DNA of 64,000 bases from a virus, in IMG/VR virus record IMGVR_UViG_3300036770_002019, positions 22,683-86,682 of that record; one strand, given 5' to 3'. Each line of letters starts with the position of its first letter. Position 1 is the stretch's first letter. The notes below the pieces were generated by a model. That model had not been told where the DNA came from. It did not search any database and was given only the letters and a program-made list of their open reading frames with translations. Of this stretch, positions 1 to 64,000 are shown in pieces. The position numbers and the translations under genes were made by a program.

Positions 1-848
1 AAGTAGTAGTTAATATGGGTCCAGGTATCAACTGTATTATAGACCTAAATGAATCAATAGGTATAGGAGTAACTACAAGTGGATGTGGCTGTACAAACCC
101 ATTAGCTGTAAACTTCAATCCATTAGCAACTGAAGATGATGGAAGTTGTATAATTTTAGGGTGTACGGACGAATTAGCAATTAATTACTCCCCAAACGCT
201 ACTGTATCTGACGGATCTTGTATATACAACGTCAACCCAATAGAACCTGCGTGCATTCCAAACAGTGTAGATAACACTAATACTTACGATGTTACATTAA
301 GTAACATACGTAGATGTCTTTCAAAAGAAGGAACTACACTTCTATTTAAAATACGTGGTGGGGTTAAGTGTGATACTACAGATCAAATAAAAATTACTTT
401 AGTAACTTATTTACTTGGGAGATTAGGATTAGATTGTTTGTATAACTGTAACTACACATTCGACTACAATGGTCAAGAGATTGATTGCGAAAATCTTTGG
501 ACTCTTGGGGGACCTAGTGGTCCTGAGCTAGAATGGGATACTACTACAATCTATGCAGCTGGAGATATGATTAGATATACATCTAATGGAATTACTAGTT
601 ACTACACTACAATAGAGGCAGGGCAAGCTTTATTACCCCCACCAGCAGAGCCTTTAAAATGGATAAGATGTCAGGATTATTCATTACCTTCGGGAACAGA
701 AACATATCTAAATACTTTCATTAACTTTGCAAGAAAGTTTTGTTTAGTTTGTTTTTCAGACCCACTACCTGTAGCTCAATCCATAAGTGTAGAAAACAAT
801 TTACTTGGGGGAATAACTTTAGAAAACGGGGATAACATACAATTATAA
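1..848 (+). CDS. Adhesin-like virion protein with Cys-rich repeats (5' end missing)
   Basis: The frame is open to the left edge of the window (codons V-V-V-N precede the Met at 15), so this is probably the 3' part of a longer gene. Counting from that Met, residues about 24-70 hold two tandem repeats of the form GCT(N/D)..A.N(F/Y)..(L/N)AT..DGSC. Repeats of this kind occur in secreted and surface proteins of Bacteroidota, where they are thought to bind calcium or act as spacers. The remainder has further scattered Cys residues and no recognisable enzyme motif. It ends in a TAATG overlap with the fibre-like gene that follows, which suggests a joint role in host recognition or capsid decoration. 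Function is inferred from the repeats and position only. Confidence 0.6.
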   Translation, partial: VVVNMGPGINCIIDLNESIGIGVTTSGCGCTNPLAVNFNPLATEDDGSCIILGCTDELAINYSPNATVSDGSCIYNVNPIEPACIPNSVDNTNTYDVTLSNIRRCLSKEGTTLLFKIRGGVKCDTTDQIKITLVTYLLGRLGLDCLYNCNYTFDYNGQEIDCENLWTLGGPSGPELEWDTTTIYAAGDMIRYTSNGITSYYTTIEAGQALLPPPAEPLKWIRCQDYSLPSGTETYLNTFINFARKFCLVCFSDPLPVAQSISVENNLLGGITLENGDNIQL

Positions 849-2251
849 TGGCTACAATAACTAACCTAGCAGCTCTAACAAAAACTAACGTAACCACTAA
901 TGATTACTTGTTAGTAGCTAACTCAGCTAAACAAACCAATACTAAGTTTCAGCTTTCTACTTTATTCCCAACAGTTCAAACAAAAGCTGGGGCTTCTGGA
1001 GCTGACTTGTTTGTAGATATTACAGATAAAAATGTAATCAATCTTAAAGGTATTGAGTCTGCAAATAATAAAATTACAGTTACTACAGCTGCTAACGATA
1101 TTGTACTAACTCTCGCAGAAGCTAATATAGATCTAGCTAATTGTGACAATACTACCTCAACATTTCTATCTAGTGTCAATCTTACATCTAATGTAACAGG
1201 TACTCTCCCAGTAGCTAATGGGGGTACAAACGCTACATCCTTTTTAGATAAAGCTGTTGTTATAACGCAAGCTTCTGGTACTGACACTCTTAGCTCTTTG
1301 GCTATGACTACTAACGGTCAATTGTTAATTGGGGGTACTAGCGGTCCACAAGTAGCTACGTTAACTGCAGGTACTAACATCACTATAACTAATGGGGATG
1401 GGGCTATTACTATCAATTCATCTTTAGCATCTGTATCCTCAGATCTAGATATGAATAACAACGACATAGATCTTGGAACAGGCTATATTAGTTCAGATGG
1501 TAATAGTAATGGTGTTAGAGTTACAGGAAATAATGCATACGTAGGTACTGCAGCATCTTATTTTAACTCTGCGGTACTTAATCTAAGTGGGGGAATAGAT
1601 CTACTCACAAATACATCTCACACCATTAAAGTAGTAGCAGGAACAACTCCTGGAACACTAACTGTACAAGGACAAGATACTACTACTACAAATGGTAATG
1701 GGGGTAATTTAACTTTATCTGCAGGAGATGCAGACGGCAGTGGTACAGGTGGACAACTAAATCTTTATGGAGGGGATACTGGATCTGGGACAGGGGGCAG
1801 TATTAAACTTATTACTTCAGTAGCAGGTACATATACTGACGCTATAACTATAGATGGGAGTTCTGACGTTACTGTAAATAACGGTAGTTTAATTATTGCT
1901 CAAGCTACTGAAGGATTAGTACATACTAACAAAGGAGCTGTAACACAGGCTACTAGCCACGCAACTGGGGTTACTGTAAATGCAACTTCAGGAATTATAA
2001 CATTAGCAGGGGTAGCCCTGAATGCTGCTGCAGAAGCAGAGTTTACAGTAACAAATGGTGCTGTAACTACAGGATCTTTGATACTTCTAACAGTACAATG
2101 CCCAGCTGCAGCATCAGAGACAGATAATGCAACTTTAGTAGCTCAACTGAGTGGGGTAAGTAATGGAAGTTTTAACATCCGTCTTACTAACCCAGGAGCT
2201 GGAAATACATCAACCAACGCACACAAAATAAACTTCTTAGTTATAAATTAA
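848..2251 (+). CDS. Fibre-like structural protein (putative head or tail fibre)
   Basis: A 467-residue protein rich in Thr, Ser, Asn, Gly and Ala with almost no Cys. It carries the phage-fibre phrase GTLPVANGGT at about residue 120 and long beta-prone Gly/Thr/Asn stretches, including a NGNGGNLTLSAG - GTGGQLNLYGG - GTGGSIKL set of about 18-residue imperfect repeats near 280-325. The C-terminal 90 residues (TNGAVTTGSLILLTVQ to KINFLVIN) look like a globular knob. This architecture of shaft plus C-terminal knob is typical of trimeric phage fibres. The start codon overlaps the stop of the preceding Cys-rich gene (TAATG). The receptor cannot be predicted. Confidence 0.7.
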   Translation: MATITNLAALTKTNVTTNDYLLVANSAKQTNTKFQLSTLFPTVQTKAGASGADLFVDITDKNVINLKGIESANNKITVTTAANDIVLTLAEANIDLANCDNTTSTFLSSVNLTSNVTGTLPVANGGTNATSFLDKAVVITQASGTDTLSSLAMTTNGQLLIGGTSGPQVATLTAGTNITITNGDGAITINSSLASVSSDLDMNNNDIDLGTGYISSDGNSNGVRVTGNNAYVGTAASYFNSAVLNLSGGIDLLTNTSHTIKVVAGTTPGTLTVQGQDTTTTNGNGGNLTLSAGDADGSGTGGQLNLYGGDTGSGTGGSIKLITSVAGTYTDAITIDGSSDVTVNNGSLIIAQATEGLVHTNKGAVTQATSHATGVTVNATSGIITLAGVALNAAAEAEFTVTNGAVTTGSLILLTVQCPAAASETDNATLVAQLSGVSNGSFNIRLTNPGAGNTSTNAHKINFLVIN

Positions 2252-2261
2252 TCGCAAACAC

Positions 2262-2666
2262 ATGACACAAATTACAGGAACTAACAGAGAGTTTTTACAA
2301 ATTTTAAAAGCTCTTGAATCAGTAAAAACCTTAAAAGGTAAAACTTTTGCACTTCTAGTTGCTAAAAATATTAGCAGTATTACAGAACATCTTCAACCTA
2401 TCGAAAAAGCTTCTATCCCTTCTAAAGACTTTCAAGAGCTTTCAGTAAAAGTTCACAAACTTATCGAAGAAGAAAAGTCAGAAGAAATAGAGAAAATTGA
2501 AAGTGAGCATGTTGAAATAATTGAAGAACGTAAACATCAATTAGACAATGTTGAGAAGATGCTGAATATGGAAAGCAGTGTAGGAGTTAATTTAATAAGT
2601 GAAGAACATTTACCTAGTGATATCACAGCAGATCAAATTTATGGGCTGCTTAAAATCTTAAAATAA
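2262..2666 (+). CDS. Hypothetical phage protein, Glu-rich and helical
   Basis: A 134-residue protein with a strongly charged central helix (EEEKSEEIEKIESEH region, about residues 67-90) that may form a coiled coil, and a C-terminal segment ending GLLKILK. No known family is recognised. It lies between the fibre-like gene and a small beta-rich virion protein and overlaps the latter by TAATG, so it is probably co-expressed with the virion genes. It could be a small virion component or an assembly chaperone for its neighbours; nothing in the sequence decides this. Confidence 0.6.
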   Translation: MTQITGTNREFLQILKALESVKTLKGKTFALLVAKNISSITEHLQPIEKASIPSKDFQELSVKVHKLIEEEKSEEIEKIESEHVEIIEERKHQLDNVEKMLNMESSVGVNLISEEHLPSDITADQIYGLLKILK

Positions 2667-3058
2667 TGGCTGCAATTAATTTCAAAGTAGAATTAAAATC
2701 ATCTGGGCTATTATCCGCCCCACTATTATTATTTGCTGCAGATACAATTGTAGCTACAGGAGTAGTTGCTAAAGCAGCTAAGCTTATAACAGCTGTTAAT
2801 GGGGCAGCAGTTACATTATTCCCCAAAGCAGACTTTACAGATGCTGACGGTCAAGCCCTTGTCTTCATAAAAAATACAGGCAGTACTTACGATCTATTTG
2901 TAGAAGCTGGTACTGATGTAGAGTTTATTAAACTAAAACCTGGGCAATTTGCAGCCTTTCCGTGGTACACAGATAACAGTTCTGGGCAGGACCTTAAAGT
3001 CTATGCTAGTAATGCATCTGGTACTACTGTAGATGCCACATTAATTGAAATAACTTAA
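2666..3058 (+). CDS. Small beta-rich virion protein
   Basis: A 130-residue Ala/Thr/Val-rich protein with no Cys and alternating hydrophobic strands. The C-terminal half reads like a compact beta domain: FIKNTGSTYDLFVEAG, then LKPGQFAAFPW, then ATLIEIT. Proteins of this look, with a LxPGxFxxFPW-type turn, are found as small structural or decoration proteins in phages. The name is inferred from composition and from its place between fibre-like genes and the holin. Confidence 0.55.
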   Translation: MAAINFKVELKSSGLLSAPLLLFAADTIVATGVVAKAAKLITAVNGAAVTLFPKADFTDADGQALVFIKNTGSTYDLFVEAGTDVEFIKLKPGQFAAFPWYTDNSSGQDLKVYASNASGTTVDATLIEIT

Positions 3059-3061
3059 GTT

Positions 3062-3514
3062 ATGAGTGGAGTATTAGGAAGAATATTTGGGGGTTTAGCT
3101 TCTCAAGCTTCAACTATCATTGATGAGGTAGTTACAACTCAAGAAGAAAAACTTGAGTTAAAAATGAAGCTTGAGCAACTAATCATGGATGCTGAACTTG
3201 CAGCAGACCAAGAAATAACCAAACGCTGGGAAGTGGATATGGTTAATGGTAATTGGTTAAGTAAGAGCATTCGACCTCTGACACTAGCCTTCCTAGTAAT
3301 AGCTACAGTGTTACTTGTATTTATTGATGCAGGTGCTATAAACTTTGAAGTTAAAGAACACTGGGTTAACCTACTTGAACTAGTTTTGATTACAGTAATA
3401 GGAGCCTACTTTGGTGGGAGATCTTATGAAAAATCAAGAATTATTGTAAATGAAACTAGGTCTAGAAAAGAAGAAAGACATGAAAGAAGAAATAAAAGAC
3501 TTTCTGAGGACTAA
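3062..3514 (+). CDS. Holin of the 3-TM type
   Basis: This 150-residue protein has the layout of the GTA/phage 3-TM holin family. An amphipathic N-terminal helix (GxLGRIFGGLASQ) leads into a coiled segment, then the signature RWEVDMVNGNWLSKSIRPLTL at about residues 57-77, then two clear membrane segments (LAFLVIATVLLVFIDAG and LLELVLITVIGAYFGGRS) and a very basic tail (KEERHERRNKR). Such holins sit in the inner membrane and time lysis by releasing endolysin. No endolysin is evident next to it; it may lie outside the window or be unrecognised here. The 3' end overlaps the metallophosphoesterase gene by about 35 bases. Confidence 0.8.
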   Translation: MSGVLGRIFGGLASQASTIIDEVVTTQEEKLELKMKLEQLIMDAELAADQEITKRWEVDMVNGNWLSKSIRPLTLAFLVIATVLLVFIDAGAINFEVKEHWVNLLELVLITVIGAYFGGRSYEKSRIIVNETRSRKEERHERRNKRLSED

Positions 3515-4595
3515 CCCAGGGTATCTTAAAACAAGTATAGAAAGAATATCACACAGAGTAAACTGCAGTGATTTAAATCTATGCAGAGACGCTTTGAATG
3601 AAGTTAAGTTTGAACTTAAAAACAAGAACGTAAATGTAATAAGTGAGTTTAATAAACACTTGCAAGATAATGATATTCATCCTGACGATGTAATAAGTGT
3701 AAAGTATTGGCAAACAGCTTCTGGTAAACAAAGATTCTCAATCGTAACAAAGAATGAGCAGAATTCCGTACAAGACATTAAAGAGGAAATACAAAACTTT
3801 GCAAAACTTCACAGTACGAATGTACCAACAGTACTACGATCTTTTGATATTTCTAAACCGATAGCTTACGAAATATCTCTCCCAGACCTTCATTATGGGA
3901 AGATGCATTCTAAGACACTCAATGAAATTGAATCTGAATTTTTACAAGTTATACACAACCTTGTAGACCAAGCTGTAAATTTAGACATTGAGAAGTTTAT
4001 ACTCCCAATTGGGAATGATGGTATGAACTCTGAAGGAATGCGGCAGACAACTACTAAAGGTACTCCACAGCAAGACTCTGCAGGATGGAAAGAAACATTT
4101 AGAGGGTATTGGAACCTAATAGTAAGAGCAATAGACTACTTAAAAGAAATTGCCCCAGTGGATGTAATAATTATATCTGGGAATCACGATTACGAAAGAA
4201 TGTTCTATGTGGGGGATGTACTTGCAGGATGGTATAGAAATGATGAAAATGTTGTTATAGATAATTCAGAATCTTCTCGTAAATACATTGAGTATGGAGT
4301 AAATATGATTATGTTTACACATGGGGATAAAGAAAAGCCTAATGACATCCCATTAATAATGGCTACTGAACAACCAGAAATGTTTGCAAAGGCTTCTCAC
4401 AGAGAAGCTCATTGTGGGCACTTTCACAAAGAAATGCTAAATGAGTACAGGGGAGTTAAAGTCAGATTTATACCTAGTATTTGCCCTAATGATGAGTGGC
4501 ACAAACTCATGGGGTATGAGGCTAAACGAACAGGGCAAGCTTTTATTTGGTGCAAAAAAACTGGATTCTATGGATACTTCCAAACAAACCTCTGA
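3480..4595 (+). CDS. Metallophosphoesterase (calcineurin-like)
   Basis: All five metal-site blocks of the calcineurin-like phosphoesterase fold are visible: D-L-H in LPDLHYGKMH (about residue 136), GNDGMNSEG, GNHDYERMF, THGDKEKP and GHFHKE. The enzyme should be a dimetal phosphodiesterase or nuclease; its substrate is unknown. ATG at 3480 is preferred because an A/G-rich stretch precedes it; ATG at 3450 would add ten lysine-rich residues and enlarge the overlap with the holin gene. The gene lies inside the virion and lysis block rather than with replication, so it may be packaged or act during assembly or entry. Confidence 0.85.
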   Translation: MKEEIKDFLRTNPGYLKTSIERISHRVNCSDLNLCRDALNEVKFELKNKNVNVISEFNKHLQDNDIHPDDVISVKYWQTASGKQRFSIVTKNEQNSVQDIKEEIQNFAKLHSTNVPTVLRSFDISKPIAYEISLPDLHYGKMHSKTLNEIESEFLQVIHNLVDQAVNLDIEKFILPIGNDGMNSEGMRQTTTKGTPQQDSAGWKETFRGYWNLIVRAIDYLKEIAPVDVIIISGNHDYERMFYVGDVLAGWYRNDENVVIDNSESSRKYIEYGVNMIMFTHGDKEKPNDIPLIMATEQPEMFAKASHREAHCGHFHKEMLNEYRGVKVRFIPSICPNDEWHKLMGYEAKRTGQAFIWCKKTGFYGYFQTNL

Positions 4596-4854
4596 TGAGG
4601 ATTTCTCTTACTATGAAGAGGATGAAATATTGGATGAAGCATATTACAATGCTTATCTAATAATTACCAATAGAATGACTTTAGATGAATTAATAACTTC
4701 TAAAGGGGAAATAACATTCATTCCATATGATCCTGGAGTACCAGAAACAATAGAACTGATTTTAGATGATATGATTGATTATTTTTCATCAACTGAAGAA
4801 TACGAAATATGTGCAGAGTTAGTAAAAGTTAAAGAGAAATTAAATGACACTTGA
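4570..4854 (+). CDS. Small acidic hypothetical protein upstream of a ring protein
   Basis: A 94-residue acidic protein beginning MDTSKQTSDEDF and rich in Asp, Glu and Tyr. A longer version from ATG 4441 is possible, but those extra codons only read the metallophosphoesterase gene in another frame, so 4570 is chosen. Proteins with a YYEEDEI...YNAYLIITN...IPYDP pattern accompany the ring-protein gene in crAss-like phages as I remember them, but the function is unknown to me. It overlaps genes on both sides (26 and 11 bases), which suggests translational coupling. Confidence 0.7.
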   Translation: MDTSKQTSDEDFSYYEEDEILDEAYYNAYLIITNRMTLDELITSKGEITFIPYDPGVPETIELILDDMIDYFSSTEEYEICAELVKVKEKLNDT

Positions 4855-5509
4855 TGAAATTGCATACAACCTTCTAAATCTAGTTCGCGGAGGTAGATCT
4901 AATCACGATGAAAACATCTCGCTTGATCAAATTAAATTTAATATCAAGCATTACAGAGCTGTATTCATTCGTAGAGATTTTGCACGCAATGGACTTATTA
5001 CACGGCACTTAGAGCAAGATCTTGGGTGCCTTAATCTTATTAGGGTAGACGCATCTAAGTGTTGTTCTTTACCTTCTACTTGCCCTGTATACAGAACAGA
5101 ATTACCTCTCCCTAAAACGGTTAGATTTAATTTCAAAGAAGCTATTACCTACACAGGTGATATTACAGGATTAGGGCGTATCCCAATGGTACAACCTTAT
5201 GAAATAGCATATATTCCTTACGATAAGCACACAAGCAACAATCCTAAAACTTATATGATTGAAGACTACTTGTATGTCTATAATCCTAAAGGTATGGATG
5301 TTATAAATGTACGTGGGATATTCGAAGATCCTGAAGAAGTGCAAAGATTTAAAACTTGTGATGGACCTTGCTATGATGAAAACTTCTCATTCCCCATGCC
5401 AATGGATATGGTTAGTTTAATAACTGCAGGACTACTAAATGGAGAACTAAAACTACTGGCAGGATCATTTACAGATGATGAGAATGACAGACAACAAGAT
5501 AGAGAATAA
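4844..5509 (+). CDS. Ring protein of the neck/tail barrel (crAss-like)
   Basis: A 221-residue protein whose N-terminus (MTLDEIAYNLLNLVRGG then ISLDQIKFNIKHYRAVFIRRDFAR) and block DLGCLNLIRVDAS match the pattern of a conserved crAss-like structural protein, one of the ring proteins that form the tail barrel below the portal (the phiCrAss001 gp40 type, from memory). Cys residues cluster at KCCSLPSTCP (about 68-77) and GPC. The C-terminus is acidic and polar. Position upstream of the second ring protein and the muzzle fits the usual neck-to-tail order. The assignment comes from pattern memory, not from an alignment. Confidence 0.75.
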   Translation: MTLDEIAYNLLNLVRGGRSNHDENISLDQIKFNIKHYRAVFIRRDFARNGLITRHLEQDLGCLNLIRVDASKCCSLPSTCPVYRTELPLPKTVRFNFKEAITYTGDITGLGRIPMVQPYEIAYIPYDKHTSNNPKTYMIEDYLYVYNPKGMDVINVRGIFEDPEEVQRFKTCDGPCYDENFSFPMPMDMVSLITAGLLNGELKLLAGSFTDDENDRQQDRE

Positions 5510-5799
5510 TGAATACAAACGAAGAAAGATTGCTAAACGCAATCAAAAACCTTACAAGAAATTCTTTAGGTCAGTGTGGATCTATTATCATAGATGACAC
5601 TGTAGAGCATGTAGGTCCATATACAGCAATAACAGCTATTGGAACTGCTGCAGCAATCATTGATACCTCTGAGTGTGATTTAGGTCCTTTAGAAGATCAA
5701 CCAGCAACAATTACTATACCGCAAGGTGTAACAATATTTGGGGAGTTTAACTCTATCGAACTAGATTCAGGAGTTGTAATTGCGTACAAACAATGCTAA
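5509..5799 (+). CDS. Small virion protein, putative fibre or decoration subunit
   Basis: A 96-residue protein with a helical N-terminus (NEERLLNAIKNLTRNS) followed by a beta domain ending TITIPQGVTIFGEFNSIEL and VVIAYKQC. That last block resembles the compact beta domain of small phage structural proteins that decorate the particle with a fixed hydrophobic edge strand. It starts in a TAATG overlap with the ring-protein gene and overlaps the next gene by 7 bases. Function is inferred from structure type and context. Confidence 0.6.
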   Translation: MNTNEERLLNAIKNLTRNSLGQCGSIIIDDTVEHVGPYTAITAIGTAAAIIDTSECDLGPLEDQPATITIPQGVTIFGEFNSIELDSGVVIAYKQC

Positions 5800-6287
5800 A
5801 ATTAGGAACAAGTGTTCAGAGCGTAGTTAGTAGAGGGGGCATTACTAAAGTATGCCTTAATCCTAACTATACTTCAGATTTTAGTGCTGGGGTAGATGGT
5901 TGGACAGGAGATACAGGTATTAGCGCTATTATAGGAAATAGAGATTCTATTGGAGGTTTGAATGACAACTTAGGTGTTAGATTTGCTGTAGGCATCCCTA
6001 TTATCACTAAAACCCTAGCTGAAGAAGTTTCATCAGGATGTACATATACATACAGTCTTAGGGTATTCATACCAACTGGCAATAAAGATGTAACGTATAT
6101 TAGTAGACTCCTAATAGGGGGAGAAGAAATACCAATTTCAGGTGAAGCCATTGCAACCAATACTTGGACTTTATTTACTGGAACTTTTACTGCATCACAA
6201 ACATTAACTAGCTTCGGGATAGAGTTTAATGCTGGTAGTGCAAGTTCTGAATTAGCTTACTTAAGAGAGATATCATTAACACTTTAA
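5793..6287 (+). CDS. Putative carbohydrate-binding-like jelly-roll virion protein
   Basis: A 164-residue protein with the rhythm of a beta-sandwich carbohydrate-binding module (CBM 4/9-like). It has NPNYTSDFSAGVDGWTGDTG at about residues 24-43, then a strand GCTYTYSLRVFIP, then NTWTLFTGTFTASQTLTSFGIEF near the C-terminus. In phages such modules decorate the capsid or tail and may touch host or gut glycans. No catalytic motif is seen. It sits among small structural genes upstream of the muzzle. Fold assignment is moderately confident; ligand binding is speculation. Confidence 0.6.
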   Translation: MLKLGTSVQSVVSRGGITKVCLNPNYTSDFSAGVDGWTGDTGISAIIGNRDSIGGLNDNLGVRFAVGIPIITKTLAEEVSSGCTYTYSLRVFIPTGNKDVTYISRLLIGGEEIPISGEAIATNTWTLFTGTFTASQTLTSFGIEFNAGSASSELAYLREISLTL

Positions 6288-6291
6288 GATT

Positions 6292-6561
6292 ATGTCCTCA
6301 CCAGCTTGGCAACGAAAAGAAGGCAAAAACCCTAAAGGAGGGTTAAATGCAAAAGGTAGAGCAAGTTATAAAGCTGCTAATCCTGGATCTAAATTAGGAG
6401 CTCCACAACCAAAAGGAGGAAAAAGACGTAATTCTTTTTGTTCTAGGATGTGCGGAATGAAAAGTAAATTGACTTCAAAGAAAACAGCAAGCGACCCAAA
6501 TTCAAGAATAAATAAATCATTAAGAATCTGGAACTGCGGTTCCTGCAGCAATTGGAAATAA
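6292..6561 (+). CDS. DUF6321-like small basic protein
   Basis: An 89-residue very basic protein opening SSPAWQRKEGKNPKGGLNAKGR, the signature of a small phage-associated family that I recall as DUF6321. Its middle repeats Lys/Gly/Pro and its C-terminus has two Cys pairs (CSRMCG and CGSC). The family is found near structural and packaging genes of phages and has no established function; nucleic-acid contact is plausible from the charge. The 3' end overlaps the next gene by 10 bases. Confidence 0.75.
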   Translation: MSSPAWQRKEGKNPKGGLNAKGRASYKAANPGSKLGAPQPKGGKRRNSFCSRMCGMKSKLTSKKTASDPNSRINKSLRIWNCGSCSNWK

Positions 6562-6770
6562 TGGAGATACTAACCGTGTATGAAATCGTAATTATTGCCT
6601 CAGCTTTAGTGGGGACTTATGTAAAAATGAATATTGAGATTAATAAGGTTAAATCTCGTATATTTGTTTTAGAACAAAATCACAGTGAAATAACAACAAT
6701 GCTAAGAAAATTAGATAAAGATCTTACAGAGATTAAAATCTTATTAGCACGTAAACAATTAGACACATGA
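6552..6770 (+). CDS. Small membrane protein with coiled coil
   Basis: A 72-residue protein with one N-terminal membrane helix (about residues 8-25, VYEIVIIASALVGTYVKM) and a soluble heptad-like helix (KVKSRIFVLEQNHSEI to LARKQ). This one-pass plus coiled-coil design is common among small phage membrane proteins, including haemolysin-XhlA-like and spanin-like lysis accessories. It overlaps both neighbours and is followed by another single-pass protein, so the pair may act together in lysis or membrane contact. No specific family is recognised. Confidence 0.6.
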   Translation: MEIMEILTVYEIVIIASALVGTYVKMNIEINKVKSRIFVLEQNHSEITTMLRKLDKDLTEIKILLARKQLDT

Positions 6771-7066
6771 TGACACTAATTATAATCATTTCAATTATCT
6801 CAGTACTAGGTGCTGTAGTTATAATTTATTTAGCTAACCTTCATAACGGGGGCATTGTAGATAACAATAAAAACTTTATCTCAGACAATGTAGACGATAA
6901 AGCTAAAGAAATAAAAAAAGAAATTAATCGACGTGTAGAAAACGTTAAACTTGAAGTAGAAGATGTAACTACAGCTATAGGAAATGCTATAGATGGTTTA
7001 GATGACATCTCAAAAGCTGCAGCAGGGGCTAACAGAAAAGGACGTCCAAAACATAAGCAGAAATGA
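6767..7066 (+). CDS. Single-pass membrane protein, hypothetical
   Basis: A 99-residue protein with an N-terminal hydrophobic helix (TLIIIISIISVLGAVVIIYLA) and a charged helical body rich in Lys, Glu and Asp, ending in a basic GRPKHKQK tail. There is no lipobox and no clear signal-peptidase site, so the helix is probably a membrane anchor. The start overlaps the stop of the preceding small membrane gene (ATGATGA context) and the 3' end overlaps the next gene by 4 bases. The two adjacent anchored helical proteins could form a complex; this is inference. Confidence 0.55.
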   Translation: MMTLIIIISIISVLGAVVIIYLANLHNGGIVDNNKNFISDNVDDKAKEIKKEINRRVENVKLEVEDVTTAIGNAIDGLDDISKAAAGANRKGRPKHKQK

Positions 7067-7605
7067 AACAAATGCTTAAACGTAAAGACGGGTCTTATTC
7101 TCAAAGAGGGCTTTGGGATAACATTCGCGCAAACAAAGGGTCAGGTAAAAAACCTACCAAAGACATGCTTAAACAAGAAAATAAAATTAAAGAAATGAAC
7201 TCAAAACCTAAATCAAAATCTCCCTCAAAGAAAATGGGTGGAGGATATAAAGCTCCACAATACCAAATGGGTGGGGATATGATTGAACCGTCTAAAGAAG
7301 TCAACTTTGATCGTCCTATGGCTCAATCAGGCATGGCTAAATCTAAAAAAATGAAGCCAGATTACATTGATATTGACAAAGACGGAAACAAAACAGAGCC
7401 GATGAAAAATGCCGCTTCAAATAAAAAAATGAAAAGCGGAGGAGGCAAATCAATGAAGCCTGGAGGTGGTGGAAGATTTGAAAAACTAGTTGGAGAACTC
7501 AAAGGTAAAGGAAAATCTGAAGATTCAGCTAAAGCAATAGCAGCTTCAATTGGGAGGAAAAAATACGGTAAGTCAAGATTTCAAGAAATGGCTAAAAAAG
7601 GATAA
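7063..7605 (+). CDS. Lys/Gly-rich basic protein, putative virion internal protein
   Basis: A 180-residue protein of very low complexity, dominated by Lys, Gly, Ser, Met and Pro, with repeated KKM(G/K) and GGG elements and a short PDYIDIDKDGNKTEPMK segment that resembles a calcium loop. The C-terminal 35 residues (KSEDSAKAIAASIGRKKYGK then RFQEMAKKG) form a compact helical motif that recurs in phage proteins. The charge suggests binding to nucleic acid or scaffolding inside the particle. No enzyme motif is present. Confidence 0.55.
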   Translation: MKQMLKRKDGSYSQRGLWDNIRANKGSGKKPTKDMLKQENKIKEMNSKPKSKSPSKKMGGGYKAPQYQMGGDMIEPSKEVNFDRPMAQSGMAKSKKMKPDYIDIDKDGNKTEPMKNAASNKKMKSGGGKSMKPGGGGRFEKLVGELKGKGKSEDSAKAIAASIGRKKYGKSRFQEMAKKG

Positions 7606-8090
7606 TGCATACATTGACAGACATATATAAACACTACAGAGCTAATACAGCATCACCCGTAGACAAAGCTACGTTTAAAAACATCTGTGAGGAGTTTAAT
7701 ATGTCTGTCATAGAAAATTTGATATTAGAAGGGAAAAGCTTTAACATGAGAAATAACCTTTCTAATATCTCTGTTCGTCGTATAGAACGTAATCCTTCAT
7801 GTCCTACAATAGATTGGTGGGAAAGTAATAAGTACAAACAAGAGCTTATCGAAGAAGGGGTAAAGATATTTGATCCAGAAACAGGGGAAGGAAAGAAATG
7901 GTTTATATACTATACAGATCCTTGGTATTGTAAGTATCATTGGGAAAAACATAAGTGTAAAATCCCTAACAAAACTGTTTATAGATTTACCCCAACAAGA
8001 GGACTAAAAGGAAATAAAGAAAAACTAACAGCGCTACTAAAAGAAGACGAGCTTGCTTACTTAAAATTCAAAAAACATGGCAATATATAA
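7605..8090 (+). CDS. Conserved crAss-like neck-region protein
   Basis: A 161-residue protein beginning TLTDIYKHYRAN with conserved-looking blocks FKNICEEFN, SNISVRRIERN, KWFIYYTDPWYCKYHW and TVYRFTPTRGLKGNK. The DPWYC-KYHW and RF.PTRG.KGNKEKL blocks are the pattern of a protein that sits directly upstream of the ring and muzzle genes in crAss-like phages as I remember them. It may contribute to the neck or tail barrel; the exact structural position cannot be told from sequence. It overlaps the following ring gene by 14 bases. Confidence 0.7.
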   Translation: MHTLTDIYKHYRANTASPVDKATFKNICEEFNMSVIENLILEGKSFNMRNNLSNISVRRIERNPSCPTIDWWESNKYKQELIEEGVKIFDPETGEGKKWFIYYTDPWYCKYHWEKHKCKIPNKTVYRFTPTRGLKGNKEKLTALLKEDELAYLKFKKHGNI

Positions 8091-8967
8091 AACTATATCT
8101 AGTAAGGTTATCTTGCGAAAGATCTTTCGAGATATTAAACCTAATCACGATAATTGGATTGATGATGCCATTGAATGGATTGGGGAAGCATTAGAGCACA
8201 TTGGGAGTTCAACGCAGCTAGATACTAAAGTTTGTGTTCTCCCAATTTCTAATTACAAAGGGTTACTCCCAAATGATTTCTATTACTCGCAAATGGTTGG
8301 GGTAAACAATGCTGTAGCCCCATCTATTGAAACAGAACTCGATGAGTTATTGTCTCAAGTAAATGATATTCAAGCTCAGTTAGCAGCTAACCCTAACCAA
8401 GACTTGACTTATCAAATGAGAGAACTTAACTCTCGAATCGTAGTTCTTGAGAATATCTACATGTCAGATAGCTCTATGGTTACACCATTAGCTTACTGTA
8501 CTACAGCATTCCCAAATGCAGAAGCTTGCCCAGAATGTGTAAATCAAACTACCACAGTCAAAGAATGTTACTTCATTGAAAATGATAGAATTAAAACTTC
8601 TTTTGCTTCTGGTAAAGTTTGTATAAGCTACAAAGCATTCCCAACAGATGAAGATTGTTACCCACTAGTACCAGACGATATTAGTTTCAAAGAAGCTATG
8701 TTTTGGTATGTATATAAGAAAATGCTTTTAGGTGGGGATACACCTGTAGAAAATGGGATAAACTATGTATTTGCCGAACAACAGTGGAAATACTACTGTA
8801 CACAGGCAAGAAACGCAGCTAATTACCCAGACATTGATAGATACGAGTCATTTATGAATCAATGGGTTAGACTTATCCCAAACATTAACAGACACTCAGC
8901 TGGGTTTGAAAATCTCGGAACTAGAGAAACATTACATAGAGGATCAGCTAATACTTACGGATTGTGA
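8077..8967 (+). CDS. Ring protein of the neck/tail barrel (second; crAss-like)
   Basis: A 296-residue protein with the crAss-like ring-protein hallmark near the N-terminus: RKIFRDIKPNHDNWIDDAIEWIG then EALEHIG (residues about 15-43), followed by CVLPISNYKGLLPNDFY. A coiled segment at about 88-125 is followed by a Cys-rich patch (CTTAFPNAEACPECVNQTT) and by CISYKAFPTDEDCYPLVPD, also typical of this family. In the solved crAss-like virion, ring proteins stack below the portal to form the tail barrel. It directly precedes the muzzle gene and ends in a GTGA overlap with it. Confidence 0.8.
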   Translation: MAIYKTISSKVILRKIFRDIKPNHDNWIDDAIEWIGEALEHIGSSTQLDTKVCVLPISNYKGLLPNDFYYSQMVGVNNAVAPSIETELDELLSQVNDIQAQLAANPNQDLTYQMRELNSRIVVLENIYMSDSSMVTPLAYCTTAFPNAEACPECVNQTTTVKECYFIENDRIKTSFASGKVCISYKAFPTDEDCYPLVPDDISFKEAMFWYVYKKMLLGGDTPVENGINYVFAEQQWKYYCTQARNAANYPDIDRYESFMNQWVRLIPNINRHSAGFENLGTRETLHRGSANTYGL

Positions 8968-11900
8968 AGAAGTTTTTAAAAGGTATGCATAAAGACGCAG
9001 AGCGCGTTGATATGCCAGACGGTACTTACAGAGATGCTCTTAACGCTAACCTCTATTATACAAAAGGAGCTATTGTAAATGAGCAAGGAACAGTACTTGT
9101 GGGTGAATATAATTCCCCAAACTTTCCTATACAAAATATTATAGGTCAGTGCGCATTAGAAGACGGTAGAATTATAGTATTTGCTATTGACACTAATCCT
9201 GACACTAATGGAACCAATGTTATCTCTTTAGTAACCCCAAAACAAAACAAATACGAGGTATTATACAGAAACGATGATTTAAACTTTCAACCAAATTTTA
9301 CAATAGAAGCTACAGCTAAAATAGACAGTAAAAACAAAATAAAAGTCTATTTTACAGATAACTATATTTCAAAACTTGTAGAGCCAGAGACAGGGATAGA
9401 GTACATAGATGAATATAACCCACCAAGAGTGTTTGATATATCTAAACAGTTAGAGTATTTGCAGACTATTCCTACAGTTACTACTGCTGACCAAACTGTG
9501 CTGTACACAGCTGATGAAAATTTTACTGTAGATAAATTAGACATATTTATGAATGCTGGATTTATCCCAGAATTCACAACAGTAAATATAATAGAAGGAG
9601 GTGGGGTATTAAGTGGTACGTATCACTTAGCACTGGCGTATGTAGATGAAGACAGAAATACTACTAATTTCTTAACAGCTTCAAATGCAGTACACATTGT
9701 AACAACTAATGAGAACGCTCTCCCAACAGAATCTATTACAGGGGATCCACAAGGCTCTCAAAGTAATAAATCTATTTCCTGGAACTTCACAATACCAGAA
9801 GATGCAAGAAACTACACTTTTATTCAACCTGTAGTTATTCAAAGATTTGGGGGAGGTCAGAACCAAGAAACAAGTGAATTTGCATATGCGCTTGATCTTG
9901 TCAGAATAGAGCAAGGAGAAGTACAATCTGTTACATATACTGGATTAGAAACTGTAGCACAAGCAAGTGTATCTGAAGTTATAATTGATTATGTAAGATA
10001 TGAAACTGCTAAAACATTTGTGCAGTTGGATAACAGATTGTATGTATCAAATTTGCAATCTCGTGGAGATATAGGGTTTCAAAGATTTGCAAATTCTATT
10101 ACTTTGCGAGCTATAACTGAAGAAATTAAACGTTTTGACCCTAGATATTTTGATGTGATAAACATAAACAAAGGGTACACAAACTTACTATCCCCATCTA
10201 ATCAAGCATCTTTTAGACAAAATGATACTATACTAGACATTTATAAACCTATACAAGGTAACGATCACCCCGATCTAGATGACGAACAAATAGATAAGTT
10301 TACAGGAAGAGTTCGAAAAGGTTACAAAGATGTTAAACTTTCATACAATAAAAAATCTTACAGACGTTCTGAAGTATACGCTTTTTACATTTCTTTTGTT
10401 CTAAAAGATGGTACTGAAACATACGCATACCATATACCTGGAAGAAACGTATTAACAATCGGTGATACAGGATATCTTGAAAATGAATCAATTAGTGATC
10501 ATACACCTACAGATTTTGAAAATAATGTAGGTTTCAATACTGCAGAGATACTAGAACTGTATGAAAATGCTAAACTTCACCAAGTAACTGACACACAAGT
10601 TATTCTAAGCGAGATAGCTGGAGTAGAAGTATCCACAAGCTACTGGGAAAATAATGAAGAATTATATCCAGCATCTGCAGACTTCACAGTTTGGGAAACT
10701 GACGAAGATGGGGAACCTATACAAACTGGAGATTTAAGAGGAACTAAAGTTAGGCATCATAAAATGCCTTCAAACAAACACCCAAACTACTCTTTTATAA
10801 CAGGGACGCAGTCCTGGGATAATGATAACTCAAACGCAGTAAATCAATTTTCCCCAAACTTATTTGAAAATAACAATGAGAATCAAACTTTAGAACTTGC
10901 GGAAAACATAAGACTTCTTGGGGTACAGTTGGAAAATATACACATCCCCAAATTTATACTTAAGCAAGTTCAAGGATACAAAATATACTACGCTAAAAGA
11001 AACCAAAAAGATAAAACAATATTAGGTCAAAGTATCCCAGTTCCTGGGGCATTACGAGCTAATACTGTTTTAAGTATGTACACACCCATAGCAAAATTTG
11101 GGCCGTACAACAGAGCTTGGTGGATGTACGGGGGAATCCCCCCGTCAGGACTCTATTATCCGCTAATAGATTCTAAATTTTTTAACGGGAGTTTTTACAA
11201 AGGCTTCTCTATTTTCAAGTTTCATGATTTTAACCTGCTTAAAAATAAGCACACATTAAGTGGGGCATCTCACGTGGATGTTCAAAGCATACTAACATTT
11301 AGATATTACGCAGGAGGACCTGGGTCTAAAGATAGACCTGTACCAGACAACGATTCTCATACATTTTCTAATACAGAGTGGGGACCTAACGCGGAGATAG
11401 GAAATACCTCATTCCCTAATGATCCAGATAATCAATACGTGTCTGGGATTAGAGCTTGGGCTACATCTGTGTTTATAGCTGCTGGATATCATGAACCACA
11501 AACAGTTACCTACAGCACTCAATTCTTTTTGCAAAACAGTGTAGTAGCTAATAAACTCAACAACATACAGAGTATATACACAATACAACCTAAGAGTACA
11601 ACATATTTACCTGGTTCTACACATTTAGAAACTACAGACTCTGGAGCTTATCATGGAGCTAGATATTTATTAAATTTTGCAGGGGAATCTTCAATAGCAG
11701 TTGGATTAAGTTCAGGTCTCCCAATGCTAGTAGGATTTTTACTAAACGCAGAATCTCCTGACAGACCTGACGCATCTCAAGAATTTTGGTGGTACCCAAA
11801 TAATGGATGGTTAAATCCTGAAAATGGGGAGGTTGGTAATTTTAACTGGGTTCTGAATCTAAATAAACCTTACCTAGATCCCCTAGAAACATTCTCAGTC

Positions 11901-14012
11901 GGTGGGCATCCCGCAGCTTACTTAATTAATCTATGTACAATTAAAGAAAATGTATATGATTCTTTTGACGAACAGCAACTGGTTTGGACAGGATATTATA
12001 AATCTTTAAGAAACGTAGATATAAATACAGGAGAAGATCTTGTAGATTCTAATAACTACTACGAAGGAGCTCAGTCTGAAGAAGTGTTTGGGGGAGATAC
12101 CTATATAACTAGATATGGATTTAGAAGTACAGTTCTTTCGTACGGACATCATAACTGGATTGGGGGAGGTACACAAACAGATATCCCATTTAATTTATCT
12201 ACTGGATTTACAGGAAGTACTGAGATATGGGATAGTTCATTTGACGCAGATACGTTACTAGGTACTGACGAAGCTAACACAGATCTCGGCAGTAGTTATA
12301 GATGGGTAATAGGTAATAACACCCCAATAGCTACTATATTTTATTTCTACTGCGAATCTGAAGATTTAATAGGGTATCGACATTCTGCAGATGCATTGGC
12401 AGGAGTACCTGAAAAAGATGGCAGATTCTTTGATGGGTCTGTAGCCGCATCTGTATTGTTTAAAAGTCCAGTTAGTGATGGTACCAGCATGGATAACATG
12501 CTCTACATGAATAACTATTCTTTAGGGCAAGATATAAAAGTAGCTATTCCTCTCCCTAAAACTTTTGATAATGTAACTGTATTTCCTACAAGAACAATTA
12601 GAAGCGAAGTAGACGAAGGCACATTAGACGACAAGTATAGAAAGTATAAAGCATTAGAATACAAAGATGTGCCTAAAAACAGAGGTAGTGTATGGGATAT
12701 TTTTACCGTAGGTTCTGTATTGTACATACATACAAAAAACTCTTTGTTTGTAACAAAAGGTAAAGAAAATCTTCAACTGGGGGATGCTTCACAAGCATTT
12801 ATCGGTAGTGGGGATATATTTAGCCAAGATCCTGATGAACTAGTTTCTACAACTGAAGGATATGGTGGTACAGATGCTCAATTTGCAAGTATCACTACTC
12901 GATACGGACACTTCTTTATTAACAGAAATTATCGTAAGGTATTTCTATTTACTAATCAAATAGAAGAAATAAGTTCATATGGTATGGAGAAGTGGTTTAT
13001 AGATAACCTACCATACACAATAGAAAATTTTGGGGTAGATTTAAGTTTGTATCCTTCAATAAGTACGGATGCTCCTACAAACTATTTTGGATTTACAGCT
13101 GGGTATGATCCTAAATTTAAAAGAATCCTATTAACTAAAACAGAGTTAAAACCTACACCTTTGTTTATAAGTTTGTTTAACAACAACTTAATACAAGTAG
13201 TAGAAGGAATTATGCAGTTCCCTACAAACTATCAAGGCAGTGTTATATTTGGGGAGTTAACTTTTGAAAATACTAACTTCTTTACACGAGGAGGTTGGAC
13301 ATTATCCTATTACCCAGAATACAAATTTTGGGGAAGCAGGCATAGTTATATCCCACGTATATATTCTTATACGACTTCTGAATACTATAGTTTAGTAAAC
13401 TTTTCAGAATCAGAAGAAGGACAAGTTTGGGAACATAGTGATTTGAATAACCCTGGAAACTTTTACAATACGCTTTATAATTTTGAATTTGAATACATAG
13501 ATAATAGCTCACCTGGAGCATCTAAAGTATTCTCAAGTATATATTATTGGACCGAAATTCAATCCTCTAACAATGTAAATACTATTCAATCTATAAAGTA
13601 TACCTCACCAGGATTTACTAGTTTTTATGTGTATAATACACAACAAATATCTGGGGAACCTACAACAATTAACTACTTAAACAATATACGTCTTGTAGAT
13701 AAGTTTTGGTATATAAATAGTTTTAGAGATTTATCTTTAACTGCTAGCTTAACTACGACTGATTTAGTAACTAACACACCTAACGTACAAGAAGTGTTTG
13801 TTCAAGGTGTTACTGCCCCTATTCAAGACACAACAATGTTTGTTGAAGAAGGAGTAGTAAATTTAGACTACATTGACTCATCTAAAGATTGGTTTGAACA
13901 AAGAAGATTTGTAGATCAGTATCTAGGTGTAAGATTGATATGCAACAATTTAACAGGAAATTTGGTACATTTGTATGCAGCTGGGACTAAATTTCGCAAC
14001 TCATTCAGATAA
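8964..14012 (+). CDS. Muzzle protein (tail tip, crAss-like)
   Basis: A 1682-residue protein starting at GTG, overlapped with the TGA of the ring-protein gene. The opening KKFLKGMHKDAERVDMPDGT then YRDALN and GAIVNEQGT is diagnostic of the large crAss-like muzzle or stabilisation protein, related in fold to the beta-propeller hub of podovirus tails (P22 gp10-like). Long stretches are Tyr, Asn, Gly and Ser-rich beta structure. The C-terminus carries DYIDSSKDWFEQRRFVDQYL then GVRL, another recurring tail block. It should cap the distal end of the short tail and contact fibres and the host envelope. Confidence 0.85.
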   Translation: MKKFLKGMHKDAERVDMPDGTYRDALNANLYYTKGAIVNEQGTVLVGEYNSPNFPIQNIIGQCALEDGRIIVFAIDTNPDTNGTNVISLVTPKQNKYEVLYRNDDLNFQPNFTIEATAKIDSKNKIKVYFTDNYISKLVEPETGIEYIDEYNPPRVFDISKQLEYLQTIPTVTTADQTVLYTADENFTVDKLDIFMNAGFIPEFTTVNIIEGGGVLSGTYHLALAYVDEDRNTTNFLTASNAVHIVTTNENALPTESITGDPQGSQSNKSISWNFTIPEDARNYTFIQPVVIQRFGGGQNQETSEFAYALDLVRIEQGEVQSVTYTGLETVAQASVSEVIIDYVRYETAKTFVQLDNRLYVSNLQSRGDIGFQRFANSITLRAITEEIKRFDPRYFDVININKGYTNLLSPSNQASFRQNDTILDIYKPIQGNDHPDLDDEQIDKFTGRVRKGYKDVKLSYNKKSYRRSEVYAFYISFVLKDGTETYAYHIPGRNVLTIGDTGYLENESISDHTPTDFENNVGFNTAEILELYENAKLHQVTDTQVILSEIAGVEVSTSYWENNEELYPASADFTVWETDEDGEPIQTGDLRGTKVRHHKMPSNKHPNYSFITGTQSWDNDNSNAVNQFSPNLFENNNENQTLELAENIRLLGVQLENIHIPKFILKQVQGYKIYYAKRNQKDKTILGQSIPVPGALRANTVLSMYTPIAKFGPYNRAWWMYGGIPPSGLYYPLIDSKFFNGSFYKGFSIFKFHDFNLLKNKHTLSGASHVDVQSILTFRYYAGGPGSKDRPVPDNDSHTFSNTEWGPNAEIGNTSFPNDPDNQYVSGIRAWATSVFIAAGYHEPQTVTYSTQFFLQNSVVANKLNNIQSIYTIQPKSTTYLPGSTHLETTDSGAYHGARYLLNFAGESSIAVGLSSGLPMLVGFLLNAESPDRPDASQEFWWYPNNGWLNPENGEVGNFNWVLNLNKPYLDPLETFSVGGHPAAYLINLCTIKENVYDSFDEQQLVWTGYYKSLRNVDINTGEDLVDSNNYYEGAQSEEVFGGDTYITRYGFRSTVLSYGHHNWIGGGTQTDIPFNLSTGFTGSTEIWDSSFDADTLLGTDEANTDLGSSYRWVIGNNTPIATIFYFYCESEDLIGYRHSADALAGVPEKDGRFFDGSVAASVLFKSPVSDGTSMDNMLYMNNYSLGQDIKVAIPLPKTFDNVTVFPTRTIRSEVDEGTLDDKYRKYKALEYKDVPKNRGSVWDIFTVGSVLYIHTKNSLFVTKGKENLQLGDASQAFIGSGDIFSQDPDELVSTTEGYGGTDAQFASITTRYGHFFINRNYRKVFLFTNQIEEISSYGMEKWFIDNLPYTIENFGVDLSLYPSISTDAPTNYFGFTAGYDPKFKRILLTKTELKPTPLFISLFNNNLIQVVEGIMQFPTNYQGSVIFGELTFENTNFFTRGGWTLSYYPEYKFWGSRHSYIPRIYSYTTSEYYSLVNFSESEEGQVWEHSDLNNPGNFYNTLYNFEFEYIDNSSPGASKVFSSIYYWTEIQSSNNVNTIQSIKYTSPGFTSFYVYNTQQISGEPTTINYLNNIRLVDKFWYINSFRDLSLTASLTTTDLVTNTPNVQEVFVQGVTAPIQDTTMFVEEGVVNLDYIDSSKDWFEQRRFVDQYLGVRLICNNLTGNLVHLYAAGTKFRNSFR

Positions 14013-16894
14013 TGAAATCTTCAACTAAAAAATACTTTAACTCTGATAAGAAGTTTAACAAGCGAATTAAAAAGCAGGCTAGCGCTTTACCTTTAAGTGC
14101 TACAACTACTACTTTACAGACCGATGCTGATCAGCAAGGAACTTTGGGATTGTTGCAGCAAACTCAATTAGAGCAAGAACGTGCTCTACAACAAGAAGCT
14201 ACCGCAGAGTATCAACAACAGCTTGAAGCAGAACAGCAAAGAACACAGCAAGCAGTGTCTGCGATCCCTCAAGCTTTAACAACAGCTAAAGAAGTTAGTA
14301 GCACAGCAAAAGATGCAATAGCAGCTTTAGGGCAAAAAGGTGCAAAAGTTGCAGGTAAAGGATTCGCTAAAACGTCTACAGCTGTAGCTCCTGTTGCATT
14401 AGCAGCTACTTTAGCAGGGGAGGGTATTAAATATTTCTCAGCTGATGACGATGATACAAAATATAATGCAGGTGAAATCGGTGGAGGACTTCTTTCAGGT
14501 GCAGGACAAGGAGCTTCTTACGGAGCCTTAGCTGGAAGCATTATACCTGGATTTGGGAATGTTGCAGGTGCGGCAATAGGAGCAACAATAGGCGCTGGTG
14601 TAAGCGGAGCTAAAATGCTTATAGATAGAAAGAACGCTAGAGAGGGGCAAGAGTTAGAAGATAGAATTAAGAGCAGACGTGATACAGAATTTGCACAAAG
14701 AAATACAGATTTATTTAACCAAGCATTTGGGGCTCAAGGAAGAGATCTAGGTTACAATGTAGGATCAAGTGTTTCTAACTCTTACTTACCTGGGTTTCAA
14801 AGAGCAGAAACTGGGGGTAAAAAAGTCCCTGGGGGAGTTATTAAACCTCTCCCATTTGGGGCAGTTGAATTTAGAGGTAATAAACATGGGGAGTCAGGTA
14901 AAGGCTCTGATAGTGGTATTATCTTAGAAGAGGGGGGTAAAATGTCTCCTGGTGTAGAGGTAGAGGATAAGGAAACTATGGATAAGGTCAAATTCGCTAA
15001 CGGTAGAGAAGATGACTACATATTTTCTTCTTACTTAAAACTTGGAGGGAAATCATTTGCACAAAGACATAAAGAAATTCTTCAATCTGGGGGAGATCAG
15101 GAGCAGATACAAAACTTAGCTAAAATGCAAGAAGAAAAAGCTAAGGAAGTTGAACGTACTCCTGTAGGACCAACTGATCAATACGGTCCAAGAGGTCAAG
15201 AATATATTGCTAAGTATGGGGGAGTTAGAAAAAAATATCAAGCTGGTATGGGACCAATTGCTGGAAGGCAGTCTAATTATAACTCATCTATGGTTAGACC
15301 TATAGAAGAAGTGGCAGCATACCACAAAGCCATGGGAAAAGATTCTTTTTGGTACAAGTTTAAACCATATGATATAAAAGATTTTTTTAAAGATGAGGTA
15401 GTAGAATTCCCAAAAACATTTCAACAACTAGACTCTGCTAAATACAGTGTTCCTTTAAATATTCCACAACCTACTCCACAACCTAAACAATATGGTGGTA
15501 GGATGAAAGCTCAGACATCATTACCACCAGAGCAACAAGCACGTGTCGAAGAAAGTAAAAATCTACTGGATGCAATTGACGCCGGGGCTATTCAAGCTGG
15601 AGATTATGCAGGTGCCCAAGTTGCAGCTCAAAGTGCAGCTGCTAATGCCGCAGCCGCAGATACTCCTGTACAAACGCTAGAAATGCAGCCTACGACCTTA
15701 TTTCCATATTTAGACCTTTTAAATAATCCTAATTTTAGGCTAATGATGGAAAATGCGGAACGAAGAAGTCAAAGGCCAGCTACCCAAACTTCTGCAGCTG
15801 AATCAAATGAAGCTACTACTGATACAACTGAATTTAATGGTCAAGGATTAACCCCAGACAATACACCTAATTTACCAGCAGGAATGGCTTGGTTTGACAA
15901 TGGGGATGGTACATGGTCTATAATTCCAAGTGTAGCAGTAGGGGAAGCAGAGGTAGTAACAAAGAGAAAGCGTACACCACTATTTCCAAATATGCCGTAT
16001 GAGGAAGAAACAGGTATGCAAACAAAAGAGAACAAAGATGAATCTACTTTAGACTTTAAAAAAGAACAAAAGTTAAACATCCCACCCCCAAGAGTAAGAG
16101 ATGTTCCTCCTTTAGCTTATTTAGGAACTGCAGCTCAATTGCTTGGGCCATTAATGGCTTTAAGAACTTCTTACCCCGAACCTCAAAAAATAAGTGCAGG
16201 AGTTCAAGGTTTAACTAAATTGGGGAGAGTAAATTTCAACGCAGAAAGAGCAACAAATATAAATAGCTCTACAGCGGCTAACAGATTTATTCAAAACACT
16301 AGTGCGGGACCTGCAGCAATTGCAGCTACTATTGCAAGTAATAATGCAGCTCGTGAAGGATCTATGCAACTGGCATCTCAAGAAGCTAGAACAAATATGC
16401 AATTAGCTAATGCAGAAGAGCAATTAAATGCTAATATTGTAGCACAAAATATGGCTAGAGATTTGCAAGCTCAAGGATTGAATACTGAAGCTCAAAATAT
16501 GCTTGATCAACTTGAGTATCAAAATCGAATAAATGCTTTTGATACTATGGGGGCTATAGGAGCTCAGTTTGCATCTGATGTAATGCAATATAAAGCTACG
16601 GAAAGAGAAGCACGCGCTAATCAAATTGCTGGGGAATATACTCGTGAAGGATACGTTACTGCAATGCAGAATCGCCCTAAATATAGACGAATGCTTAAAG
16701 AAGCGGGTATTGATCCTAATGATACTCGCACAGTGCAAAGAATTGCTGCAGAAATGTACAATCCAAATATGACTCTCGACGAACAAGAAGAAATGTTTAG
16801 ACAATATGTTATTGAGCTAAATAAAACTAAAGAGAAAGAAGACAAAAGATTTGGGGGTTATATAAAGAAATACGGTAAAGTCTCTAAAAAATAA
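14012..16894 (+). CDS. Large internal virion (cargo/ejection) protein
   Basis: A 960-residue protein: Gln/Ala-rich coiled N-terminus (about 45-95), a glycine-zipper-like hydrophobic segment (GAGQGASYGALAGSIIPGFG and following, about 165-198), then a central block with KHGESGKGSDSGIILEEGGK and DDYIFSSYLKLGGKSFAQRH, and an Ala/Gln/Asn-rich helical C-terminus. The HGE..G.GI.....V...ED..YIFS pattern recurs in crAss-like cargo proteins that follow the muzzle gene. A membrane-active glycine zipper suits a protein injected to bridge the envelope. It precedes four further giant cargo genes. Confidence 0.7.
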   Translation: MKSSTKKYFNSDKKFNKRIKKQASALPLSATTTTLQTDADQQGTLGLLQQTQLEQERALQQEATAEYQQQLEAEQQRTQQAVSAIPQALTTAKEVSSTAKDAIAALGQKGAKVAGKGFAKTSTAVAPVALAATLAGEGIKYFSADDDDTKYNAGEIGGGLLSGAGQGASYGALAGSIIPGFGNVAGAAIGATIGAGVSGAKMLIDRKNAREGQELEDRIKSRRDTEFAQRNTDLFNQAFGAQGRDLGYNVGSSVSNSYLPGFQRAETGGKKVPGGVIKPLPFGAVEFRGNKHGESGKGSDSGIILEEGGKMSPGVEVEDKETMDKVKFANGREDDYIFSSYLKLGGKSFAQRHKEILQSGGDQEQIQNLAKMQEEKAKEVERTPVGPTDQYGPRGQEYIAKYGGVRKKYQAGMGPIAGRQSNYNSSMVRPIEEVAAYHKAMGKDSFWYKFKPYDIKDFFKDEVVEFPKTFQQLDSAKYSVPLNIPQPTPQPKQYGGRMKAQTSLPPEQQARVEESKNLLDAIDAGAIQAGDYAGAQVAAQSAAANAAAADTPVQTLEMQPTTLFPYLDLLNNPNFRLMMENAERRSQRPATQTSAAESNEATTDTTEFNGQGLTPDNTPNLPAGMAWFDNGDGTWSIIPSVAVGEAEVVTKRKRTPLFPNMPYEEETGMQTKENKDESTLDFKKEQKLNIPPPRVRDVPPLAYLGTAAQLLGPLMALRTSYPEPQKISAGVQGLTKLGRVNFNAERATNINSSTAANRFIQNTSAGPAAIAATIASNNAAREGSMQLASQEARTNMQLANAEEQLNANIVAQNMARDLQAQGLNTEAQNMLDQLEYQNRINAFDTMGAIGAQFASDVMQYKATEREARANQIAGEYTREGYVTAMQNRPKYRRMLKEAGIDPNDTRTVQRIAAEMYNPNMTLDEQEEMFRQYVIELNKTKEKEDKRFGGYIKKYGKVSKK

Positions 16895-16898
16895 TACT

Positions 16899-18971
16899 AT
16901 GAGATTAGATTCTATAAGGTTTAATGCCCCAAGAAGTATGTACGTAGATCCAAGATCCGTACAAGTTAGTAATACTTTAAGAGAAAGGTATGCCTCTAAC
17001 TTTCAGTCAGTTGACCAACTAGAAGCACAACTTGCAGCTTTAAATGTAGCAGATTTTGAAGGAGATCAAAAACTTAAAAAACAGTTATTAGAATCCACTA
17101 GATCTAGACTTGAAGCTTTAGCTGAAAGAGGGGATTATGAAAATCTATCTTTACCTGTGGCGCAAACAGCTCAACAGTTTAGAAAGCAATACACCCCATT
17201 AGAACAGAACTTTAATAAATACCAAGAGTATGTAGCAGAAGTGAATCGCCGATATAAAGAAGGGGAGATAGATGCAGAAACATATGCAGAAGCTATCCCT
17301 GCAGCTAAACATAGCTATACAGGATTACAAGTAGATGAATCTGGGAATATTGATCCTAAAAGCTACTTCTCTGGGATGCAACTTGTAAAAGATGTAGAGA
17401 TTTTCCCATTAGTTGAAGAATCTATTAAAGGAATAGTTGCAGAGGAGTTTGGACAGCAAGCTCAATATCTAGGGCAAGGTCCTGATGGTCAATTTAAAGT
17501 GTCTACTTCTGATGGAATAAGGTTTGTATCTGCTGAAAGAGTACAAGCTATTTATCAAGAAGTATTAGCTAGACCTGATGTACAAGCAGCATTGGCTCAA
17601 AAAGCTAAATTAAGAACTTATAATTTAGACGGTACGCAGATACAAAACACTATCAATACTGACATTCAAACATATCAAGAAGAATTAGCTAAAGCTCAAA
17701 CTTTGTTAACTACAGGAGGACTAAATGCTCAAGAAACAACACAGGTACAAAAAACTATGGATCAAATCCAAGGAGAAATAACCAGGTTAAGTACTCTTGG
17801 GGAGAGTCGACAAAGAGAGTATATTCAAGATAGGGAAATTGAAGGAATACTAAGACCGATTACTTCTGCAGTACTTGCTAAGAATGTTTGGCAGCAGAGA
17901 CCTGCTTCTGAGAATTATACTAGACAGGATTGGGATGAAATGTATAAAATGTACCGTGATGATAGTTTACAAAGATCAAGAGCGGCAGCTGCAGATAAAA
18001 CCGTTCCAGTAGCTATAGATGCTGCAGGAAATGTTGTAATACAACAAGAAGCAGATCCTAATAGTGTTATTGCAAGTATGGATGCAAGTTTAAAAGCTAC
18101 TAAAGAGTATGAAAGAATTGCTAAAGAAGAAAATTTAAGTCCCGAAGCATTAAAAAGTAACGAAGAGGCTAGAATTGCTCAGTACATAAATTACGATCTT
18201 GCACAAGAGAGGCTTTTAGGGGCAGCTCTGGAGGCAGGAGTAGTAGTAGAATTAGCTGCCAATGGCAGACCTAAAAATACATCATGGTGGACAAATCTAT
18301 CTCCAAAGGAACTATCTAAAATAGAAAATGTATTTGAAGATGATGAAAGTCCTTACTACTGGCAAAAACCTGTAAATCTATCTATGCAAGTATCTGATAA
18401 CGAAACTTTTGCCAAATTCAAAACAGAAGTTATTAGGGCTTTTGAAGGCGCCCCACAATTAGCTGCTCAAATTTTAAATAAAAACGGAGAGTTTGAAACA
18501 GGTAAACTTGGAGATCTTGAAGGTAAAAAGATATCAAATATTGGTATATCTAGAGCCCCCTACCAAGGTATGTCAAGTACTAACCAAATTCAAATTACTT
18601 ACGAAGATGGGACAGTAGCTATGGTAGATGCAAGTAAAGTTACATCTCCAGTGTTAGACGAAATACAATCTTCCCCAGTGTTTAAAATGAACTCGGTAAC
18701 TCAAGCAGTAAGTCTTAACCCAAGATTTAATAGTACAACCCCATATGTACTTGCTACTCAATTTAAACTAACTAATGATGCAGGAGTTGAACAGAAAAAG
18801 CACGTACAGATTCTTATCTATCCTGCAGATAGAATAACGGATCAGACATACAAATTAGAGGATACTAGATATCAAGTAGTTATTGATGAGAAACCATCTC
18901 CTAAAATGACTCCTGCAGAATTAGCTACTGAGCTGGAAACTACTGGTCTTGGAACAATCATACTACCATGA
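16899..18971 (+). CDS. Internal virion protein, hypothetical cargo
   Basis: A 690-residue mostly helical protein beginning with a block RLDSIRFNAPRSMYVDP that is typical of proteins in this cluster. Helices rich in Gln, Ala and Glu run through about 50-150 and 245-330. It has no visible catalytic motif, signal peptide or membrane segment. It lies between the 960-residue cargo protein and the 2036-residue protein and shares a 4-base ATGA overlap with the latter. Role inferred from position: packaged or ejected protein, or a partner of the virion RNA polymerase. Confidence 0.65.
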   Translation: MRLDSIRFNAPRSMYVDPRSVQVSNTLRERYASNFQSVDQLEAQLAALNVADFEGDQKLKKQLLESTRSRLEALAERGDYENLSLPVAQTAQQFRKQYTPLEQNFNKYQEYVAEVNRRYKEGEIDAETYAEAIPAAKHSYTGLQVDESGNIDPKSYFSGMQLVKDVEIFPLVEESIKGIVAEEFGQQAQYLGQGPDGQFKVSTSDGIRFVSAERVQAIYQEVLARPDVQAALAQKAKLRTYNLDGTQIQNTINTDIQTYQEELAKAQTLLTTGGLNAQETTQVQKTMDQIQGEITRLSTLGESRQREYIQDREIEGILRPITSAVLAKNVWQQRPASENYTRQDWDEMYKMYRDDSLQRSRAAAADKTVPVAIDAAGNVVIQQEADPNSVIASMDASLKATKEYERIAKEENLSPEALKSNEEARIAQYINYDLAQERLLGAALEAGVVVELAANGRPKNTSWWTNLSPKELSKIENVFEDDESPYYWQKPVNLSMQVSDNETFAKFKTEVIRAFEGAPQLAAQILNKNGEFETGKLGDLEGKKISNIGISRAPYQGMSSTNQIQITYEDGTVAMVDASKVTSPVLDEIQSSPVFKMNSVTQAVSLNPRFNSTTPYVLATQFKLTNDAGVEQKKHVQILIYPADRITDQTYKLEDTRYQVVIDEKPSPKMTPAELATELETTGLGTIILP

Positions 18972-21900
18972 GTGAACTACAAACAGAAAATATAAGCTCT
19001 TTTACTGGTTTACCAATAACTCCTAAAGAAAAGAAACCAGAGGTGAGCGCTTTAACAGGTCTACCAATAACTAATCGTGCGGTTAGAACTGGGGTATTAG
19101 GTAATGTTCTTGGGCAAGCTGCCTCTGGTAATGTTAACTTGTTAGATCAGATGTCTTACAAAGACTATGAGTCTTACAAAAGTTATGGAGTAGCTGTATT
19201 GCCTGGTGTAGACTGGGATGAGCAAAGAGCTCAAAATCAATGGCGGTTAGAGAAATGGGCTTATGGAGCTACTAAAGCAGGAGTAACTTTTGGCACTTCG
19301 CTTTTAGAAAACACGGTAGGTCTAGTTGTAGGATTAGGATCAATAGCTACTGGTGGAAGTTTTTACGACAACCCATTTGGTAGAGGATTGGATAGTGTAA
19401 ATGAATACTTTGCAGAAGCACTCCCAAACTATTATACAAGAGAAGAACAAAACGCTTCTGCTTTAGGTGGGATGATGTATGCAAACTTTTGGGCTGATAA
19501 AGTATTAAATGGTGTAGGATATGTAGCAGGAAGTATTGCTACTGATGCAGCATTAGCATACCTTACAGGAGGAACAAGTTTAGTTGGGACTGCTGCCAGA
19601 TACTCACTAAAGTTTGGGGGAGTTCTATCTAAAGCACAAAAAGCTCAGGCTATATCCAACGTATACAAATTAACTAACTCAGCTCGACAAGGGGCAAAAA
19701 TAGCAGATGTTTTAACTGATGGGGCAAATGCTACAAGTAAACTTAAAAAACTGCGTGGAGCTAGGACAGCTTATGGCAGAGCTGAATCTGGGCTAATATC
19801 TGCTATTGGTGAATCTAACATTGAAGCAAGACAAGCTAAAAATGAAACTCTGCAAGGACTTAAAGAGCAATATGCGCTGCAGAATGGAATATCAGAAGAT
19901 GAAATTCCTGCAGAAATACTAGCAGGTATGGAAGCTTCTGCTACTGCAGCAGGAAATGTTGTATTTGGTATTAACCTCCCAGTAGTGGGGTTAACCAATA
20001 TGGTTACTATTGGGAGAATGTTAGGCCCAGGCTATAAACGATCTCTTCAAAAAGCTGCTCAAGAACGAGCTAAAAAATCTATTTACAATATTGGTGTTGG
20101 GAGAGAAGCTGATGAATTTGTAGATCTTGGATTGCAAGGTAATGCTGTTAAAAGAGCATTTGTAAAAGGTTCTAGAAAATTCGGAGAGAATTTTACTTCT
20201 GCATTATCAGAAGCTGGGCAAGAAGCTACTCAATTCTTTGCTTCTACGTACGCACAAGATTACTATAAAAACAAGTATTTCGGGAGAGCTGAGGGTATTG
20301 ATGGAATGATTGACTCCGCTGTTTATGGGCTAGAGCAAACTTTTGGGACTAAAGAGGGTCTTGAGTCTGCTCTTATTGGGGCAATAGTTGGGGGTGGAAC
20401 TGTTGGGGTACGTAATCTTAACAGAATTAGAAAAGGTGAAGAGTCCCTATCCCAAATCAAAACTAAAAATACACAAACAGTATTAGACATAGTTAACAGT
20501 ACTAATGGTGTAGTAGATGCTGTAGAAAGAGCTAAAAGCGCAGATACTTCTAACAAGCTTGCTCAAGCTATGGATAAACTCATAGCCGTAGCATCTGATC
20601 CGACAGTAGACAAAGCAACTAGAGATAGGGCTCAAAAACAATTTAAAGATTTACAGTATCAACTTGTAGCTAATGAAGCATTTACTCTTCTTGAATTTGG
20701 GAGAGAAGATATTCTTATGCAGCAATTAGATGATGCTAAAGATTTAGATGATGCTGAGTTTAAAAAAGCTTTTGGGTATGATGTTAACCAACCTCTTCCT
20801 GAAGGAGGGAAAGCTGCAATTGTAGATAAAATTAAAGATAGGATAAAGGAGCATAAAAAGGTAAAAGGGCAGATAGAGGAACTTGCCCCAAGACTCGAAA
20901 GAACTACAGGACTCCCAAGAACTTTGATGTCTAAAGAACAACAGCAGCAGGAAGATGAACTTATAGAAGCTAACAATTTCTACAGAAAAGCTCTATACAG
21001 CAGAGCCTCTGCAATATCAGGTTACAATACCAGAGCTGCCTCTATGGGGGTAGAAATGCAAAGAATAGCCTCTGAAACAGGGGTATCTTTGAATAGGGGA
21101 GCTATGGAAGATTTTGAATTCGATCAACTAGAGATTGAATTCGAAGACAATGATGAAGTAAAAGTTCAGGATGGGGGTAAAGTAAAAGGCAAACTTGTAG
21201 AGGAACTTCAAAAAGTTTATGCAGACCTACAAAAGAAAAACCCACTAGCAGCTAAAGAGTTTGCAACTCTTGCACAAGATTACTTGCATATAGTAGCTGA
21301 AAGACAAGCAGCAGTTAATTCTTTTGAAGCCTTGACTGATAAGAATGGATTAGAAAAAAGTGAGTACTTACGAAAGCGTCAAGAAGCAATGGAGGCTGAG
21401 GCTGCTAAAAAACAAGCAGAGGCAGAAGCCAAAGTTATTATAGACACAGCTGAAACTGCAAAAGATTTAGAAAAAGTACCTGATAATGCTACAAAGGAGC
21501 AGAAGGAATTAGCCAAAGCTAAAGCCAAAAGACTGCAAAGAGAGGCAGTTAAACGTGCTAAAAAGTACGAAAATAAAACTCTAGATGAACTTAGAGAAAT
21601 AGATACTGAAGCATTAGCACAACTTCCTGATGGGGAAATTGAGTTAGCCGCTCTTGAACTAGCTATTAACAGAGCTAAGAAAAAAGAACAAAGTCAACCA
21701 GCAATTGATCAAACTGAACCTGAAGCAGTTGAAGAAGCCTTCATCCCTGAAAATGTAGGAGAAGTTCAAATAGTATCAGCTAACAGTAGAGAGTTTGTAA
21801 TAGCTGGGAAAGTATTCTACAATTATGCAGCTGACCCTATATCTGCTATTAACAGAAACGAAGATGGGGTTATAATATCAGTAACTCTTTTAGATGAGAG

Positions 21901-24900
21901 TTTAAACCCACGTACATTTAGGAATGAAGCTACAGTAGATTCTTTAGCTTATGCTATACTTGCAGCACAATACAACACTCCTTCTGACCCAGAGATAACT
22001 GAAACAATAGAAGAAGATGTTGTTGTACGTACAGAAGCTGTTGCAGAATCAGTAGAAAAACTAGAGCGAAAAGCAAAACTTCCTCAAAATAAAGTTGAGA
22101 ATTCTCCTGTAGAAGCTATTAAAGCTCAACTGTTTGAACTGCATAGGGACTTAGAGGAGATAGTGGAAACTTTAGAAGAAAGACACGCTATACTCAGAGA
22201 GCAAAAAGTAAATAAAAAGAATAGAAGCAGAGACCCTCAGATACAAGAACTTACAAAATTAAAAGCTACTGTAGAAAAGCTTATAGCAGAAAGAAAGCAA
22301 GAACTAGAGAAGTTTAAACAAGAAGAAGTAAACCTTGAAGATGCAGAGAACAGACTTAATAAACTACGTACTGAGATAAATAAACTCTCCGAAGAAATTG
22401 CGGAGCTTGAAGCATTAGAATCAAGATTAGAAGAAGGGGGAGTTCAAGAACAAGCTCTTGCTAATGTTAAACAGGCTCGCAGAAAAAAACAAGCAACTAA
22501 GAATAGACTTAGTCGTGAATTAAATAGTATTCAAAATGAAAAAGTTGACTCTACAAGAGATGCAAGACAGGCTGCCGAAAGACTTGCAGGACCAATTAAA
22601 GGGCAAGCCAATGAAGGAGAAGGTGCAAATACTACTCCAGGACCTGGAACAGAGGGGAGAATTGTAGCCTCTAGAACAGATAGAACTGAACAAGCTGCAG
22701 AAGAAGTTGAACAAGCAGAGAGAAACGCTTCTGGGGAGCTTAGAGATCAAGGAGCAGGTCAAGCTCGTGGAGTGAAAGCTGATCAAGTTACTATAACCCC
22801 AACCCCTGCAGCTCCATCAACTCCTGTTTCTACAGATGCTAAAGCTGATATAGAAAGAAGAAAACAAGAATTAGGATTACAAAAAGTATTAAATATTTAT
22901 CCTCCCGACCAATCTGGAGGTTATAGAATAAAAATAAAAGGAGATAAATATGAAGTTCTTGTTCAATTTACAGGCAAAAAGTGGGATATTTTTCCTAAAC
23001 AAAAAAACGGAGATTTTCAAGCAACAGACCCTGAAACAGGTGATGCTTTATTAATTAATAAAGAACAAAGTAGAAAATTAGTAGAGAAATATTTACCTAA
23101 AAAGCTTGTTGATTTAATAGAATCAGCTGATTCTATTAAAGGGGTTGATAATCAAATAAAATTTGAACAAGGTGAAATTAAAGAATATGTAGATTTATTT
23201 AGAAAAGAATGGTTACAAGAAAGAATACCTATAGAAAAAGAATTATTAGAATTTTATCAATCTGATAAATTTGACAGAGAAAAAGAAGCTAAAGAAAGAA
23301 TAATAAAAGCACAACAAGAAGTAATTGCTAAATACGATGCAGAACTAGCTGCTTTAAAACAACAATCTACTGCAGGTACATTTACACCTACTACTCCGTA
23401 TGGAACTCCTAAAGGACCAGAGTTAACTACCGCTTCTACTCAATCTTCTGAGGCAATTCCAGTACAGCAATTACGCCCACAATCAGGATTAGATATTGCT
23501 GTACTCCCAAGTAACTTTGATACCTCTCCTGCATCTCCTGGAAGTGTATATGTAAACCCTGACGGCTCTCTCCCAATGAGTTCTCCTGCATCTCAAACTA
23601 TAAATGGGGAAGCAGTTATAATTGAGGATGGGGCGCTGTACAATTTTGATGATGACTTTGTTGGGAAAACTGTAACATTTGAAGTTAGAGAAGATACTGA
23701 TTGGGCTAAAGAACAATCTGATCTTAGCTGGAAAAATGCCCCAATATATGTAGTTCTTGATGGACAAAGAATTGCTCTTTTACAGTCTTATAATGAAGCT
23801 AAGAATACAGGTACTGCAAGAGAGGCTATTTACAGAATGTACAAAGAGGGGAAAACTCCACAAGCAGTTACTACTGGTAGAGGAGCTTTCAGCTTTTTAA
23901 ATGCTATTAACCCTGATACAGGTAAACCTGAGTTTGTAAATCCTTTAGAAGAATTTGAATCTCCTGCTTTTGCAGTTATTAGTAGCGAGGCAAAACAAGT
24001 TAGATATATAATCGGTCCAGGATCTAATCTCCCACAATCAGAGTTAGATAAAATGCAACAAGACTTGGATGAGCAAGCTTCTAAACTAGATAAAGATAAA
24101 TTTACAGAAGGGCAGGTAGTTATGGTTGTACGTACCCCAAATGGTAAGTATACAACCTATCCTGTATCTACTAAGAATTTAACTGAAGAGAGTACAAAAC
24201 TTGCTCTCAAGTTAATGAGTGAAAACAAAATAGTTGAACTGTTAGACTTAGTTGGGGTTAATGCCGACCCATATAACTGGGCAAGTAGAGCTCAAGGGAA
24301 ACCATCCTTTTTACATTATGTAGAGGCTGGTGACTTTTTTGTATTCCACAGCGATTCTGCAAATCAATTAGTGTCTATTAACTCTACAGAGTTAAGTAAA
24401 GCTATGCGTGGGGAGAAATTCTCTTTTGGGTATGTTCTTGGACCTACAACTGAGGACAATGATAGATTCGATAAAGATGAAAAAAGAAAAGACCACTCGG
24501 CTATTGGTAAGTTTATAGTTTCAGATCTAACAGCTTTACTTAAAAGAAAGAAGTACCAAGTATCAAAAGAATCTGTAAACGATAAAAATGCTCGTATAGT
24601 AAATCCAGAAACTGGGGAAGCTCAAAACTATCAAGAGTATATTTTTGGGGGAGGTCTTGCACAAGTAGATACTAGAAATAATAAAGGGTCTGTATTCCAC
24701 GGACTTCAAATTAAATTTGGGGCAATAGAGTCAGACAGTAAAACAAAAGGAGCTACAACTGCAGCTGCAACTTCTGTACACTCTAAACCTGCAACTACGT
24801 CTACTACTGAAGTAGTTAGATCTGAGGGTAAAAAAGCAGGTAGAGTTAGAAAAACAGAAAAAGTGGTAACTTTGAGTGAGTTAGGAGCTCAACCATCTGA

Positions 24901-25078
24901 TGAAATAAAAGCACAGTTAATGGCTGAAATGCAAGGAGTTACCCCACAAAACTTAGCAGATCTTGTAGGTAAATCCGCACCAGTTGCTCCTACAGCTGGG
25001 GGAATTAAAGTACTTTCTAAAAATGATTTGAACTCTCTGATAGATTTTGGAGATGAACTTAACAATATCTGTAAATAA
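18968..25078 (+). CDS. Giant cargo protein associated with virion RNA polymerase
   Basis: A 2036-residue protein. The first 40 residues hold two copies of the phrase (S)(F/A)(L)TGLPIT. Residues about 165-200 (YANFWADKVLNGVGYVAGSI) match a block seen in crAss-like giant virion proteins. Long coiled-coil stretches follow (about 800-890 and 1050-1220). The last third is globular with PDTGKPEFVNPLEEFESP-type strands. A segment at about residues 1295-1460 (bases 22850-23350) is markedly more AT-rich and lacks the G-run codon pattern of its surroundings. The C-terminus ends NNICK. In crAss-like phages such proteins are packed with the RNA polymerase; no catalytic motif was identified here. Confidence 0.7.
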   Translation: MSELQTENISSFTGLPITPKEKKPEVSALTGLPITNRAVRTGVLGNVLGQAASGNVNLLDQMSYKDYESYKSYGVAVLPGVDWDEQRAQNQWRLEKWAYGATKAGVTFGTSLLENTVGLVVGLGSIATGGSFYDNPFGRGLDSVNEYFAEALPNYYTREEQNASALGGMMYANFWADKVLNGVGYVAGSIATDAALAYLTGGTSLVGTAARYSLKFGGVLSKAQKAQAISNVYKLTNSARQGAKIADVLTDGANATSKLKKLRGARTAYGRAESGLISAIGESNIEARQAKNETLQGLKEQYALQNGISEDEIPAEILAGMEASATAAGNVVFGINLPVVGLTNMVTIGRMLGPGYKRSLQKAAQERAKKSIYNIGVGREADEFVDLGLQGNAVKRAFVKGSRKFGENFTSALSEAGQEATQFFASTYAQDYYKNKYFGRAEGIDGMIDSAVYGLEQTFGTKEGLESALIGAIVGGGTVGVRNLNRIRKGEESLSQIKTKNTQTVLDIVNSTNGVVDAVERAKSADTSNKLAQAMDKLIAVASDPTVDKATRDRAQKQFKDLQYQLVANEAFTLLEFGREDILMQQLDDAKDLDDAEFKKAFGYDVNQPLPEGGKAAIVDKIKDRIKEHKKVKGQIEELAPRLERTTGLPRTLMSKEQQQQEDELIEANNFYRKALYSRASAISGYNTRAASMGVEMQRIASETGVSLNRGAMEDFEFDQLEIEFEDNDEVKVQDGGKVKGKLVEELQKVYADLQKKNPLAAKEFATLAQDYLHIVAERQAAVNSFEALTDKNGLEKSEYLRKRQEAMEAEAAKKQAEAEAKVIIDTAETAKDLEKVPDNATKEQKELAKAKAKRLQREAVKRAKKYENKTLDELREIDTEALAQLPDGEIELAALELAINRAKKKEQSQPAIDQTEPEAVEEAFIPENVGEVQIVSANSREFVIAGKVFYNYAADPISAINRNEDGVIISVTLLDESLNPRTFRNEATVDSLAYAILAAQYNTPSDPEITETIEEDVVVRTEAVAESVEKLERKAKLPQNKVENSPVEAIKAQLFELHRDLEEIVETLEERHAILREQKVNKKNRSRDPQIQELTKLKATVEKLIAERKQELEKFKQEEVNLEDAENRLNKLRTEINKLSEEIAELEALESRLEEGGVQEQALANVKQARRKKQATKNRLSRELNSIQNEKVDSTRDARQAAERLAGPIKGQANEGEGANTTPGPGTEGRIVASRTDRTEQAAEEVEQAERNASGELRDQGAGQARGVKADQVTITPTPAAPSTPVSTDAKADIERRKQELGLQKVLNIYPPDQSGGYRIKIKGDKYEVLVQFTGKKWDIFPKQKNGDFQATDPETGDALLINKEQSRKLVEKYLPKKLVDLIESADSIKGVDNQIKFEQGEIKEYVDLFRKEWLQERIPIEKELLEFYQSDKFDREKEAKERIIKAQQEVIAKYDAELAALKQQSTAGTFTPTTPYGTPKGPELTTASTQSSEAIPVQQLRPQSGLDIAVLPSNFDTSPASPGSVYVNPDGSLPMSSPASQTINGEAVIIEDGALYNFDDDFVGKTVTFEVREDTDWAKEQSDLSWKNAPIYVVLDGQRIALLQSYNEAKNTGTAREAIYRMYKEGKTPQAVTTGRGAFSFLNAINPDTGKPEFVNPLEEFESPAFAVISSEAKQVRYIIGPGSNLPQSELDKMQQDLDEQASKLDKDKFTEGQVVMVVRTPNGKYTTYPVSTKNLTEESTKLALKLMSENKIVELLDLVGVNADPYNWASRAQGKPSFLHYVEAGDFFVFHSDSANQLVSINSTELSKAMRGEKFSFGYVLGPTTEDNDRFDKDEKRKDHSAIGKFIVSDLTALLKRKKYQVSKESVNDKNARIVNPETGEAQNYQEYIFGGGLAQVDTRNNKGSVFHGLQIKFGAIESDSKTKGATTAAATSVHSKPATTSTTEVVRSEGKKAGRVRKTEKVVTLSELGAQPSDEIKAQLMAEMQGVTPQNLADLVGKSAPVAPTAGGIKVLSKNDLNSLIDFGDELNNICK

Positions 25079-25084
25079 AAACTG

Positions 25085-28000
25085 ATGGCAACTTGTCCTA
25101 ATAGAAATTTAAAAGCTTGGAAAGATTTAGAAGCTGTTCAAGGAGAATCAATTGCATTAGCGATATGGGATAGATTTGATGGTCGTCCCCCAGAATTCTT
25201 TTACTCTACCCCACTTAAAGAGGGGACAGTAATAACAAAAGGATTTGATGTTCAGACTAGATTTACTGAGGAGCAGAATAATGCTATTCTTGATAGTATT
25301 ATCTACATGCTCATGGAGCAAAAAAAGCAAGAAGGCTTTAAGATAGAAGAGCAAATTGGAAATAAATCCACCAAAGGCTCTATCCCTAATTTCTTTCTGC
25401 AGCAAGCTTATGAGAATGAAAATGGAACAGCTGTTAGTTTAGAAGTAGCAGAATCTATTTGGGGGAAAGAGCAAGCATACGAAACGGCTGTAAGAGAAAA
25501 TCTCCCAGAAGAAACTCAAAATGCATTGTATGATGAGTGGGTAAATGCTATGGAAGAATCAGATGTTTATGAATCTGAACACCCAGCACGTGAAGCCTTT
25601 CTTGATATTTATGAGTTTTGGAATGGGGGTATTATTACCACAGGTAAAACAGAGAATGAAGTAAAATCTGACATAGCTTTAGGTAATATAGATATTGTTG
25701 GGTGGAGAGAACTCCTATCTAATAGAATTAAAGAGTTTGGGTATTCTATCTCAAACGTCGAACAAGAGGTAGAATTTGCATCAGACGAGGACATACTAGA
25801 AAGAATCTACAGTAAAGCTAGTATGGAAGAAGACCCTTCAAAAAAATTATCTGGGAGGATGAAAGAGCTATTAGCTACTATCCCTAACAGACAATTAAAT
25901 TTCCTAGGGTTAGCTAGTTATTTACCTGCAGATCAGATATATAAAGAACTTGCTACAACATTTGCAGGGTTGCAGAACTTCCCTGAAATGCTTGCTCAAG
26001 TAGAGACATTAGCATTACATAAACCTCAGTACGAAGCGGTGTCTGAGTTTATGAAAGGATTGAATAAAAAAGATGCTGCAGCTTTCAGTAGAATCTTTGC
26101 ACAATCTGCAAATGAGTTTTTGTTGATTAGAGTAGAAGCTAAAACTCCTGCAGGAGATGTAGTTAGAATATTTAACCCAAACGAAAACAGGATTGAGAGA
26201 TCTATAGCTACTACTTGGAAGAACGGAGCTGTAGAATCTAACATAGCTAAACCAAAAGCTATCTACAAAGTAACAGAGGAAGGCCTAGAAATAGATCAAA
26301 ATAAAGCTAAAGCTATTGCAGAAAATTGGTTATTGGTTAGAAGAGGTATTGCAGGTGTAGATTCGGTATCATCTACTCAGGGGGAGATATCTAAACCTGT
26401 ACAAGCTCTAACTGATATGCTGTGGAATATGGGGATATACTTAGGTGACCCAGAGATTAAACAAGAAACAGCCAATAACCTACAACAAGTTGTAAATACA
26501 GGAATATTTGTAGTAGAGAAAGGTAGAAGACAAAAACTTACAGGTAGAGCTGCTTATAACTACATTGCAAACAAAGAGGGTAAAAGCTTAGCAAGACTTG
26601 TATCTCAATTTGTAGTACTTAGCCCTGATGGAACTAAAGTTGAAAAAACTTTACGAACAGTTTCCACTACAATGTATGAGTCTCAAGGCTCAACAGTAAG
26701 ACACTTAGCATCGTTTGCCCCATTGTTTTTTGAAATGCGTGGGGATAGTTTTGTTAATGGGAAAGGTAAACAAATCTACCCAATTAATTTACGCCATCAT
26801 TTAGGTCAAGTATTTGAAACTCTTGGGAGTTCTACAGAGGATAAAACTAAGATGATGGATATGTATAGAGAGGATAAATTCTTTGCTCCTGTAGAAGGGA
26901 AAAATGAATTTGACTCTATACTTTTTAGACTTCTACAATCCCCAGAATTTACTAATGAGTTTAGAGCATTTGATTTAGATGCCCTCAAAGATGTTACTAT
27001 TCCTGATGGTACTGTAGATTACGAAAACTTCTCAAATACAGACTCTCTACGCACAAGATTAATTGCATACATCAACTCAGGTAATAGATCTACAGGATTA
27101 ATTGCTATCCCTATTCAATCTGATAGAAAGAAGTTTACTTTCTTCCCATTTGTACGTACAAAAAATTTAGCTGGTACACGAAAAGGTACTTTTGGGATAA
27201 CAGGGATGACTAAAAACGACATCATACTTGGACTTATAGTGCAAGATATGATGCGTATTGCTCATGGTAGAGGAATTCTTAGCAATCAAGTAACTGAAGA
27301 CGGACTCCCAAACCCACCAAAAGACCTTCCTGAAACGTATAAAAAGAATTTAAGTTCCCCAAAATCTATGCAATTTGATGGGACTTTAGTTGGGTCAGAA
27401 GGTAACATCCCTATTGTAACAGATGCTAGGCTTGAATCTAAAACTGGGGAATACTTCATTAGTGATTACATAGAAGAGTTTCTAACTGATCCAGAAGAGC
27501 TTAGAGACATTGAACCAGAAGTATTTAACGAAATACAGACTAAGATCAATGTAATGGTTGAGAGAGCTAACGAATACTTTCTCAACCAAGCTAAGATTTT
27601 AGATACTAAAATAAAAGAACAAGGGATAACTCTCCCAACAGAGGCACGAGAGTTTGGGGATAGAATGTCATTACTTGAAAATTATGTATTTGATGAGTTC
27701 TTAGGTAGAAACGAGATATCTAAAATACTTAGAGGTAGTAGAGCTCACGTAAAAGATATTCAAACCTTTTACAAAAGAGTTGGGCATGCTACTACTCCTG
27801 GGATGGAGGTAGCTTTAGCATCAGATTTAGCTATAAATGGATTGCAGGAAGTAGATGGGATAAGCAACTATGGGATGCCTGATACTTTTATAGAAGCTAC
27901 TTTTAATGATATTAAGCTTAACTTGGATGAAGAGATGCGTACACGCGCGATAGAAAGAGCTGAAGCAATTCGAGACGGACTTATTGAAGCTGGGTATGAT

Positions 28001-31000
28001 GCTGATTTTGCACAGTCAATGGCAGAAGAATACATGCCTAATGAAGTAGAGGGTACAGACGCACAGGGGTTGATTTCAATAGATTTCTATAGAGATCTAA
28101 TGCAAGGTAAAGGAGAGTGGACAATCAACGAAGAGAAAGCTTACGATGCATACAAACAAGCACCCGAAGGAAGTAAGCAATTTGTATATCAAACAGGCTT
28201 TACCCCACAAGGATTTAAACCAGGAGATGCAGTACCTTTTTATCCGCAAAAACCTTACTATGAGTACAATGAACTTGTAGGTGGGGTTGTTACGACTGAC
28301 TCACATAAAAACTCTTATCACTTACTATTAGAAGGGGAAACAAAAAGTAACCCTGTAAAAGACAATCTAAGACGGAGAATGGAGGCTGTTGGAGAGTATG
28401 CAGGCTTGCAACGTATTGGGGTAGCTAACTTTGTAACAGCAAAGAAGATTAAGATCAACAAGGTTAATACTTTGACTGATAAAGTTGGTGGGCTATCTAA
28501 TGTAGGAACTAATACAGTTAACAGTAGAGGACTAAGATTCCCTCAAGAGATCCCAAAAAAGAAAGCTTCTACTACAATGTTTAACCGTCAGGTTAGAAAG
28601 AATACAATATCGAACATTGATCCTAATCACACGTACACATTAAATGCGGGGTTAGATACTGAAATAAAAATATCAGGCCAAGAAATGCTTGATATGTATC
28701 ACGCCGCTATAGAACGTAAAATAGAACTAGAATTTAAGCAAGTAGAGAAAGAGCTTGGGGTAGATAAAATACAGAAAGCTTTAGCTAAACAAGATGTTGA
28801 AGAGTATAATGCAGCTTTAACTTCATTTCTACGTAAGCTTAGAGATAAGATTAAAGACAATAACATTGAAAGGGATCTCCCAACTAACTATGATGCTGGG
28901 TTAAGAATTGAGTTAGATGAAGCTGGGAGACCTCAATACCAAATTCCACTAGACTTCCCTATATACTTTGAAAAGTATGAAAGAGTACTCCTTGGGATGG
29001 CTGTTAATGCTGCATTTAAACAGAAAGTTCCAGGAATGGAGGCTGTGCAAGTTGCAGAAATTGGGGGATATGCTGAATCTGGGGAGTTAAACTTTTACGA
29101 AATCCAAAAAGATAAATCAGGTACCCCAAGAGTAGTTCACATGGAGGTAATGATTCGTGAGGATATAGCTCGTAAATTTGGGTTAGAGCCTGGACAAGAC
29201 TTAGACTCACTCCCAGAAGAACTAAGACGTATTATAGGGTATCGTATCCCCAACCAAGGAAAATCTTCTACAGTAATAATGAAGATTAAACGAATCCTAC
29301 CAGCTAATTATGCAAAAGCTGTTATAGTTCCTGCTCAATTAACTAAACTCACAGGATCTGACTTCGATATTGATAAGATGTTCTTGATGTTCCCAGAAGT
29401 TAGACAAACAGATGCTGGACCAGTTAAAGTTCGTCCTCCTTATGAGGGGATATTAGGAAAAGCTGTCCAGCCTGTAGCGGAATCAATTAATATTTATGCA
29501 GGAGATAATCAAAATGCAGATTTAAGTAATTTCGCAATTCGTCCTTTTGTTGTGCAGGGCGTGGAATACAAATCTGTAGAACAATATTTCCAATCTAAAA
29601 AGTTTGAAATTGCCGAAGTTCTTGAATTTGACACACAAGAAGCTGCTGATAAAGTCTTTGCAATAGCTGATAAGATTATGGAGACATCTTCTGGAGCGCA
29701 GTTAAAAAGACTAGGAAACACAAGAATACCAGGCGTAACTTTTAACGAAGAAAGTTGGAATGTATATGGAGAAGAAGCCATGTATGTGGGTATTTATGAA
29801 AGTTTTAATCAGAACCCAGAAGCAAGAAAACGTTTATTACAAACAGGCAATGCAGAACTAACCCACAAACAAGATAAATCTAAGTGGGGGAAAAAGTTCC
29901 CTGAAATACTAACTAGAGTTAGGGAAGAACTTAAAAAAGAATATCCGCAAGATGTACCTATAAAACCAACCCAACCTTCACAACAAGATTTAAGCACTCC
30001 TACTGCTATCAAACCAGGAGTAGAAAAATTATTTGATTCTAATCCTGAATTAGCTAATCAAGTATATGAAGCTTTGGGGTTTGATAATTTTACTAATCAG
30101 GAAAAAGAAACCTTAATAGCACAATTAAGAAATCCATTATTTGATTTAGTAAGAGGTACTGAATTGTATAATAAATATAAAGGAGAAACTATACCTTACG
30201 GCTATTCAGAAAATTCTTGGAAATTACTTATTTCTGGAATAACTGAATCTAAACTAGATTTAAATAAAATTTTATTAGGTTATAAACAAAGACTTTTAGA
30301 AGAAGAAAACACACCTATTAGAGAAACAGGTATTGACGAAAAAACAGGATTACCAAAAGGATTTAATCCTTCTACTGGTGCATTTGAAGGAGGATTTGGA
30401 GAAATTTCAGAAAAAGAAAATGCAATAAAAACTTCTAAAAATAAAATAAATGTTTTAAATAAATTTATACAACAAAAACAACAAGCTCTACAACTATACT
30501 CTCAATACTTAGATACAGGTAAACAAGATATAGAAGGATTTAAAGATTTTGCTAAATCTCCACTACAACAAGATATAAGCATAGATAAAATAACAGATAT
30601 ATCTATCCTAAACAATATCATTTTAGATGTAGTAGAAGCTGTTCAAGCTAATCTACTCCACGTAAATGAATCTATGGCTCCATTAGATGAATCTACTCTA
30701 CCTAGATTAGTTGCAGATATTGAAGCTAAATTCCCAGAATTACAAGCCCCACTAGAGTTTGCTAGTGTAGACATTGAGACAGAAATGGGGATACGAAATA
30801 CTATAGGTAGAGCTATGCGTGGATTGTGGGCTAACTTTATAGCTGGTCATGCTGTAGCTGCTTTTGGGGATATTGTAGTAAATGCTAACTACGAATTAAA
30901 TTTAGATGGGAAAGCATACCCAAAACTTATAGGAGTTGCAGGGCAAGAAGTTGCAGAGTTCGACAGAGGAGTTCCTATTAACATGATAGGTTCTAGATAC

Positions 31001-32719
31001 TTATCTGCCGCAGTAGATGCTGCTAAAAAACCTTATCAGTATACACTTAATGATAGAACTTTTACTTACCCTATAGAAGCTTATTGGATGGCCTTCTCTG
31101 GGGATACAAAAGCGCTGCATGATTTCTTGAATGTCCCAATCATAAGACAGTTTACTGATTTGTTTTATACAAAGTATGGAGCCAAACCTATACTAATGGA
31201 GAATGCACTATTAGATGTTATCCCTAAAATGTATAAAGACAGCTTGAAAGAAGATAGGTTACGTCCAGCTACCTCAATGACAAGAGAAGAACTTGCAAAC
31301 CCACAAGATCTTCCTCCTGCTAGACAGTACGAGCTGCTATTAAACATGTTAAAGTTTAGAGAGGCTGGTAGATCTATGACTCAAATGTTTAAGGTTATTG
31401 CCCCAGATTCTATGGATGGTATGAACAGCATAGATTCTATTAAATCATACAGAAGTAGACAGAATCAGTTTAACCCTAACATTACAAGCCCAGAAAATCA
31501 AATCTTCATAAACCCAAATGCTCCTTTAGAGCCTGTAGTAGATCAATTTATAGGACAAGTAAGTGTATATGGAATGCAGAGAGGGTTTTCTAATCTCTTT
31601 TTGGATATTGCAGATATGGCTGCTAAGATATTCCCCATGACTGTATCCCCAGCTATGGATAATCTGGACATGAGAATAATGGATTTAACTGGGAATACAC
31701 AATTAAATCCTGAAGCGCATAGAGATATTAGAAGAGCAGCTATGCTAAGTGTATTTGCTCAAGAAGAATCCCCATTAAGAGAATTCTTCAGTGATACGCA
31801 CCTAAAACTAAACTATCTAAACAAGGATAGTAACTTGGTTACAAAGCTCAGGGACTTGAAAGTAAAGTATCCTAAACTTGCAGAAAACTTGTTTATTAGA
31901 AAGTTTGTGGAGAACAATGATAATGACCTCCCAGAAACTAAAGTGTTCTTGTTAGATTTCGATACATCTTATCAAATGACTAGGTTTGAAAAAGATGCAG
32001 TAACTTTAGCAGCATACAGATTACTTAAACGACCAGAAGAAGTTGTTGGGAAAGATGCTTCGATAGAAGATAGACAATCTATAATAAACTTAGCTGAAGA
32101 TCTGTTGATGAACACATTAATAGTTCATGGGTTTAAACAAACGACTGGTTCATACCAAGATCTTATACCTGTAACATTCTTTACAGATAATAGGTTTGCA
32201 CGTTACAACAATCCTGGGGAAAGACTTGGATCCCCAGTTAAATACTTTAGACAGCAGATGACTTCTATGTATACCATAGATACTTTTGATAACTTTGCAG
32301 TAGATTTTATACGCCAAAGCTTTCAAACGTCTCCTGGTGGATACACATTAGTCCAAGGTATACGAAAGAAAGCAACACCTAATGAAATCGTTTTAAGTGA
32401 TAAAGACAAGATTAGAATGTACAGAAATGGGTACCCAATTCCTTTTATTACAGTGACAAACTCTACAACTAACGAAACATTCTTGTACGCATCTGGTCAT
32501 ATTTTAACTTCAGGAACTGTAGAAGGAAAGTATGTAAAAGTTAATCCTTTAGGGGTAGACAGTAAATTAATAGAAGCAACAAACCCTGATAAGTCTGTAA
32601 TCAATGAACAAGGATTACCACTATCATCTATTGTTATGACTTCTACAACTACAGGAATTTCAACTAATGCAGGCTCAATAGCCTCTACAGAGAACCAACA
32701 ATCTATAATCTGCAAATAA
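25085..32719 (+). CDS. Virion RNA polymerase with inserted NADAR domain
   Basis: A 2544-residue protein. Residues 1426-1430 are DFDID within KLTGSDFDIDKMFLMF, the metal-binding loop of the YonO-like two-barrel RNA polymerases of crAss-like phages (the phi14:2 gp66 type), which is packaged and injected to transcribe early genes. Upstream, EGTDAQGLISIDFYRDLM (about 987-1004) is another recurring block of this polymerase. Residues about 1468-1620 form a NADAR domain: INIYAGD..NADLSNFAIRPF, VEYKSVEQYFQSKKFE, ESWNVYGEEAM, NPEARKRLLQTGNAEL and KSKWGKK. The polymerase sequence appears to resume near residue 1836 (SILNNIILDVVEAVQANLL). The N-terminus MATCPNRNLKAW is a typical opening of this cluster. 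The C-terminus ends IICK, like that of the preceding protein. Confidence 0.85.
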   Translation: MATCPNRNLKAWKDLEAVQGESIALAIWDRFDGRPPEFFYSTPLKEGTVITKGFDVQTRFTEEQNNAILDSIIYMLMEQKKQEGFKIEEQIGNKSTKGSIPNFFLQQAYENENGTAVSLEVAESIWGKEQAYETAVRENLPEETQNALYDEWVNAMEESDVYESEHPAREAFLDIYEFWNGGIITTGKTENEVKSDIALGNIDIVGWRELLSNRIKEFGYSISNVEQEVEFASDEDILERIYSKASMEEDPSKKLSGRMKELLATIPNRQLNFLGLASYLPADQIYKELATTFAGLQNFPEMLAQVETLALHKPQYEAVSEFMKGLNKKDAAAFSRIFAQSANEFLLIRVEAKTPAGDVVRIFNPNENRIERSIATTWKNGAVESNIAKPKAIYKVTEEGLEIDQNKAKAIAENWLLVRRGIAGVDSVSSTQGEISKPVQALTDMLWNMGIYLGDPEIKQETANNLQQVVNTGIFVVEKGRRQKLTGRAAYNYIANKEGKSLARLVSQFVVLSPDGTKVEKTLRTVSTTMYESQGSTVRHLASFAPLFFEMRGDSFVNGKGKQIYPINLRHHLGQVFETLGSSTEDKTKMMDMYREDKFFAPVEGKNEFDSILFRLLQSPEFTNEFRAFDLDALKDVTIPDGTVDYENFSNTDSLRTRLIAYINSGNRSTGLIAIPIQSDRKKFTFFPFVRTKNLAGTRKGTFGITGMTKNDIILGLIVQDMMRIAHGRGILSNQVTEDGLPNPPKDLPETYKKNLSSPKSMQFDGTLVGSEGNIPIVTDARLESKTGEYFISDYIEEFLTDPEELRDIEPEVFNEIQTKINVMVERANEYFLNQAKILDTKIKEQGITLPTEAREFGDRMSLLENYVFDEFLGRNEISKILRGSRAHVKDIQTFYKRVGHATTPGMEVALASDLAINGLQEVDGISNYGMPDTFIEATFNDIKLNLDEEMRTRAIERAEAIRDGLIEAGYDADFAQSMAEEYMPNEVEGTDAQGLISIDFYRDLMQGKGEWTINEEKAYDAYKQAPEGSKQFVYQTGFTPQGFKPGDAVPFYPQKPYYEYNELVGGVVTTDSHKNSYHLLLEGETKSNPVKDNLRRRMEAVGEYAGLQRIGVANFVTAKKIKINKVNTLTDKVGGLSNVGTNTVNSRGLRFPQEIPKKKASTTMFNRQVRKNTISNIDPNHTYTLNAGLDTEIKISGQEMLDMYHAAIERKIELEFKQVEKELGVDKIQKALAKQDVEEYNAALTSFLRKLRDKIKDNNIERDLPTNYDAGLRIELDEAGRPQYQIPLDFPIYFEKYERVLLGMAVNAAFKQKVPGMEAVQVAEIGGYAESGELNFYEIQKDKSGTPRVVHMEVMIREDIARKFGLEPGQDLDSLPEELRRIIGYRIPNQGKSSTVIMKIKRILPANYAKAVIVPAQLTKLTGSDFDIDKMFLMFPEVRQTDAGPVKVRPPYEGILGKAVQPVAESINIYAGDNQNADLSNFAIRPFVVQGVEYKSVEQYFQSKKFEIAEVLEFDTQEAADKVFAIADKIMETSSGAQLKRLGNTRIPGVTFNEESWNVYGEEAMYVGIYESFNQNPEARKRLLQTGNAELTHKQDKSKWGKKFPEILTRVREELKKEYPQDVPIKPTQPSQQDLSTPTAIKPGVEKLFDSNPELANQVYEALGFDNFTNQEKETLIAQLRNPLFDLVRGTELYNKYKGETIPYGYSENSWKLLISGITESKLDLNKILLGYKQRLLEEENTPIRETGIDEKTGLPKGFNPSTGAFEGGFGEISEKENAIKTSKNKINVLNKFIQQKQQALQLYSQYLDTGKQDIEGFKDFAKSPLQQDISIDKITDISILNNIILDVVEAVQANLLHVNESMAPLDESTLPRLVADIEAKFPELQAPLEFASVDIETEMGIRNTIGRAMRGLWANFIAGHAVAAFGDIVVNANYELNLDGKAYPKLIGVAGQEVAEFDRGVPINMIGSRYLSAAVDAAKKPYQYTLNDRTFTYPIEAYWMAFSGDTKALHDFLNVPIIRQFTDLFYTKYGAKPILMENALLDVIPKMYKDSLKEDRLRPATSMTREELANPQDLPPARQYELLLNMLKFREAGRSMTQMFKVIAPDSMDGMNSIDSIKSYRSRQNQFNPNITSPENQIFINPNAPLEPVVDQFIGQVSVYGMQRGFSNLFLDIADMAAKIFPMTVSPAMDNLDMRIMDLTGNTQLNPEAHRDIRRAAMLSVFAQEESPLREFFSDTHLKLNYLNKDSNLVTKLRDLKVKYPKLAENLFIRKFVENNDNDLPETKVFLLDFDTSYQMTRFEKDAVTLAAYRLLKRPEEVVGKDASIEDRQSIINLAEDLLMNTLIVHGFKQTTGSYQDLIPVTFFTDNRFARYNNPGERLGSPVKYFRQQMTSMYTIDTFDNFAVDFIRQSFQTSPGGYTLVQGIRKKATPNEIVLSDKDKIRMYRNGYPIPFITVTNSTTNETFLYASGHILTSGTVEGKYVKVNPLGVDSKLIEATNPDKSVINEQGLPLSSIVMTSTTTGISTNAGSIASTENQQSIICK
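29485..29943 (+). other. NADAR domain within the RNA polymerase gene
   Basis: Codons about 1468-1620 of the polymerase gene. The order of blocks follows the NADAR/YbiA family from start to end: a first strand with Y.GD, then LSNF, then Y.(S)VE(Q)Y(F)Q(S)KKF, then A..LG..R.IPG, then W....EAM..G...SF.QNPE.R..LL.TG.AEL, then D.S.WG.K, then VREELKKEY. Known members cleave N-glycosidic bonds: YbiA acts on early riboflavin intermediates, and others remove ADP-ribose from guanine as the antitoxin of DarT1 systems. The length of about 153 residues equals that of stand-alone members, so nothing seems truncated. Confidence 0.85.
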
Positions 32720-35700
32720 TGAGCTGCGAATATAAAATAAACGGGAAAACAGACCCAACCCATACAGAGTTATTCAACTATGTTGCGAATAACAGAGAGA
32801 GATCTGCAGACGAAGTATACAGAATACTGAGAGAAGCAGGCATAGCAATTAAAAAAAATGATGCTGGAGGGAATCCTCGTATGTACTTAGTTATGGGTAC
32901 AGATAGCTCTGTTAGCTACAAACGAGCTCAAGACATAAATTTAGGAGCTAGATTATTTTTTGGAGTGCCTCAAAACGAAAGACTTTTAGAGTACACTAAT
33001 CTAGGTACTAGAAGTAACAAATTTACTGGGGTAAATACTCTGTTTGGGTTGAGGATTAATGAGTCCGTTTTAAAAAATATGGAGTCACCTCAACAGCAGT
33101 ATGAAAATATTGCAGAGATACTTGAAGAGGAGGCTAGAAGAGTTATCTTAGACACTCCATCCCCATTTAGGGATGATTATTTATTATCGGAGGCTGCTCT
33201 TCAAGCTAATAATTCTGAAAGATCTAAGTTTTCTAAGATGGCTCAAAATAGTGTAGATAACACTGTTAAGCAAATTACAAAACTAAAACAGGCATTTAAG
33301 AATGCTGGTATTGATGTAGAGGTAAGATTAGATGGGGATATCGAAGAAAAGGGGGTTTTACTTCCAGTAAGTGAAGACAACCCAAATCCAGTAATACTTC
33401 TTAACCCAAACGAAATTACAGAAGATACTGTATACCATGAGTTTGCTCACTTGTTCATAGATTTATTGGGGTATAATCACCCACTTGTACAACAAGCTAT
33501 GGAAGAGCTTAGAGGTAGTGAACTTTACCAAGAAGTATTAGAGTACTACCCCGAGCTGGAAGGAGATACTGAAAGATTAGATAAAGAAGTACTTGCAACA
33601 GCAATAGGATTAGAAGGGGCACGAATGGAGAAGAAGGCCCCTAACAAATTACAATCCATTATAAATAGAATATTCAGAGCTATAGGAAAGTTACTTGGGG
33701 TATCTCAAAACGCAGTTTCTCAGTTAGCTGTAAATATGATTGTGAATGAAATAGATGTTACTCAATTTAGAGGGGCACTATCTTCATATGCTCAAATGAG
33801 TAAAGCTGAACGCAATGTAAAAAACATTGTAGAAACTCTTAGGGAGAAAACAGAAACAGCTATTCTACAATTAGAGTCTCTCCCATTTAAAAACGAAGCC
33901 GCTATTAACGAACTCAAACTCCAGCAATCTAAACTAGAGACGGTTACAGAAGTAGAGGGTTTGATTGACTTTGTTAACTACACAACTAGATTAGCTGCTA
34001 GAGCTGAAACAACTTTTGAAAACATCTTAACTGAGTATTCTCCTAATCCTGCACTAATTACTGGGGAAAAAAGATTACAAATGCTGCAACAATTGCATCA
34101 AGTACATCAATGGTTGCAGGCATTTCACAATAACACTAGCAAAAATGGGTCTACACTTACAGCTATCAAGTTAGAGCTACGTAAAAAAACAGATGCTGTA
34201 GAAGCTTCTGGTGGGAATATAGCAGAGCTAACAGCTTTTAAAACCAGACTGGCAGATGCTATTGATGTATTAGATGAGTTAGACGAAAAGTATGCTAAAG
34301 TGGGTATCCCAATTCTAGCAGATCTTCTATTAGAATATAACAAACCGCAGATCGACGATAAAATTAATGCAGCAATAGAAAAAGTCCGCACTACTGGTAG
34401 AGAATTTGGGTTGGAGAGAAAGACCCCTGAATTTAGAGAACTGCAAAGACAGCTTAAAGCAGGAGAAATAACTAAACAAGAGTTTGATGCTGCAAAGATT
34501 GAATTGAATATAAAACATCTACAAGCCCGTAAAATTGGGAGAGAAGCTATTATTCAAGAGCTTACTGAGAGTCAAAAGAATAAAAGCTGGTTATCATATA
34601 TGATGGATCCAGTTATATACTCATCTCAACCAGCTATACAGTTATTTGCAGGACACGTTAAAGCAGCACTATACAGAGCTGCAGATAAGTTTAGAGAAAC
34701 TAAATATGAACTCAGAGACATCTACAGAGAGTATGCAGAGTCAAGACCTGGGACGGAATTTGACGATGCAGCTTTCAACGAACCTGTTCTTGAAACTTAC
34801 ACATATGAAGTTATAGATTGGGAGGAAACTAAGAAGACTGGGGAACATGTAACTAAGAGAATGAATCTTTTAAGTTTTGTTCAACCTTATGATGTTGGGA
34901 AGTATTACCAGGCAGAAACAGATGCAATTACATCTTTAGCTAAAAAATATAATCGACCTACAGACCCAGACGAATTAAAAGCTTGGACTAAATCTAAAAA
35001 AGCAACTCAATATTATGCTGAGCTTTCGCAATGGTATGCAGAAAACTCTGTAATGGCAGAAGATGCTCAAGAGAGATATGATACTTTAATAAGTAAAAGA
35101 AAAGCTCTCCAAGTAGAATTAGAACAAGCTTTACAGGTAGGGAATTCTAATAAAGTTGGGTTGTTAGAAGCAGAGATAGCTTCTTTATCTACTCAAATTG
35201 GGGCAGCATATGACTTTAGAGCTAAACAATTTAAAGGTTCATTCGCTCGACCAAATGATAAGTACAGATCTGAAAAGTACGAAAAGCTTGTAAAAGATAA
35301 ATCGTCTGTAGAATATAGATACTATCAAGCGTTATTAAATGAGTACAAGAAATCTCAAAAGAAATTAGGACGTACAAACCAAGTTAGAAATAGTTGGAAT
35401 GACTTTTCTTACATACTCCCAACAGTTAGAAAATCTACCCTTAATAAAACAATAGAGGGGGCAAGTTCTATAGATGTATCTCAAGTTGTATCTGCAGGTA
35501 AAGATATGATTAAAGATACGTATGAAATCCTGGAAACAGATACTGACTACGGGGTACTTGTAGGATTAAATGGGGAAAGATTACAAACTGTACCTGTATT
35601 CTTTACAAACCCTGTAGATGAAAAAGATGTAAGTAGGGATGCTCTTGGGAGCATACTTAAGTTTACACATATGTCCAACATGTTTGAAGAAAAATCTAAG

Positions 35701-37284
35701 ATACTTGGGTCTGTAGAAATGATGAGAAGTGTTATTGAACAGCGAGGAACTTTAGAGCAAGATGAATCAGGTAACCCAGCGTTTAATAAAGTTACAGCCA
35801 GACTTAAAAATATGGCCAAGCGTGCTGTAACACAAGACCCTAAAAAAGACCCAGATAATCAATTTAGACATTTAAGTGAATTCATAGACTCTGTATTCTA
35901 TGGGGAAAAAGATCTTAAAAATCAATTAAATGCATCAATAAGATTATTTGGGAAAGAGATAGACATATCTGGGAATAAACTTTCTCAAACAGCAACAACT
36001 CTAACTGCAGCTACGTCATTGATTGGGAACAAGCTGCAAGCAGTTAACCAGATAATAATGGATAATGAACGTTTGATTGAAGAAGGGATTGCAGGAGAGT
36101 ACTTTGGGAAATTAGATTTAGCTTGGGCAAAAGGAGAGTACTATAAAAATCTACTGACTTTAAAGACAGTAAAAGATGCAGGTAGTTTTGCTAAGGATAA
36201 TAAAATGCTTCAAGCTGCAGAGCTATTAGATGCATTATCTGATTTAATAGACAGCAATGGGGATAGAGTTACAGGAGCTCGTCTTAAAAAGTATCTGTCC
36301 TTTGATACAGGATTCTTTATGCAGAACATGGCAGAACATGAAACTGCTTTAACACGAATGCTTGCTGTAGCTAGAGGATACAAAGGAAAGCTAAAAGATG
36401 CTGCAGGTAATGTAATATTGAACGAAAAGAACGAACCTGCAGATTTATACGACCTGCTTGTAAAAGATAAAAAAGGAATGTTAACTCTGGACCCAAGAGT
36501 AGCTAATATTACTTTGTACGATGTAAGGAGTACATTAGCAGGATTACAAAAGAAATCCAATCAGCTTAAAGGATCAGTAGATAGGTCTATGGCTGAAAGA
36601 AGAGCTGCAGGAAAGATGGTTACTTTGTTTAGAAGATTCTTAGCCCCAGGTTTTAGAAGACATTGGGGTCATGGAGGGTTAGCTAACGTAGCTTTCTTAC
36701 ATGTAGATACAGAAACAGGAATGCTGTCTGAAGGAGCGTATTGGACTACATTCAAATACATTCGAGATCAAGTACAAAGTATAGCTACAAAACAACCAGC
36801 TAATGTTTGGAATTTATTAACTGCAGATGAAAAAGCTAACGTACGTAGAACTGCTGCACAATCTACATTCTTTTTAAGTTCTATGATTTTAAGTGGATTG
36901 TTAATGGGGGCAGCAGCAGATGAGGACGATGAGGAAAAAGCTGCTCAATACATTTTCTGGGCGTACCAAGCTAGAAGACTGCAGACTGAACTTGGGGCAT
37001 TCTTATCCCCAAAAGAAGTGTACAACATTACTAAATCCCCATCAGCTGCTTCTAGGCCTATAATGAATATATATGATCTAATGACACATATTGTTTTCAA
37101 AGAGATACCGTATGCTTTAGGTGCAGATGGATTAGAAAAAGATATTTTCTACCAACGCAAAAGCGGGGAATTTGAAAAAGGGGATAGAAAAGTAATTAAG
37201 AAGATCAGATCTGTTATCCCAGTATGGAGCGGGTTAAACAAAAACGCTGAAGAGGCTATTAAGTGGTTTGATCTTAATGGGTAA
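32719..37284 (+). CDS. Giant cargo protein with zincin metallopeptidase motif
   Basis: A 1521-residue protein. Residues 240-244 are HEFAH in DTVYHEFAHLFIDLLG and a downstream DKEVLATAIG supplies a candidate third ligand at E290, the HExxH...E layout of gluzincin-type peptidases. The N-terminus (SCEYKINGKTDPTHTELFNY) is a short module seen at the start of proteins in this cluster. The central part is coiled coil; near the C-terminus a hydrophobic stretch (FFLSSMILSGLLMGAAA, about 1389-1405) is followed by an acidic run. The gene starts in a TAATG overlap with the polymerase gene and is the last of the left arm, ending just before a bidirectional terminator. It may process virion proteins or host proteins after injection. 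Confidence 0.75.
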   Translation: MSCEYKINGKTDPTHTELFNYVANNRERSADEVYRILREAGIAIKKNDAGGNPRMYLVMGTDSSVSYKRAQDINLGARLFFGVPQNERLLEYTNLGTRSNKFTGVNTLFGLRINESVLKNMESPQQQYENIAEILEEEARRVILDTPSPFRDDYLLSEAALQANNSERSKFSKMAQNSVDNTVKQITKLKQAFKNAGIDVEVRLDGDIEEKGVLLPVSEDNPNPVILLNPNEITEDTVYHEFAHLFIDLLGYNHPLVQQAMEELRGSELYQEVLEYYPELEGDTERLDKEVLATAIGLEGARMEKKAPNKLQSIINRIFRAIGKLLGVSQNAVSQLAVNMIVNEIDVTQFRGALSSYAQMSKAERNVKNIVETLREKTETAILQLESLPFKNEAAINELKLQQSKLETVTEVEGLIDFVNYTTRLAARAETTFENILTEYSPNPALITGEKRLQMLQQLHQVHQWLQAFHNNTSKNGSTLTAIKLELRKKTDAVEASGGNIAELTAFKTRLADAIDVLDELDEKYAKVGIPILADLLLEYNKPQIDDKINAAIEKVRTTGREFGLERKTPEFRELQRQLKAGEITKQEFDAAKIELNIKHLQARKIGREAIIQELTESQKNKSWLSYMMDPVIYSSQPAIQLFAGHVKAALYRAADKFRETKYELRDIYREYAESRPGTEFDDAAFNEPVLETYTYEVIDWEETKKTGEHVTKRMNLLSFVQPYDVGKYYQAETDAITSLAKKYNRPTDPDELKAWTKSKKATQYYAELSQWYAENSVMAEDAQERYDTLISKRKALQVELEQALQVGNSNKVGLLEAEIASLSTQIGAAYDFRAKQFKGSFARPNDKYRSEKYEKLVKDKSSVEYRYYQALLNEYKKSQKKLGRTNQVRNSWNDFSYILPTVRKSTLNKTIEGASSIDVSQVVSAGKDMIKDTYEILETDTDYGVLVGLNGERLQTVPVFFTNPVDEKDVSRDALGSILKFTHMSNMFEEKSKILGSVEMMRSVIEQRGTLEQDESGNPAFNKVTARLKNMAKRAVTQDPKKDPDNQFRHLSEFIDSVFYGEKDLKNQLNASIRLFGKEIDISGNKLSQTATTLTAATSLIGNKLQAVNQIIMDNERLIEEGIAGEYFGKLDLAWAKGEYYKNLLTLKTVKDAGSFAKDNKMLQAAELLDALSDLIDSNGDRVTGARLKKYLSFDTGFFMQNMAEHETALTRMLAVARGYKGKLKDAAGNVILNEKNEPADLYDLLVKDKKGMLTLDPRVANITLYDVRSTLAGLQKKSNQLKGSVDRSMAERRAAGKMVTLFRRFLAPGFRRHWGHGGLANVAFLHVDTETGMLSEGAYWTTFKYIRDQVQSIATKQPANVWNLLTADEKANVRRTAAQSTFFLSSMILSGLLMGAAADEDDEEKAAQYIFWAYQARRLQTELGAFLSPKEVYNITKSPSAASRPIMNIYDLMTHIVFKEIPYALGADGLEKDIFYQRKSGEFEKGDRKVIKKIRSVIPVWSGLNKNAEEAIKWFDLNG

Positions 37285-37290
37285 TTAAAA

Positions 37291-37316
37291 AAAAGAGAGG
37301 GGCTAACCTCTCTTTT
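37291..37316. terminator. Bidirectional terminator between convergent arms
   Basis: A perfect 10-bp stem, AAAAGAGAGG with CCTCTCTTTT, encloses the 6-base loop GGCTAA. A-runs lie on the left and T-runs on the right, so it can act as an intrinsic terminator for both strands. It separates the end of the zincin-motif gene (37284) from the end of the minus-strand NMAD1-like gene, whose TAG stop lies in the loop (37303-37305). Confidence 0.9.
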
Positions 37317-37638
37317 CTTTTTTAATTGCTACTACTAGCAGGGTTAGATACCCAAGAAGATCCATAACTGAGTCTTCAGTATTATCATCTACCCCCACAT
37401 TTCTAATGCGTGATAGTTTATCATCTATTCTAACTGCAATCGAATCCGATGCTTTTAGTTTAGAGAATATCCTAATCGGGGATAGAGCTGAATCTCCATA
37501 AGCTGTATTCTTAGTTTTAAGAAGTTCTTTAACTTCATCTAAAACTTTGATTGCTTCTATTATAGTTGGGTGTTCTATCTTCTGTACATTTGGTCTAAAT
37601 TCTGAAGGCTCTGAAGAGCTCCAAACTGTGTCAGTCAT
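37303..37638 (-). CDS. Nucleotide modification associated domain 1 (DUF1599-like) protein
   Basis: A 111-residue protein containing LLKTKNTAYGDSALSPIRIF then SKLKASDSIAVRIDDKLSRI and EDSVMDLLGYLTLLVVA. This is the pattern of the DUF1599/NMAD1 family, a MazG-related all-alpha fold that Iyer and colleagues linked to phage DNA base modification systems. It probably binds or hydrolyses a nucleotide. It overlaps the uracil-DNA glycosylase gene by 8 bases and is the last gene of the right arm. The stop codon is TAG, which argues against TAG reassignment in this phage. Confidence 0.8.
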   Translation of the reverse strand: MTDTVWSSSEPSEFRPNVQKIEHPTIIEAIKVLDEVKELLKTKNTAYGDSALSPIRIFSKLKASDSIAVRIDDKLSRIRNVGVDDNTEDSVMDLLGYLTLLVVAIKKEKRG

Positions 37639-38335
37639 TGTATAATTGTATTTGTTCGCTATCTGTTAATTGTGTAGGTAAAGTAAACCAATTTATTTTA
37701 GACTCAAGCATTTCATCAATTTTAACGAAGTGCCCATTCCCAAAAAACCCAGCTCTCCCAAAATTATACATTTCTGCAGCTGGGTGAGCTGATATCAGTA
37801 CCTTATCTTCAGGGATGTACTTTTTATACTTCTCAGCATGTTTACCCCAAAGGACAAAAATAGTGTTAGGTTTATGTTTTACAATATGCTTGATTACATT
37901 AGTTGTAAAAAATGTCCATAAATGAGAATGACTCCCAGGAGTATCTTTTACAACACTTAAAGCTGTATTAAAAAGAAGTACCCCTTGTTTACCCCAATGT
38001 GTCAAAGAGTAATCAAATTCATCTGGGGTGTAGTTATATTGAGCGTTTAACTCTCTTGTGATAACTTTAAGACTAGGGGGTATTGGGGTAGATTTAACCC
38101 CAAATGATACCCCAATAGCTTGTCCATTATGATAAGGATCTTGCCCAAGTATAACTACTTTAACTTCTGACAGTTGGCATAATTCAAAAGCTTTGAATGT
38201 ATCTGCCCCATCAGGGTATACCTTAGAAGTTAATTTATCTTTTTTTATTGTATCTTGAAGAGTTTGAAACTCTTTTGAAGAAAATAGGGGGGACATTACA
38301 TCCCCCCAATCTCCTAACTTATCTTTCCAAGTCAT
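37631..38335 (-). CDS. ung: Uracil-DNA glycosylase, family 1
   Basis: A 234-residue enzyme of normal family length that excises uracil from DNA. Visible motifs are the water-activating GQDPYHN (residues 64-70, catalytic Asp66), the uracil-binding LLFNTALSV (Asn123) and SAHPAAE at about 182-188, where His184 corresponds to the catalytic His of the usual HPSP loop; the Ser-Pro after it is replaced by Ala-Ala. UNG is a hallmark of crAss-like phages next to the replication block. Its start codon overlaps the stop of the upstream hypothetical gene (ATGA). Confidence 0.95.
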   Translation of the reverse strand: MTWKDKLGDWGDVMSPLFSSKEFQTLQDTIKKDKLTSKVYPDGADTFKAFELCQLSEVKVVILGQDPYHNGQAIGVSFGVKSTPIPPSLKVITRELNAQYNYTPDEFDYSLTHWGKQGVLLFNTALSVVKDTPGSHSHLWTFFTTNVIKHIVKHKPNTIFVLWGKHAEKYKKYIPEDKVLISAHPAAEMYNFGRAGFFGNGHFVKIDEMLESKINWFTLPTQLTDSEQIQLYND

Positions 38336-39084
38336 GGTAAATAATATTCAGGGTTAAATACTTCATCTTCTATAGTAATTCTACTATGTAGTTCACTGTT
38401 ATGATCAAGTTCGATATCTAGTTTAGCTTCAAGTTCCTTTCTTAATGATTCGGTTTGAAACAATACCTTCCCAGTATACCCATCTATATCAAATCCATGA
38501 AATTCAAGTATCTTCAACTTCCATATATCATCAATCTGCGAATACCTCCCTTTAATAAAATGCTCATACGATTTGATAGCTGAATCTGGGATATTGAATA
38601 CAAACAGTACATGATAGGGGTCAGGGTCAATTTTATGCCTAAAAGATATGAAAGAGCACAGCGCTTCTTCGAACTTTAGAAACAACTGCTCCCCTGAAAA
38701 TCTGTACAGTAAGGCAATAGTCCTCCCAGCATCCTCTATAGCACTCCCAATAAAACAGTTTATAAATAAACTATCCCACATGAATAAATTTCTATTCCCA
38801 CCCAAGAAAGGGAATATAAATATACTAGAGTTGGTGGTTTTAGCTGTTAATAAATCATACCCAACCAACTTACCATTTACAATAGCTGGGTAAATATGAT
38901 TAAACTTAAATGGGTACTTTAATTTTGGGGTTAAAACATCACCAACTTGTAACACCAAATCATCATTATGTAACTTAATAATATTTCCTTCTGTATCTGT
39001 GTCCCTGTTTAAATTCAGTACCCCACCAGAAAGTCTTACAATTCTGGCGTTTTTTACAGTAAAAGAAAATTTAGAAGTTACCAT
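38332..39084 (-). CDS. Hypothetical protein between UNG and exonuclease
   Basis: A 250-residue protein with a beta-rich first half (FSFTVKNARIVRLSGGVLNL, then GDVLTPKLKYPFKFN, then FIFPFLGGNRNLF) and a mixed second half containing DPYHVLFVFNIPDSAIKSYE. No known domain or catalytic motif is recognised. It overlaps ung by 4 bases and the exonuclease gene by 7, so it is translated with DNA repair and replication genes and may take part in them. Its function is unknown. Confidence 0.75.
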   Translation of the reverse strand: MVTSKFSFTVKNARIVRLSGGVLNLNRDTDTEGNIIKLHNDDLVLQVGDVLTPKLKYPFKFNHIYPAIVNGKLVGYDLLTAKTTNSSIFIFPFLGGNRNLFMWDSLFINCFIGSAIEDAGRTIALLYRFSGEQLFLKFEEALCSFISFRHKIDPDPYHVLFVFNIPDSAIKSYEHFIKGRYSQIDDIWKLKILEFHGFDIDGYTGKVLFQTESLRKELEAKLDIELDHNSELHSRITIEDEVFNPEYYLP

Positions 39085-39863
39085 TCATCATCAGATTGAG
39101 TGTTGTTTGAAATTGTTTCTATGTTATGTACTACAAGTTCAGGAATAATATTACTCCCAAACTCCCTAATAACATCCTGTGGTGTTTTTAAGAGGTACAC
39201 TAATCTAAAAGTCTGATTGAATTTAAAGATTCCTTCAGTCATACCAAACTGCTCCACATACTTTTTAATAGTAAATGCTTCAAAATCCTTTGTTCTGTCC
39301 TTTAACCAATTTTCTGCTGTCTTCTCCCCTACTCCTCTTAATCCTGGTATGTTATCAGTAGAGTCCCCCATCAACACTTGTTTCCAAAGAAACCACAATG
39401 CTACGCCAGGGGAAGTATGTACAAATTCTGTTGTACGATAGTTGTAATGCATGCCAACACATTGATACAATACATCTTTATCTGGGGAACAAATGATAGT
39501 TTTACGTTCCGTATTATATGCATAATACGCAACTAAATCATCTGCCTCAAGTTCTGAAATGTATGTAAATCTCCAACGCTGTATTAAATATTCCACTAAA
39601 GCTGGGAATATAATAGGCCTTGAAGATCTGGAATCTTTACGTTTGGCTTTATACAAAGGGTCAACATTATATCTAAAACATTGACCTTTAGTAAGAAAAC
39701 CTGCAAAAGAAGAGGTGTTGCAACTGTTCAACATATGATAAATACGTTGATCAAGTCCAGCAACAGCCTCCTCTAATGTAGGTTTATCCATCTCGTAGTA
39801 CAACAGAGAATCCCCATCAATCAAACAAATATCATTACCTTTTGGGATTCTCTCTATACTCAT
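39078..39863 (-). CDS. 5'-3' exonuclease (FEN/PIN-like)
   Basis: A 261-residue protein with the metal site order of the phage 5' nuclease family: IDGDSL near the N-terminus, YKAKRKDSR (arch region), SELEADDLVAYYA, SPDKDVLYQC and GDSTDNIPGLRGVGEKTAE, the last being the helix-hairpin-helix entry. It should remove RNA primers and process flaps during phage replication, in place of the 5' nuclease domain that the family A polymerase of this phage lacks. It abuts the rIIB-like gene and overlaps the next gene by 7 bases. Confidence 0.92.
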   Translation of the reverse strand: MSIERIPKGNDICLIDGDSLLYYEMDKPTLEEAVAGLDQRIYHMLNSCNTSSFAGFLTKGQCFRYNVDPLYKAKRKDSRSSRPIIFPALVEYLIQRWRFTYISELEADDLVAYYAYNTERKTIICSPDKDVLYQCVGMHYNYRTTEFVHTSPGVALWFLWKQVLMGDSTDNIPGLRGVGEKTAENWLKDRTKDFEAFTIKKYVEQFGMTEGIFKFNQTFRLVYLLKTPQDVIREFGSNIIPELVVHNIETISNNTQSDDEW

Positions 39864-41032
39864 TATAAGTTCATAAGATTGTTAACGTCACTTTGGATCT
39901 CTGTAATTGCATTAGAATATTCTTTTGCAATAGCAGCTCTCATCTCTTCCCACTCACTGTCAGTCTTAGCTGCATAAGTAGATGAATGATAGATAGATCC
40001 ATTAATCCCAGTCAAACTAGAATGTACGAAATACTGCAAGCAACGAACAGCTCCTGTAGAATCATCAGGTATTGCCCCAACATGCATAGGATCTACAAAC
40101 ACATTGTGAATCTCACCTGAGTAATTGTTGATGTACACCAATCCCCCAAAATGAAGACCTTTAACACAAGATGCACGATCGTTAGTGTTTACTTTATCCC
40201 AAGAATCTAAGCGATGTACACATCCCACTTTAATGAAATGCCCAGGCTTAGAATATCCATTAGGGCCCTCACAATAGAATGCATCTCCACCTTGACCTTG
40301 AACTGCAGGTTCAAACAAACGATCTTCTACAAACTCTGGGAGACCTTCAGATTCAATCTCCCCAGTATCTGCGTTGAATGTACGCTTATATCTATCTACA
40401 ATCTCCCCAGTCGCAGTATCAAACTTGTGTAGAATCTCCCTAGATACTTTGTACCCATTCAATAACCCCTCTTTAGTGATTTTGATTTGATACATAGTAG
40501 CTCTTTCCTCAGCAACTTCTTCACTGAGTCCATGCTTCTCCATAAACTCTTTCTTAAGTTTAGGGTGAACATACTTCATGTTAATGAAATTGAACATTCT
40601 CTCAGAGAACTCTTCACCTCTCCCATCTTTGAGCTTTGTGCGAAGAACAGGGTTACGTAACCAACGAGTCCATAATTTAATAAGAGGTTCAAAATCTACC
40701 CCCATATCCATAGACTCGTAGATACGATCTACAAGAGCTTTAGGTATAGGAACATTTGTGATACTTGTACCGCTTTTCAAGAAAAACTCTTTTGTTACAG
40801 GATTAACATAAATGAATTCACACTTATCTTGAACAAGTTTAGAGTAATCATGAATTAGTAAAGTAGAGAACTCTTCTAAAGCAAGATTGTACTCCTGGAT
40901 AGTTGTTGCAGTATTTGCTTTGTCAGCTACTTTCAACATTGACTGATACAAATCTCTATCGTATGATACAGAAAACGATTCGTTTCCATACGATCCGCTG
41001 ATGTGATCATTAATAACATTTACACTAATCAT
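39863..41032 (-). CDS. rIIB-like protein
   Basis: A 389-residue protein with blocks typical of phage rIIB-like proteins: FSVSYDRDLYQSM, a central FEPLIKLWTRWLRNP, MFNFINMKYVHPKL, EGLLNGYKVSREIL and an ending with HVGAIPDDSTGAVRCLQY. In T4, rIIA and rIIB are membrane-associated and affect exclusion by lambda Rex and lysis timing; the biochemical role is not settled. The gene lies 21 bases downstream of the rIIA-like gene, as expected for a functional pair. Both occur in other crAss-like phages as far as I recall. Confidence 0.82.
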   Translation of the reverse strand: MISVNVINDHISGSYGNESFSVSYDRDLYQSMLKVADKANTATTIQEYNLALEEFSTLLIHDYSKLVQDKCEFIYVNPVTKEFFLKSGTSITNVPIPKALVDRIYESMDMGVDFEPLIKLWTRWLRNPVLRTKLKDGRGEEFSERMFNFINMKYVHPKLKKEFMEKHGLSEEVAEERATMYQIKITKEGLLNGYKVSREILHKFDTATGEIVDRYKRTFNADTGEIESEGLPEFVEDRLFEPAVQGQGGDAFYCEGPNGYSKPGHFIKVGCVHRLDSWDKVNTNDRASCVKGLHFGGLVYINNYSGEIHNVFVDPMHVGAIPDDSTGAVRCLQYFVHSSLTGINGSIYHSSTYAAKTDSEWEEMRAAIAKEYSNAITEIQSDVNNLMNL

Positions 41033-41053
41033 AAATTTTTAATTTTAAAGTGT

Positions 41054-43684
41054 TTATACTTGTGGTAAATTAATTTCAATATCAAGCTTACCACGAGACT
41101 TGATGTAATGTTCTATTTCTTTCTTGAAATCTTCATCTTTATAGTACGGAAATCTCAAATTATCTAGTATGTGATGTATCCCTTCTATAAACTCATCCTT
41201 TGTTCTAGCAAGTTTAACTATCTCAGAATCAAATGCTTCAACTGCTTTTATATCTGTAAAAATAAACAATTCCCTTGACTTATTCGCTACAAGTGTATCA
41301 TCATAATTAACAGACTCACAGTAAGTTTGGAATTCAACAAACTTGTCTATGAGCTCAACAATATCCGAATGTCCTCCGTCAGGAAAACCTGCATATTTAG
41401 TTTTATATTCATCCAACAATTCGTACATTTTTGGGTAATCAAGGCTGATAAAATCTAACTCATTCAACCAATTTGGGAGAGTCTTGATAGATCTACCAGT
41501 GATCCATTTAACTAAATGATGGTCCATAGTAATAGTATTGCGATTAGAATCGTAATCATAAAAGAATGTATCTATATGCTTACAATTAGGGTTTTGTTCA
41601 AGATACTTAAGTTTGTCTTCACTTACTTTTAATAGTTGTGGTACTGGTAATTCTTTGTCACTCCTACTATTACCTTTAAATCTTTCTTGAGGATAATCTA
41701 CATAGAATATGTATTGTTGATTGTACCAATAACCTAATGAATGATATAAATGCGATGCGTTGATATTAAATTTCTTCAAAACACTTGCTGCGAACATCAA
41801 CTTATCCCCATCTTTACTACTACCGTAATAAGTTATTTTTTCGGAATGAAGTAACGTACTTAGTTTAGGCTCTACTTTATCCCACACATATTCATTTTCA
41901 TGAATACGAATGCTATATGCAACTACTCTAGATTCTAATTCCCGCTTTTGGCTTGGGGTTAATGATTTAGATTCATCAACCTTATCTAAAAACTCATCAA
42001 TATTCGCTAAAGCTTTTCTATATTCATCTGGTACTACAACATCCTCATAAGATTTAGTAAGTTCAGATTTCTCTAAATACCCAAATATCTTATTTCTATG
42101 ATGCAAAAGTTTTGCAGCTTGAGTTGCATCTAAATCATCAGCTATGAACTCTGCAATTTCCCTAGCTTCAATAATTATGATTCTATCAAACTGCTCTGTG
42201 AGGTATGTATCTTTAGCTCTGTCTCTTGGAGTTTCAGAATCTTTAATAAAGACAGCATCAAAGTTGAATGTCAACCAGGTAGTTACAGCCTCTGAAGTAA
42301 TACTTACCTTCCCAGATTTAGTTACAGATTGAATTACTTCCCTTACATGCAATCCTTTGAATAAAGCTTTTGGACCTATAAAAGTAATAGCAGAATCTTT
42401 GGGATATTTAGGTTTAATATCCTCTGTATCAATGATCTTACTGATTTGCCTAAGAGCACTATTAGAATTATTAGAAGATTTGTGTAATACATCCCTGCAA
42501 GCTTGTAACCATTTGAGGAAGTCATCTTCTTGCAGTTGTTCCTCTACAAGATTTGTGGCCTCTAAAGCAGCATTCTTAATTACTCCCTGAATAAATAGTT
42601 TAGTTGGTTCATTCCATATAACTTTCTCTCTTGATGGGGTTACTTCTACACCATCCTGTATTACAATCTCTTCCCCAGTCTCTGGGTTCTTTATACTTTG
42701 TCGTACAGGACATTTCAAACCTACACTACCGTACAATTGTTCCATCTCAAGCTCTCTAAAATCAACATACCCGTAGTTAATACCTGCAGTTGACTTTACA
42801 TCTTTAACTACTACAATGTGAGGTTTGTTGTATATGCTTGAGTTAGTTACAATAATACTATCAGAATTGTGAATAATCTGATTGTGTATACTTTTCTCCC
42901 ACTTTGTCCCATCTTCATGTATAAACAATTTTACGTTGTGTAAGTAATTTAGTTGATCTTGTACCGATTCTTCGAACCTAGATCTATTATGCTTCTTAAC
43001 CCCAAATGAAACTATTGTGTAGTTCTTTTCCTCAGTCTCTTCATAATGCACTTTAGTCCCATCACTAAATTCAATGTACGGGTTAAACTGTGGAATTATG
43101 AAATCTGTTTTGTATGGGTAACAGTTACATTTAAACTTTTTCCCATTGTGTACAGTTTCAATTGTGTAGAAATCTACCCCAGTAGATAATGCTACTTTAG
43201 CCCCTAAACCAAAGGCCCCGAAGTTTTGTGAAGTATTACGTTTAGTAGAATATCCTAATTCTAGTACACCCTCTAAACGTTTACCCCCAATACCCACACC
43301 ACAGTCTATGATTTCTATTTTATCACAATACCCAATCCCCTCATTACGATAATAGTTAATAATGATGTCATTGGTGTCTTGATTCAAACAGTTCAAATCA
43401 TAGTAGTCAGGGTTAAAGTTAGAATCAGAATATTGTTCCCCATCTCTTCTGATGAAGTAATCTTCTTCTGTTTTTACCCCTGTTAAAATCTCAATAGCTA
43501 TCTCCTTCTCTCGTTGAGAATCGCATGCATTTGTTACAAGCTCTCTAATAGTAGAAGGAATAGGGTTAGAATACTGAGTTGCTTGGAGTATGTCAAACAC
43601 CATCTTCTCAGCACCTTTGTTTATGCGTTTAGATACACCATCAATATTAGATTGTATATCCGCATCTATAGTTTTGATACTCAT
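41054..43684 (-). CDS. rIIA-like protein with GHKL ATPase domain
   Basis: An 876-residue protein. The N-terminal third has a GHKL ATP site: IRELVTNACDSQRE (N box, about residues 43-56), IEIIDCGVGIGGKRLE (G1) and NFGAFGLGAKVAL (G2). The arrangement equals that of rIIA-like phage proteins; the remainder is a helical region with no catalytic motif. T4 rIIA works with rIIB and is implicated in resisting exclusion systems. The gene overlaps a small unknown gene upstream by 4 bases and precedes the rIIB-like gene. Confidence 0.85.
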   Translation of the reverse strand: MSIKTIDADIQSNIDGVSKRINKGAEKMVFDILQATQYSNPIPSTIRELVTNACDSQREKEIAIEILTGVKTEEDYFIRRDGEQYSDSNFNPDYYDLNCLNQDTNDIIINYYRNEGIGYCDKIEIIDCGVGIGGKRLEGVLELGYSTKRNTSQNFGAFGLGAKVALSTGVDFYTIETVHNGKKFKCNCYPYKTDFIIPQFNPYIEFSDGTKVHYEETEEKNYTIVSFGVKKHNRSRFEESVQDQLNYLHNVKLFIHEDGTKWEKSIHNQIIHNSDSIIVTNSSIYNKPHIVVVKDVKSTAGINYGYVDFRELEMEQLYGSVGLKCPVRQSIKNPETGEEIVIQDGVEVTPSREKVIWNEPTKLFIQGVIKNAALEATNLVEEQLQEDDFLKWLQACRDVLHKSSNNSNSALRQISKIIDTEDIKPKYPKDSAITFIGPKALFKGLHVREVIQSVTKSGKVSITSEAVTTWLTFNFDAVFIKDSETPRDRAKDTYLTEQFDRIIIIEAREIAEFIADDLDATQAAKLLHHRNKIFGYLEKSELTKSYEDVVVPDEYRKALANIDEFLDKVDESKSLTPSQKRELESRVVAYSIRIHENEYVWDKVEPKLSTLLHSEKITYYGSSKDGDKLMFAASVLKKFNINASHLYHSLGYWYNQQYIFYVDYPQERFKGNSRSDKELPVPQLLKVSEDKLKYLEQNPNCKHIDTFFYDYDSNRNTITMDHHLVKWITGRSIKTLPNWLNELDFISLDYPKMYELLDEYKTKYAGFPDGGHSDIVELIDKFVEFQTYCESVNYDDTLVANKSRELFIFTDIKAVEAFDSEIVKLARTKDEFIEGIHHILDNLRFPYYKDEDFKKEIEHYIKSRGKLDIEINLPQV

Positions 43685-43950
43685 TTAGGTAATACTTTTA
43701 ATACTTGTTTATAATTAAAAAGTTGAATTGCAGTTAGATTATACTCATGTAGCTTTAAAACTCTGGAGGTGTGGTAGCTGCATATGTACCGTTTTCTAAA
43801 TTTTGAAAAATCATAATCATAAACTGTGTCAGGTAACCATATGTATGTGAAATTGGAACTTCTAGATATCCCTGCAAACACTCCAATAGTAAATGAATTT
43901 GAAAAGCTTACAGCTATTATATCCCCTACTTTAAAATCATCTATGTCCAT
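43681..43950 (-). CDS. Small hypothetical protein upstream of rIIA
   Basis: An 89-residue protein starting MDIDDFKVGDIIAVSFSNSF, with a beta-barrel-like opening (VGDIIAVS...IGVFAGI...YIWLPDTV) that resembles small SH3- or KOW-like folds. It contains no catalytic motif. It is coupled to rIIA by an ATGA overlap and follows a terminator, so it is the first gene of a transcription unit containing rIIA and rIIB. The fold suggestion is tentative. Confidence 0.6.
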   Translation of the reverse strand: MDIDDFKVGDIIAVSFSNSFTIGVFAGISRSSNFTYIWLPDTVYDYDFSKFRKRYICSYHTSRVLKLHEYNLTAIQLFNYKQVLKVLPK

Positions 43951-43967
43951 AAAGCTTTGTAAATTAA

Positions 43968-43994
43968 AAACCCCAACTTGTTATGTTGGGGTTT
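43968..43994 (-). terminator. Intrinsic terminator after the PDDEXK nuclease gene
   Basis: A perfect 10-bp stem, AAACCCCAAC with GTTGGGGTTT, closes a 7-base loop. Read on the minus strand it is followed by a T-rich tail (TTTTTAATTT). The TAA stop codon of the PDDEXK nuclease gene (43981-43983) lies in the loop. It should end the primase-nuclease unit before the gene at 43950. Confidence 0.85.
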
Positions 43995-44469
43995 CCATGT
44001 TTAAAATCGTTTCAATAGTTTTTAGAATCTGATTTTGATTCCTTGGGACGAATAACATTGGGGGGTCATCCATCTCCATTAGATGCTTTTTAAACATCTT
44101 CCATTTAAGTGGGAAACGATCATTAGCGTATCCTTTACACTCAATAATCCATTTTCCTTTAGGATCAACAAAATCTGGGGTATAAGTAATATCCCTTACT
44201 TTGAATTCTTTTTTATCCGCGTACCCAGTCTTTCCGTTATCTTCAAAGCTAGAGTTAGGGTAATGAAATCCTTCGAGAAGAACATATTTATGCTTTTCAT
44301 AGTCATTCTTAATGTTATTCTCTTTGAGTTTATTGTAGCAGAATGCTTCTAGCATTGATCTAAAAGCTATACCATCAACTGTTTTACTCTTAGAGATTAT
44401 TCTTCCTCTACTTGTGGTACCAGTCCCAGGTACATTTCTTTGTCCAGTTCTTTTACCTCTTCTAGCCAT
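43981..44469 (-). CDS. PDDEXK-fold nuclease
   Basis: A 162-residue protein with a basic N-terminus (ARRGKRTGQRN) and a clear PD-(D/E)XK core: SMLEAFCYNKLKE (Glu41), DITYTPDFVDPKGKWIIECK (Asp99, Glu110, Lys112), then GYANDRFPLKWKMFKK. The layout fits DUF1064-type or resolvase-like phage nucleases that act on branched DNA or packaging intermediates. Crassvirales replication blocks commonly include such a nuclease near the primase. It overlaps a 72-residue gene by 73 bases; its start within that gene is the only in-frame ATG that keeps the basic tail. Confidence 0.85.
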   Translation of the reverse strand: MARRGKRTGQRNVPGTGTTSRGRIISKSKTVDGIAFRSMLEAFCYNKLKENNIKNDYEKHKYVLLEGFHYPNSSFEDNGKTGYADKKEFKVRDITYTPDFVDPKGKWIIECKGYANDRFPLKWKMFKKHLMEMDDPPMLFVPRNQNQILKTIETILNMETPT

Positions 44470-44615
44470 TCTCTTTCTAATTTTCGGGCGGTGTAAATAT
44501 CCCCAACATCTAATTTAGTCTTTGTCCCCAAATTAGCCATCATTACTGCAGACTTTTTTAGAATATAATCAATCTTTTCTTTAACTATTGGGTCAGTGAA
44601 GTACGGTGTGTCCAT
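44397..44615 (-). CDS. Small hypothetical protein between primase and nuclease
   Basis: A 72-residue helical acidic protein (MDTPYFTDPIVKEKIDYILK ... ARKLEREWLEEVKELDKEM). It overlaps the primase gene by 23 bases and the nuclease gene by 73 bases; in the long overlap only one frame may be heavily constrained. No family is recognised. The tight coupling on both sides suggests a replication-linked role or a dispensable small gene. Confidence 0.6.
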   Translation of the reverse strand: MDTPYFTDPIVKEKIDYILKKSAVMMANLGTKTKLDVGDIYTARKLEREWLEEVKELDKEMYLGLVPQVEEE

Positions 44616-45606
44616 AATATGTAGATTTTAAAAAGTTAGATGCCTCATCCAATCCATGATTCATGATAAGATCTGATATATCCTTAGATTTATAAAAATC
44701 TGGGATACATACATTGAAAAGGTTATACTGTTCACAGATCTTAGTAGCCATAGTTTGGCCAGGATTTCTTTCTTTATCAAAATCATTATCGTATAATACA
44801 CTTACATACTCAAACCGTGACTTTAAATCGTCTATCAATTCCTGTTTAGGGAACTGCATTTCGCTTTGAAGTGCAACAGCTTGATACCCTAATTCGTGTA
44901 AAGACATTACATCCTTAAGAGAGCTTGTAATAACAACGTGCTCCCCAGTTTCTGAAAGTTGATTATATCCTTGAATACAGTCTTCAGATACATTACTAAC
45001 CCACTTACAATCTAAATCTTTGGGGGAATAGATTTTTACCCCAGATTTAAAGTTGTACACGTAGCTTAGATCTTTGCATTTGAACCTATTTCCGTTAATC
45101 CAGAAATAATCTATTGGGTGTACCCCAAATGTAAGTAAAACTTTTGGGGTTATCCCAAACATTCCCCAAAAGTTTAAATCTTTTTGCTCGAAGGATCTTT
45201 TTCTGACTTTAATTTCAGAATGATTTTTCTCTGAGATCTTTTCGTAAACATCCAATCCGTAAGTTCTTGCACTTTTGAACCCACCCATCTCCCCAGAGAG
45301 ATTGAGCCCAAAATCACTAGAAATAACTTTAAGACATCCCAAAAAATCAACATTGTGTTTGTACATAACATAACTAAAACAGTTAAATGTGTGACTTGGT
45401 TCCCCAAAATCTTTGTATACTAATCTCCCATTTATTTTAGCTATTGCTACAGTAGGGGAGTTATCAACACGTAAATCTGATTTAAACTTCTTCCCAACTT
45501 CCTTAAAGTTAGGGCAATAATGCTTGAATATATCAAATTCTGTGATCTTAGCTAGTATTACATCTGAATGAAGATAGTCATTACTACCTCTAGATTGTAT
45601 TCCCAT
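44593..45606 (-). CDS. DNA primase (DnaG-type, Toprim)
   Basis: A 337-residue protein; ATG at 45606 is chosen because the frame upstream offers only TTG. The N-terminus has the fold signs of the primase zinc/CHC2-like entry without the Cys ligands (FKSDLRVDNSPTVAIA, LVYKDFGEPSHTFNCFSYVM). The C-terminal half is a Toprim domain: VVITSSLKDVMSLHELGYQA followed by VSVLYDNDFDKERNPG, the DxD block. The usual catalytic Glu of the first Toprim block is replaced by Ser-Leu-Lys-Asp, a variant that I also associate with other large-phage primases. It would prime lagging-strand synthesis with the SF4 helicase. Confidence 0.8.
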   Translation of the reverse strand: MGIQSRGSNDYLHSDVILAKITEFDIFKHYCPNFKEVGKKFKSDLRVDNSPTVAIAKINGRLVYKDFGEPSHTFNCFSYVMYKHNVDFLGCLKVISSDFGLNLSGEMGGFKSARTYGLDVYEKISEKNHSEIKVRKRSFEQKDLNFWGMFGITPKVLLTFGVHPIDYFWINGNRFKCKDLSYVYNFKSGVKIYSPKDLDCKWVSNVSEDCIQGYNQLSETGEHVVITSSLKDVMSLHELGYQAVALQSEMQFPKQELIDDLKSRFEYVSVLYDNDFDKERNPGQTMATKICEQYNLFNVCIPDFYKSKDISDLIMNHGLDEASNFLKSTYYGHTVLH

Positions 45607-45631
45607 AACACACAAAATTAATAATAAAAAA

Positions 45632-45660
45632 AATAGGGAGGCCTTTACGACCCCCCTATT
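45632..45660 (-). terminator. Intrinsic terminator after the SSB-like gene
   Basis: Stem AATAGGG with CCCTATT, extended by GG/CC after one A-C mismatch, enclosing a short loop. An A-run at 45624-45633 gives the minus-strand transcript a U-rich tail. It lies between the SSB-like gene stop (45678) and the primase start (45606), so the SSB unit ends here. Confidence 0.85.
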
Positions 45661-45677
45661 CTTAACCTAACCAAAAC

Positions 45678-46430
45678 TTACCAAGGTGCGCTATCAGTAT
45701 CGCTACTGATCGTATCATCGGCAACAATCAAATTTGGGGAGTAATTTTGCAACACTAAATCTGGGTTAAATTCAGCATTAAAATTACCATACTCATCGTT
45801 AAGAGCCTTTACAAACAAATCATCACGTTTTGGTTTTAGACGACCGAAGTGTTTAGTGTAAACCTGTTGATACTTCCCATCTTTAACACCTAGCAATACT
45901 CTTACACGGTTATCCGCAAGACTGCTAACTAAAGACTTAAGCTCAGATACATCACCTTTAACAATGTTGTCAATTGTCTCTAAGTAACAATCTCCACCAT
46001 TAGCTACGTTAGCCCATGCTTTGATAAACTCTAACAGAGTATCTTCCCCAACATAAGCTTTACGAACTCCTTCACTCTTATACCAATCGTATTTTGTCGA
46101 AGGATCACTCTCTGACCATGATATTTGACCACGATTGTTAGTCCACATAAATTTATCCCCAGCCTTGTTAGTTCTAACTTGAGGCTGTGTCAATATCTCT
46201 ATGCGAGTCATGATATCTGGACTTGTGTGCTGTACCCAGAATGTGATCTTCTGATACTCTTGATCTGATAGAGTTACAACATAGTCAGGCTCAGTCTTTA
46301 GATTGATACCTAACCCTGATAACTCTTCAAGAGTTGGGTTTACAGCTACTACTTTAACAGGGGCAATGCCAGTATATAACTGTACCCCACCTGCTACTTC
46401 TTGTTCTGAATTATTACTTGCAACTGCCAT
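45678..46430 (-). CDS. Putative single-stranded DNA-binding protein
   Basis: A 250-residue protein placed among helicase, primase and annealing ATPase genes. It has a beta-rich core with aromatic residues (KITFWVQHTSPDIMTRIEIL, then KFMWTNNRGQISWSES) and a final acidic tail, DDTISSDTDSAPW, like the protein-docking tail of SSBs. The core does not match a textbook OB-fold by eye. Its own downstream terminator suggests high, separately controlled expression, which suits an SSB. The call is functional inference from tail, context and size. Confidence 0.6.
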   Translation of the reverse strand: MAVASNNSEQEVAGGVQLYTGIAPVKVVAVNPTLEELSGLGINLKTEPDYVVTLSDQEYQKITFWVQHTSPDIMTRIEILTQPQVRTNKAGDKFMWTNNRGQISWSESDPSTKYDWYKSEGVRKAYVGEDTLLEFIKAWANVANGGDCYLETIDNIVKGDVSELKSLVSSLADNRVRVLLGVKDGKYQQVYTKHFGRLKPKRDDLFVKALNDEYGNFNAEFNPDLVLQNYSPNLIVADDTISSDTDSAPW

Positions 46431-46437
46431 TTATGTA

Positions 46438-46779
46438 TTAATTAAAGTCTGTGTTAAAATCGTTTTGTTCAACTTCTTGGATAGCATCCAAAATGTTAGT
46501 TTGGTTTGGGTCAACTGTCTCCATCTGTTCTACTGTGTCATCTATCAGTTGAAAGCGAAGAGTTGTAAGTTTGTTCTTACGTACTCTCTTACCTTTCAAT
46601 GACGGGTGTTGAAACATAATTTTGATTTCTGCAGCTGTAAGGTTATACTTCTCTGCAATCTTGTCACGATCTAAACCATTTTCAAGATCTTTAATTACCC
46701 CACTTACAGTAATTACTGCTGGGGTTGTAGACATAGTAGTACTTTGTGTACTTTCGTTTTGAATTTGCGCGTCAATCAT
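46438..46779 (-). CDS. Small protein with helix-turn-helix-like segment
   Basis: A 113-residue protein. Residues about 24-60 (SGVIKDLENGLDRDKIAEKY then NLTAAEIKIMFQHPSLKGKR) look like a phage helix-turn-helix that reads DNA or acts as an assembly factor; the segment IAEKYNLT is the turn. The C-terminus is acidic (VEQNDFNTDFN). It sits 7 bases upstream of the SSB-like gene. It may regulate the replication unit or bind DNA with the SSB. Confidence 0.6.
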   Translation of the reverse strand: MIDAQIQNESTQSTTMSTTPAVITVSGVIKDLENGLDRDKIAEKYNLTAAEIKIMFQHPSLKGKRVRKNKLTTLRFQLIDDTVEQMETVDPNQTNILDAIQEVEQNDFNTDFN

Positions 46780-46799
46780 CGCTTTTAAATTTTAAAAAA

Positions 46800-47510
46800 T
46801 TAATCAATAAAAATTTTTGTCCAATCAAGTTCCATAACTTGACCTTTAAGGTGATCACAGCGTGAGCCTGCGTTTATGTCCGTCCCAGAATCGAAACTAA
46901 TCATAGTTTTATCATTCTCTCTGTAAACATATCCGATAGCGTCAGCGTTGGCGCAAGTGATACTTCTAATTTTACCAGTAAGATCTAGATCTTTAGAAGT
47001 AACTTCTTTCCCTTTCTTCTCTGTTACTTTGTCCTTTAAGTGACCTACAAGAATGATATGATCTGCAAGCTTATTCAACCTGTCTAACCATTTTTTGTAA
47101 GCAATTCTTAAGTACAAATAACCAGCACCTTGAGGTAAAGAGAGTACAGACAAACCTTTATTTTCTGGGTCAAAGTTTTTGCCCATAGGAGTATCTCTGT
47201 ACAATTGTTTAGCCTCTGCTTCGCACCATACCTCTAATTGTGTGACAGTGTCTATAGCTATATATTTGTAAGGTTTCCCTTCATTTATAATAGCTCTCCC
47301 AATGTTAGATAGTTCTGACAGATTGTTAGCTTTGATCTTTAAAGCTTCAACCATATCACTACCATCCTCTAAGTCAATGATTAGACAGTTATCTAAATTA
47401 GCTAGTGTAGTGGTCTTACCAATCTTTGGTGGACCGTACATAACAAAGTTTTTCGGGGATTTACGTGTTGCCCCAACTTTGGTTTTAGGAAGATTTAATT
47501 GCTCGTTCAT
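46800..47510 (-). CDS. Sak4-like RecA-fold ATPase
   Basis: A 236-residue protein with Walker A GPPKIGKT (residues 26-33), a Walker B strand YKYIAIDT (Asp87) and DHIILVGHLKDK as the RecA-type sensor block. This is the compact AAA_24/Sak4 pattern: phage ATPases that act with an SSB in single-strand annealing or recombination-dependent replication. It overlaps the helicase gene by 26 bases and is followed by the HTH-like and SSB-like genes, which supports a joint recombination role. Confidence 0.88.
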   Translation of the reverse strand: MNEQLNLPKTKVGATRKSPKNFVMYGPPKIGKTTTLANLDNCLIIDLEDGSDMVEALKIKANNLSELSNIGRAIINEGKPYKYIAIDTVTQLEVWCEAEAKQLYRDTPMGKNFDPENKGLSVLSLPQGAGYLYLRIAYKKWLDRLNKLADHIILVGHLKDKVTEKKGKEVTSKDLDLTGKIRSITCANADAIGYVYRENDKTMISFDSGTDINAGSRCDHLKGQVMELDWTKIFID

Positions 47511-48441
47511 GAATTGTAAATGTTGATAAATCTGTTTGAAATGGGATCATTCCTAATAAACCATCCCTGTTTTTTTCGATGTGCACTGCCAACAATCCTA
47601 TAGGATCTTCCCCGCAATATGCGTCTGTAATCCCATACAAATCATACGGTCGTTGCAGCATCATCACCACATGCGCATCCTGACCAATAGAATCGCCCCC
47701 AAACAAATCTGTTAAGAGAGGTTGGTATTGATTTTTGGCGCGATGCTCTTGCTCGATATTCCTGTTAAGTTGAGATAAAAGTATCGTAATACTACCCATT
47801 CTTGCTTGCATCCACATGCACCCTTTAGAGAGTACATTAAGATTTTGCAATTCTGTTTCCTCTCTCCCAAGTACAAGTCGTGAGTGGTCGATCAAATTGA
47901 CAACAGTTCTCTGAGGATGCTTGTTAAAAATTCGTTCGTTAACCTTTTTCACTGCATTCATATCTTGAGGAATAGAACAAAAATAAATGGGGTAGTTTTT
48001 ATACTTCTGTGTTTCATTTACATAACGTTGATACTTATCTTCTGATAGTTTTTGCTCAACAGATAACAGTTCAAATGTTTGAAGTTTAGTGTCTTTTGAA
48101 CCAGCTCTCAGAATTTGCTGGTCTCCAGGCATCTCGAAACTCCAATAAACAACCATCATATCTTTTTGAGCATTCTCATCCAGAAGATCAAATATCAACT
48201 GATTACTAAATGCACTTTTCCCAACACCAGGTCTACCTGCAATAACGTACATCTTTCCTGGTTGTAATCCCCCCATTAAATTCTTATTCAACCTTTTCCA
48301 TTTAGTAGGGAGTACGTTCCGCTTACCCAACATCCCATCTCTGACATGCTGAATAGAACGCTCTACTTCTTTGGAAATGTGCCTAAGAATGGGAAGATTA
48401 GAGTTGTCTTGTGATTCTTGAGGTAAGTTTACTTGGTTCAT
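47485..48441 (-). CDS. SF4 replicative helicase (DnaB C-terminal type)
   Basis: A 318-residue protein consisting of the RecA-like motor only. Walker A is GRPGVGKS (69-76), followed by MMVVYWSFEMPGDQQILRA (motif 1a), VVNLIDHSRL (Walker B region) and SITILLSQLNRNIEQ (motif 3), then FGGDSIGQDAHVVMMLQRP (motif 4). The DnaB N-terminal domain is missing; an 180-residue protein encoded immediately upstream and overlapping by 44 bases may supply it. It should unwind the fork with the phage primase. Confidence 0.9.
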   Translation of the reverse strand: MNQVNLPQESQDNSNLPILRHISKEVERSIQHVRDGMLGKRNVLPTKWKRLNKNLMGGLQPGKMYVIAGRPGVGKSAFSNQLIFDLLDENAQKDMMVVYWSFEMPGDQQILRAGSKDTKLQTFELLSVEQKLSEDKYQRYVNETQKYKNYPIYFCSIPQDMNAVKKVNERIFNKHPQRTVVNLIDHSRLVLGREETELQNLNVLSKGCMWMQARMGSITILLSQLNRNIEQEHRAKNQYQPLLTDLFGGDSIGQDAHVVMMLQRPYDLYGITDAYCGEDPIGLLAVHIEKNRDGLLGMIPFQTDLSTFTIHERAIKSS

Positions 48442-48940
48442 TTATGTTCATATTTACATACTTTTCCCAAGTATGATTATTTACCCATGTAACTAATTGC
48501 TGCATGTACTTCAATTGATCACTCGTTCTACGAATATCAAGTTCTGTCTGCAAAGCTTTTATGACTTCTAAATGCTTACCAACATTGCCATTAATGTACT
48601 TCTCGTATTTAAGTCTAGCTTTCTCATTAGCTTTTGCCATTGGGTCATTAGCCCTGAGAACACGATTTTCTACTCGAAGAGGAAAATGGGACAGTAAGTC
48701 AGACCACATTTGAAGGAAAGGGGTAGATAACGGTGCGTTAAATTTATCCCTAACCACATGGTCTTCAACTGACTGCCCCATTTTTAGGTATCCGTTGGTT
48801 TGCAAAGATTCTGGATCTACGTTAAGATTCAGAGTGTTTAGAACATCATAGGCTTTATGCTGCAACAGGTACAAATATAAATAATCATCAGCATTTATCC
48901 CAAGAATTTTAAGAGTTTCTGTACTAATTTCTACATTCAT
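48398..48940 (-). CDS. Hypothetical helicase-partner protein
   Basis: A 180-residue helical protein (TLKILGINADDYLYLYLLQH, then MQQLVTWVNNHTWEKY) with no catalytic motif. It overlaps the SF4 helicase gene by 44 bases and the helicase lacks the DnaB N-terminal domain. A loader or N-terminal-domain substitute is therefore plausible, but there is no direct sequence evidence for it. Confidence 0.6.
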   Translation of the reverse strand: MNVEISTETLKILGINADDYLYLYLLQHKAYDVLNTLNLNVDPESLQTNGYLKMGQSVEDHVVRDKFNAPLSTPFLQMWSDLLSHFPLRVENRVLRANDPMAKANEKARLKYEKYINGNVGKHLEVIKALQTELDIRRTSDQLKYMQQLVTWVNNHTWEKYVNMNINEPSKLTSRITRQL

Positions 48941-48949
48941 ACTAAAAAT

Positions 48950-49264
48950 TTAAACATCTTGTTTAAATACTATAGTTACTTCCACTCCTTTAATGTTAAA
49001 TGTAATTTTAGATGGGGTCTCAATATTATCTAAGTCTACATTCTTGGCAGTTTCATTGACTTCTTTGAATGGGACTATACGATTATACTTCATGTACCAG
49101 TATCTAGAAATTACACTGTTTTCAGTTCTCCCTAATTTAGCTGCAACTTCTTTCGCAGCTTTGTTCCTGTTAAATGAAGATTCAAGTTCTGAATACACTA
49201 ATAAATCTTCTGAACTCTCGTACCTTCTTCTGTTTCTATTTCGTGTTGAATACGTTGAATACAT
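48950..49264 (-). CDS. Small DNA-binding protein (Myb/SANT-like HTH)
   Basis: A 104-residue protein. Residues about 8-58 have the signs of a helix-turn-helix of the Myb/SANT type: YESSEDLLVYSELESSFNRN then KAAKEVAAKLGRTENSVISR and YWYMKYN. The second half is a short beta hairpin (KITFNIKGVEVTIVFKQDV). Such single-domain proteins occur in phage replication clusters and can regulate transcription. It overlaps the SF2 helicase gene upstream by 29 bases. Confidence 0.7.
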   Translation of the reverse strand: MYSTYSTRNRNRRRYESSEDLLVYSELESSFNRNKAAKEVAAKLGRTENSVISRYWYMKYNRIVPFKEVNETAKNVDLDNIETPSKITFNIKGVEVTIVFKQDV

Positions 49265-50423
49265 CTTCCGTTGAATTTAACCATTGTACATTACTAAGTT
49301 TACTCACAGCATTTTCTAACCACTTTTCTTCCTGAGAATCTTTAACATAAAGAATAAAAATCTTACCGACTTTGTTCTCAGAAAGTCTAAGCAGTCTACC
49401 TACTCGCTGTATCATAGGTAAGGCTTTACTATCAAGTCCTGCAATAATCCCAATCTCAGAGTCAGCAACATCAAATCCTTGGTTCAAAGCTTTAGTAGAG
49501 CAGAGAATATTATTCTCCCCATTCTTAAACTTTTGAATTAATCTTTCACGCACGACTTTAGATTTGCCGCTATGATAAGATAATCCCCCAAGAGTTTTTG
49601 ACAAGCTATCTGTAAAGGTATTAGTCCCAGAGAATACTAGCAGCTTTTTACCAGGGTATTGATCTAATATAAACTTTGATACAGCTAGTTTATTACTTGC
49701 ATGCTGAACCACTTCTTTTCTGTCCCTAATTCCCTTGTAAAACATAGCTGCAGCTGCTTTATCTCCCTGCATAGTCCCAGCTAATATAGCTTGAGCATTA
49801 TTAAATGCATCAAACTGTCCTAGCTTGTACTTAGCATGTACAAAAAGATTGTTAGCTTTTTTATACGTTGCTGCTTCCTCGTCAGTTAAACTAATTGGGA
49901 GACAGTACACATTGTACGGAGCAACCAAACCTAAAGTAACGCAAGCATCTAAAGAAATAGAATAATTGATTGGGGCTAAGTTTATGAGAATTTCTCTGTA
50001 TTCTGGTTCCTCTGGGAGAGTTGCCGTCAAACAAAGTAGTTTATCATAAGTGTTCTGTTCAAAAAACTTACGATATACTGGGCTCAAACCTAAGTGTACC
50101 TCATCACAAATTACTATAGAGTAGTGTTCCCCATTTAGTTTGTGTGCTGACTGATAGCAAATTATATCAATGCTGTCTAGTACATCCCCATAACCCCACT
50201 TCTTAAACTCTAGTTTAAACTGTTCTTGTAGCTGATTTGTTGGGACTAATACTAACCCTTTACCTTGGTACTTTCTTATTACAAGCCCTACAGCAAGAAC
50301 AGCACATCTACTCTTCCCAAAACCTGTCCCAGCTATAATGCTGCCATTGTAACCATGTGCAGCCCAAGCATTTAAAGCTTTTCTTTGTTCTGCATCTTTA
50401 ATACTCAGTGTAGGTTGTGTCAT
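49236..50423 (-). CDS. SF2 helicase (UvsW/RecG-like DEAD/H family)
   Basis: The reading frame extends to a TTG at 50456, but ATG 50423 (MTQPTLS) gives a normal 395-residue enzyme. Motifs in order: Q-like AEQRKAL, Walker A GTGFGKS, LVLVPTNQLQEQF, Walker B DEVH (ICDEVHLGLSP), LTATLPEE, LLVFSGTNTFTDSL, LCSTKALNQGFDVAD and IQRVGRLLR. It should remodel DNA forks or R-loops during recombination-dependent replication. It overlaps the small upstream gene by 26 bases. Confidence 0.9.
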   Translation of the reverse strand: MTQPTLSIKDAEQRKALNAWAAHGYNGSIIAGTGFGKSRCAVLAVGLVIRKYQGKGLVLVPTNQLQEQFKLEFKKWGYGDVLDSIDIICYQSAHKLNGEHYSIVICDEVHLGLSPVYRKFFEQNTYDKLLCLTATLPEEPEYREILINLAPINYSISLDACVTLGLVAPYNVYCLPISLTDEEAATYKKANNLFVHAKYKLGQFDAFNNAQAILAGTMQGDKAAAAMFYKGIRDRKEVVQHASNKLAVSKFILDQYPGKKLLVFSGTNTFTDSLSKTLGGLSYHSGKSKVVRERLIQKFKNGENNILCSTKALNQGFDVADSEIGIIAGLDSKALPMIQRVGRLLRLSENKVGKIFILYVKDSQEEKWLENAVSKLSNVQWLNSTEDVFNVFNTK

Positions 50424-50631
50424 ATTTGATAACCGTGTTAAAAAGTTTTCGTTCAATCTCCTCTAATACTCTCCCATCTAACAACACTAAGATGCACTCT
50501 TTCTTGTGTTTAACACTTAACAAGTTAATGTCTGCAGAGAAAGAGAAAAAAGACAAATCTAAAGGATCATACTCAAAAGTAACTTCAAGCATCACATCTT
50601 CAATGTCTATAATAGTTGTATTAGTAATCAT
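50398..50631 (-). CDS. Small hypothetical protein
   Basis: A 77-residue beta-rich acidic protein starting MITNTTIIDIEDVML. ATG 50631 is chosen because it forms an ATGA overlap with the stop of the DnaA-C-like gene; ATG at 50655 would add eight residues. It contains no recognisable motif. It lies between a replication-initiator-like protein and the SF2 helicase and is coupled to both. Confidence 0.6.
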   Translation of the reverse strand: MITNTTIIDIEDVMLEVTFEYDPLDLSFFSFSADINLLSVKHKKECILVLLDGRVLEEIERKLFNTVIKYDTTYTEY

Positions 50632-51029
50632 AAATCCAGAATATAAGTTGAACATTTGTTATAAACCTGCATGAAAAGATTTGAATACTTTGGGTAGTAC
50701 TTTATCCATCTCTCATGCTTTTGAATAGTATTAACTACAGTCCCATGCCCTCTGTTTACGTAGTTACCTATAGATACAACATCTATAGAAACTAAGTTTC
50801 TACTTACTGCTTCGAATATAGTCCTAGCAATAACATGCTCATGCAGCCTGGATTTAGATACGACATTATATTTAGATATACCTGTTACTTCACAAGTTAC
50901 ATCCATAACAATATCCATATTTAATCCAGTCTGCAGCTTGTTAATTCTTAGTATTTTATTTCTAGTCAGATCTGGGAGACCTGCGTAAACATAAGCAGGG
51001 ATAGTTATTACTTTAGATCTACAGTACAT
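50628..51029 (-). CDS. DnaA C-terminal-domain-like protein
   Basis: A 133-residue protein without the AAA+ ATPase part. Residues about 40-110 have the helix order of DnaA domain IV: CEVTGISKYNVVSKSRLHEH then VIARTIFEAVSRNLVSID, VVSIGNYVNRGHGTVVNTIQ and KHERW, where the NRGHGTVVN segment stands for the usual GRDHSTVLH. Domain IV binds DnaA boxes. A phage version may bind its origin or compete with the host initiator. Start ATG at 51029 overlaps the preceding small gene by 22 bases. Confidence 0.75.
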   Translation of the reverse strand: MYCRSKVITIPAYVYAGLPDLTRNKILRINKLQTGLNMDIVMDVTCEVTGISKYNVVSKSRLHEHVIARTIFEAVSRNLVSIDVVSIGNYVNRGHGTVVNTIQKHERWIKYYPKYSNLFMQVYNKCSTYILDL

Positions 51030-51199
51030 ATGTAAGATAGATTTGAAGTTTTAGTACTATAACTCTTTGAGTACTCTCTAGCTTCTTTATCTGATTTAAA
51101 CGCAGCCACAACATTTGAAAAACTTGAAGTATTTTCAACAGTCATAACTAAATAAATCTTAGAGATCTTATCTCTTTTAAACAACTTAAATATTCTCAT
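51008..51199 (-). CDS. Small hypothetical protein
   Basis: A 63-residue basic protein (MRIFKLFKRDKISKIYLVMT ... FKSDKEAREYSKSYS). The FKSDKEAREY segment resembles short beta-alpha units that are widespread in small phage proteins of unknown role. It is coupled to the MazG-like gene by an ATGA overlap and to the DnaA-C-like gene by 22 bases. No motif gives a function. Confidence 0.55.
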   Translation of the reverse strand: MRIFKLFKRDKISKIYLVMTVENTSSFSNVVAAFKSDKEAREYSKSYSTKTSNLSYICTVDLK

Positions 51200-51513
51200 T
51201 GGTCTGATGATTTGATAAATACTCCGTTTTCTGTTTTACCTGTTCTGTTTTTAATTTCCTCCCAAGCAGCTTCTAAACATTCTTGAGGGGTTAAATCTAA
51301 CTGCATAGCTAGAATAATTAAAGTGACAAAGGAATCCCCTATCCCATCTTTAATGCCTTCTTTGTTTTTACGAGCCATAGCTGCAGCTGTCTCCCCAACC
51401 TCCTCCATTACTTTGAGCATTTGAAAGTTAGAGTAATCAGATACTAAAATCTGTTTGTCCGTAGCCCATAAACGTACATTCTCAATGAGCTCATCAAAAG
51501 TTTTCTGTTCCAT
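51196..51513 (-). CDS. MazG-like nucleotide pyrophosphohydrolase
   Basis: A 105-residue all-helical protein with the MazG metal site: KVMEEVGETAAAMAR (Glu37, Glu38, Glu41) and KDGIGDSFVTLIILA (Asp56, Asp60). Family members hydrolyse NTPs or dNTPs to monophosphates; phage versions may also lower host (p)ppGpp. Length fits the single-domain phage type. It is followed by the coupled 63-residue gene and by the DnaA-like gene. Confidence 0.85.
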   Translation of the reverse strand: MEQKTFDELIENVRLWATDKQILVSDYSNFQMLKVMEEVGETAAAMARKNKEGIKDGIGDSFVTLIILAMQLDLTPQECLEAAWEEIKNRTGKTENGVFIKSSDQ

Positions 51514-51515
51514 AA

Positions 51516-52022
51516 TTATTTAATTAGTGTTCTCCAATTAGTTGATTTAGGTAAAATCTTTAGCCTATTAGTGCCTAACACGCTAATCATATTATCTAAA
51601 GGACTGTTGTAAAGATTAATACCGTACAAAGATTTCTTGCACTTATATAAGCTACCACTGTAACCATAGAAGTATATAAAATCTTTATCTTCTTTTACGT
51701 CTTTAATCCCAGAGTTTACTCTCCAACTATAATTAAACTCCCCATATACTTTGTAGATAGGGCCATCATCAAAGAGTATTCTAATAACCACCCAATTATC
51801 AGGCTCATATAAGCTAGTATAATCAGGTTTCTTTTTAAACGTTCGACTAATAAAGTCTTTTAATTTAGTCCACATTTTACTGGAAATTAAGGATGAATAA
51901 ATAGATTCAATTGAAGAGTAAAACAATCCAATAACTATAACTGCAGCTAGTGTAACTATTACAGTTATCGCTGTACCAAGTAATAAAGAACTTAGTACCT
52001 CAAGTATCTTACTTAGATTCAT
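51516..52022 (-). CDS. Membrane protein, hypothetical
   Basis: A 168-residue protein with a long N-terminal membrane segment (about residues 10-36, LSSLLLGTAITVIVTLAAVI then VIGLFYSS), a basic linker (RTFKKKPDY) and a C-terminal cytoplasmic or periplasmic beta-rich part (YKVYGEFNYSWRVNSGIKDV). There is no lipobox. It may alter the host envelope early in infection, for example in superinfection exclusion, but no family is recognised. Confidence 0.6.
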   Translation of the reverse strand: MNLSKILEVLSSLLLGTAITVIVTLAAVIVIGLFYSSIESIYSSLISSKMWTKLKDFISRTFKKKPDYTSLYEPDNWVVIRILFDDGPIYKVYGEFNYSWRVNSGIKDVKEDKDFIYFYGYSGSLYKCKKSLYGINLYNSPLDNMISVLGTNRLKILPKSTNWRTLIK

Positions 52023-52036
52023 TTAGTTTTTAATCT

Positions 52037-52366
52037 TTAATTTTCTGCCGAACTTTCCCAATGGGTTAGTATAAACATTACATCTAGGTATGGTTCTTCT
52101 TTCTCATCAAGCACTACTGCGATCTTTATACCTCCACAATCTGAGCTGTAGTAGACCTTGTCTACATCGTCATACTCAATGTCTTCAAATTCCTTGATGA
52201 CCTCGTGAAGCCTAGAGGTTAACTCTGAATAAATCTTACCTATAGAAACTGGCTCACCTCTCCATGTCCATTTAAGAAACTCCATAACAGAGTGAATCTT
52301 CTGCACATCTAAATTGTCAATGACATCAATAATGTGCTTGTCTTTATCTTCAAATTTGAATTTCAT
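52037..52366 (-). CDS. Small acidic hypothetical protein
   Basis: A 109-residue acidic protein (KFKFEDKDKHIIDVIDNLDV, then FEDIEYDDVDKVYYSSDCGG) ending in a beta hairpin (GGIKIAVVLDEKEEPYLDVM). No known domain is recognised. It is coupled to the upstream 74-residue gene by 4 bases (ATGA). The pair is the first right-arm segment left of the tRNA-flanked island. Confidence 0.6.
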   Translation of the reverse strand: MKFKFEDKDKHIIDVIDNLDVQKIHSVMEFLKWTWRGEPVSIGKIYSELTSRLHEVIKEFEDIEYDDVDKVYYSSDCGGIKIAVVLDEKEEPYLDVMFILTHWESSAEN

Positions 52367-52587
52367 AAGTCAAGTGTTACATTGTAAGTGTTCATTAAGT
52401 CCCGTAGTTCCTCTCTGGTTTTCTCAAGGACCGCATATTCTGATTCAGTCAAGCCTTCGTGCTTTAGTTTGCTACGTAGATACTGATCTATATCCCATAG
52501 TACAGCATAGTAATTACCAGCGTTAACAGCTAGTTTATGCTCTGCATTTTCTTCTGGGAGATTAAATTTAAGTGTTGCTTTCGCCAT
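52363..52587 (-). CDS. Small hypothetical protein next to tRNA (DUF-like)
   Basis: A 74-residue protein with the sequence style KFNLPEENAEHKLAVNAGNY then YAVLWDIDQYLRSKLKHEG, a small family frequent in tailed phages that I recall as always occurring near replication or nucleotide genes; its role is unknown. It starts 17 bases left of the tRNA(CAT) and is coupled to the following gene by ATGA. Confidence 0.7.
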   Translation of the reverse strand: MAKATLKFNLPEENAEHKLAVNAGNYYAVLWDIDQYLRSKLKHEGLTESEYAVLEKTREELRDLMNTYNVTLDL

Positions 52588-52603
52588 TTGTAATTGATTT
52601 TAG

Positions 52604-52677
52604 TGCGCCCACCAGGGCTTGAACCTGGGACCCACGGATTATGAGTCCGTTGCTCTAACCAACTGAGCTATGGGCGC
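52604..52677 (-). tRNA. tRNA with anticodon CAT (Met or Ile2)
   Basis: On the minus strand the 7-bp acceptor GCGCCCA pairs with TGGGCGC. The D arm is GCTC...GAGC, the anticodon stem ACGGA/TCCGT closes loop CTCATAA, and the T arm is CCAGG TTCAAGC CCTGG, with discriminator A. CCA is not encoded. Elongator Met and lysidine-modified Ile2 tRNAs share this loop, so the amino acid is undecided. It marks the left border of the accessory island. Confidence 0.95.
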
Positions 52678-52695
52678 TGATAAAAACTTTAAGTG

Positions 52696-53337
52696 TTAAG
52701 CTTTCACTACTTTAAGATTGGTTGCCGATTTAGTCCTTACGACCTCGCCTTCTTTAGTCCATCGCCAAAACACGTTGCCGTCATAAAGCCCGTAACTTGT
52801 TGGCTCTTGACGATCTCGCTTGCCGATCAGTAAGTAGAAGCCGCCCCCCTCGTGCGGTGATTCGACAAGGATATGGGGTTCGGTTTCAAATGAACTTACA
52901 ACACCCCATCCGTTGCTGTTCCAATACAACCGCTGCTTGCCATAGATACAGTTTGCCCCGTCACCGTCAAACGAGAATACTCCTTCGTATGTTTCTGGTT
53001 TTGGAGCGGGCTGCGGTTCGGGCTTCGGGCTGCGTGCCTTCAACAGTTCCCGCAACTGATGAATCTCTCCGATGGTTAGGGGCTGGGTTAGGCGTTGGTA
53101 CTTAGCCATGAACTCGTCGTAGGTATAGCGGGTGAATTCATCGCCTGCGTCTACACTGAAAATCCCATATCCATCCTCGGTTGTCAACACGCGTAAATCG
53201 CCCGTCGACCATCTCTGATTAAAATCGCTCCACATTGGCACGGGGTCAGGCTTGTACCCCATTGAACGCATTACTTCTGTAACCGCGTTGTACTGCTCTT
53301 CGTCGGCTATTTTAACCGATAATCTTTTCAATTCCAT
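52696..53337 (-). CDS. Hypothetical protein of the GC-rich accessory block
   Basis: A 213-residue protein. An N-terminal domain (RLSVKIADEEQYNAVTEVMR then SMGYK...W) is followed by a Pro/Lys linker (ARSPKPEPQPAPKPETY) and a C-terminal WD/Trp-rich beta part (YWNSNGWGVVSSF, FWRWTKEGEVVRT). The codons are far richer in G and C than elsewhere in the window, a sign of recent transfer. It is preceded at 53353-53370 by a repeat also found before another gene of the block. Function unknown. Confidence 0.65.
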   Translation of the reverse strand: MELKRLSVKIADEEQYNAVTEVMRSMGYKPDPVPMWSDFNQRWSTGDLRVLTTEDGYGIFSVDAGDEFTRYTYDEFMAKYQRLTQPLTIGEIHQLRELLKARSPKPEPQPAPKPETYEGVFSFDGDGANCIYGKQRLYWNSNGWGVVSSFETEPHILVESPHEGGGFYLLIGKRDRQEPTSYGLYDGNVFWRWTKEGEVVRTKSATNLKVVKA

Positions 53338-53352
53338 TGTTATTTGTTATTG

Positions 53353-53370
53353 TGCCGTTAGGCGGTTATT
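53353..53370. repeat. 18-bp repeat copy 1 (leader element)
   Basis: The sequence TGCCGTTAGGCGGTTATT occurs here and again at 54463-54480. Its GCC-TAAC-GGC portion can form a small hairpin in the minus-strand transcript. Both copies lie 15 or 16 bases upstream of a minus-strand start codon (53337 and 54448), so the element is positioned as a shared 5' leader or ribosome-site feature. Confidence 0.75.
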
Positions 53371-53380
53371 ACTAAATTCA

Positions 53381-53683
53381 CTATCGGCAAACGTTACTTA
53401 CCTTGTACGGACTAATCGTATCGCTCCCCGCTATCACATACCCGTCAATTAACTCGCACTTGCGATTGATAACCACGGGGTGTTCATCCCATGCGGTGCG
53501 CCAGTATCGGCATTCGCATTCGTTGTGTGTTAGAGGGGTTACAATATATTTACCAACTCCCATGACGGCAAAGCCAATTAAAATAATAATACTAACAGCT
53601 ACTGTCAATGCTAAAATGTATTTCAGAAAGTCTTTCATATATGGGGTATAGACCGCTGCTATGTGTTGTAGTTTTGACTTCAT
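53381..53683 (-). CDS. Single-pass membrane protein, hypothetical
   Basis: A 100-residue protein (MKSKLQHIAAV...) with one membrane helix (YILALTVAVSIIILIGFAVM) and an extracytoplasmic part holding ECECRYWRTAW and a later Cys pair. ATG 53683 lies just past the stop of the upstream gene; ATG 53698 would add five residues. It belongs to the GC-rich block of the island. An envelope role is possible, but no family is recognised. Confidence 0.55.
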   Translation of the reverse strand: MKSKLQHIAAVYTPYMKDFLKYILALTVAVSIIILIGFAVMGVGKYIVTPLTHNECECRYWRTAWDEHPVVINRKCELIDGYVIAGSDTISPYKVSNVCR

Positions 53684-53685
53684 AG

Positions 53686-53874
53686 TTACGTCTTCCATAA
53701 CTCGTATATTATGGACTCAATGTTATACCCCTTTAGGAATTGCGCAACCATGTTCGGGCACTCAACTTCAACTCCGTATTCATGCAATTCGGCATAATAC
53801 CCTTCTGCTTTCAGTAGTTCCAAAGCCGCAAACCTGTGCTTGTTTGCAATTAAAAGTATGTGTGTTGTTCTCAT
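53686..53874 (-). CDS. Small hypothetical protein
   Basis: A 62-residue protein reading MRTTHILLIANKHRFAALEL then LKAEGYYAELHEYG. ATG 53874 is chosen because it overlaps the stop of the preceding gene as ATGA; a start at 53892 is also possible. The fold looks like a short beta-alpha unit. No domain is recognised. It is GC-richer than the phage core. Confidence 0.55.
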   Translation of the reverse strand: MRTTHILLIANKHRFAALELLKAEGYYAELHEYGVEVECPNMVAQFLKGYNIESIIYELWKT

Positions 53875-54095
53875 CTTCTCGATTCCCAACATTGGTTATT
53901 CTCAGGGGTGCATAGTCCGTTGTTGGGGTAAACGTCCTTTCCCTTTTTATTACAGTAGCCCTTTGACTTGGGTAACTTGTTCACCTTGTACTTCTCGCGG
54001 TAATCTTTAGCCCAATCAACGTCACGGGCAAAGTGTTTACACGCGTTGCAGTTGGTGTCGATTGCTTCCAGTTCAATGTTGCCTTCGCGTGTCAT
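53871..54095 (-). CDS. Small Cys-rich protein, putative metal-binding
   Basis: A 74-residue protein with eight-residue-spaced Cys groups: NCNACKHF near the N-terminus, then GYCNKKGKD and GLCTPENNQCW at the C-terminus. This set could bind a zinc ion or an iron-sulphur cluster. It is coupled by ATGA both to the zinc-ribbon gene upstream (54092) and to the gene downstream. No family name is certain. Confidence 0.6.
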   Translation of the reverse strand: MTREGNIELEAIDTNCNACKHFARDVDWAKDYREKYKVNKLPKSKGYCNKKGKDVYPNNGLCTPENNQCWESRR

Positions 54096-54448
54096 ATCGG
54101 TAGCGGTGGGAGGGGTGTGCCTTGGTCGTAGTGAAGGTAAACGTCATTCCAAAACACGTCTTTCTCATTGGTTCTTGTCCAATCTGCGAAAGAGGCAATT
54201 GCATACTTAATGCAAGTAGGCTTAGCCCTTAGCTCAAACTCAGGGTCATACTGCTCAAGAGCGCGTTCCCGATAACCGTTGGGTAATCTTTCAAGCCATC
54301 CGAGTACGGTGGTGGGTTCGGTCGTCGGTTCGGGTTCGGTGGGTTTAGGCTGCTCCAACTCGTTCTTGCACATTTTGCACCAGTAACCGTCGTATGTCTT
54401 TTGCGGGTCAGTACATCCGCAGTTAGTGCATAATTGATTTGTGTTCAT
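54092..54448 (-). CDS. Zinc-ribbon protein of the GC-rich block
   Basis: A 118-residue protein with an N-terminal zinc ribbon (LCTNCGCTDPQKTYDGYWCK then MCKNE), a Pro/Glu/Thr linker (PKPTEPEPTTEPTT) and a helical C-terminal region (WLERLPNGYRERALEQYD). A modular zinc-ribbon plus linker plus helical part is a common architecture in small phage genes. The 18-bp repeat at 54463-54480 lies 15 bases upstream of the start. Function unknown. Confidence 0.65.
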   Translation of the reverse strand: MNTNQLCTNCGCTDPQKTYDGYWCKMCKNELEQPKPTEPEPTTEPTTVLGWLERLPNGYRERALEQYDPEFELRAKPTCIKYAIASFADWTRTNEKDVFWNDVYLHYDQGTPLPPLPI

Positions 54449-54462
54449 TTCAAGTCGTGTTA

Positions 54463-54480
54463 TGCCGTTAGGCGGTTATT
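54463..54480. repeat. 18-bp repeat copy 2 (leader element)
   Basis: Second perfect copy of TGCCGTTAGGCGGTTATT (see 53353-53370), located 15 bases upstream of the zinc-ribbon gene start at 54448. A partial match, TGCCGTTA, is also seen near 57982 but is not next to a start codon. The stop codon of a possible 24-residue frame lies inside the copy. Confidence 0.75.
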
Positions 54481-54550
54481 TAATCTGTTCAAATACCTCC
54501 ATCACTAATGCAATGGCTGCGTCGAGTAGTGCTGATAGTATGTGATTCAT
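54476..54550 (-). CDS. Possible micropeptide
   Basis: A 24-codon frame (MNHILSALLDAAIALVMEVF then EQIK) lies in the gap between the zinc-ribbon gene and the AT-rich block. It is predicted to be one hydrophobic helix. It is too short to assess by codon statistics, so it may be noise; it is noted because it fills the otherwise non-coding gap and its stop lies in the 18-bp repeat. Confidence 0.2.
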   Translation of the reverse strand: MNHILSALLDAAIALVMEVFEQIK

Positions 54551-54927
54551 ATCAAATTCTTTAAAACATAATCAAATGCTGCACTATATGCTTCTTGTGG
54601 TGAACCATAAAAAATTTCTTTCCCGTTATAATGATTTCCAAATCTATAAGGTTTGTGGATAGAAATATAATATCCCATATCTTTACTGTCAGGAGATTTA
54701 ACTTCAATCCAAATACCATGATTAACTCTTAGCCATTCACAAACTTGCCATTGTTCTGGTGCTGAATAATATGGGTGTAAAGAGTTTTTATGAATTGTAT
54801 TACCACAATTAAAAGGCAAAGGTCTTTCATCACCTTCTTCTACACACATTTTACATTCTACATCAAATTCTTTTTCTTTAAGCCACTTAGCTTGTTCAAA
54901 GGTTACGTATGCTGGTTTTATTTCCAT
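54547..54927 (-). CDS. Hypothetical protein of the AT-rich island block
   Basis: A 126-residue protein with AYVTFEQAKWLKEKEFDVEC, then YYSAPEQWQVCEWLRVNHGI then WIEVK, then SPQEAYSAAFDYVLKNLI. This is a recurrent family of Bacteroidota phages and mobile elements as I remember it, with no known role. Several Cys residues are present (CKMCVEEGD). It follows the next gene with a 2-base spacer and belongs to a stretch with little GGG or CCC, unlike the core genome. Confidence 0.7.
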   Translation of the reverse strand: MEIKPAYVTFEQAKWLKEKEFDVECKMCVEEGDERPLPFNCGNTIHKNSLHPYYSAPEQWQVCEWLRVNHGIWIEVKSPDSKDMGYYISIHKPYRFGNHYNGKEIFYGSPQEAYSAAFDYVLKNLI

Positions 54928-54929
54928 GA

Positions 54930-55688
54930 CTATTCGTATAAATAAGTTCCTGACAAATAAGTTTTACCATTGATTGTTGTGGTTTTTAATCTTTGATAAG
55001 TAGATTTAGAATTCTCTACTTTTGTCCAATTTTCTTTTTCAACAATATCTGCTGACATTAATCTACAAACTTCTTCCATTTTAGCAACAAACCATTTAGG
55101 TGTTTTAGGTTGTTTGAGGGATTGGATAATTTGTTGATAATCAGACTCTGTTAATTCTGCTGAGTTATCTGTCATACTATTCATCCACATATCAATTCCC
55201 ATATTAATAGCATTTCTCAAATCTCCTTCACTATATGCTTTAGTTGCTGCTTTTGATGCAAACTTATATCCGCAATTTACTCCAACCTCTAATACATCAA
55301 AAATGTCTTGAATAGTTATCATACCTTTACCTAAAGGATATTCGTCTTTTAAGTTTTCAAAATTAGAATAAGCAAACTTTTTAGCCTTTTCTAAAGAATA
55401 ATCTTCAACAACAATTTCAGGAAGTAAAGGTAAATCTAATTCAGGGGCATTACCTTTTGGTTGGTAGGCGATGACTTTTTGGAACTGATATACCTCCTCC
55501 ACGTCAAAACAAGTATCACAAGTTAGCCCATACCATCTTCTATGAGGCTTACTATAAGGCATATCATCAATTTCGCCTACAACAACAATTCCCACATAAC
55601 CAGGAATTAAAGCCAAATCATTTTCTTTAACTTCTTCATCAGAAACAGCTAATATATAATCAGGTGTTTCAATTATTTGTAGTTTCAT
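54930..55688 (-). CDS. Hypothetical modular protein (SDEE module)
   Basis: A 252-residue protein. The N-terminal module LQIIETPDYILAVSDEEVKE then NDLALIPGYVGIVVVG shares the SDEE(I/V)KE(G/N)D phrase with the 293-residue protein at 56129-57010. The middle has a Cys pair (LTCDTCFDVEEVY) and the C-terminal half is helical (KAKKFAYSNFENL, WFVAKMEEVCRLM). Function unknown. It is coupled to the following gene by 4 bases. Confidence 0.65.
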   Translation of the reverse strand: MKLQIIETPDYILAVSDEEVKENDLALIPGYVGIVVVGEIDDMPYSKPHRRWYGLTCDTCFDVEEVYQFQKVIAYQPKGNAPELDLPLLPEIVVEDYSLEKAKKFAYSNFENLKDEYPLGKGMITIQDIFDVLEVGVNCGYKFASKAATKAYSEGDLRNAINMGIDMWMNSMTDNSAELTESDYQQIIQSLKQPKTPKWFVAKMEEVCRLMSADIVEKENWTKVENSKSTYQRLKTTTINGKTYLSGTYLYE

Positions 55689-55876
55689 TTGATTTTTATT
55701 AATGGATAAGCGTTGATAATTAAGTCTGTGGTTATGAAATCTTTTTCAACTTCATTTTCACATGCTTCACTAGCTGCCTGCAAAGCTGCTGTTACATGGT
55801 ACTCTATAATTTCTCTAATAGCTTCTTCTGAAGCTTTTTTGCTTGTTAACCTTTCTAGTACGTCTTTAATTTCCAT
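55685..55876 (-). CDS. Small hypothetical protein
   Basis: A 63-residue protein starting MEIKDVLERLTSKKASEEAI; ATG at 55876 lies one base from the stop of the preceding gene, so the longer frame from 55900 is not needed. It is acidic and helical, with one Cys (SEACENEVEKD). It is coupled to the SDEE-module gene by 4 bases (ATGA). No family is recognised. Confidence 0.6.
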   Translation of the reverse strand: MEIKDVLERLTSKKASEEAIREIIEYHVTAALQAASEACENEVEKDFITTDLIINAYPLIKIK

Positions 55877-55877
55877 C

Positions 55878-56132
55878 TTATTTCTTTTTGAATTGTTCAA
55901 ACAATTCTTGTGTTGTATAATATTTCATATCCAAACCAATCCAGTTATTTTTAGATGCAGTTTGGAAATCTTTAATTCTAATCCATTCAGCAAATTCAAT
56001 AGCTTCATTATACATTCTTTCAGCTTGCCATTTAGCACCAGCAATGAAATGGTCGTTAATATCTAAAAATGAACTATCAAAATTAAATCTTGCATATTTT
56101 TCAGCCGCTTCTTCGATTGTTTCGTGTGTCAT
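55878..56132 (-). CDS. EEAAE-YA/GAKWQA module protein
   Basis: An 84-residue protein with HETIEEAAEKYARFN then FIAGAKWQAERMYNEAIEFA and an ending LFEQFKKK. The same order EEAAE.YA - F..GAKWQA.RMY - FEQFK forms the C-terminal third of the upstream 293-residue protein, so the two genes probably share an ancestor. The family is common in Bacteroidota phages and has no known function. The start overlaps the upstream stop as ATGA. Confidence 0.7.
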   Translation of the reverse strand: MTHETIEEAAEKYARFNFDSSFLDINDHFIAGAKWQAERMYNEAIEFAEWIRIKDFQTASKNNWIGLDMKYYTTQELFEQFKKK

Positions 56133-57010
56133 GGTGTTTGGTTTTTGAATTGTTCAAACCATTTTCTTGGCGACATTTTAAAGTCAATTACATTGTCCCC
56201 ATGACATAGATCCCCACAATGAAAGTCATTCATTAGTTTTCGGATAATAATCTCAACGTCTAAGTCGCTGTACATTCTTTTCGCTTGCCATTTAGCACCT
56301 TCTTTAAAAGATTGTTTTCTGTTTACTGAATCTATTTCTTGTTCATCTTCAATAAGGTATTGAACTGCATAATTCTCAGCAGCTTCTTCAAGCGTTTCTT
56401 GTTTAGGGTCTACTAAATGTCTAACTCTATTTTGACATCCATTTTCATCACAATAATTCATTGTGCATTTTTCTTCTGGTGTTTCACAGAAAGAATGTGT
56501 TTTAGGTAACTCGAATGCGTTAAGTTCTTCTTGTGGAATGATGATTTTGTAAGAATAATAAACACCATTTAAAGGATTAATTCTTTTAGATTTATTTGGT
56601 TCAAAATGTTGTTTAGTTTTAATCTCAACAAATTCACATTTGGAATTATTAACAAACCATTCAAGAAATTCATCATCAATAGCTTGTACACCATCTTTGA
56701 TAAGATCTTGGTCTGTTGTTAGGATGATTTTTTTGCAAGCATTTAATACTTCAGTAACTCCATCTTGAAATCTAATTATACCTATATTTGATTTAATTTC
56801 TACTACTTTATGAACTAATTCTTCAGAACATAAACACCAATCACCTTCTTTAATTTCTTCATCAGAAGTGATGTAGATGTTATGGTAAGTTCCAATAAAG
56901 TGATTATTAGAATTTGTACTTGAGTTGTCTTTCAAAAATTGTAAATTACCTCTTTTTGAAAGTAACAACCTACTTGGTCTATCTGTTGGTAGTATGAGTA
57001 TGTTTTTCAT
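56129..57010 (-). CDS. Two-module hypothetical protein (SDEE plus EEAAE-YA)
   Basis: A 293-residue protein. The N-terminal part has the SDEEIKEGDWCLCSEELVHK module; the middle has GVQAIDDEFLEWFVNNSKCE then FVEIK and a Cys-rich spacer (FCETPEEKCTMNYCDENGCQ); the C-terminus repeats the EEAAENYA - FKEGAKWQAKRMY - WFEQFK module. The gene is the first of a coupled run of AT-rich island genes. No function is known. Confidence 0.7.
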   Translation of the reverse strand: MKNILILPTDRPSRLLLSKRGNLQFLKDNSSTNSNNHFIGTYHNIYITSDEEIKEGDWCLCSEELVHKVVEIKSNIGIIRFQDGVTEVLNACKKIILTTDQDLIKDGVQAIDDEFLEWFVNNSKCEFVEIKTKQHFEPNKSKRINPLNGVYYSYKIIIPQEELNAFELPKTHSFCETPEEKCTMNYCDENGCQNRVRHLVDPKQETLEEAAENYAVQYLIEDEQEIDSVNRKQSFKEGAKWQAKRMYSDLDVEIIIRKLMNDFHCGDLCHGDNVIDFKMSPRKWFEQFKNQTP

Positions 57011-57103
57011 AACGTTTGATTTATTGGTTATAAAAAAGACAGCTCACAGGCTAAGGGTCACGTGATTTAATTCCGCGTGTGGAAACTGCCATTATTTAAT
57101 TAG

Positions 57104-57334
57104 TTACGCAGGCATAATCAGCATTATCTGAAACTTACCATTACAAGCCGCTTCTTCGGCTTCTTCAATAGTTTCGTAGCAAGGAATAAAGCCAGCAATA
57201 CCATGCAATTTTTGTTTGCGTTCTTCTCCTGTAAACGTGTCAGTGTATGCTATATCTTGGCTTAATTTAAGCACTGCATACAATACATTGTTGTTGACCT
57301 TGTCTGATTTAAAATTGTCCTGTGGTTGTTTCAT
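57104..57334 (-). CDS. Small hypothetical protein
   Basis: A 76-residue protein (MKQPQDNFKSDKVNNNVLYA then VLKLSQDIA) with an acidic C-terminal patch (CYETIEEAEEAACNGKFQIM). The ETIEEAEEAA phrase resembles the EEAAE phrase of neighbouring genes but without the rest of that module. It lies after a 93-base gap with no feature seen. Function unknown. Confidence 0.55.
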   Translation of the reverse strand: MKQPQDNFKSDKVNNNVLYAVLKLSQDIAYTDTFTGEERKQKLHGIAGFIPCYETIEEAEEAACNGKFQIMLIMPA

Positions 57335-57384
57335 ATCGCTGTGATAGGTGAATAGGGGTGCTTCTATAAGTTAGTTAGTAGCAA

Positions 57385-57639
57385 TTATTTTTTGCTACGT
57401 TCTGTGCAAAATTTACAGTTACCTTTATGACAAATACTTCTACCGCCATACACCATCGATAAAACATATTCACAACTATCTATTTCAACTATTTTATAGC
57501 TTCCGTTGTCATATTCAGTATTTGTTTTGGTGTATTGCTGTTTATTTTCTGGTATTTCACAACCGCAAAAAATGACAGCTACTAACAGCACATAAGCAAA
57601 AGCAAAGGTTCTGTGGTAAATTGATGTTTTCGTTTTCAT
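57385..57639 (-). CDS. Putative small lipoprotein
   Basis: An 84-residue protein with a basic start (KTKTSIYHRT), a hydrophobic helix (FAFAYVLLVAVIFCGC) and Cys at the lipobox position. The mature part contains SYKIVEIDSCEYVL and ends RSICHKGNCKFCTERSKK, a Cys/His cluster found in other phage proteins of this type. Phage lipoproteins often block superinfection. This role is inferred from the signal only. Confidence 0.6.
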   Translation of the reverse strand: MKTKTSIYHRTFAFAYVLLVAVIFCGCEIPENKQQYTKTNTEYDNGSYKIVEIDSCEYVLSMVYGGRSICHKGNCKFCTERSKK

Positions 57640-57717
57640 ATTATATTCTGTTTTTAAGTTAAAATTTTCGCTTCTAAATCTTTGCCTTCGCTTATCTGCA
57701 AAACATTAGCGGCAATA

Positions 57718-57927
57718 TTACTCGTGCCATTCAACATAAGTTCCGCAAGTATCGCAGCACTCTTCGTATGTTACTCTTTCGTTGACAATGTACGCTTCAC
57801 AATTAGGACAGTATGCGTCTGCTGTTTCTGATACTAATTCAGCTTGTGAAGGAATGCTGCTGCCAACATCACCTACCCGCAAGGCAGGGTTTATCGGTTT
57901 ATTGGATTTCTGTTCCTTTTTCATCAT
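57718..57927 (-). CDS. Small zinc-ribbon protein
   Basis: A 69-residue protein with a C-terminal zinc ribbon: AYCPNCEAYIVNERVTYEEC then CDTCGTYVEWHE, with two CxxC pairs. The N-terminal half is unstructured. Such phage zinc ribbons may bind nucleic acid or RNA polymerase. It is preceded by a 100-base gap that includes the GC-rich hairpin described at 57990-58024. Confidence 0.7.
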   Translation of the reverse strand: MMKKEQKSNKPINPALRVGDVGSSIPSQAELVSETADAYCPNCEAYIVNERVTYEECCDTCGTYVEWHE

Positions 57928-57989
57928 TAGTGCTATTTTAAAAGTTTGTACTATTTAATCCTGCCCTGTCGAATAGCTGAATGCCGTTA

Positions 57990-58024
57990 TATCCCCCGCG
58001 ATCTTCCCCTCGCGGTGTGGGGGT
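57990..58024. other. GC-rich hairpin in the island
   Basis: CCCCCGCGA pairs with TCGCGG plus a nearby GGGGG around an 8-base loop (CTTCCCC), allowing a bulge. No U-tract follows on the minus strand, so it is not an obvious terminator. It sits between the zinc-ribbon gene (starts 57927) and the gene ending at 58028. Confidence 0.5.
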
Positions 58025-58027
58025 GTT

Positions 58028-58234
58028 TCATGGGGTGCAATTCGGGAACTTTTCTGTAAATGCTTTAAGTATTTTAGGCAGGTCAATTTCATAAATCATT
58101 GTGTATTCCTGTTCGCCTTGTTCCTTTTGAAACCTTTGTGTTTGCCACCATTTCCATATTTCAACATCGTCAGGAAAACTACGATTAACAGCACTTTCGC
58201 GCTTATCGTCTTCAATCGGGTACGATTCGTGCAT
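58028..58234 (-). CDS. Small hypothetical protein
   Basis: A 68-residue protein (MHESYPIEDDKRESAVNRSF then VEIWKWWQTQRFQKEQG) with many Trp and acidic residues. It is the last island gene before tRNA-Arg; its start lies 23 bases from the tRNA. No family is recognised. The base composition lies between that of the island blocks and that of the core. Confidence 0.5.
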   Translation of the reverse strand: MHESYPIEDDKRESAVNRSFPDDVEIWKWWQTQRFQKEQGEQEYTMIYEIDLPKILKAFTEKFPNCTP

Positions 58235-58256
58235 TTTTTTTGTATTAAATTGTTAG

Positions 58257-58330
58257 TACCCCCAACAGGACTCGAACCTGTAACCGAGAGGATAGAAGCC
58301 TCTTGTTCTCTCCAATTGAACTATGGGGGC
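58257..58330 (-). tRNA. tRNA-Arg (TCT)
   Basis: Acceptor GCCCCCA pairs with TGGGGGT (one G-U), D arm GTTC...GAAC, anticodon stem AGAGG/CCTCT with loop CTTCTAT giving anticodon TCT, T arm ACAGG TTCGAGT CCTGT, discriminator A. CCA is not encoded. AGA is the leading Arg codon in the phage genes, so the tRNA would serve phage translation. It borders the accessory island on the right. Confidence 0.95.
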
Positions 58331-58463
58331 ATAATGCCCGTACTTTCCGAGCTGTCATAGCTTACCTTGCAGCTAACCGTGTTCCCTTATCTCCAGAGAC
58401 CAATAGCACCCGTTTATACTCTGGGTACACCGAGATGAAAGCACGATTGGGGAATCTGCTTTG
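58331..58463 (-). other. Non-coding spacer with possible stems between tRNAs
   Basis: No convincing reading frame or tRNA T-arm is seen in these 133 bases. Two potential stems are visible: CCAGAG (58393-58398) with CTCTGG (58419-58424), and AGCTG with CAGCT around 58350-58373. It may be leader or processing sequence of the tRNA transcript, or a structured RNA without known family. Confidence 0.4.
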
Positions 58464-58579
58464 TGGTCAGGACAGGATTCGAACCTGTAAACCTACTCCC
58501 CATCTTCGGTTTTTTTACTCTAATGTTTGGAGTGGGGCTAACCACATTAGAGTGCGTCTACCAATTCCGCCACCTGACC
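58464..58579 (-). tRNA. Leu-type tRNA-like gene with expanded anticodon arm
   Basis: Acceptor GGTCAGG/CCTGACC, T arm ACAGG TTCGAAT CCTGT and D arm GCG GAATTGGTAGA CGC (the Leu pattern) are all perfect and a discriminator A follows. The anticodon stem CTCTA/TAGAG closes a loop of 25 bases instead of 7, and the inner ATGT/ACAT extends the stem to 9 bp. The variable region is 29 bases with stem AAACC/GGTTT. At 116 bases it is about 30 longer than a usual tRNA-Leu. The anticodon cannot be read, so this is an intron-bearing, expanded or degraded tRNA. Confidence 0.75.
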
Positions 58580-58584
58580 GAAAT

Positions 58585-58627
58585 AACCCTGGCAGTTTCT
58601 GCTGATCAAGCAGTCTTACCAGGGGTT
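58585..58627 (-). other. Compound hairpin downstream of tRNA-like gene
   Basis: AACCCTGG pairs with CCAGG(G)GTT and encloses a second hairpin, CTGCT (58599-58603) with AGCAG (58609-58613). The whole folds into a stem with an inner arm. It lies 5 bases from the tRNA-like gene and upstream of it in the transcript, so it may be a processing or leader structure. It is not followed by a U-tract. Confidence 0.55.
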
Positions 58628-58688
58628 GTTAACACTTATGCCTTGGGCTATTCATGCCAACTATAAGACCTCAGAATTTGAGCAGTTC

Positions 58689-58940
58689 TTATGGTATGCT
58701 TCGAGGTTCATCATCTAGATTAGAATCAACAAACTCTTCTAAAACTTTCGTAGCTTCAGATATAAACAAACTTAACTCATCTGAATCATATTTCACAGAT
58801 AAAATGTTATCTAATGATTTCTGAGTCTGTCTGAGATTATATTTGAGTTGATGTTTAAATCTAGTATCTCCATGAGTTTCATCTATAAGCTCTTGCAGTA
58901 AAAGACTTACTACAAATATCTTAACTTCTAAATTCCTCAT
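58689..58940 (-). CDS. Small helical hypothetical protein
   Basis: An 83-residue helical protein (MRNLEVKIFVVSLLLQELID then ETHGDTRFKHQLK). ATG 58940 is chosen; the frame further upstream offers GTG at 58958. It overlaps the end of the Cys-rich microprotein gene by 20 bases and is the last gene of a coupled run starting at the polymerase. Function unknown. Confidence 0.6.
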   Translation of the reverse strand: MRNLEVKIFVVSLLLQELIDETHGDTRFKHQLKYNLRQTQKSLDNILSVKYDSDELSLFISEATKVLEEFVDSNLDDEPRSIP

Positions 58941-59040
58941 CTTCCCTAAATTTATCACAATGTTCTAAACATTCTGAACAAATGTCTGTGTCCTCATAAA
59001 TTAATGCTCCACAGCAATTAGATACTACTTCACTACACAT
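58921..59040 (-). CDS. Zinc-binding microprotein
   Basis: A 39-residue protein, MCSEVVSNCCGALIYEDTDI then CSECLEHCDKFREDEEFRS. The SNCCGA...D.CSEC pattern is a recurring short zinc-ribbon family in phages. The start overlaps the end of the gene at 59033 (ATG at 59040, stop of the neighbour at 59033-59035) and the 3' end overlaps the next gene, so it lies in a coupled run. The Cys pattern makes it a convincing gene despite its size. Confidence 0.75.
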   Translation of the reverse strand: MCSEVVSNCCGALIYEDTDICSECLEHCDKFREDEEFRS

Positions 59041-59518
59041 AAATAGCTTCTGCTTTGTCAGTAAATACTTCTTTTACTATTGAATTGTCAACCTCATCGA
59101 ACTTCATCATAACCTTGACAACAGCTTCAAGCGCAGGAATTACCCCTTGATGACTTGCAACTGTCTCAAATGTGTATTCGATTTCAGCCAACTCATCAAT
59201 AGTAAACCCTGTAGTATTTACTAAAGCTTGTATTTGTAGTTGATGTTCTAAGCTGTAAATTGATAAGTCATTTCTTGTTTGTCCATTTTCCCCTGTAATA
59301 AATAAATTATTCCAAGCTGTAAACTCTACAGGACCGTATGGAGTCATAAACATATAGTTGTCTGCAGTTACAAAACCATCTCTTACGGAAAGTTTAATAC
59401 CACACGCAGCGGCAATAAGATTACCAACAGCACAAGCTGCACATGTACCATTAAGAAGTGTGTTTGAATTTAAGCTATCCAAGAAAATGTCAATAGCTCT
59501 TTGAACTCTTTCTGTCAT
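59033..59518 (-). CDS. Conserved hypothetical protein
   Basis: A 161-residue protein beginning ERVQRAIDIFLDSLNSNTLL then NGTCAACAVGNLIAAACG, with a CAAC pair, and further blocks GFTIDELAEIEYTFE. Proteins of this style (VQRAIDIFLD...GTC.ACAVGN) are found in Bacteroidota phages as far as I recall, without assigned function. The stop codon is TAG, followed at once by TGA. It lies downstream of the DNA polymerase and a 49-residue gene. Confidence 0.7.
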   Translation of the reverse strand: MTERVQRAIDIFLDSLNSNTLLNGTCAACAVGNLIAAACGIKLSVRDGFVTADNYMFMTPYGPVEFTAWNNLFITGENGQTRNDLSIYSLEHQLQIQALVNTTGFTIDELAEIEYTFETVASHQGVIPALEAVVKVMMKFDEVDNSIVKEVFTDKAEAIYV

Positions 59519-59536
59519 TGTAATTAGTGTTAATTG

Positions 59537-59686
59537 TTAAAAACCTTGTTCTCTTTGATATGCATCCACAACAGTAGTTAGCATTGATTGCATAGTTGCC
59601 GGATCTGCAAGCAAACCCGTTTCTTCTGAGAGTGATAAATACATGTAAATGTCTATCATCACCTCTTTTAAAGTTACTTCTCCCAT
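59537..59686 (-). CDS. Small hypothetical protein after DNA polymerase
   Basis: A 49-residue acidic protein, MGEVTLKEVMIDIYMYLSLS then EETGLLADPATMQSMLTTVV and DAYQREQGF. The ATG (59684-59686) overlaps the end of the polymerase gene by 13 bases, and the next gene starts 19 bases downstream of its stop. The overlap pattern supports a coupled real gene. No family is recognised. Confidence 0.55.
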   Translation of the reverse strand: MGEVTLKEVMIDIYMYLSLSEETGLLADPATMQSMLTTVVDAYQREQGF

Positions 59687-61551
59687 GTTTTTGAGATGTT
59701 TGTGTCTGCTTTAAGCAAACCGTTAGTTATTATTTCATTTGCTGCTTCCTCCATTAGTTGAGTCATTTTAAGTTTCCATTCTTCTGCTATTTCAGTTAGA
59801 CAGATAGTATCAATTTGATCATGCACAGTCATGACTAACTTTACCCTATTTTTATACTTAGATTCAATTTCATCGAATATAAGATTGAGTGCAAGTTTAG
59901 TCATATCAGCACTAGCTCCTTGAATAGGGGTATTTTTAGATTGTCGTTCAATTTGAGATAAATCTGCAGGAGCAGTGTTATATCTATCCCAAGCACTGAA
60001 CCATCTTCTACGTTTAAACGGTTTAAATGTGCGTATATACCCATGCTGTTTCCCAAACCTCCCAAGCATTTCTAAGAATGCTTTGATACTTGGGAAAGCT
60101 TTAAAGTATTTCTCAATTAGCTCTGATGCATCATTGATTTTGATATCAAGAGTATCTGCAAGTTTGTGTGGACCCATACCATAAGCCAACCCAAAGTTAA
60201 TAGACTTAACTTGAGTCCTTAGCTTTTTGTGTTTAGGGCAATCACACTTTTGCTTAGACAATTGGTAAGCACAATCATTCTCAGCTGCTAGTGTCCACTC
60301 ATCTTGAAACACAAGTTCAGCACATACTGAATGAAGATCTTGATTGTTTTCAAGAGCATGTAAAAACACAGGATCTTTAGAACCATATGCAATTACGTTA
60401 AGCTCCTGAGAACTATAATCTGAGGATACAAATACCCAACCTTCAGGAGCAATAAAACAGTTCCTGTATTTGTTGTCAGCAGGTATCTGCTGCATGTTAG
60501 GTTCACTCGAAGATACTCTCCCTGTATCAAGAATCTGTTGAAAGTTTGTATGTACTTTGTTATCACACGATACAAACTTGAAAAAATTACTTCCATAAGC
60601 ATTAGATAATTTAGATTTTTCTTTGTAAGCTATGTATGAGTTAATGATATCATGCTTACGTCTGTACTTGTACAAATTCTTCCCATTAACATCTTCAAGA
60701 CTTGGGATTAAGAGTTTGAATAGTTTAAGAACTTGAGTTGGGGAATCCCAGTTAATGTTAGTTTTCCTTGTCTCTTCTTCAAACATATTCATTTGAACAG
60801 GTTGATGATATTTACTCAGCTTCTGATTAGCTAATACAAGAGAATCAAGGTGAAGTTGTGCTTCTTCTGCTTCACGAGTATTAATCAACGCTAAATCTGT
60901 CCATCTATCCCTATCAATATTTAATCCTTCATATTCAATCTCTGAAAAAACAACTACTGCTTTGTTCTCTAAACTAACTACCTCTTCTAATTCATAGTTA
61001 GATATTTGAGGTAATTGTTTAAGCATTATTTCAATGAGATATTCAACATCCTTAGCCCCATAATTAATTTGCTGATCTGAAAATGGTTGCCCATTCAAGT
61101 TAACAAATTGATTACGAGTATCTTTATTGAGAGTTATGTTTAGATATCTATTAACTAGTTTATCTAGACCATAACCATAATTATCTTTCCCACAATGTAA
61201 TATTTTCTCAACTAAATAAGTATCATAAATGTTACGAGTACTGATATTACCCCAATGCTTAATAAACTTGTAATCAAATTTAGCATTGTGAAATATTTTG
61301 ATAATGTCTTTTGACTCAAATACTTCTCTTAGAGGTTCAATGTTAATGTGTCTCGCATCAATAACAAACTGAGTATCCTTATCCCCAATCTGAAGCATCA
61401 ATAGCTTCTTACATGTGAAATCAAATCCTTCAGTTTCTGTATCTACAGCTAGAACTTGTTTAGTTTTGCAGTAATCAGCACATTCCTGAATTGTGCAAGT
61501 TTCAAATGTTTGAACTATTGATTGAGTCGTCGATATGAATTTGATTGGCAT
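59674..61551 (-). CDS. Family A DNA polymerase with 3'-5' exonuclease
   Basis: A 625-residue replicative polymerase without a 5' nuclease domain. The proofreading domain shows DTET (Asp37, Glu39), HNAKFDYKFI (88-97) and NYGAKDVEYL (163-172). The polymerase domain shows motif A VFVSSDYSSQELN (Asp378), motif B KSINFGLAYGMGPH (449-462) and motif C MTVHDQID (His577, Asp578). Between A and B is a Cys/His cluster (CDCPKHKK, with Cys427 nearby) that might bind zinc. The 5' exonuclease function would come from the separate gene at 39078. It follows a 67-residue gene with a 50-base overlap. Confidence 0.95.
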   Translation of the reverse strand: MPIKFISTTQSIVQTFETCTIQECADYCKTKQVLAVDTETEGFDFTCKKLLMLQIGDKDTQFVIDARHINIEPLREVFESKDIIKIFHNAKFDYKFIKHWGNISTRNIYDTYLVEKILHCGKDNYGYGLDKLVNRYLNITLNKDTRNQFVNLNGQPFSDQQINYGAKDVEYLIEIMLKQLPQISNYELEEVVSLENKAVVVFSEIEYEGLNIDRDRWTDLALINTREAEEAQLHLDSLVLANQKLSKYHQPVQMNMFEEETRKTNINWDSPTQVLKLFKLLIPSLEDVNGKNLYKYRRKHDIINSYIAYKEKSKLSNAYGSNFFKFVSCDNKVHTNFQQILDTGRVSSSEPNMQQIPADNKYRNCFIAPEGWVFVSSDYSSQELNVIAYGSKDPVFLHALENNQDLHSVCAELVFQDEWTLAAENDCAYQLSKQKCDCPKHKKLRTQVKSINFGLAYGMGPHKLADTLDIKINDASELIEKYFKAFPSIKAFLEMLGRFGKQHGYIRTFKPFKRRRWFSAWDRYNTAPADLSQIERQSKNTPIQGASADMTKLALNLIFDEIESKYKNRVKLVMTVHDQIDTICLTEIAEEWKLKMTQLMEEAANEIITNGLLKADTNISKTWEK

Positions 61552-61705
61552 AATCTATAATAGCTTTTGCTTTGGCGGTGTGTATTAGATTGCTGTCAAA
61601 GATAAAATGTTCTTCCTCAGCATCCAAAGCTTGTTTATAACTATGTTCTAATTCTTGTATACGATTTTGCTGCATGAGCATGTATACATATTTCATTTGC
61701 CCCAT
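61502..61705 (-). CDS. Small hypothetical protein before DNA polymerase
   Basis: A 67-residue protein (MGQMKYVYMLMQQNRIQELE then HSYKQALDAEEEHFIFDSN) that is helical and Gln/Glu-rich. It overlaps the polymerase start by 50 bases, an unusually long coupling. It lies just after a pseudoknot-like element (61730-61793) in the transcript, so its expression and that of the polymerase may be controlled there. Confidence 0.6.
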   Translation of the reverse strand: MGQMKYVYMLMQQNRIQELEHSYKQALDAEEEHFIFDSNLIHTAKAKAIIDYANQIHIDDSINSSNI

Positions 61706-61729
61706 TATTGTAATATTTGAAATTAAAAT

Positions 61730-61793
61730 GAAAGCTCACCATCTGCCGTGCACAGACAATGAGCTTTCCCCTACAAACAGTTATGATGCACGG
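61730..61793 (-). ncRNA. Pseudoknot-like RNA element before the polymerase unit
   Basis: GAAAGCTCA (61730-61738) pairs with TGAGCTTTC (61760-61768), 9 bp. The loop contains CCGTGCA (61746-61752), which pairs with TGCACGG (61787-61793), 7 bp. Stems cross, so the fold is an H-type pseudoknot on either strand. It fills the 99-base gap between the 190-residue gene and the polymerase unit. It could be a 3'-end barrier to decay, a terminator or a translational control element. Confidence 0.7.
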
Positions 61794-61804
61794 AATGAAG
61801 AGAC

Positions 61805-62377
61805 TTAGTTAAAAATCTCCCCAGTGTTCACATCAACTGTAGCCTGACGTGCATCAGACTGCAGAAGAATGTGATTTGCTTTGTCGAAACACACTCTCGT
61901 ATTTGAGAAGATGTATTTCCCCTGATGAGTAATATAAGCACCATCACGACCAGCACGCTTAGCTGCTGTTTCGATGTTAAGTGCTTGCCACTCAGTCGGA
62001 GTTGTAGTCTCTACGACTTCAATACGCAATGTATGCGTGTTGTCCCCAACTTGTACTTTAGGGTTAAGTACATTCAATGGAAGAACAGTTCTCCCCAACT
62101 CATCAACAATCCAATTCTGATTGTCTGACAAATCAATCCCCAACAATTTTGAGGCATCATCAGATTCAGCAGTCAACCACGCACGACGAGCACCACCTTG
62201 CGAAAAGCGATCATCAGACTTGTTGAAGATAGCCAACGGATTGTTAGCTGAAGATGTGTTAAGCACTTCTGCAAGTTCAAGCTGTAGTTTACCCCCAGCA
62301 ACTTTACGAGCGTTAACAAGAAGAGAATTTCCTGCAGTTAAGGTCTGCAAGTTACCTGTGTTCAATGCATTTTGCAT
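61805..62377 (-). CDS. Probably highly expressed early protein, hypothetical
   Basis: A 190-residue protein (MQNALNTGNLQTLTAGNSLL then LVNARKVAGGK ... ATVDVNTGEIFN) with a beta-rich composition. Unlike most genes here it uses CGT for many Arg codons and more GAC and GCT, the pattern of highly expressed genes. It has its own flanking structured RNAs on both sides. No known domain is recognised; DNA-binding or host-takeover roles are guesses. Confidence 0.75.
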   Translation of the reverse strand: MQNALNTGNLQTLTAGNSLLVNARKVAGGKLQLELAEVLNTSSANNPLAIFNKSDDRFSQGGARRAWLTAESDDASKLLGIDLSDNQNWIVDELGRTVLPLNVLNPKVQVGDNTHTLRIEVVETTTPTEWQALNIETAAKRAGRDGAYITHQGKYIFSNTRVCFDKANHILLQSDARQATVDVNTGEIFN

Positions 62378-62404
62378 GATTGATAAGGATTAAATGAAAA
62401 ATAT

Positions 62405-62428
62405 GCACCCATTTTGAAGGCAGGGTGC
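62405..62428 (-). terminator. Terminator-like hairpin
   Basis: GCACCC (62405-62410) pairs with GGGTGC (62423-62428) around a 12-base loop. The minus-strand transcript continues with ATATTTTTCATTT, a weak U-tract. It lies 8 bases beyond the stop of the 64-residue gene (62436) and would isolate the 190-residue gene's own start region. Confidence 0.7.
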
Positions 62429-62435
62429 TTCTCCT

Positions 62436-62630
62436 TTAGTTTAATAATGATTTAACAAAGTCTAACTCATCGTATGCTATATTTATGGCTTTATCCATAC
62501 ATAGATTGTTAGATACATACAAGTTGATAATGTAATTAAAGAACTTTGTCTCCCCATAGTTAAGGAAGTCATGTTCTTCAACTGACATACATGAGATAGC
62601 CTTCTCATGTATTGGGAGTAATGCAATCAT
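62436..62630 (-). CDS. Small hypothetical protein
   Basis: A 64-residue helical protein (MIALLPIHEKAISCMSVEEH then DFLNYGETKFFNYIINLY). It is an independent unit with a structured element upstream (62661-62748) and a hairpin downstream. No motif is recognised. The isolated position and flanking RNA structures suggest early, separately controlled expression. Confidence 0.6.
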   Translation of the reverse strand: MIALLPIHEKAISCMSVEEHDFLNYGETKFFNYIINLYVSNNLCMDKAINIAYDELDFVKSLLN

Positions 62631-62660
62631 GATTATCTGTTTAATGATGAAACAAAAAAC

Positions 62661-62748
62661 AAACAGAGCTTGCTATGTATTTAATCAGTGCTTTCACCTA
62701 CTGATTATAACACATAGCTGAAATCATTTACTGATATTCGCTCTGTTT
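62661..62748 (-). ncRNA. Three-arm structured RNA element
   Basis: An outer 9-bp stem AAACAGAGC (62661-62669) with GCTCTGTTT (62740-62748) encloses two arms. Arm 1 has GCTATGT (62672-62678) with ACATAGC (62712-62718) and, inside, AATCAGT (62683-62689) with ACTGATT (62700-62706). Arm 2 is ATCA-TTTAC-TGAT near 62723-62735. All stems are perfect. The element fills the 123-base gap between the lipoprotein gene and the 64-residue gene. No known RNA class is recognised. Confidence 0.7.
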
Positions 62749-62753
62749 GAATA

Positions 62754-63092
62754 TTACCTACGTTGAACAATTACATATCTTTCATACGCATCATAGTACG
62801 TACTATCAGAGAATGTAATTTCATCTTTACCTTTTGGGATCATTTTGTCGGAGTTACGACCAATAATCCTAGAGTCTCCCCCAAAATTATTGACATAATC
62901 GTAGTAAGTATTTACTACGACTGTATCCCCAACCTTGTAGAAGTCAAATGTTGTTGTGCTATCATACATAATCTGAGTTATAAACCCAGTGTTTAATGAT
63001 TCAACAACATAAAATCTGTCTGTTTCTTCTGTTACCTGTGTACCACAAGAAGAAATTGCAAATGCTAGAATACCAAAGAAAATACGTTTCAT
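62754..63092 (-). CDS. Small lipoprotein
   Basis: A 112-residue protein. ATG 63092 gives a classical lipoprotein signal, MKRIFFGILAFAISSCGTQV, with Cys at the lipobox; the longer frame begins only with TTG. The mature part is acidic and Tyr-rich (VVVNTYYDYVNNFGGDSRII, DAYERYVIVQRR). A membrane-anchored early protein may exclude other phages or stop a second injection. Structured RNA lies on both sides of the gene. Confidence 0.7.
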   Translation of the reverse strand: MKRIFFGILAFAISSCGTQVTEETDRFYVVESLNTGFITQIMYDSTTTFDFYKVGDTVVVNTYYDYVNNFGGDSRIIGRNSDKMIPKGKDEITFSDSTYYDAYERYVIVQRR

Positions 63093-63144
63093 GTTACAAT
63101 GATTTTTGTGTTTTACACCTAAAACTTTACGACCAAGCAATTCT

Positions 63145-63180
63145 AGGAGTGTAGTCTCCTGAGTTAAGCTATTAACTACA
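63145..63180 (-). ncRNA. Compact hairpin pair with pseudoknot potential
   Basis: AGGAG (63145-63149) pairs with CTCCT (63156-63160) around loop TGTAGT; next to it AGTTAA (63162-63167) pairs with TTAACT (63172-63177). The first loop TGTAGT can also pair with ACTACA (63175-63180), a pseudoknot that competes with the second hairpin. It lies in the 139-base gap before the lipoprotein gene, in its 5' leader. Confidence 0.5.
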
Positions 63181-63231
63181 TTATTGTAAAGAAACTGGTG
63201 CCCTCAACAACTTGGGAAGTTATTAAGTTTT

Positions 63232-63735
63232 TTAAAAGTTTTCTATGAATTTCTCAAAATGATACTCTTGAACGTTAGCTCTAAAAGTATAACTTGATTC
63301 TTCTAAATCCATTTTGTTTTCCTGGTTTTTGTAAATCATTGTTGTTCCATCACTTAGAGTTAATTCCCAAGTGTAAGAATACCAATAACTTCCTACAATA
63401 TACCATCCTCCTTTTTCAGATTCTTGATGTTTATCCCTTTTAATCAGTTTACTACTGACTATTGTAGGATATTCAAAATCTATGATGTCTTCTATATTGA
63501 AGTACAGGGTTTTTTCATTAACTAGTTTTCCTGTACCTTTTTGTAAACAACCTTTTAGACTATCAGGTAATTTGTTAAATAATTCTACTTGATTAGGTTG
63601 TCTAAAGTCTAAAAAAACTGATAAACGACCATCATAAATATGAACATTTATCCATTGGTCACTGAAATGATGTTCAAACTTATGGTTAACTAGACTAGAT
63701 AACCAATCTAGTATTTTTGATTTTAGTTTATCCAT
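63232..63735 (-). CDS. Hypothetical protein, right end of the arm
   Basis: A 167-residue protein (MDKLKSKILDWLSSLVNHKF ... FEKFIENF) with a central beta part (YFNIEDIIDFEYPTIVSSKL, GGWYIVGSYWYSYTWELTLS) and many Trp/Tyr. It shows no known motif. It is the first visible gene of the minus-strand arm; upstream 265 bases carry no other gene and hold large stem structures. Confidence 0.6.
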   Translation of the reverse strand: MDKLKSKILDWLSSLVNHKFEHHFSDQWINVHIYDGRLSVFLDFRQPNQVELFNKLPDSLKGCLQKGTGKLVNEKTLYFNIEDIIDFEYPTIVSSKLIKRDKHQESEKGGWYIVGSYWYSYTWELTLSDGTTMIYKNQENKMDLEESSYTFRANVQEYHFEKFIENF

Positions 63736-64000
63736 TTTTAGAAGGTTTATAGTTAATAAAAAAGGCAGAGAGCTGTATTACTACAACGAGTTACTGGTTT
63801 ATGTTAAAATCCAAGACTAAAAGATTTAAAGAAAAAGGTAACTCTACTCTCTGCTTTAATTATTCCCTCTGCACTCAGTTGTAATAGTGGTTGGGTTTGA
63901 CACACTTACAGGTACCACGACTTGACCTATTACAACTGCTCACCCTTGGGAAATGAGTTGTGGTGCATTATGTGTCATACATTAAGATGTGTCAGTAATC
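63736..64000. ncRNA. Structured non-coding region at the right edge
   Basis: Two nested structures are visible. First, GCAGAGAG (63765-63772) with CTCTCTGC (63847-63854) encloses GAGTTAC (63788-63794) with GTAACTC (63838-63844). Second, an 11-bp stem AGTTGTAATAG (63877-63887) with CTATTACAACT (63927-63937) encloses TGGT/ACCA. The loop of the second holds TGACACA (63898-63904), which is complementary to two downstream TGTGTCA copies (63971-63977 and 63988-63994). No gene is seen; promoters or origin signals may lie here. Confidence 0.65.

Follow-up and report, generated by a model that had tools for sequence, protein, structure and literature searches.

We identified an intact NADAR domain inserted into the virion-type RNA polymerase of a phage whose sequence places it in or next to Crassvirales, an order dominant in the human gut. 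The domain occupies the loop behind the DFDID motif of the polymerase and is accompanied, in the same insert, by an AT-rich payload cassette, the framing blocks of which are conserved at the DNA level between unrelated phages. The analysed DNA, here called the window, is a stretch of 64,000 nucleotides covering bases 22683–86682 of an 86,682-base virus record from one metagenomic assembly. An earlier sequence-only reading had noticed the NADAR domain in the polymerase, which stands; the recurrence of this arrangement across phages and the cassette in the same insert had escaped it.

Results and discussion

The record contains PHROG matches to terminase, portal and major head protein and, together with its block of giant genes, displays a Crassvirales genome context, with a terminase that is 42% identical to that of human-gut crAss-like phages. 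The polymerase is encoded by an uninterrupted ORF of 2544 aa (25085–32719, + strand), which matches the phi14:2 virion RNA polymerase gp66 (6VR4, E 1e-15, through the DFDIDK motif) and crAss001 Gp50 (E 1.7e-32, the alignment continuing in a second segment past the insert), so that its homology to virion RNA polymerases includes the active-site region. The metal-binding motif DFDID of the DPBB-A barrel lies at residues 1426–1430 (29360–29374, +), where it aligns to DFDIDK of 6VR4 and is conserved in 52 relatives, and an alignment of 52 polymerases shows the core restarting at residues 1842–1853 (LNNIILDVVEAV; 30608–30643, +), with LNNIILDVV at about residue 1842. The helix and loop that follow DPBB-A are part of the clamp in two-barrel RNA polymerases (PMC10770324). 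Two further giant genes lie next to the polymerase gene on the same strand. The gene of 2036 aa that adjoins it (18968–25078, +) is assigned to a predicted virion cargo block by analogy with crAss001 Gp47–Gp50, while the gene of 1521 aa (32719–37284, +), for which family searches gave no convincing family match, would by crAss001 gene order hold the position of the Gp49-like polymerase-associated cargo protein. RIIB and RIIA lysis-inhibitor PHROG matches were additionally observed in two neighbouring genes at 39863–43684 on the minus strand.

The sequence-only reading had placed the NADAR domain 38 residues beyond DFDID, and both this spacing and the uninterrupted frame proved right. We delimit the domain to residues ~1467–1621 (29483–29947, +). 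PF08719 matches residues 1476–1603 with E 6e-14 and 53 bits (range 53–59), above the curated cut-off of 35.1, which settles the proposed identity, and reaches E 6e-17 in the whole-record search. The domain is further matched by phrog_1017 (E 2.6e-18) and, with phmmer, by E. coli YbiA (2B3W, E 2e-4), and a profile built from 36 viral NADARs recovers 2B3W (7e-36) as well as the ADP-ribose-bound NADAR 8BAU (5e-25). The only other Pfam match in the polymerase ORF is Phage_30_3. For the isolated domain, AlphaFold2 yielded a model with pLDDT 94 and pTM 0.89, which shows the helical core and two small beta sheets of the YbiA fold and for which 2B3W (E 2e-7) and 8BAU (E 2e-5) were the only good PDB fold matches in Foldseek. 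Several profile libraries and the fold rule out chance similarity, and residues ~1467–1621 are a true, intact NADAR domain. The PADLOC candidate defence model PDC-M42C also matches it (29402–30000, E 3e-16), and defence scans may therefore mis-call such polymerases.

Separate folding, likewise expected from the beginning, is borne out by a 1080-residue composite model (pLDDT 72, pTM 0.54), in which the NADAR domain at pLDDT 81–97 is flanked on both sides by linkers below 50. Foldseek returned 6VR4 first for this model, followed by YbiA and 8BAU, and these were the only three matches with E <1e-3. The alignment underlying the composite is partly wrong around the insert, so that it supports separate folding, while the exact orientation of the NADAR domain is not to be read from it.

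Comparison with other polymerases identified the domain as an insertion. The loop between DFDIDK and the next conserved helix measures 32–53 aa in 28 of the 52 polymerases and 416 aa in the window, where it is longest; most relatives lack the insertion. At locus L016 the loop holds 175 aa including a NADAR, and its relative L038, with polymerases 66–74% identical, has a loop of 38 aa and hence a clean empty site. Gp50 of crAss001 aligns on either side of the insert and carries no NADAR; its two aligned core segments are 122 aa apart, compared to 403 aa in the window. Empty sites and the separate fold rule out that the domain is an integral part of the polymerase. The content of the insert had thus been recognised correctly by the sequence-only reading as far as NADAR is concerned, while its extent had not: the polymerase restarts only at ~1842, and a second module at residues ~1641–1824 had been overlooked. 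The NADARs of the window and of L016 fall into different subgroups of the tree described below, which points to independent entries into the same loop. Loops of 135–225 aa without NADAR are found at the same polymerase site in L033, L037, L014, L021, L044 and L022.

The reading that the arrangement is an artefact, be it an assembly chimera, an intein or a misidentified NADAR-like part of the polymerase, we regard as extremely improbable. As the cassette blocks are nearly identical between phages, assemblers might go astray at B1 and B3 (see below), and a chimera retains some residual probability for the cassette. However, the NADAR domain lies outside those blocks, in frame and with normal G+C, and the same kind of fusion is present in independent contigs and in the public genome cr126_1, so that a chimera is unlikely for this domain. 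An intein or intron was rejected because a Pfam search of the protein gave no Hint or endonuclease match, and the fold is separate.

The active site could be mapped using published NADAR mutagenesis (PMC11543638). By alignment to 8BAU, E1499 (29579–29581, +) corresponds to the catalytic E88 of the E. coli C7 NADAR and E43 of the P. nicotianae NADAR, and K1506 (29600–29602, +) to the catalytic K95 of the E. coli C7 NADAR (K50). The last-strand residue, for which Glu, Asp or His is expected, is H1594 (29864–29866, +), identified by profile alignment to 8BAU as the phage-type histidine at the E125/D171 position, which is kept in polymerase-fused NADARs. W1558 and W1601 are retained, and the pyrophosphate contact equivalent to R79 is displaced in the window copy (LGNTR vs LGR). 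With a histidine rather than an aspartate on the last strand, and with its embedding in a polymerase ORF, the domain, judged from its own ORF, does not classify as a DarTG1 antitoxin.

These data also bear on the idea that the domain is a relic, i.e. an inactive insert that a surface loop can accommodate. Insertions are common at this site, and relatives tolerate loop lengths of 32–225 aa. Nevertheless, we consider a relic very unlikely. The catalytic Glu and Lys are invariant in all 38 aligned NADARs, the predicted fold is of high confidence, and related copies are under purifying selection, with dN/dS of 0.14–0.30 in compared pairs that lie outside the window copy. Moreover, the domain keeps the G+C content of its host gene and is therefore not a fresh arrival.

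NADAR–polymerase fusions recur in other phages. In 50 whole records of polymerase relatives, a Pfam search turned up only two NADARs, each of them part of the polymerase ORF, and a profile built in this analysis added one further NADAR in L019. A single-protein NADAR scan of viral contigs gave no match and an alignment query was needed; this NADAR-seeded scan, together with later loci, yielded 24 ORFs from about 23 distinct phages, the window included, in which NADAR and polymerase core share one frame. The offset of the NADAR from the core ranges from −1988 to +1497 aa; these values are inflated by other insertions and include some ORFs cut at locus ends, which makes the count of distinct sites approximate. 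In a tree whose bootstrap is not fully settled and in which some rows are long, stand-alone YbiA-like phage NADARs are split with full support from a group of 37 rows that unites the gp30.3 proteins of KVP40 and RB49 with all polymerase-fused NADARs and with further copies from giant ORFs. Some giant ORFs that lack a polymerase core also carry NADARs.

Among public genomes, gp003 of the Kolpuevirus cr126_1 (NC_055884.1, 5509–12717, L166) is a DFDIDK polymerase with a NADAR at residues 53–205, which belongs to the same subgroup as the window domain and is 36% identical to it. The protein is annotated only as 'DUF1768 domain-containing protein', and its scanned part showed no cassette block. NADARs were likewise found inside giant annotated CDSs of cr130_1, cr131_1 and cr272_1 (L165, L167, L168), the giant NADAR CDSs of these public gut phages and of cr126_1 being annotated as DUF1768, hypothetical or DprA-like. 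With this many occurrences, the fusion appears to be a repeatedly used means of supplying a counter-defence enzyme right at the onset of infection.

With regard to function, we favour as the probable reading that the NADAR domain is a co-injected, ADP-ribose-cleaving counter-defence payload, for which the polymerase would mainly serve as delivery vehicle. A NADAR of the gp30.3 type, an ADP-ribosyl N-glycosidase, would have been built into a tolerant loop between the DPBB-A barrel and the next clamp helix. As virion cargo, judged from crAss001 and phi14:2, the polymerase would be pushed into the host and refold there, and the NADAR would enter among the earliest phage proteins, ahead of all phage gene expression. 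It could then hydrolyse base-attached ADP-ribose (most likely on guanine, in DNA or RNA) or the soluble ADP-ribose signals of host NAD-based defence. Beside it, a second cassette, with an exchangeable payload, would have been added later.

Gp50 of crAss001 was found in virions by mass spectrometry, and ejection through the tail followed by refolding in the host was proposed for the virion cargo Gp47, Gp49 and Gp50 (PMC10172136). Fused to a Gp50 homologue, the NADAR domain should therefore travel with the polymerase, and its co-injection, as suggested by the sequence-only reading, can soundly be inferred. The interpretation given by that reading is, taken as a whole, partly supported. Its suggested removal of ADP-ribose from DNA or countering of a NAD-linked defence agrees with the active-site residues still present and with the behaviour in vitro of T4 gp30.3, which frees guanosine of ADP-ribose in both DNA and RNA (PMC11125620, PMC11833690). 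It counts against a counter-defence role, however, that gp30.3 gave no rescue of DarT1 toxicity in cells (PMC11125620) and that the R79-equivalent contact is displaced in the window copy. Phage NADARs were also proposed to clear mostly soluble ADP-ribose derivatives (PMC9503650).

Alternatively, the domain could owe its place to transcription-coupled cleaning, in which a NADAR beside the catalytic site strips guanine ADP-ribose from the template or the nascent RNA. Such a role would agree with the independent presence of two NADAR subgroups in the loop next to DFDID (window and L016) and with the action of NADARs on guanosine-ADP-ribose in single-stranded DNA and in RNA (PMC11543638, PMC11833690). 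We nevertheless rate it as unlikely, as most polymerase-fused phages have the domain at a protein end or separated from this site by hundreds of residues, and it is also present in giant ORFs devoid of a polymerase core. Since related NADARs occupy many other places of the same protein in other phages, proximity to the catalytic loop probably has no function of its own, and the variable position together with the core-free giant ORFs favours the polymerase as a vehicle.

The second module of the insert is an AT-rich cassette at 30006–30556 (residues ~1641–1824). Its left frame is block B1 (KPGVEKLFDSNPELANQVYEALGF; KPGVEELFDSNPELANQVYEALGF; 30006–30088, +), which was recognised by blastn, with 85–94% identity over ~80 nt to dozens of unrelated contigs, and by its same-codon excess. 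It is followed by the variable segment X1 (30089–30460, +), which is framed on the right by block B2 (IQQKQQALQLYSQYL; ITPQQKQQALQLYSQYL; 30461–30511, +). The end of block B3 (GKQDIEGFKDF; 30518–30550, +) is joined directly to B2. Relatives carry a fuller cassette in the order B1, X1, B2, V (DTIFPDSKVKDIVYHGT), a variable X2 and B3 (EPEQIHILGSKQDIEGFKEFV). At L067 an X1 that is 89% identical to that of the window is present together with V, an X2 with a weak ART-PolyVal match, and B3. As B2 runs straight into B3 in the window, the ADP-ribosyltransferase slot is empty here. No ART-PolyVal domain (PF18760) lies between V and B3 as it does in L088 and L104, where the family is matched, and searches of the window cassette returned no family match.

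Among the fetched loci, a BLOSUM block scan picked up the blocks in 155 ORFs, a figure that includes overlapping loci from one and the same contig; they always lay on the coding strand. Their payloads vary. X2 gave ART-PolyVal matches in 26 of 57 cassettes, and in L078 it matches an AAA_33/zeta-toxin-like kinase. L073 carries a NADAR as its X1, and acetyltransferase matches were obtained in three cassettes. The cassette frame was seen in giant phage proteins at loci L067–L123 and L174–L253.

The cassette blocks are conserved at the DNA level between unrelated phages. At shared residues the same codon is used in 85% (B1), 82% (V), 77% (B2) and 73% (B3) of cases, versus 56–58% expected from codon usage, while controls remain close to expectation, with 57% vs 55% for the polymerase DFDIDK block and 59% vs 54% for the start of NADAR. 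The cassette of the window has a G+C content of 0.265 and a GC3 of 0.07, compared to 0.36–0.37 and 0.26–0.27 in the polymerase. With 0.35 and 0.22 the NADAR domain is polymerase-like, and it therefore looks older, the AT-rich cassette being a recent arrival beside it. A second DNA-conserved frame is located in the adjoining giant ORF (18968–25078, +), where C1 (TDAKADIERRRQEEL; 22820–22870) and C2 (INAKYDAELAALE; 23313–23363) flank a variable segment and C1 reaches a same-codon rate of 0.90 vs 0.58 expected. A cassette query against bacterial genomes found no relative, cassette queries against an annotated phage collection gave no match apart from one weak match, and a query with the L088 cassette returned its own contigs alone. 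The B1 DNA block was also seen in three contigs from bacterial bins, assigned to Patescibacteria, Bacteroidia and Neisseriaceae (L257, L258, L259), which are probably phage contigs binned there.

Tentatively, as an idea that falls just short of probable, we suggest a shared swappable-payload system in which B1, B2/V, B3, C1 and C2 would act as recombination handles. ADP-ribosyltransferase, NADAR, acetyltransferase, kinase and other domains would be exchanged as cassettes in virion-injected giant proteins of crAss-like and related phages, the polymerase included, and the NADAR of the window would be one such payload.

The ADP-ribosyltransferases in sister cassettes also raise the alternative that NADAR serves self-protection, balancing a co-injected ADP-ribosyltransferase by erasing its mark from phage molecules. 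In its favour, the ART-PolyVal matches noted above occur in the same kind of polyprotein, L073 (8022–9152) has its NADAR inside a cassette with the ART-slot frame blocks V and B3, the NADAR of L224 shares one ORF with V and B3, and DarT1–NADAR pairs are toxin and antitoxin (PMC11543638). For the window we consider this quite unlikely, however. Its ART slot is empty, a search over the initial 23 kb of the record found no ART-like start motif of the VYHGT type, and the block scan detected no V or B3 blocks in window ORFs. Most polymerase-fused NADARs are, furthermore, without a cassette in the fetched ORF, and the ART-PolyVal match in L073 stays short of the 0.01 threshold. The combination of NADAR with V and B3 in one polypeptide (L073, L224) raises the idea of a co-injected writer and eraser. 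For the window, the counter-defence payload remains our preferred reading.

Conclusions

Several elements of this arrangement have known counterparts. Gp30.3 of the T4 type (Phage_30_3, PF08010) is likewise a phage NADAR, with a His in place of the YbiA glutamate, the same E and K and the same tree clade, but it is a small stand-alone gene, whereas the NADAR of the window resides inside a virion RNA polymerase. crAss001 Gp50 and phi14:2 gp66 are homologous polymerases from the same kind of gene block, with packaging in virions reported for crAss001 (PMC10172136), yet Gp50, unlike the window polymerase, has no NADAR. In cr126_1 gp003 the domain is found at the N-terminus, in contrast to the loop after DFDID in the window. 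Virion-packaged NADARs have already been predicted (PMC9503650).

The polyvalent proteins of phages and conjugative elements (Iyer et al. 2017, PMC5512222) are a known class of giant multidomain proteins that are presumed to be injected and bring together unrelated enzymes. The window protein, with polymerase core and NADAR in one polypeptide predicted to be injected, has this character, and ART-PolyVal is found in the sister cassettes. A term search of that paper gave no mention of NADAR or crAss-like phages, nor was a description of DNA-conserved block frames found. Literature searches on NADAR with crAss and on DUF1768 with phage gave no report of a fusion of NADAR and virion RNA polymerase among the matches listed, and the literature searched held no report of the cassette frames. 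New here are the DNA-conserved cassette frames and the finding that about 23 distinct phages encode NADAR and polymerase core within a single ORF, with the NADAR at many positions; the cassette system would be more novel than the NADAR fusion if recombination were proved.

Through the fusion, a counter-defence enzyme that processes ADP-ribose would gain access to the host before phage transcription, attached to the very polymerase that transcribes. Because the fusion recurs in many Crassvirales-type phages, one public genome among them, it is open to immediate testing. The cassette frames with their conservation at the DNA level, in turn, suggest a general mode in which phages reshuffle injected effectors, and could guide the search for further ones.
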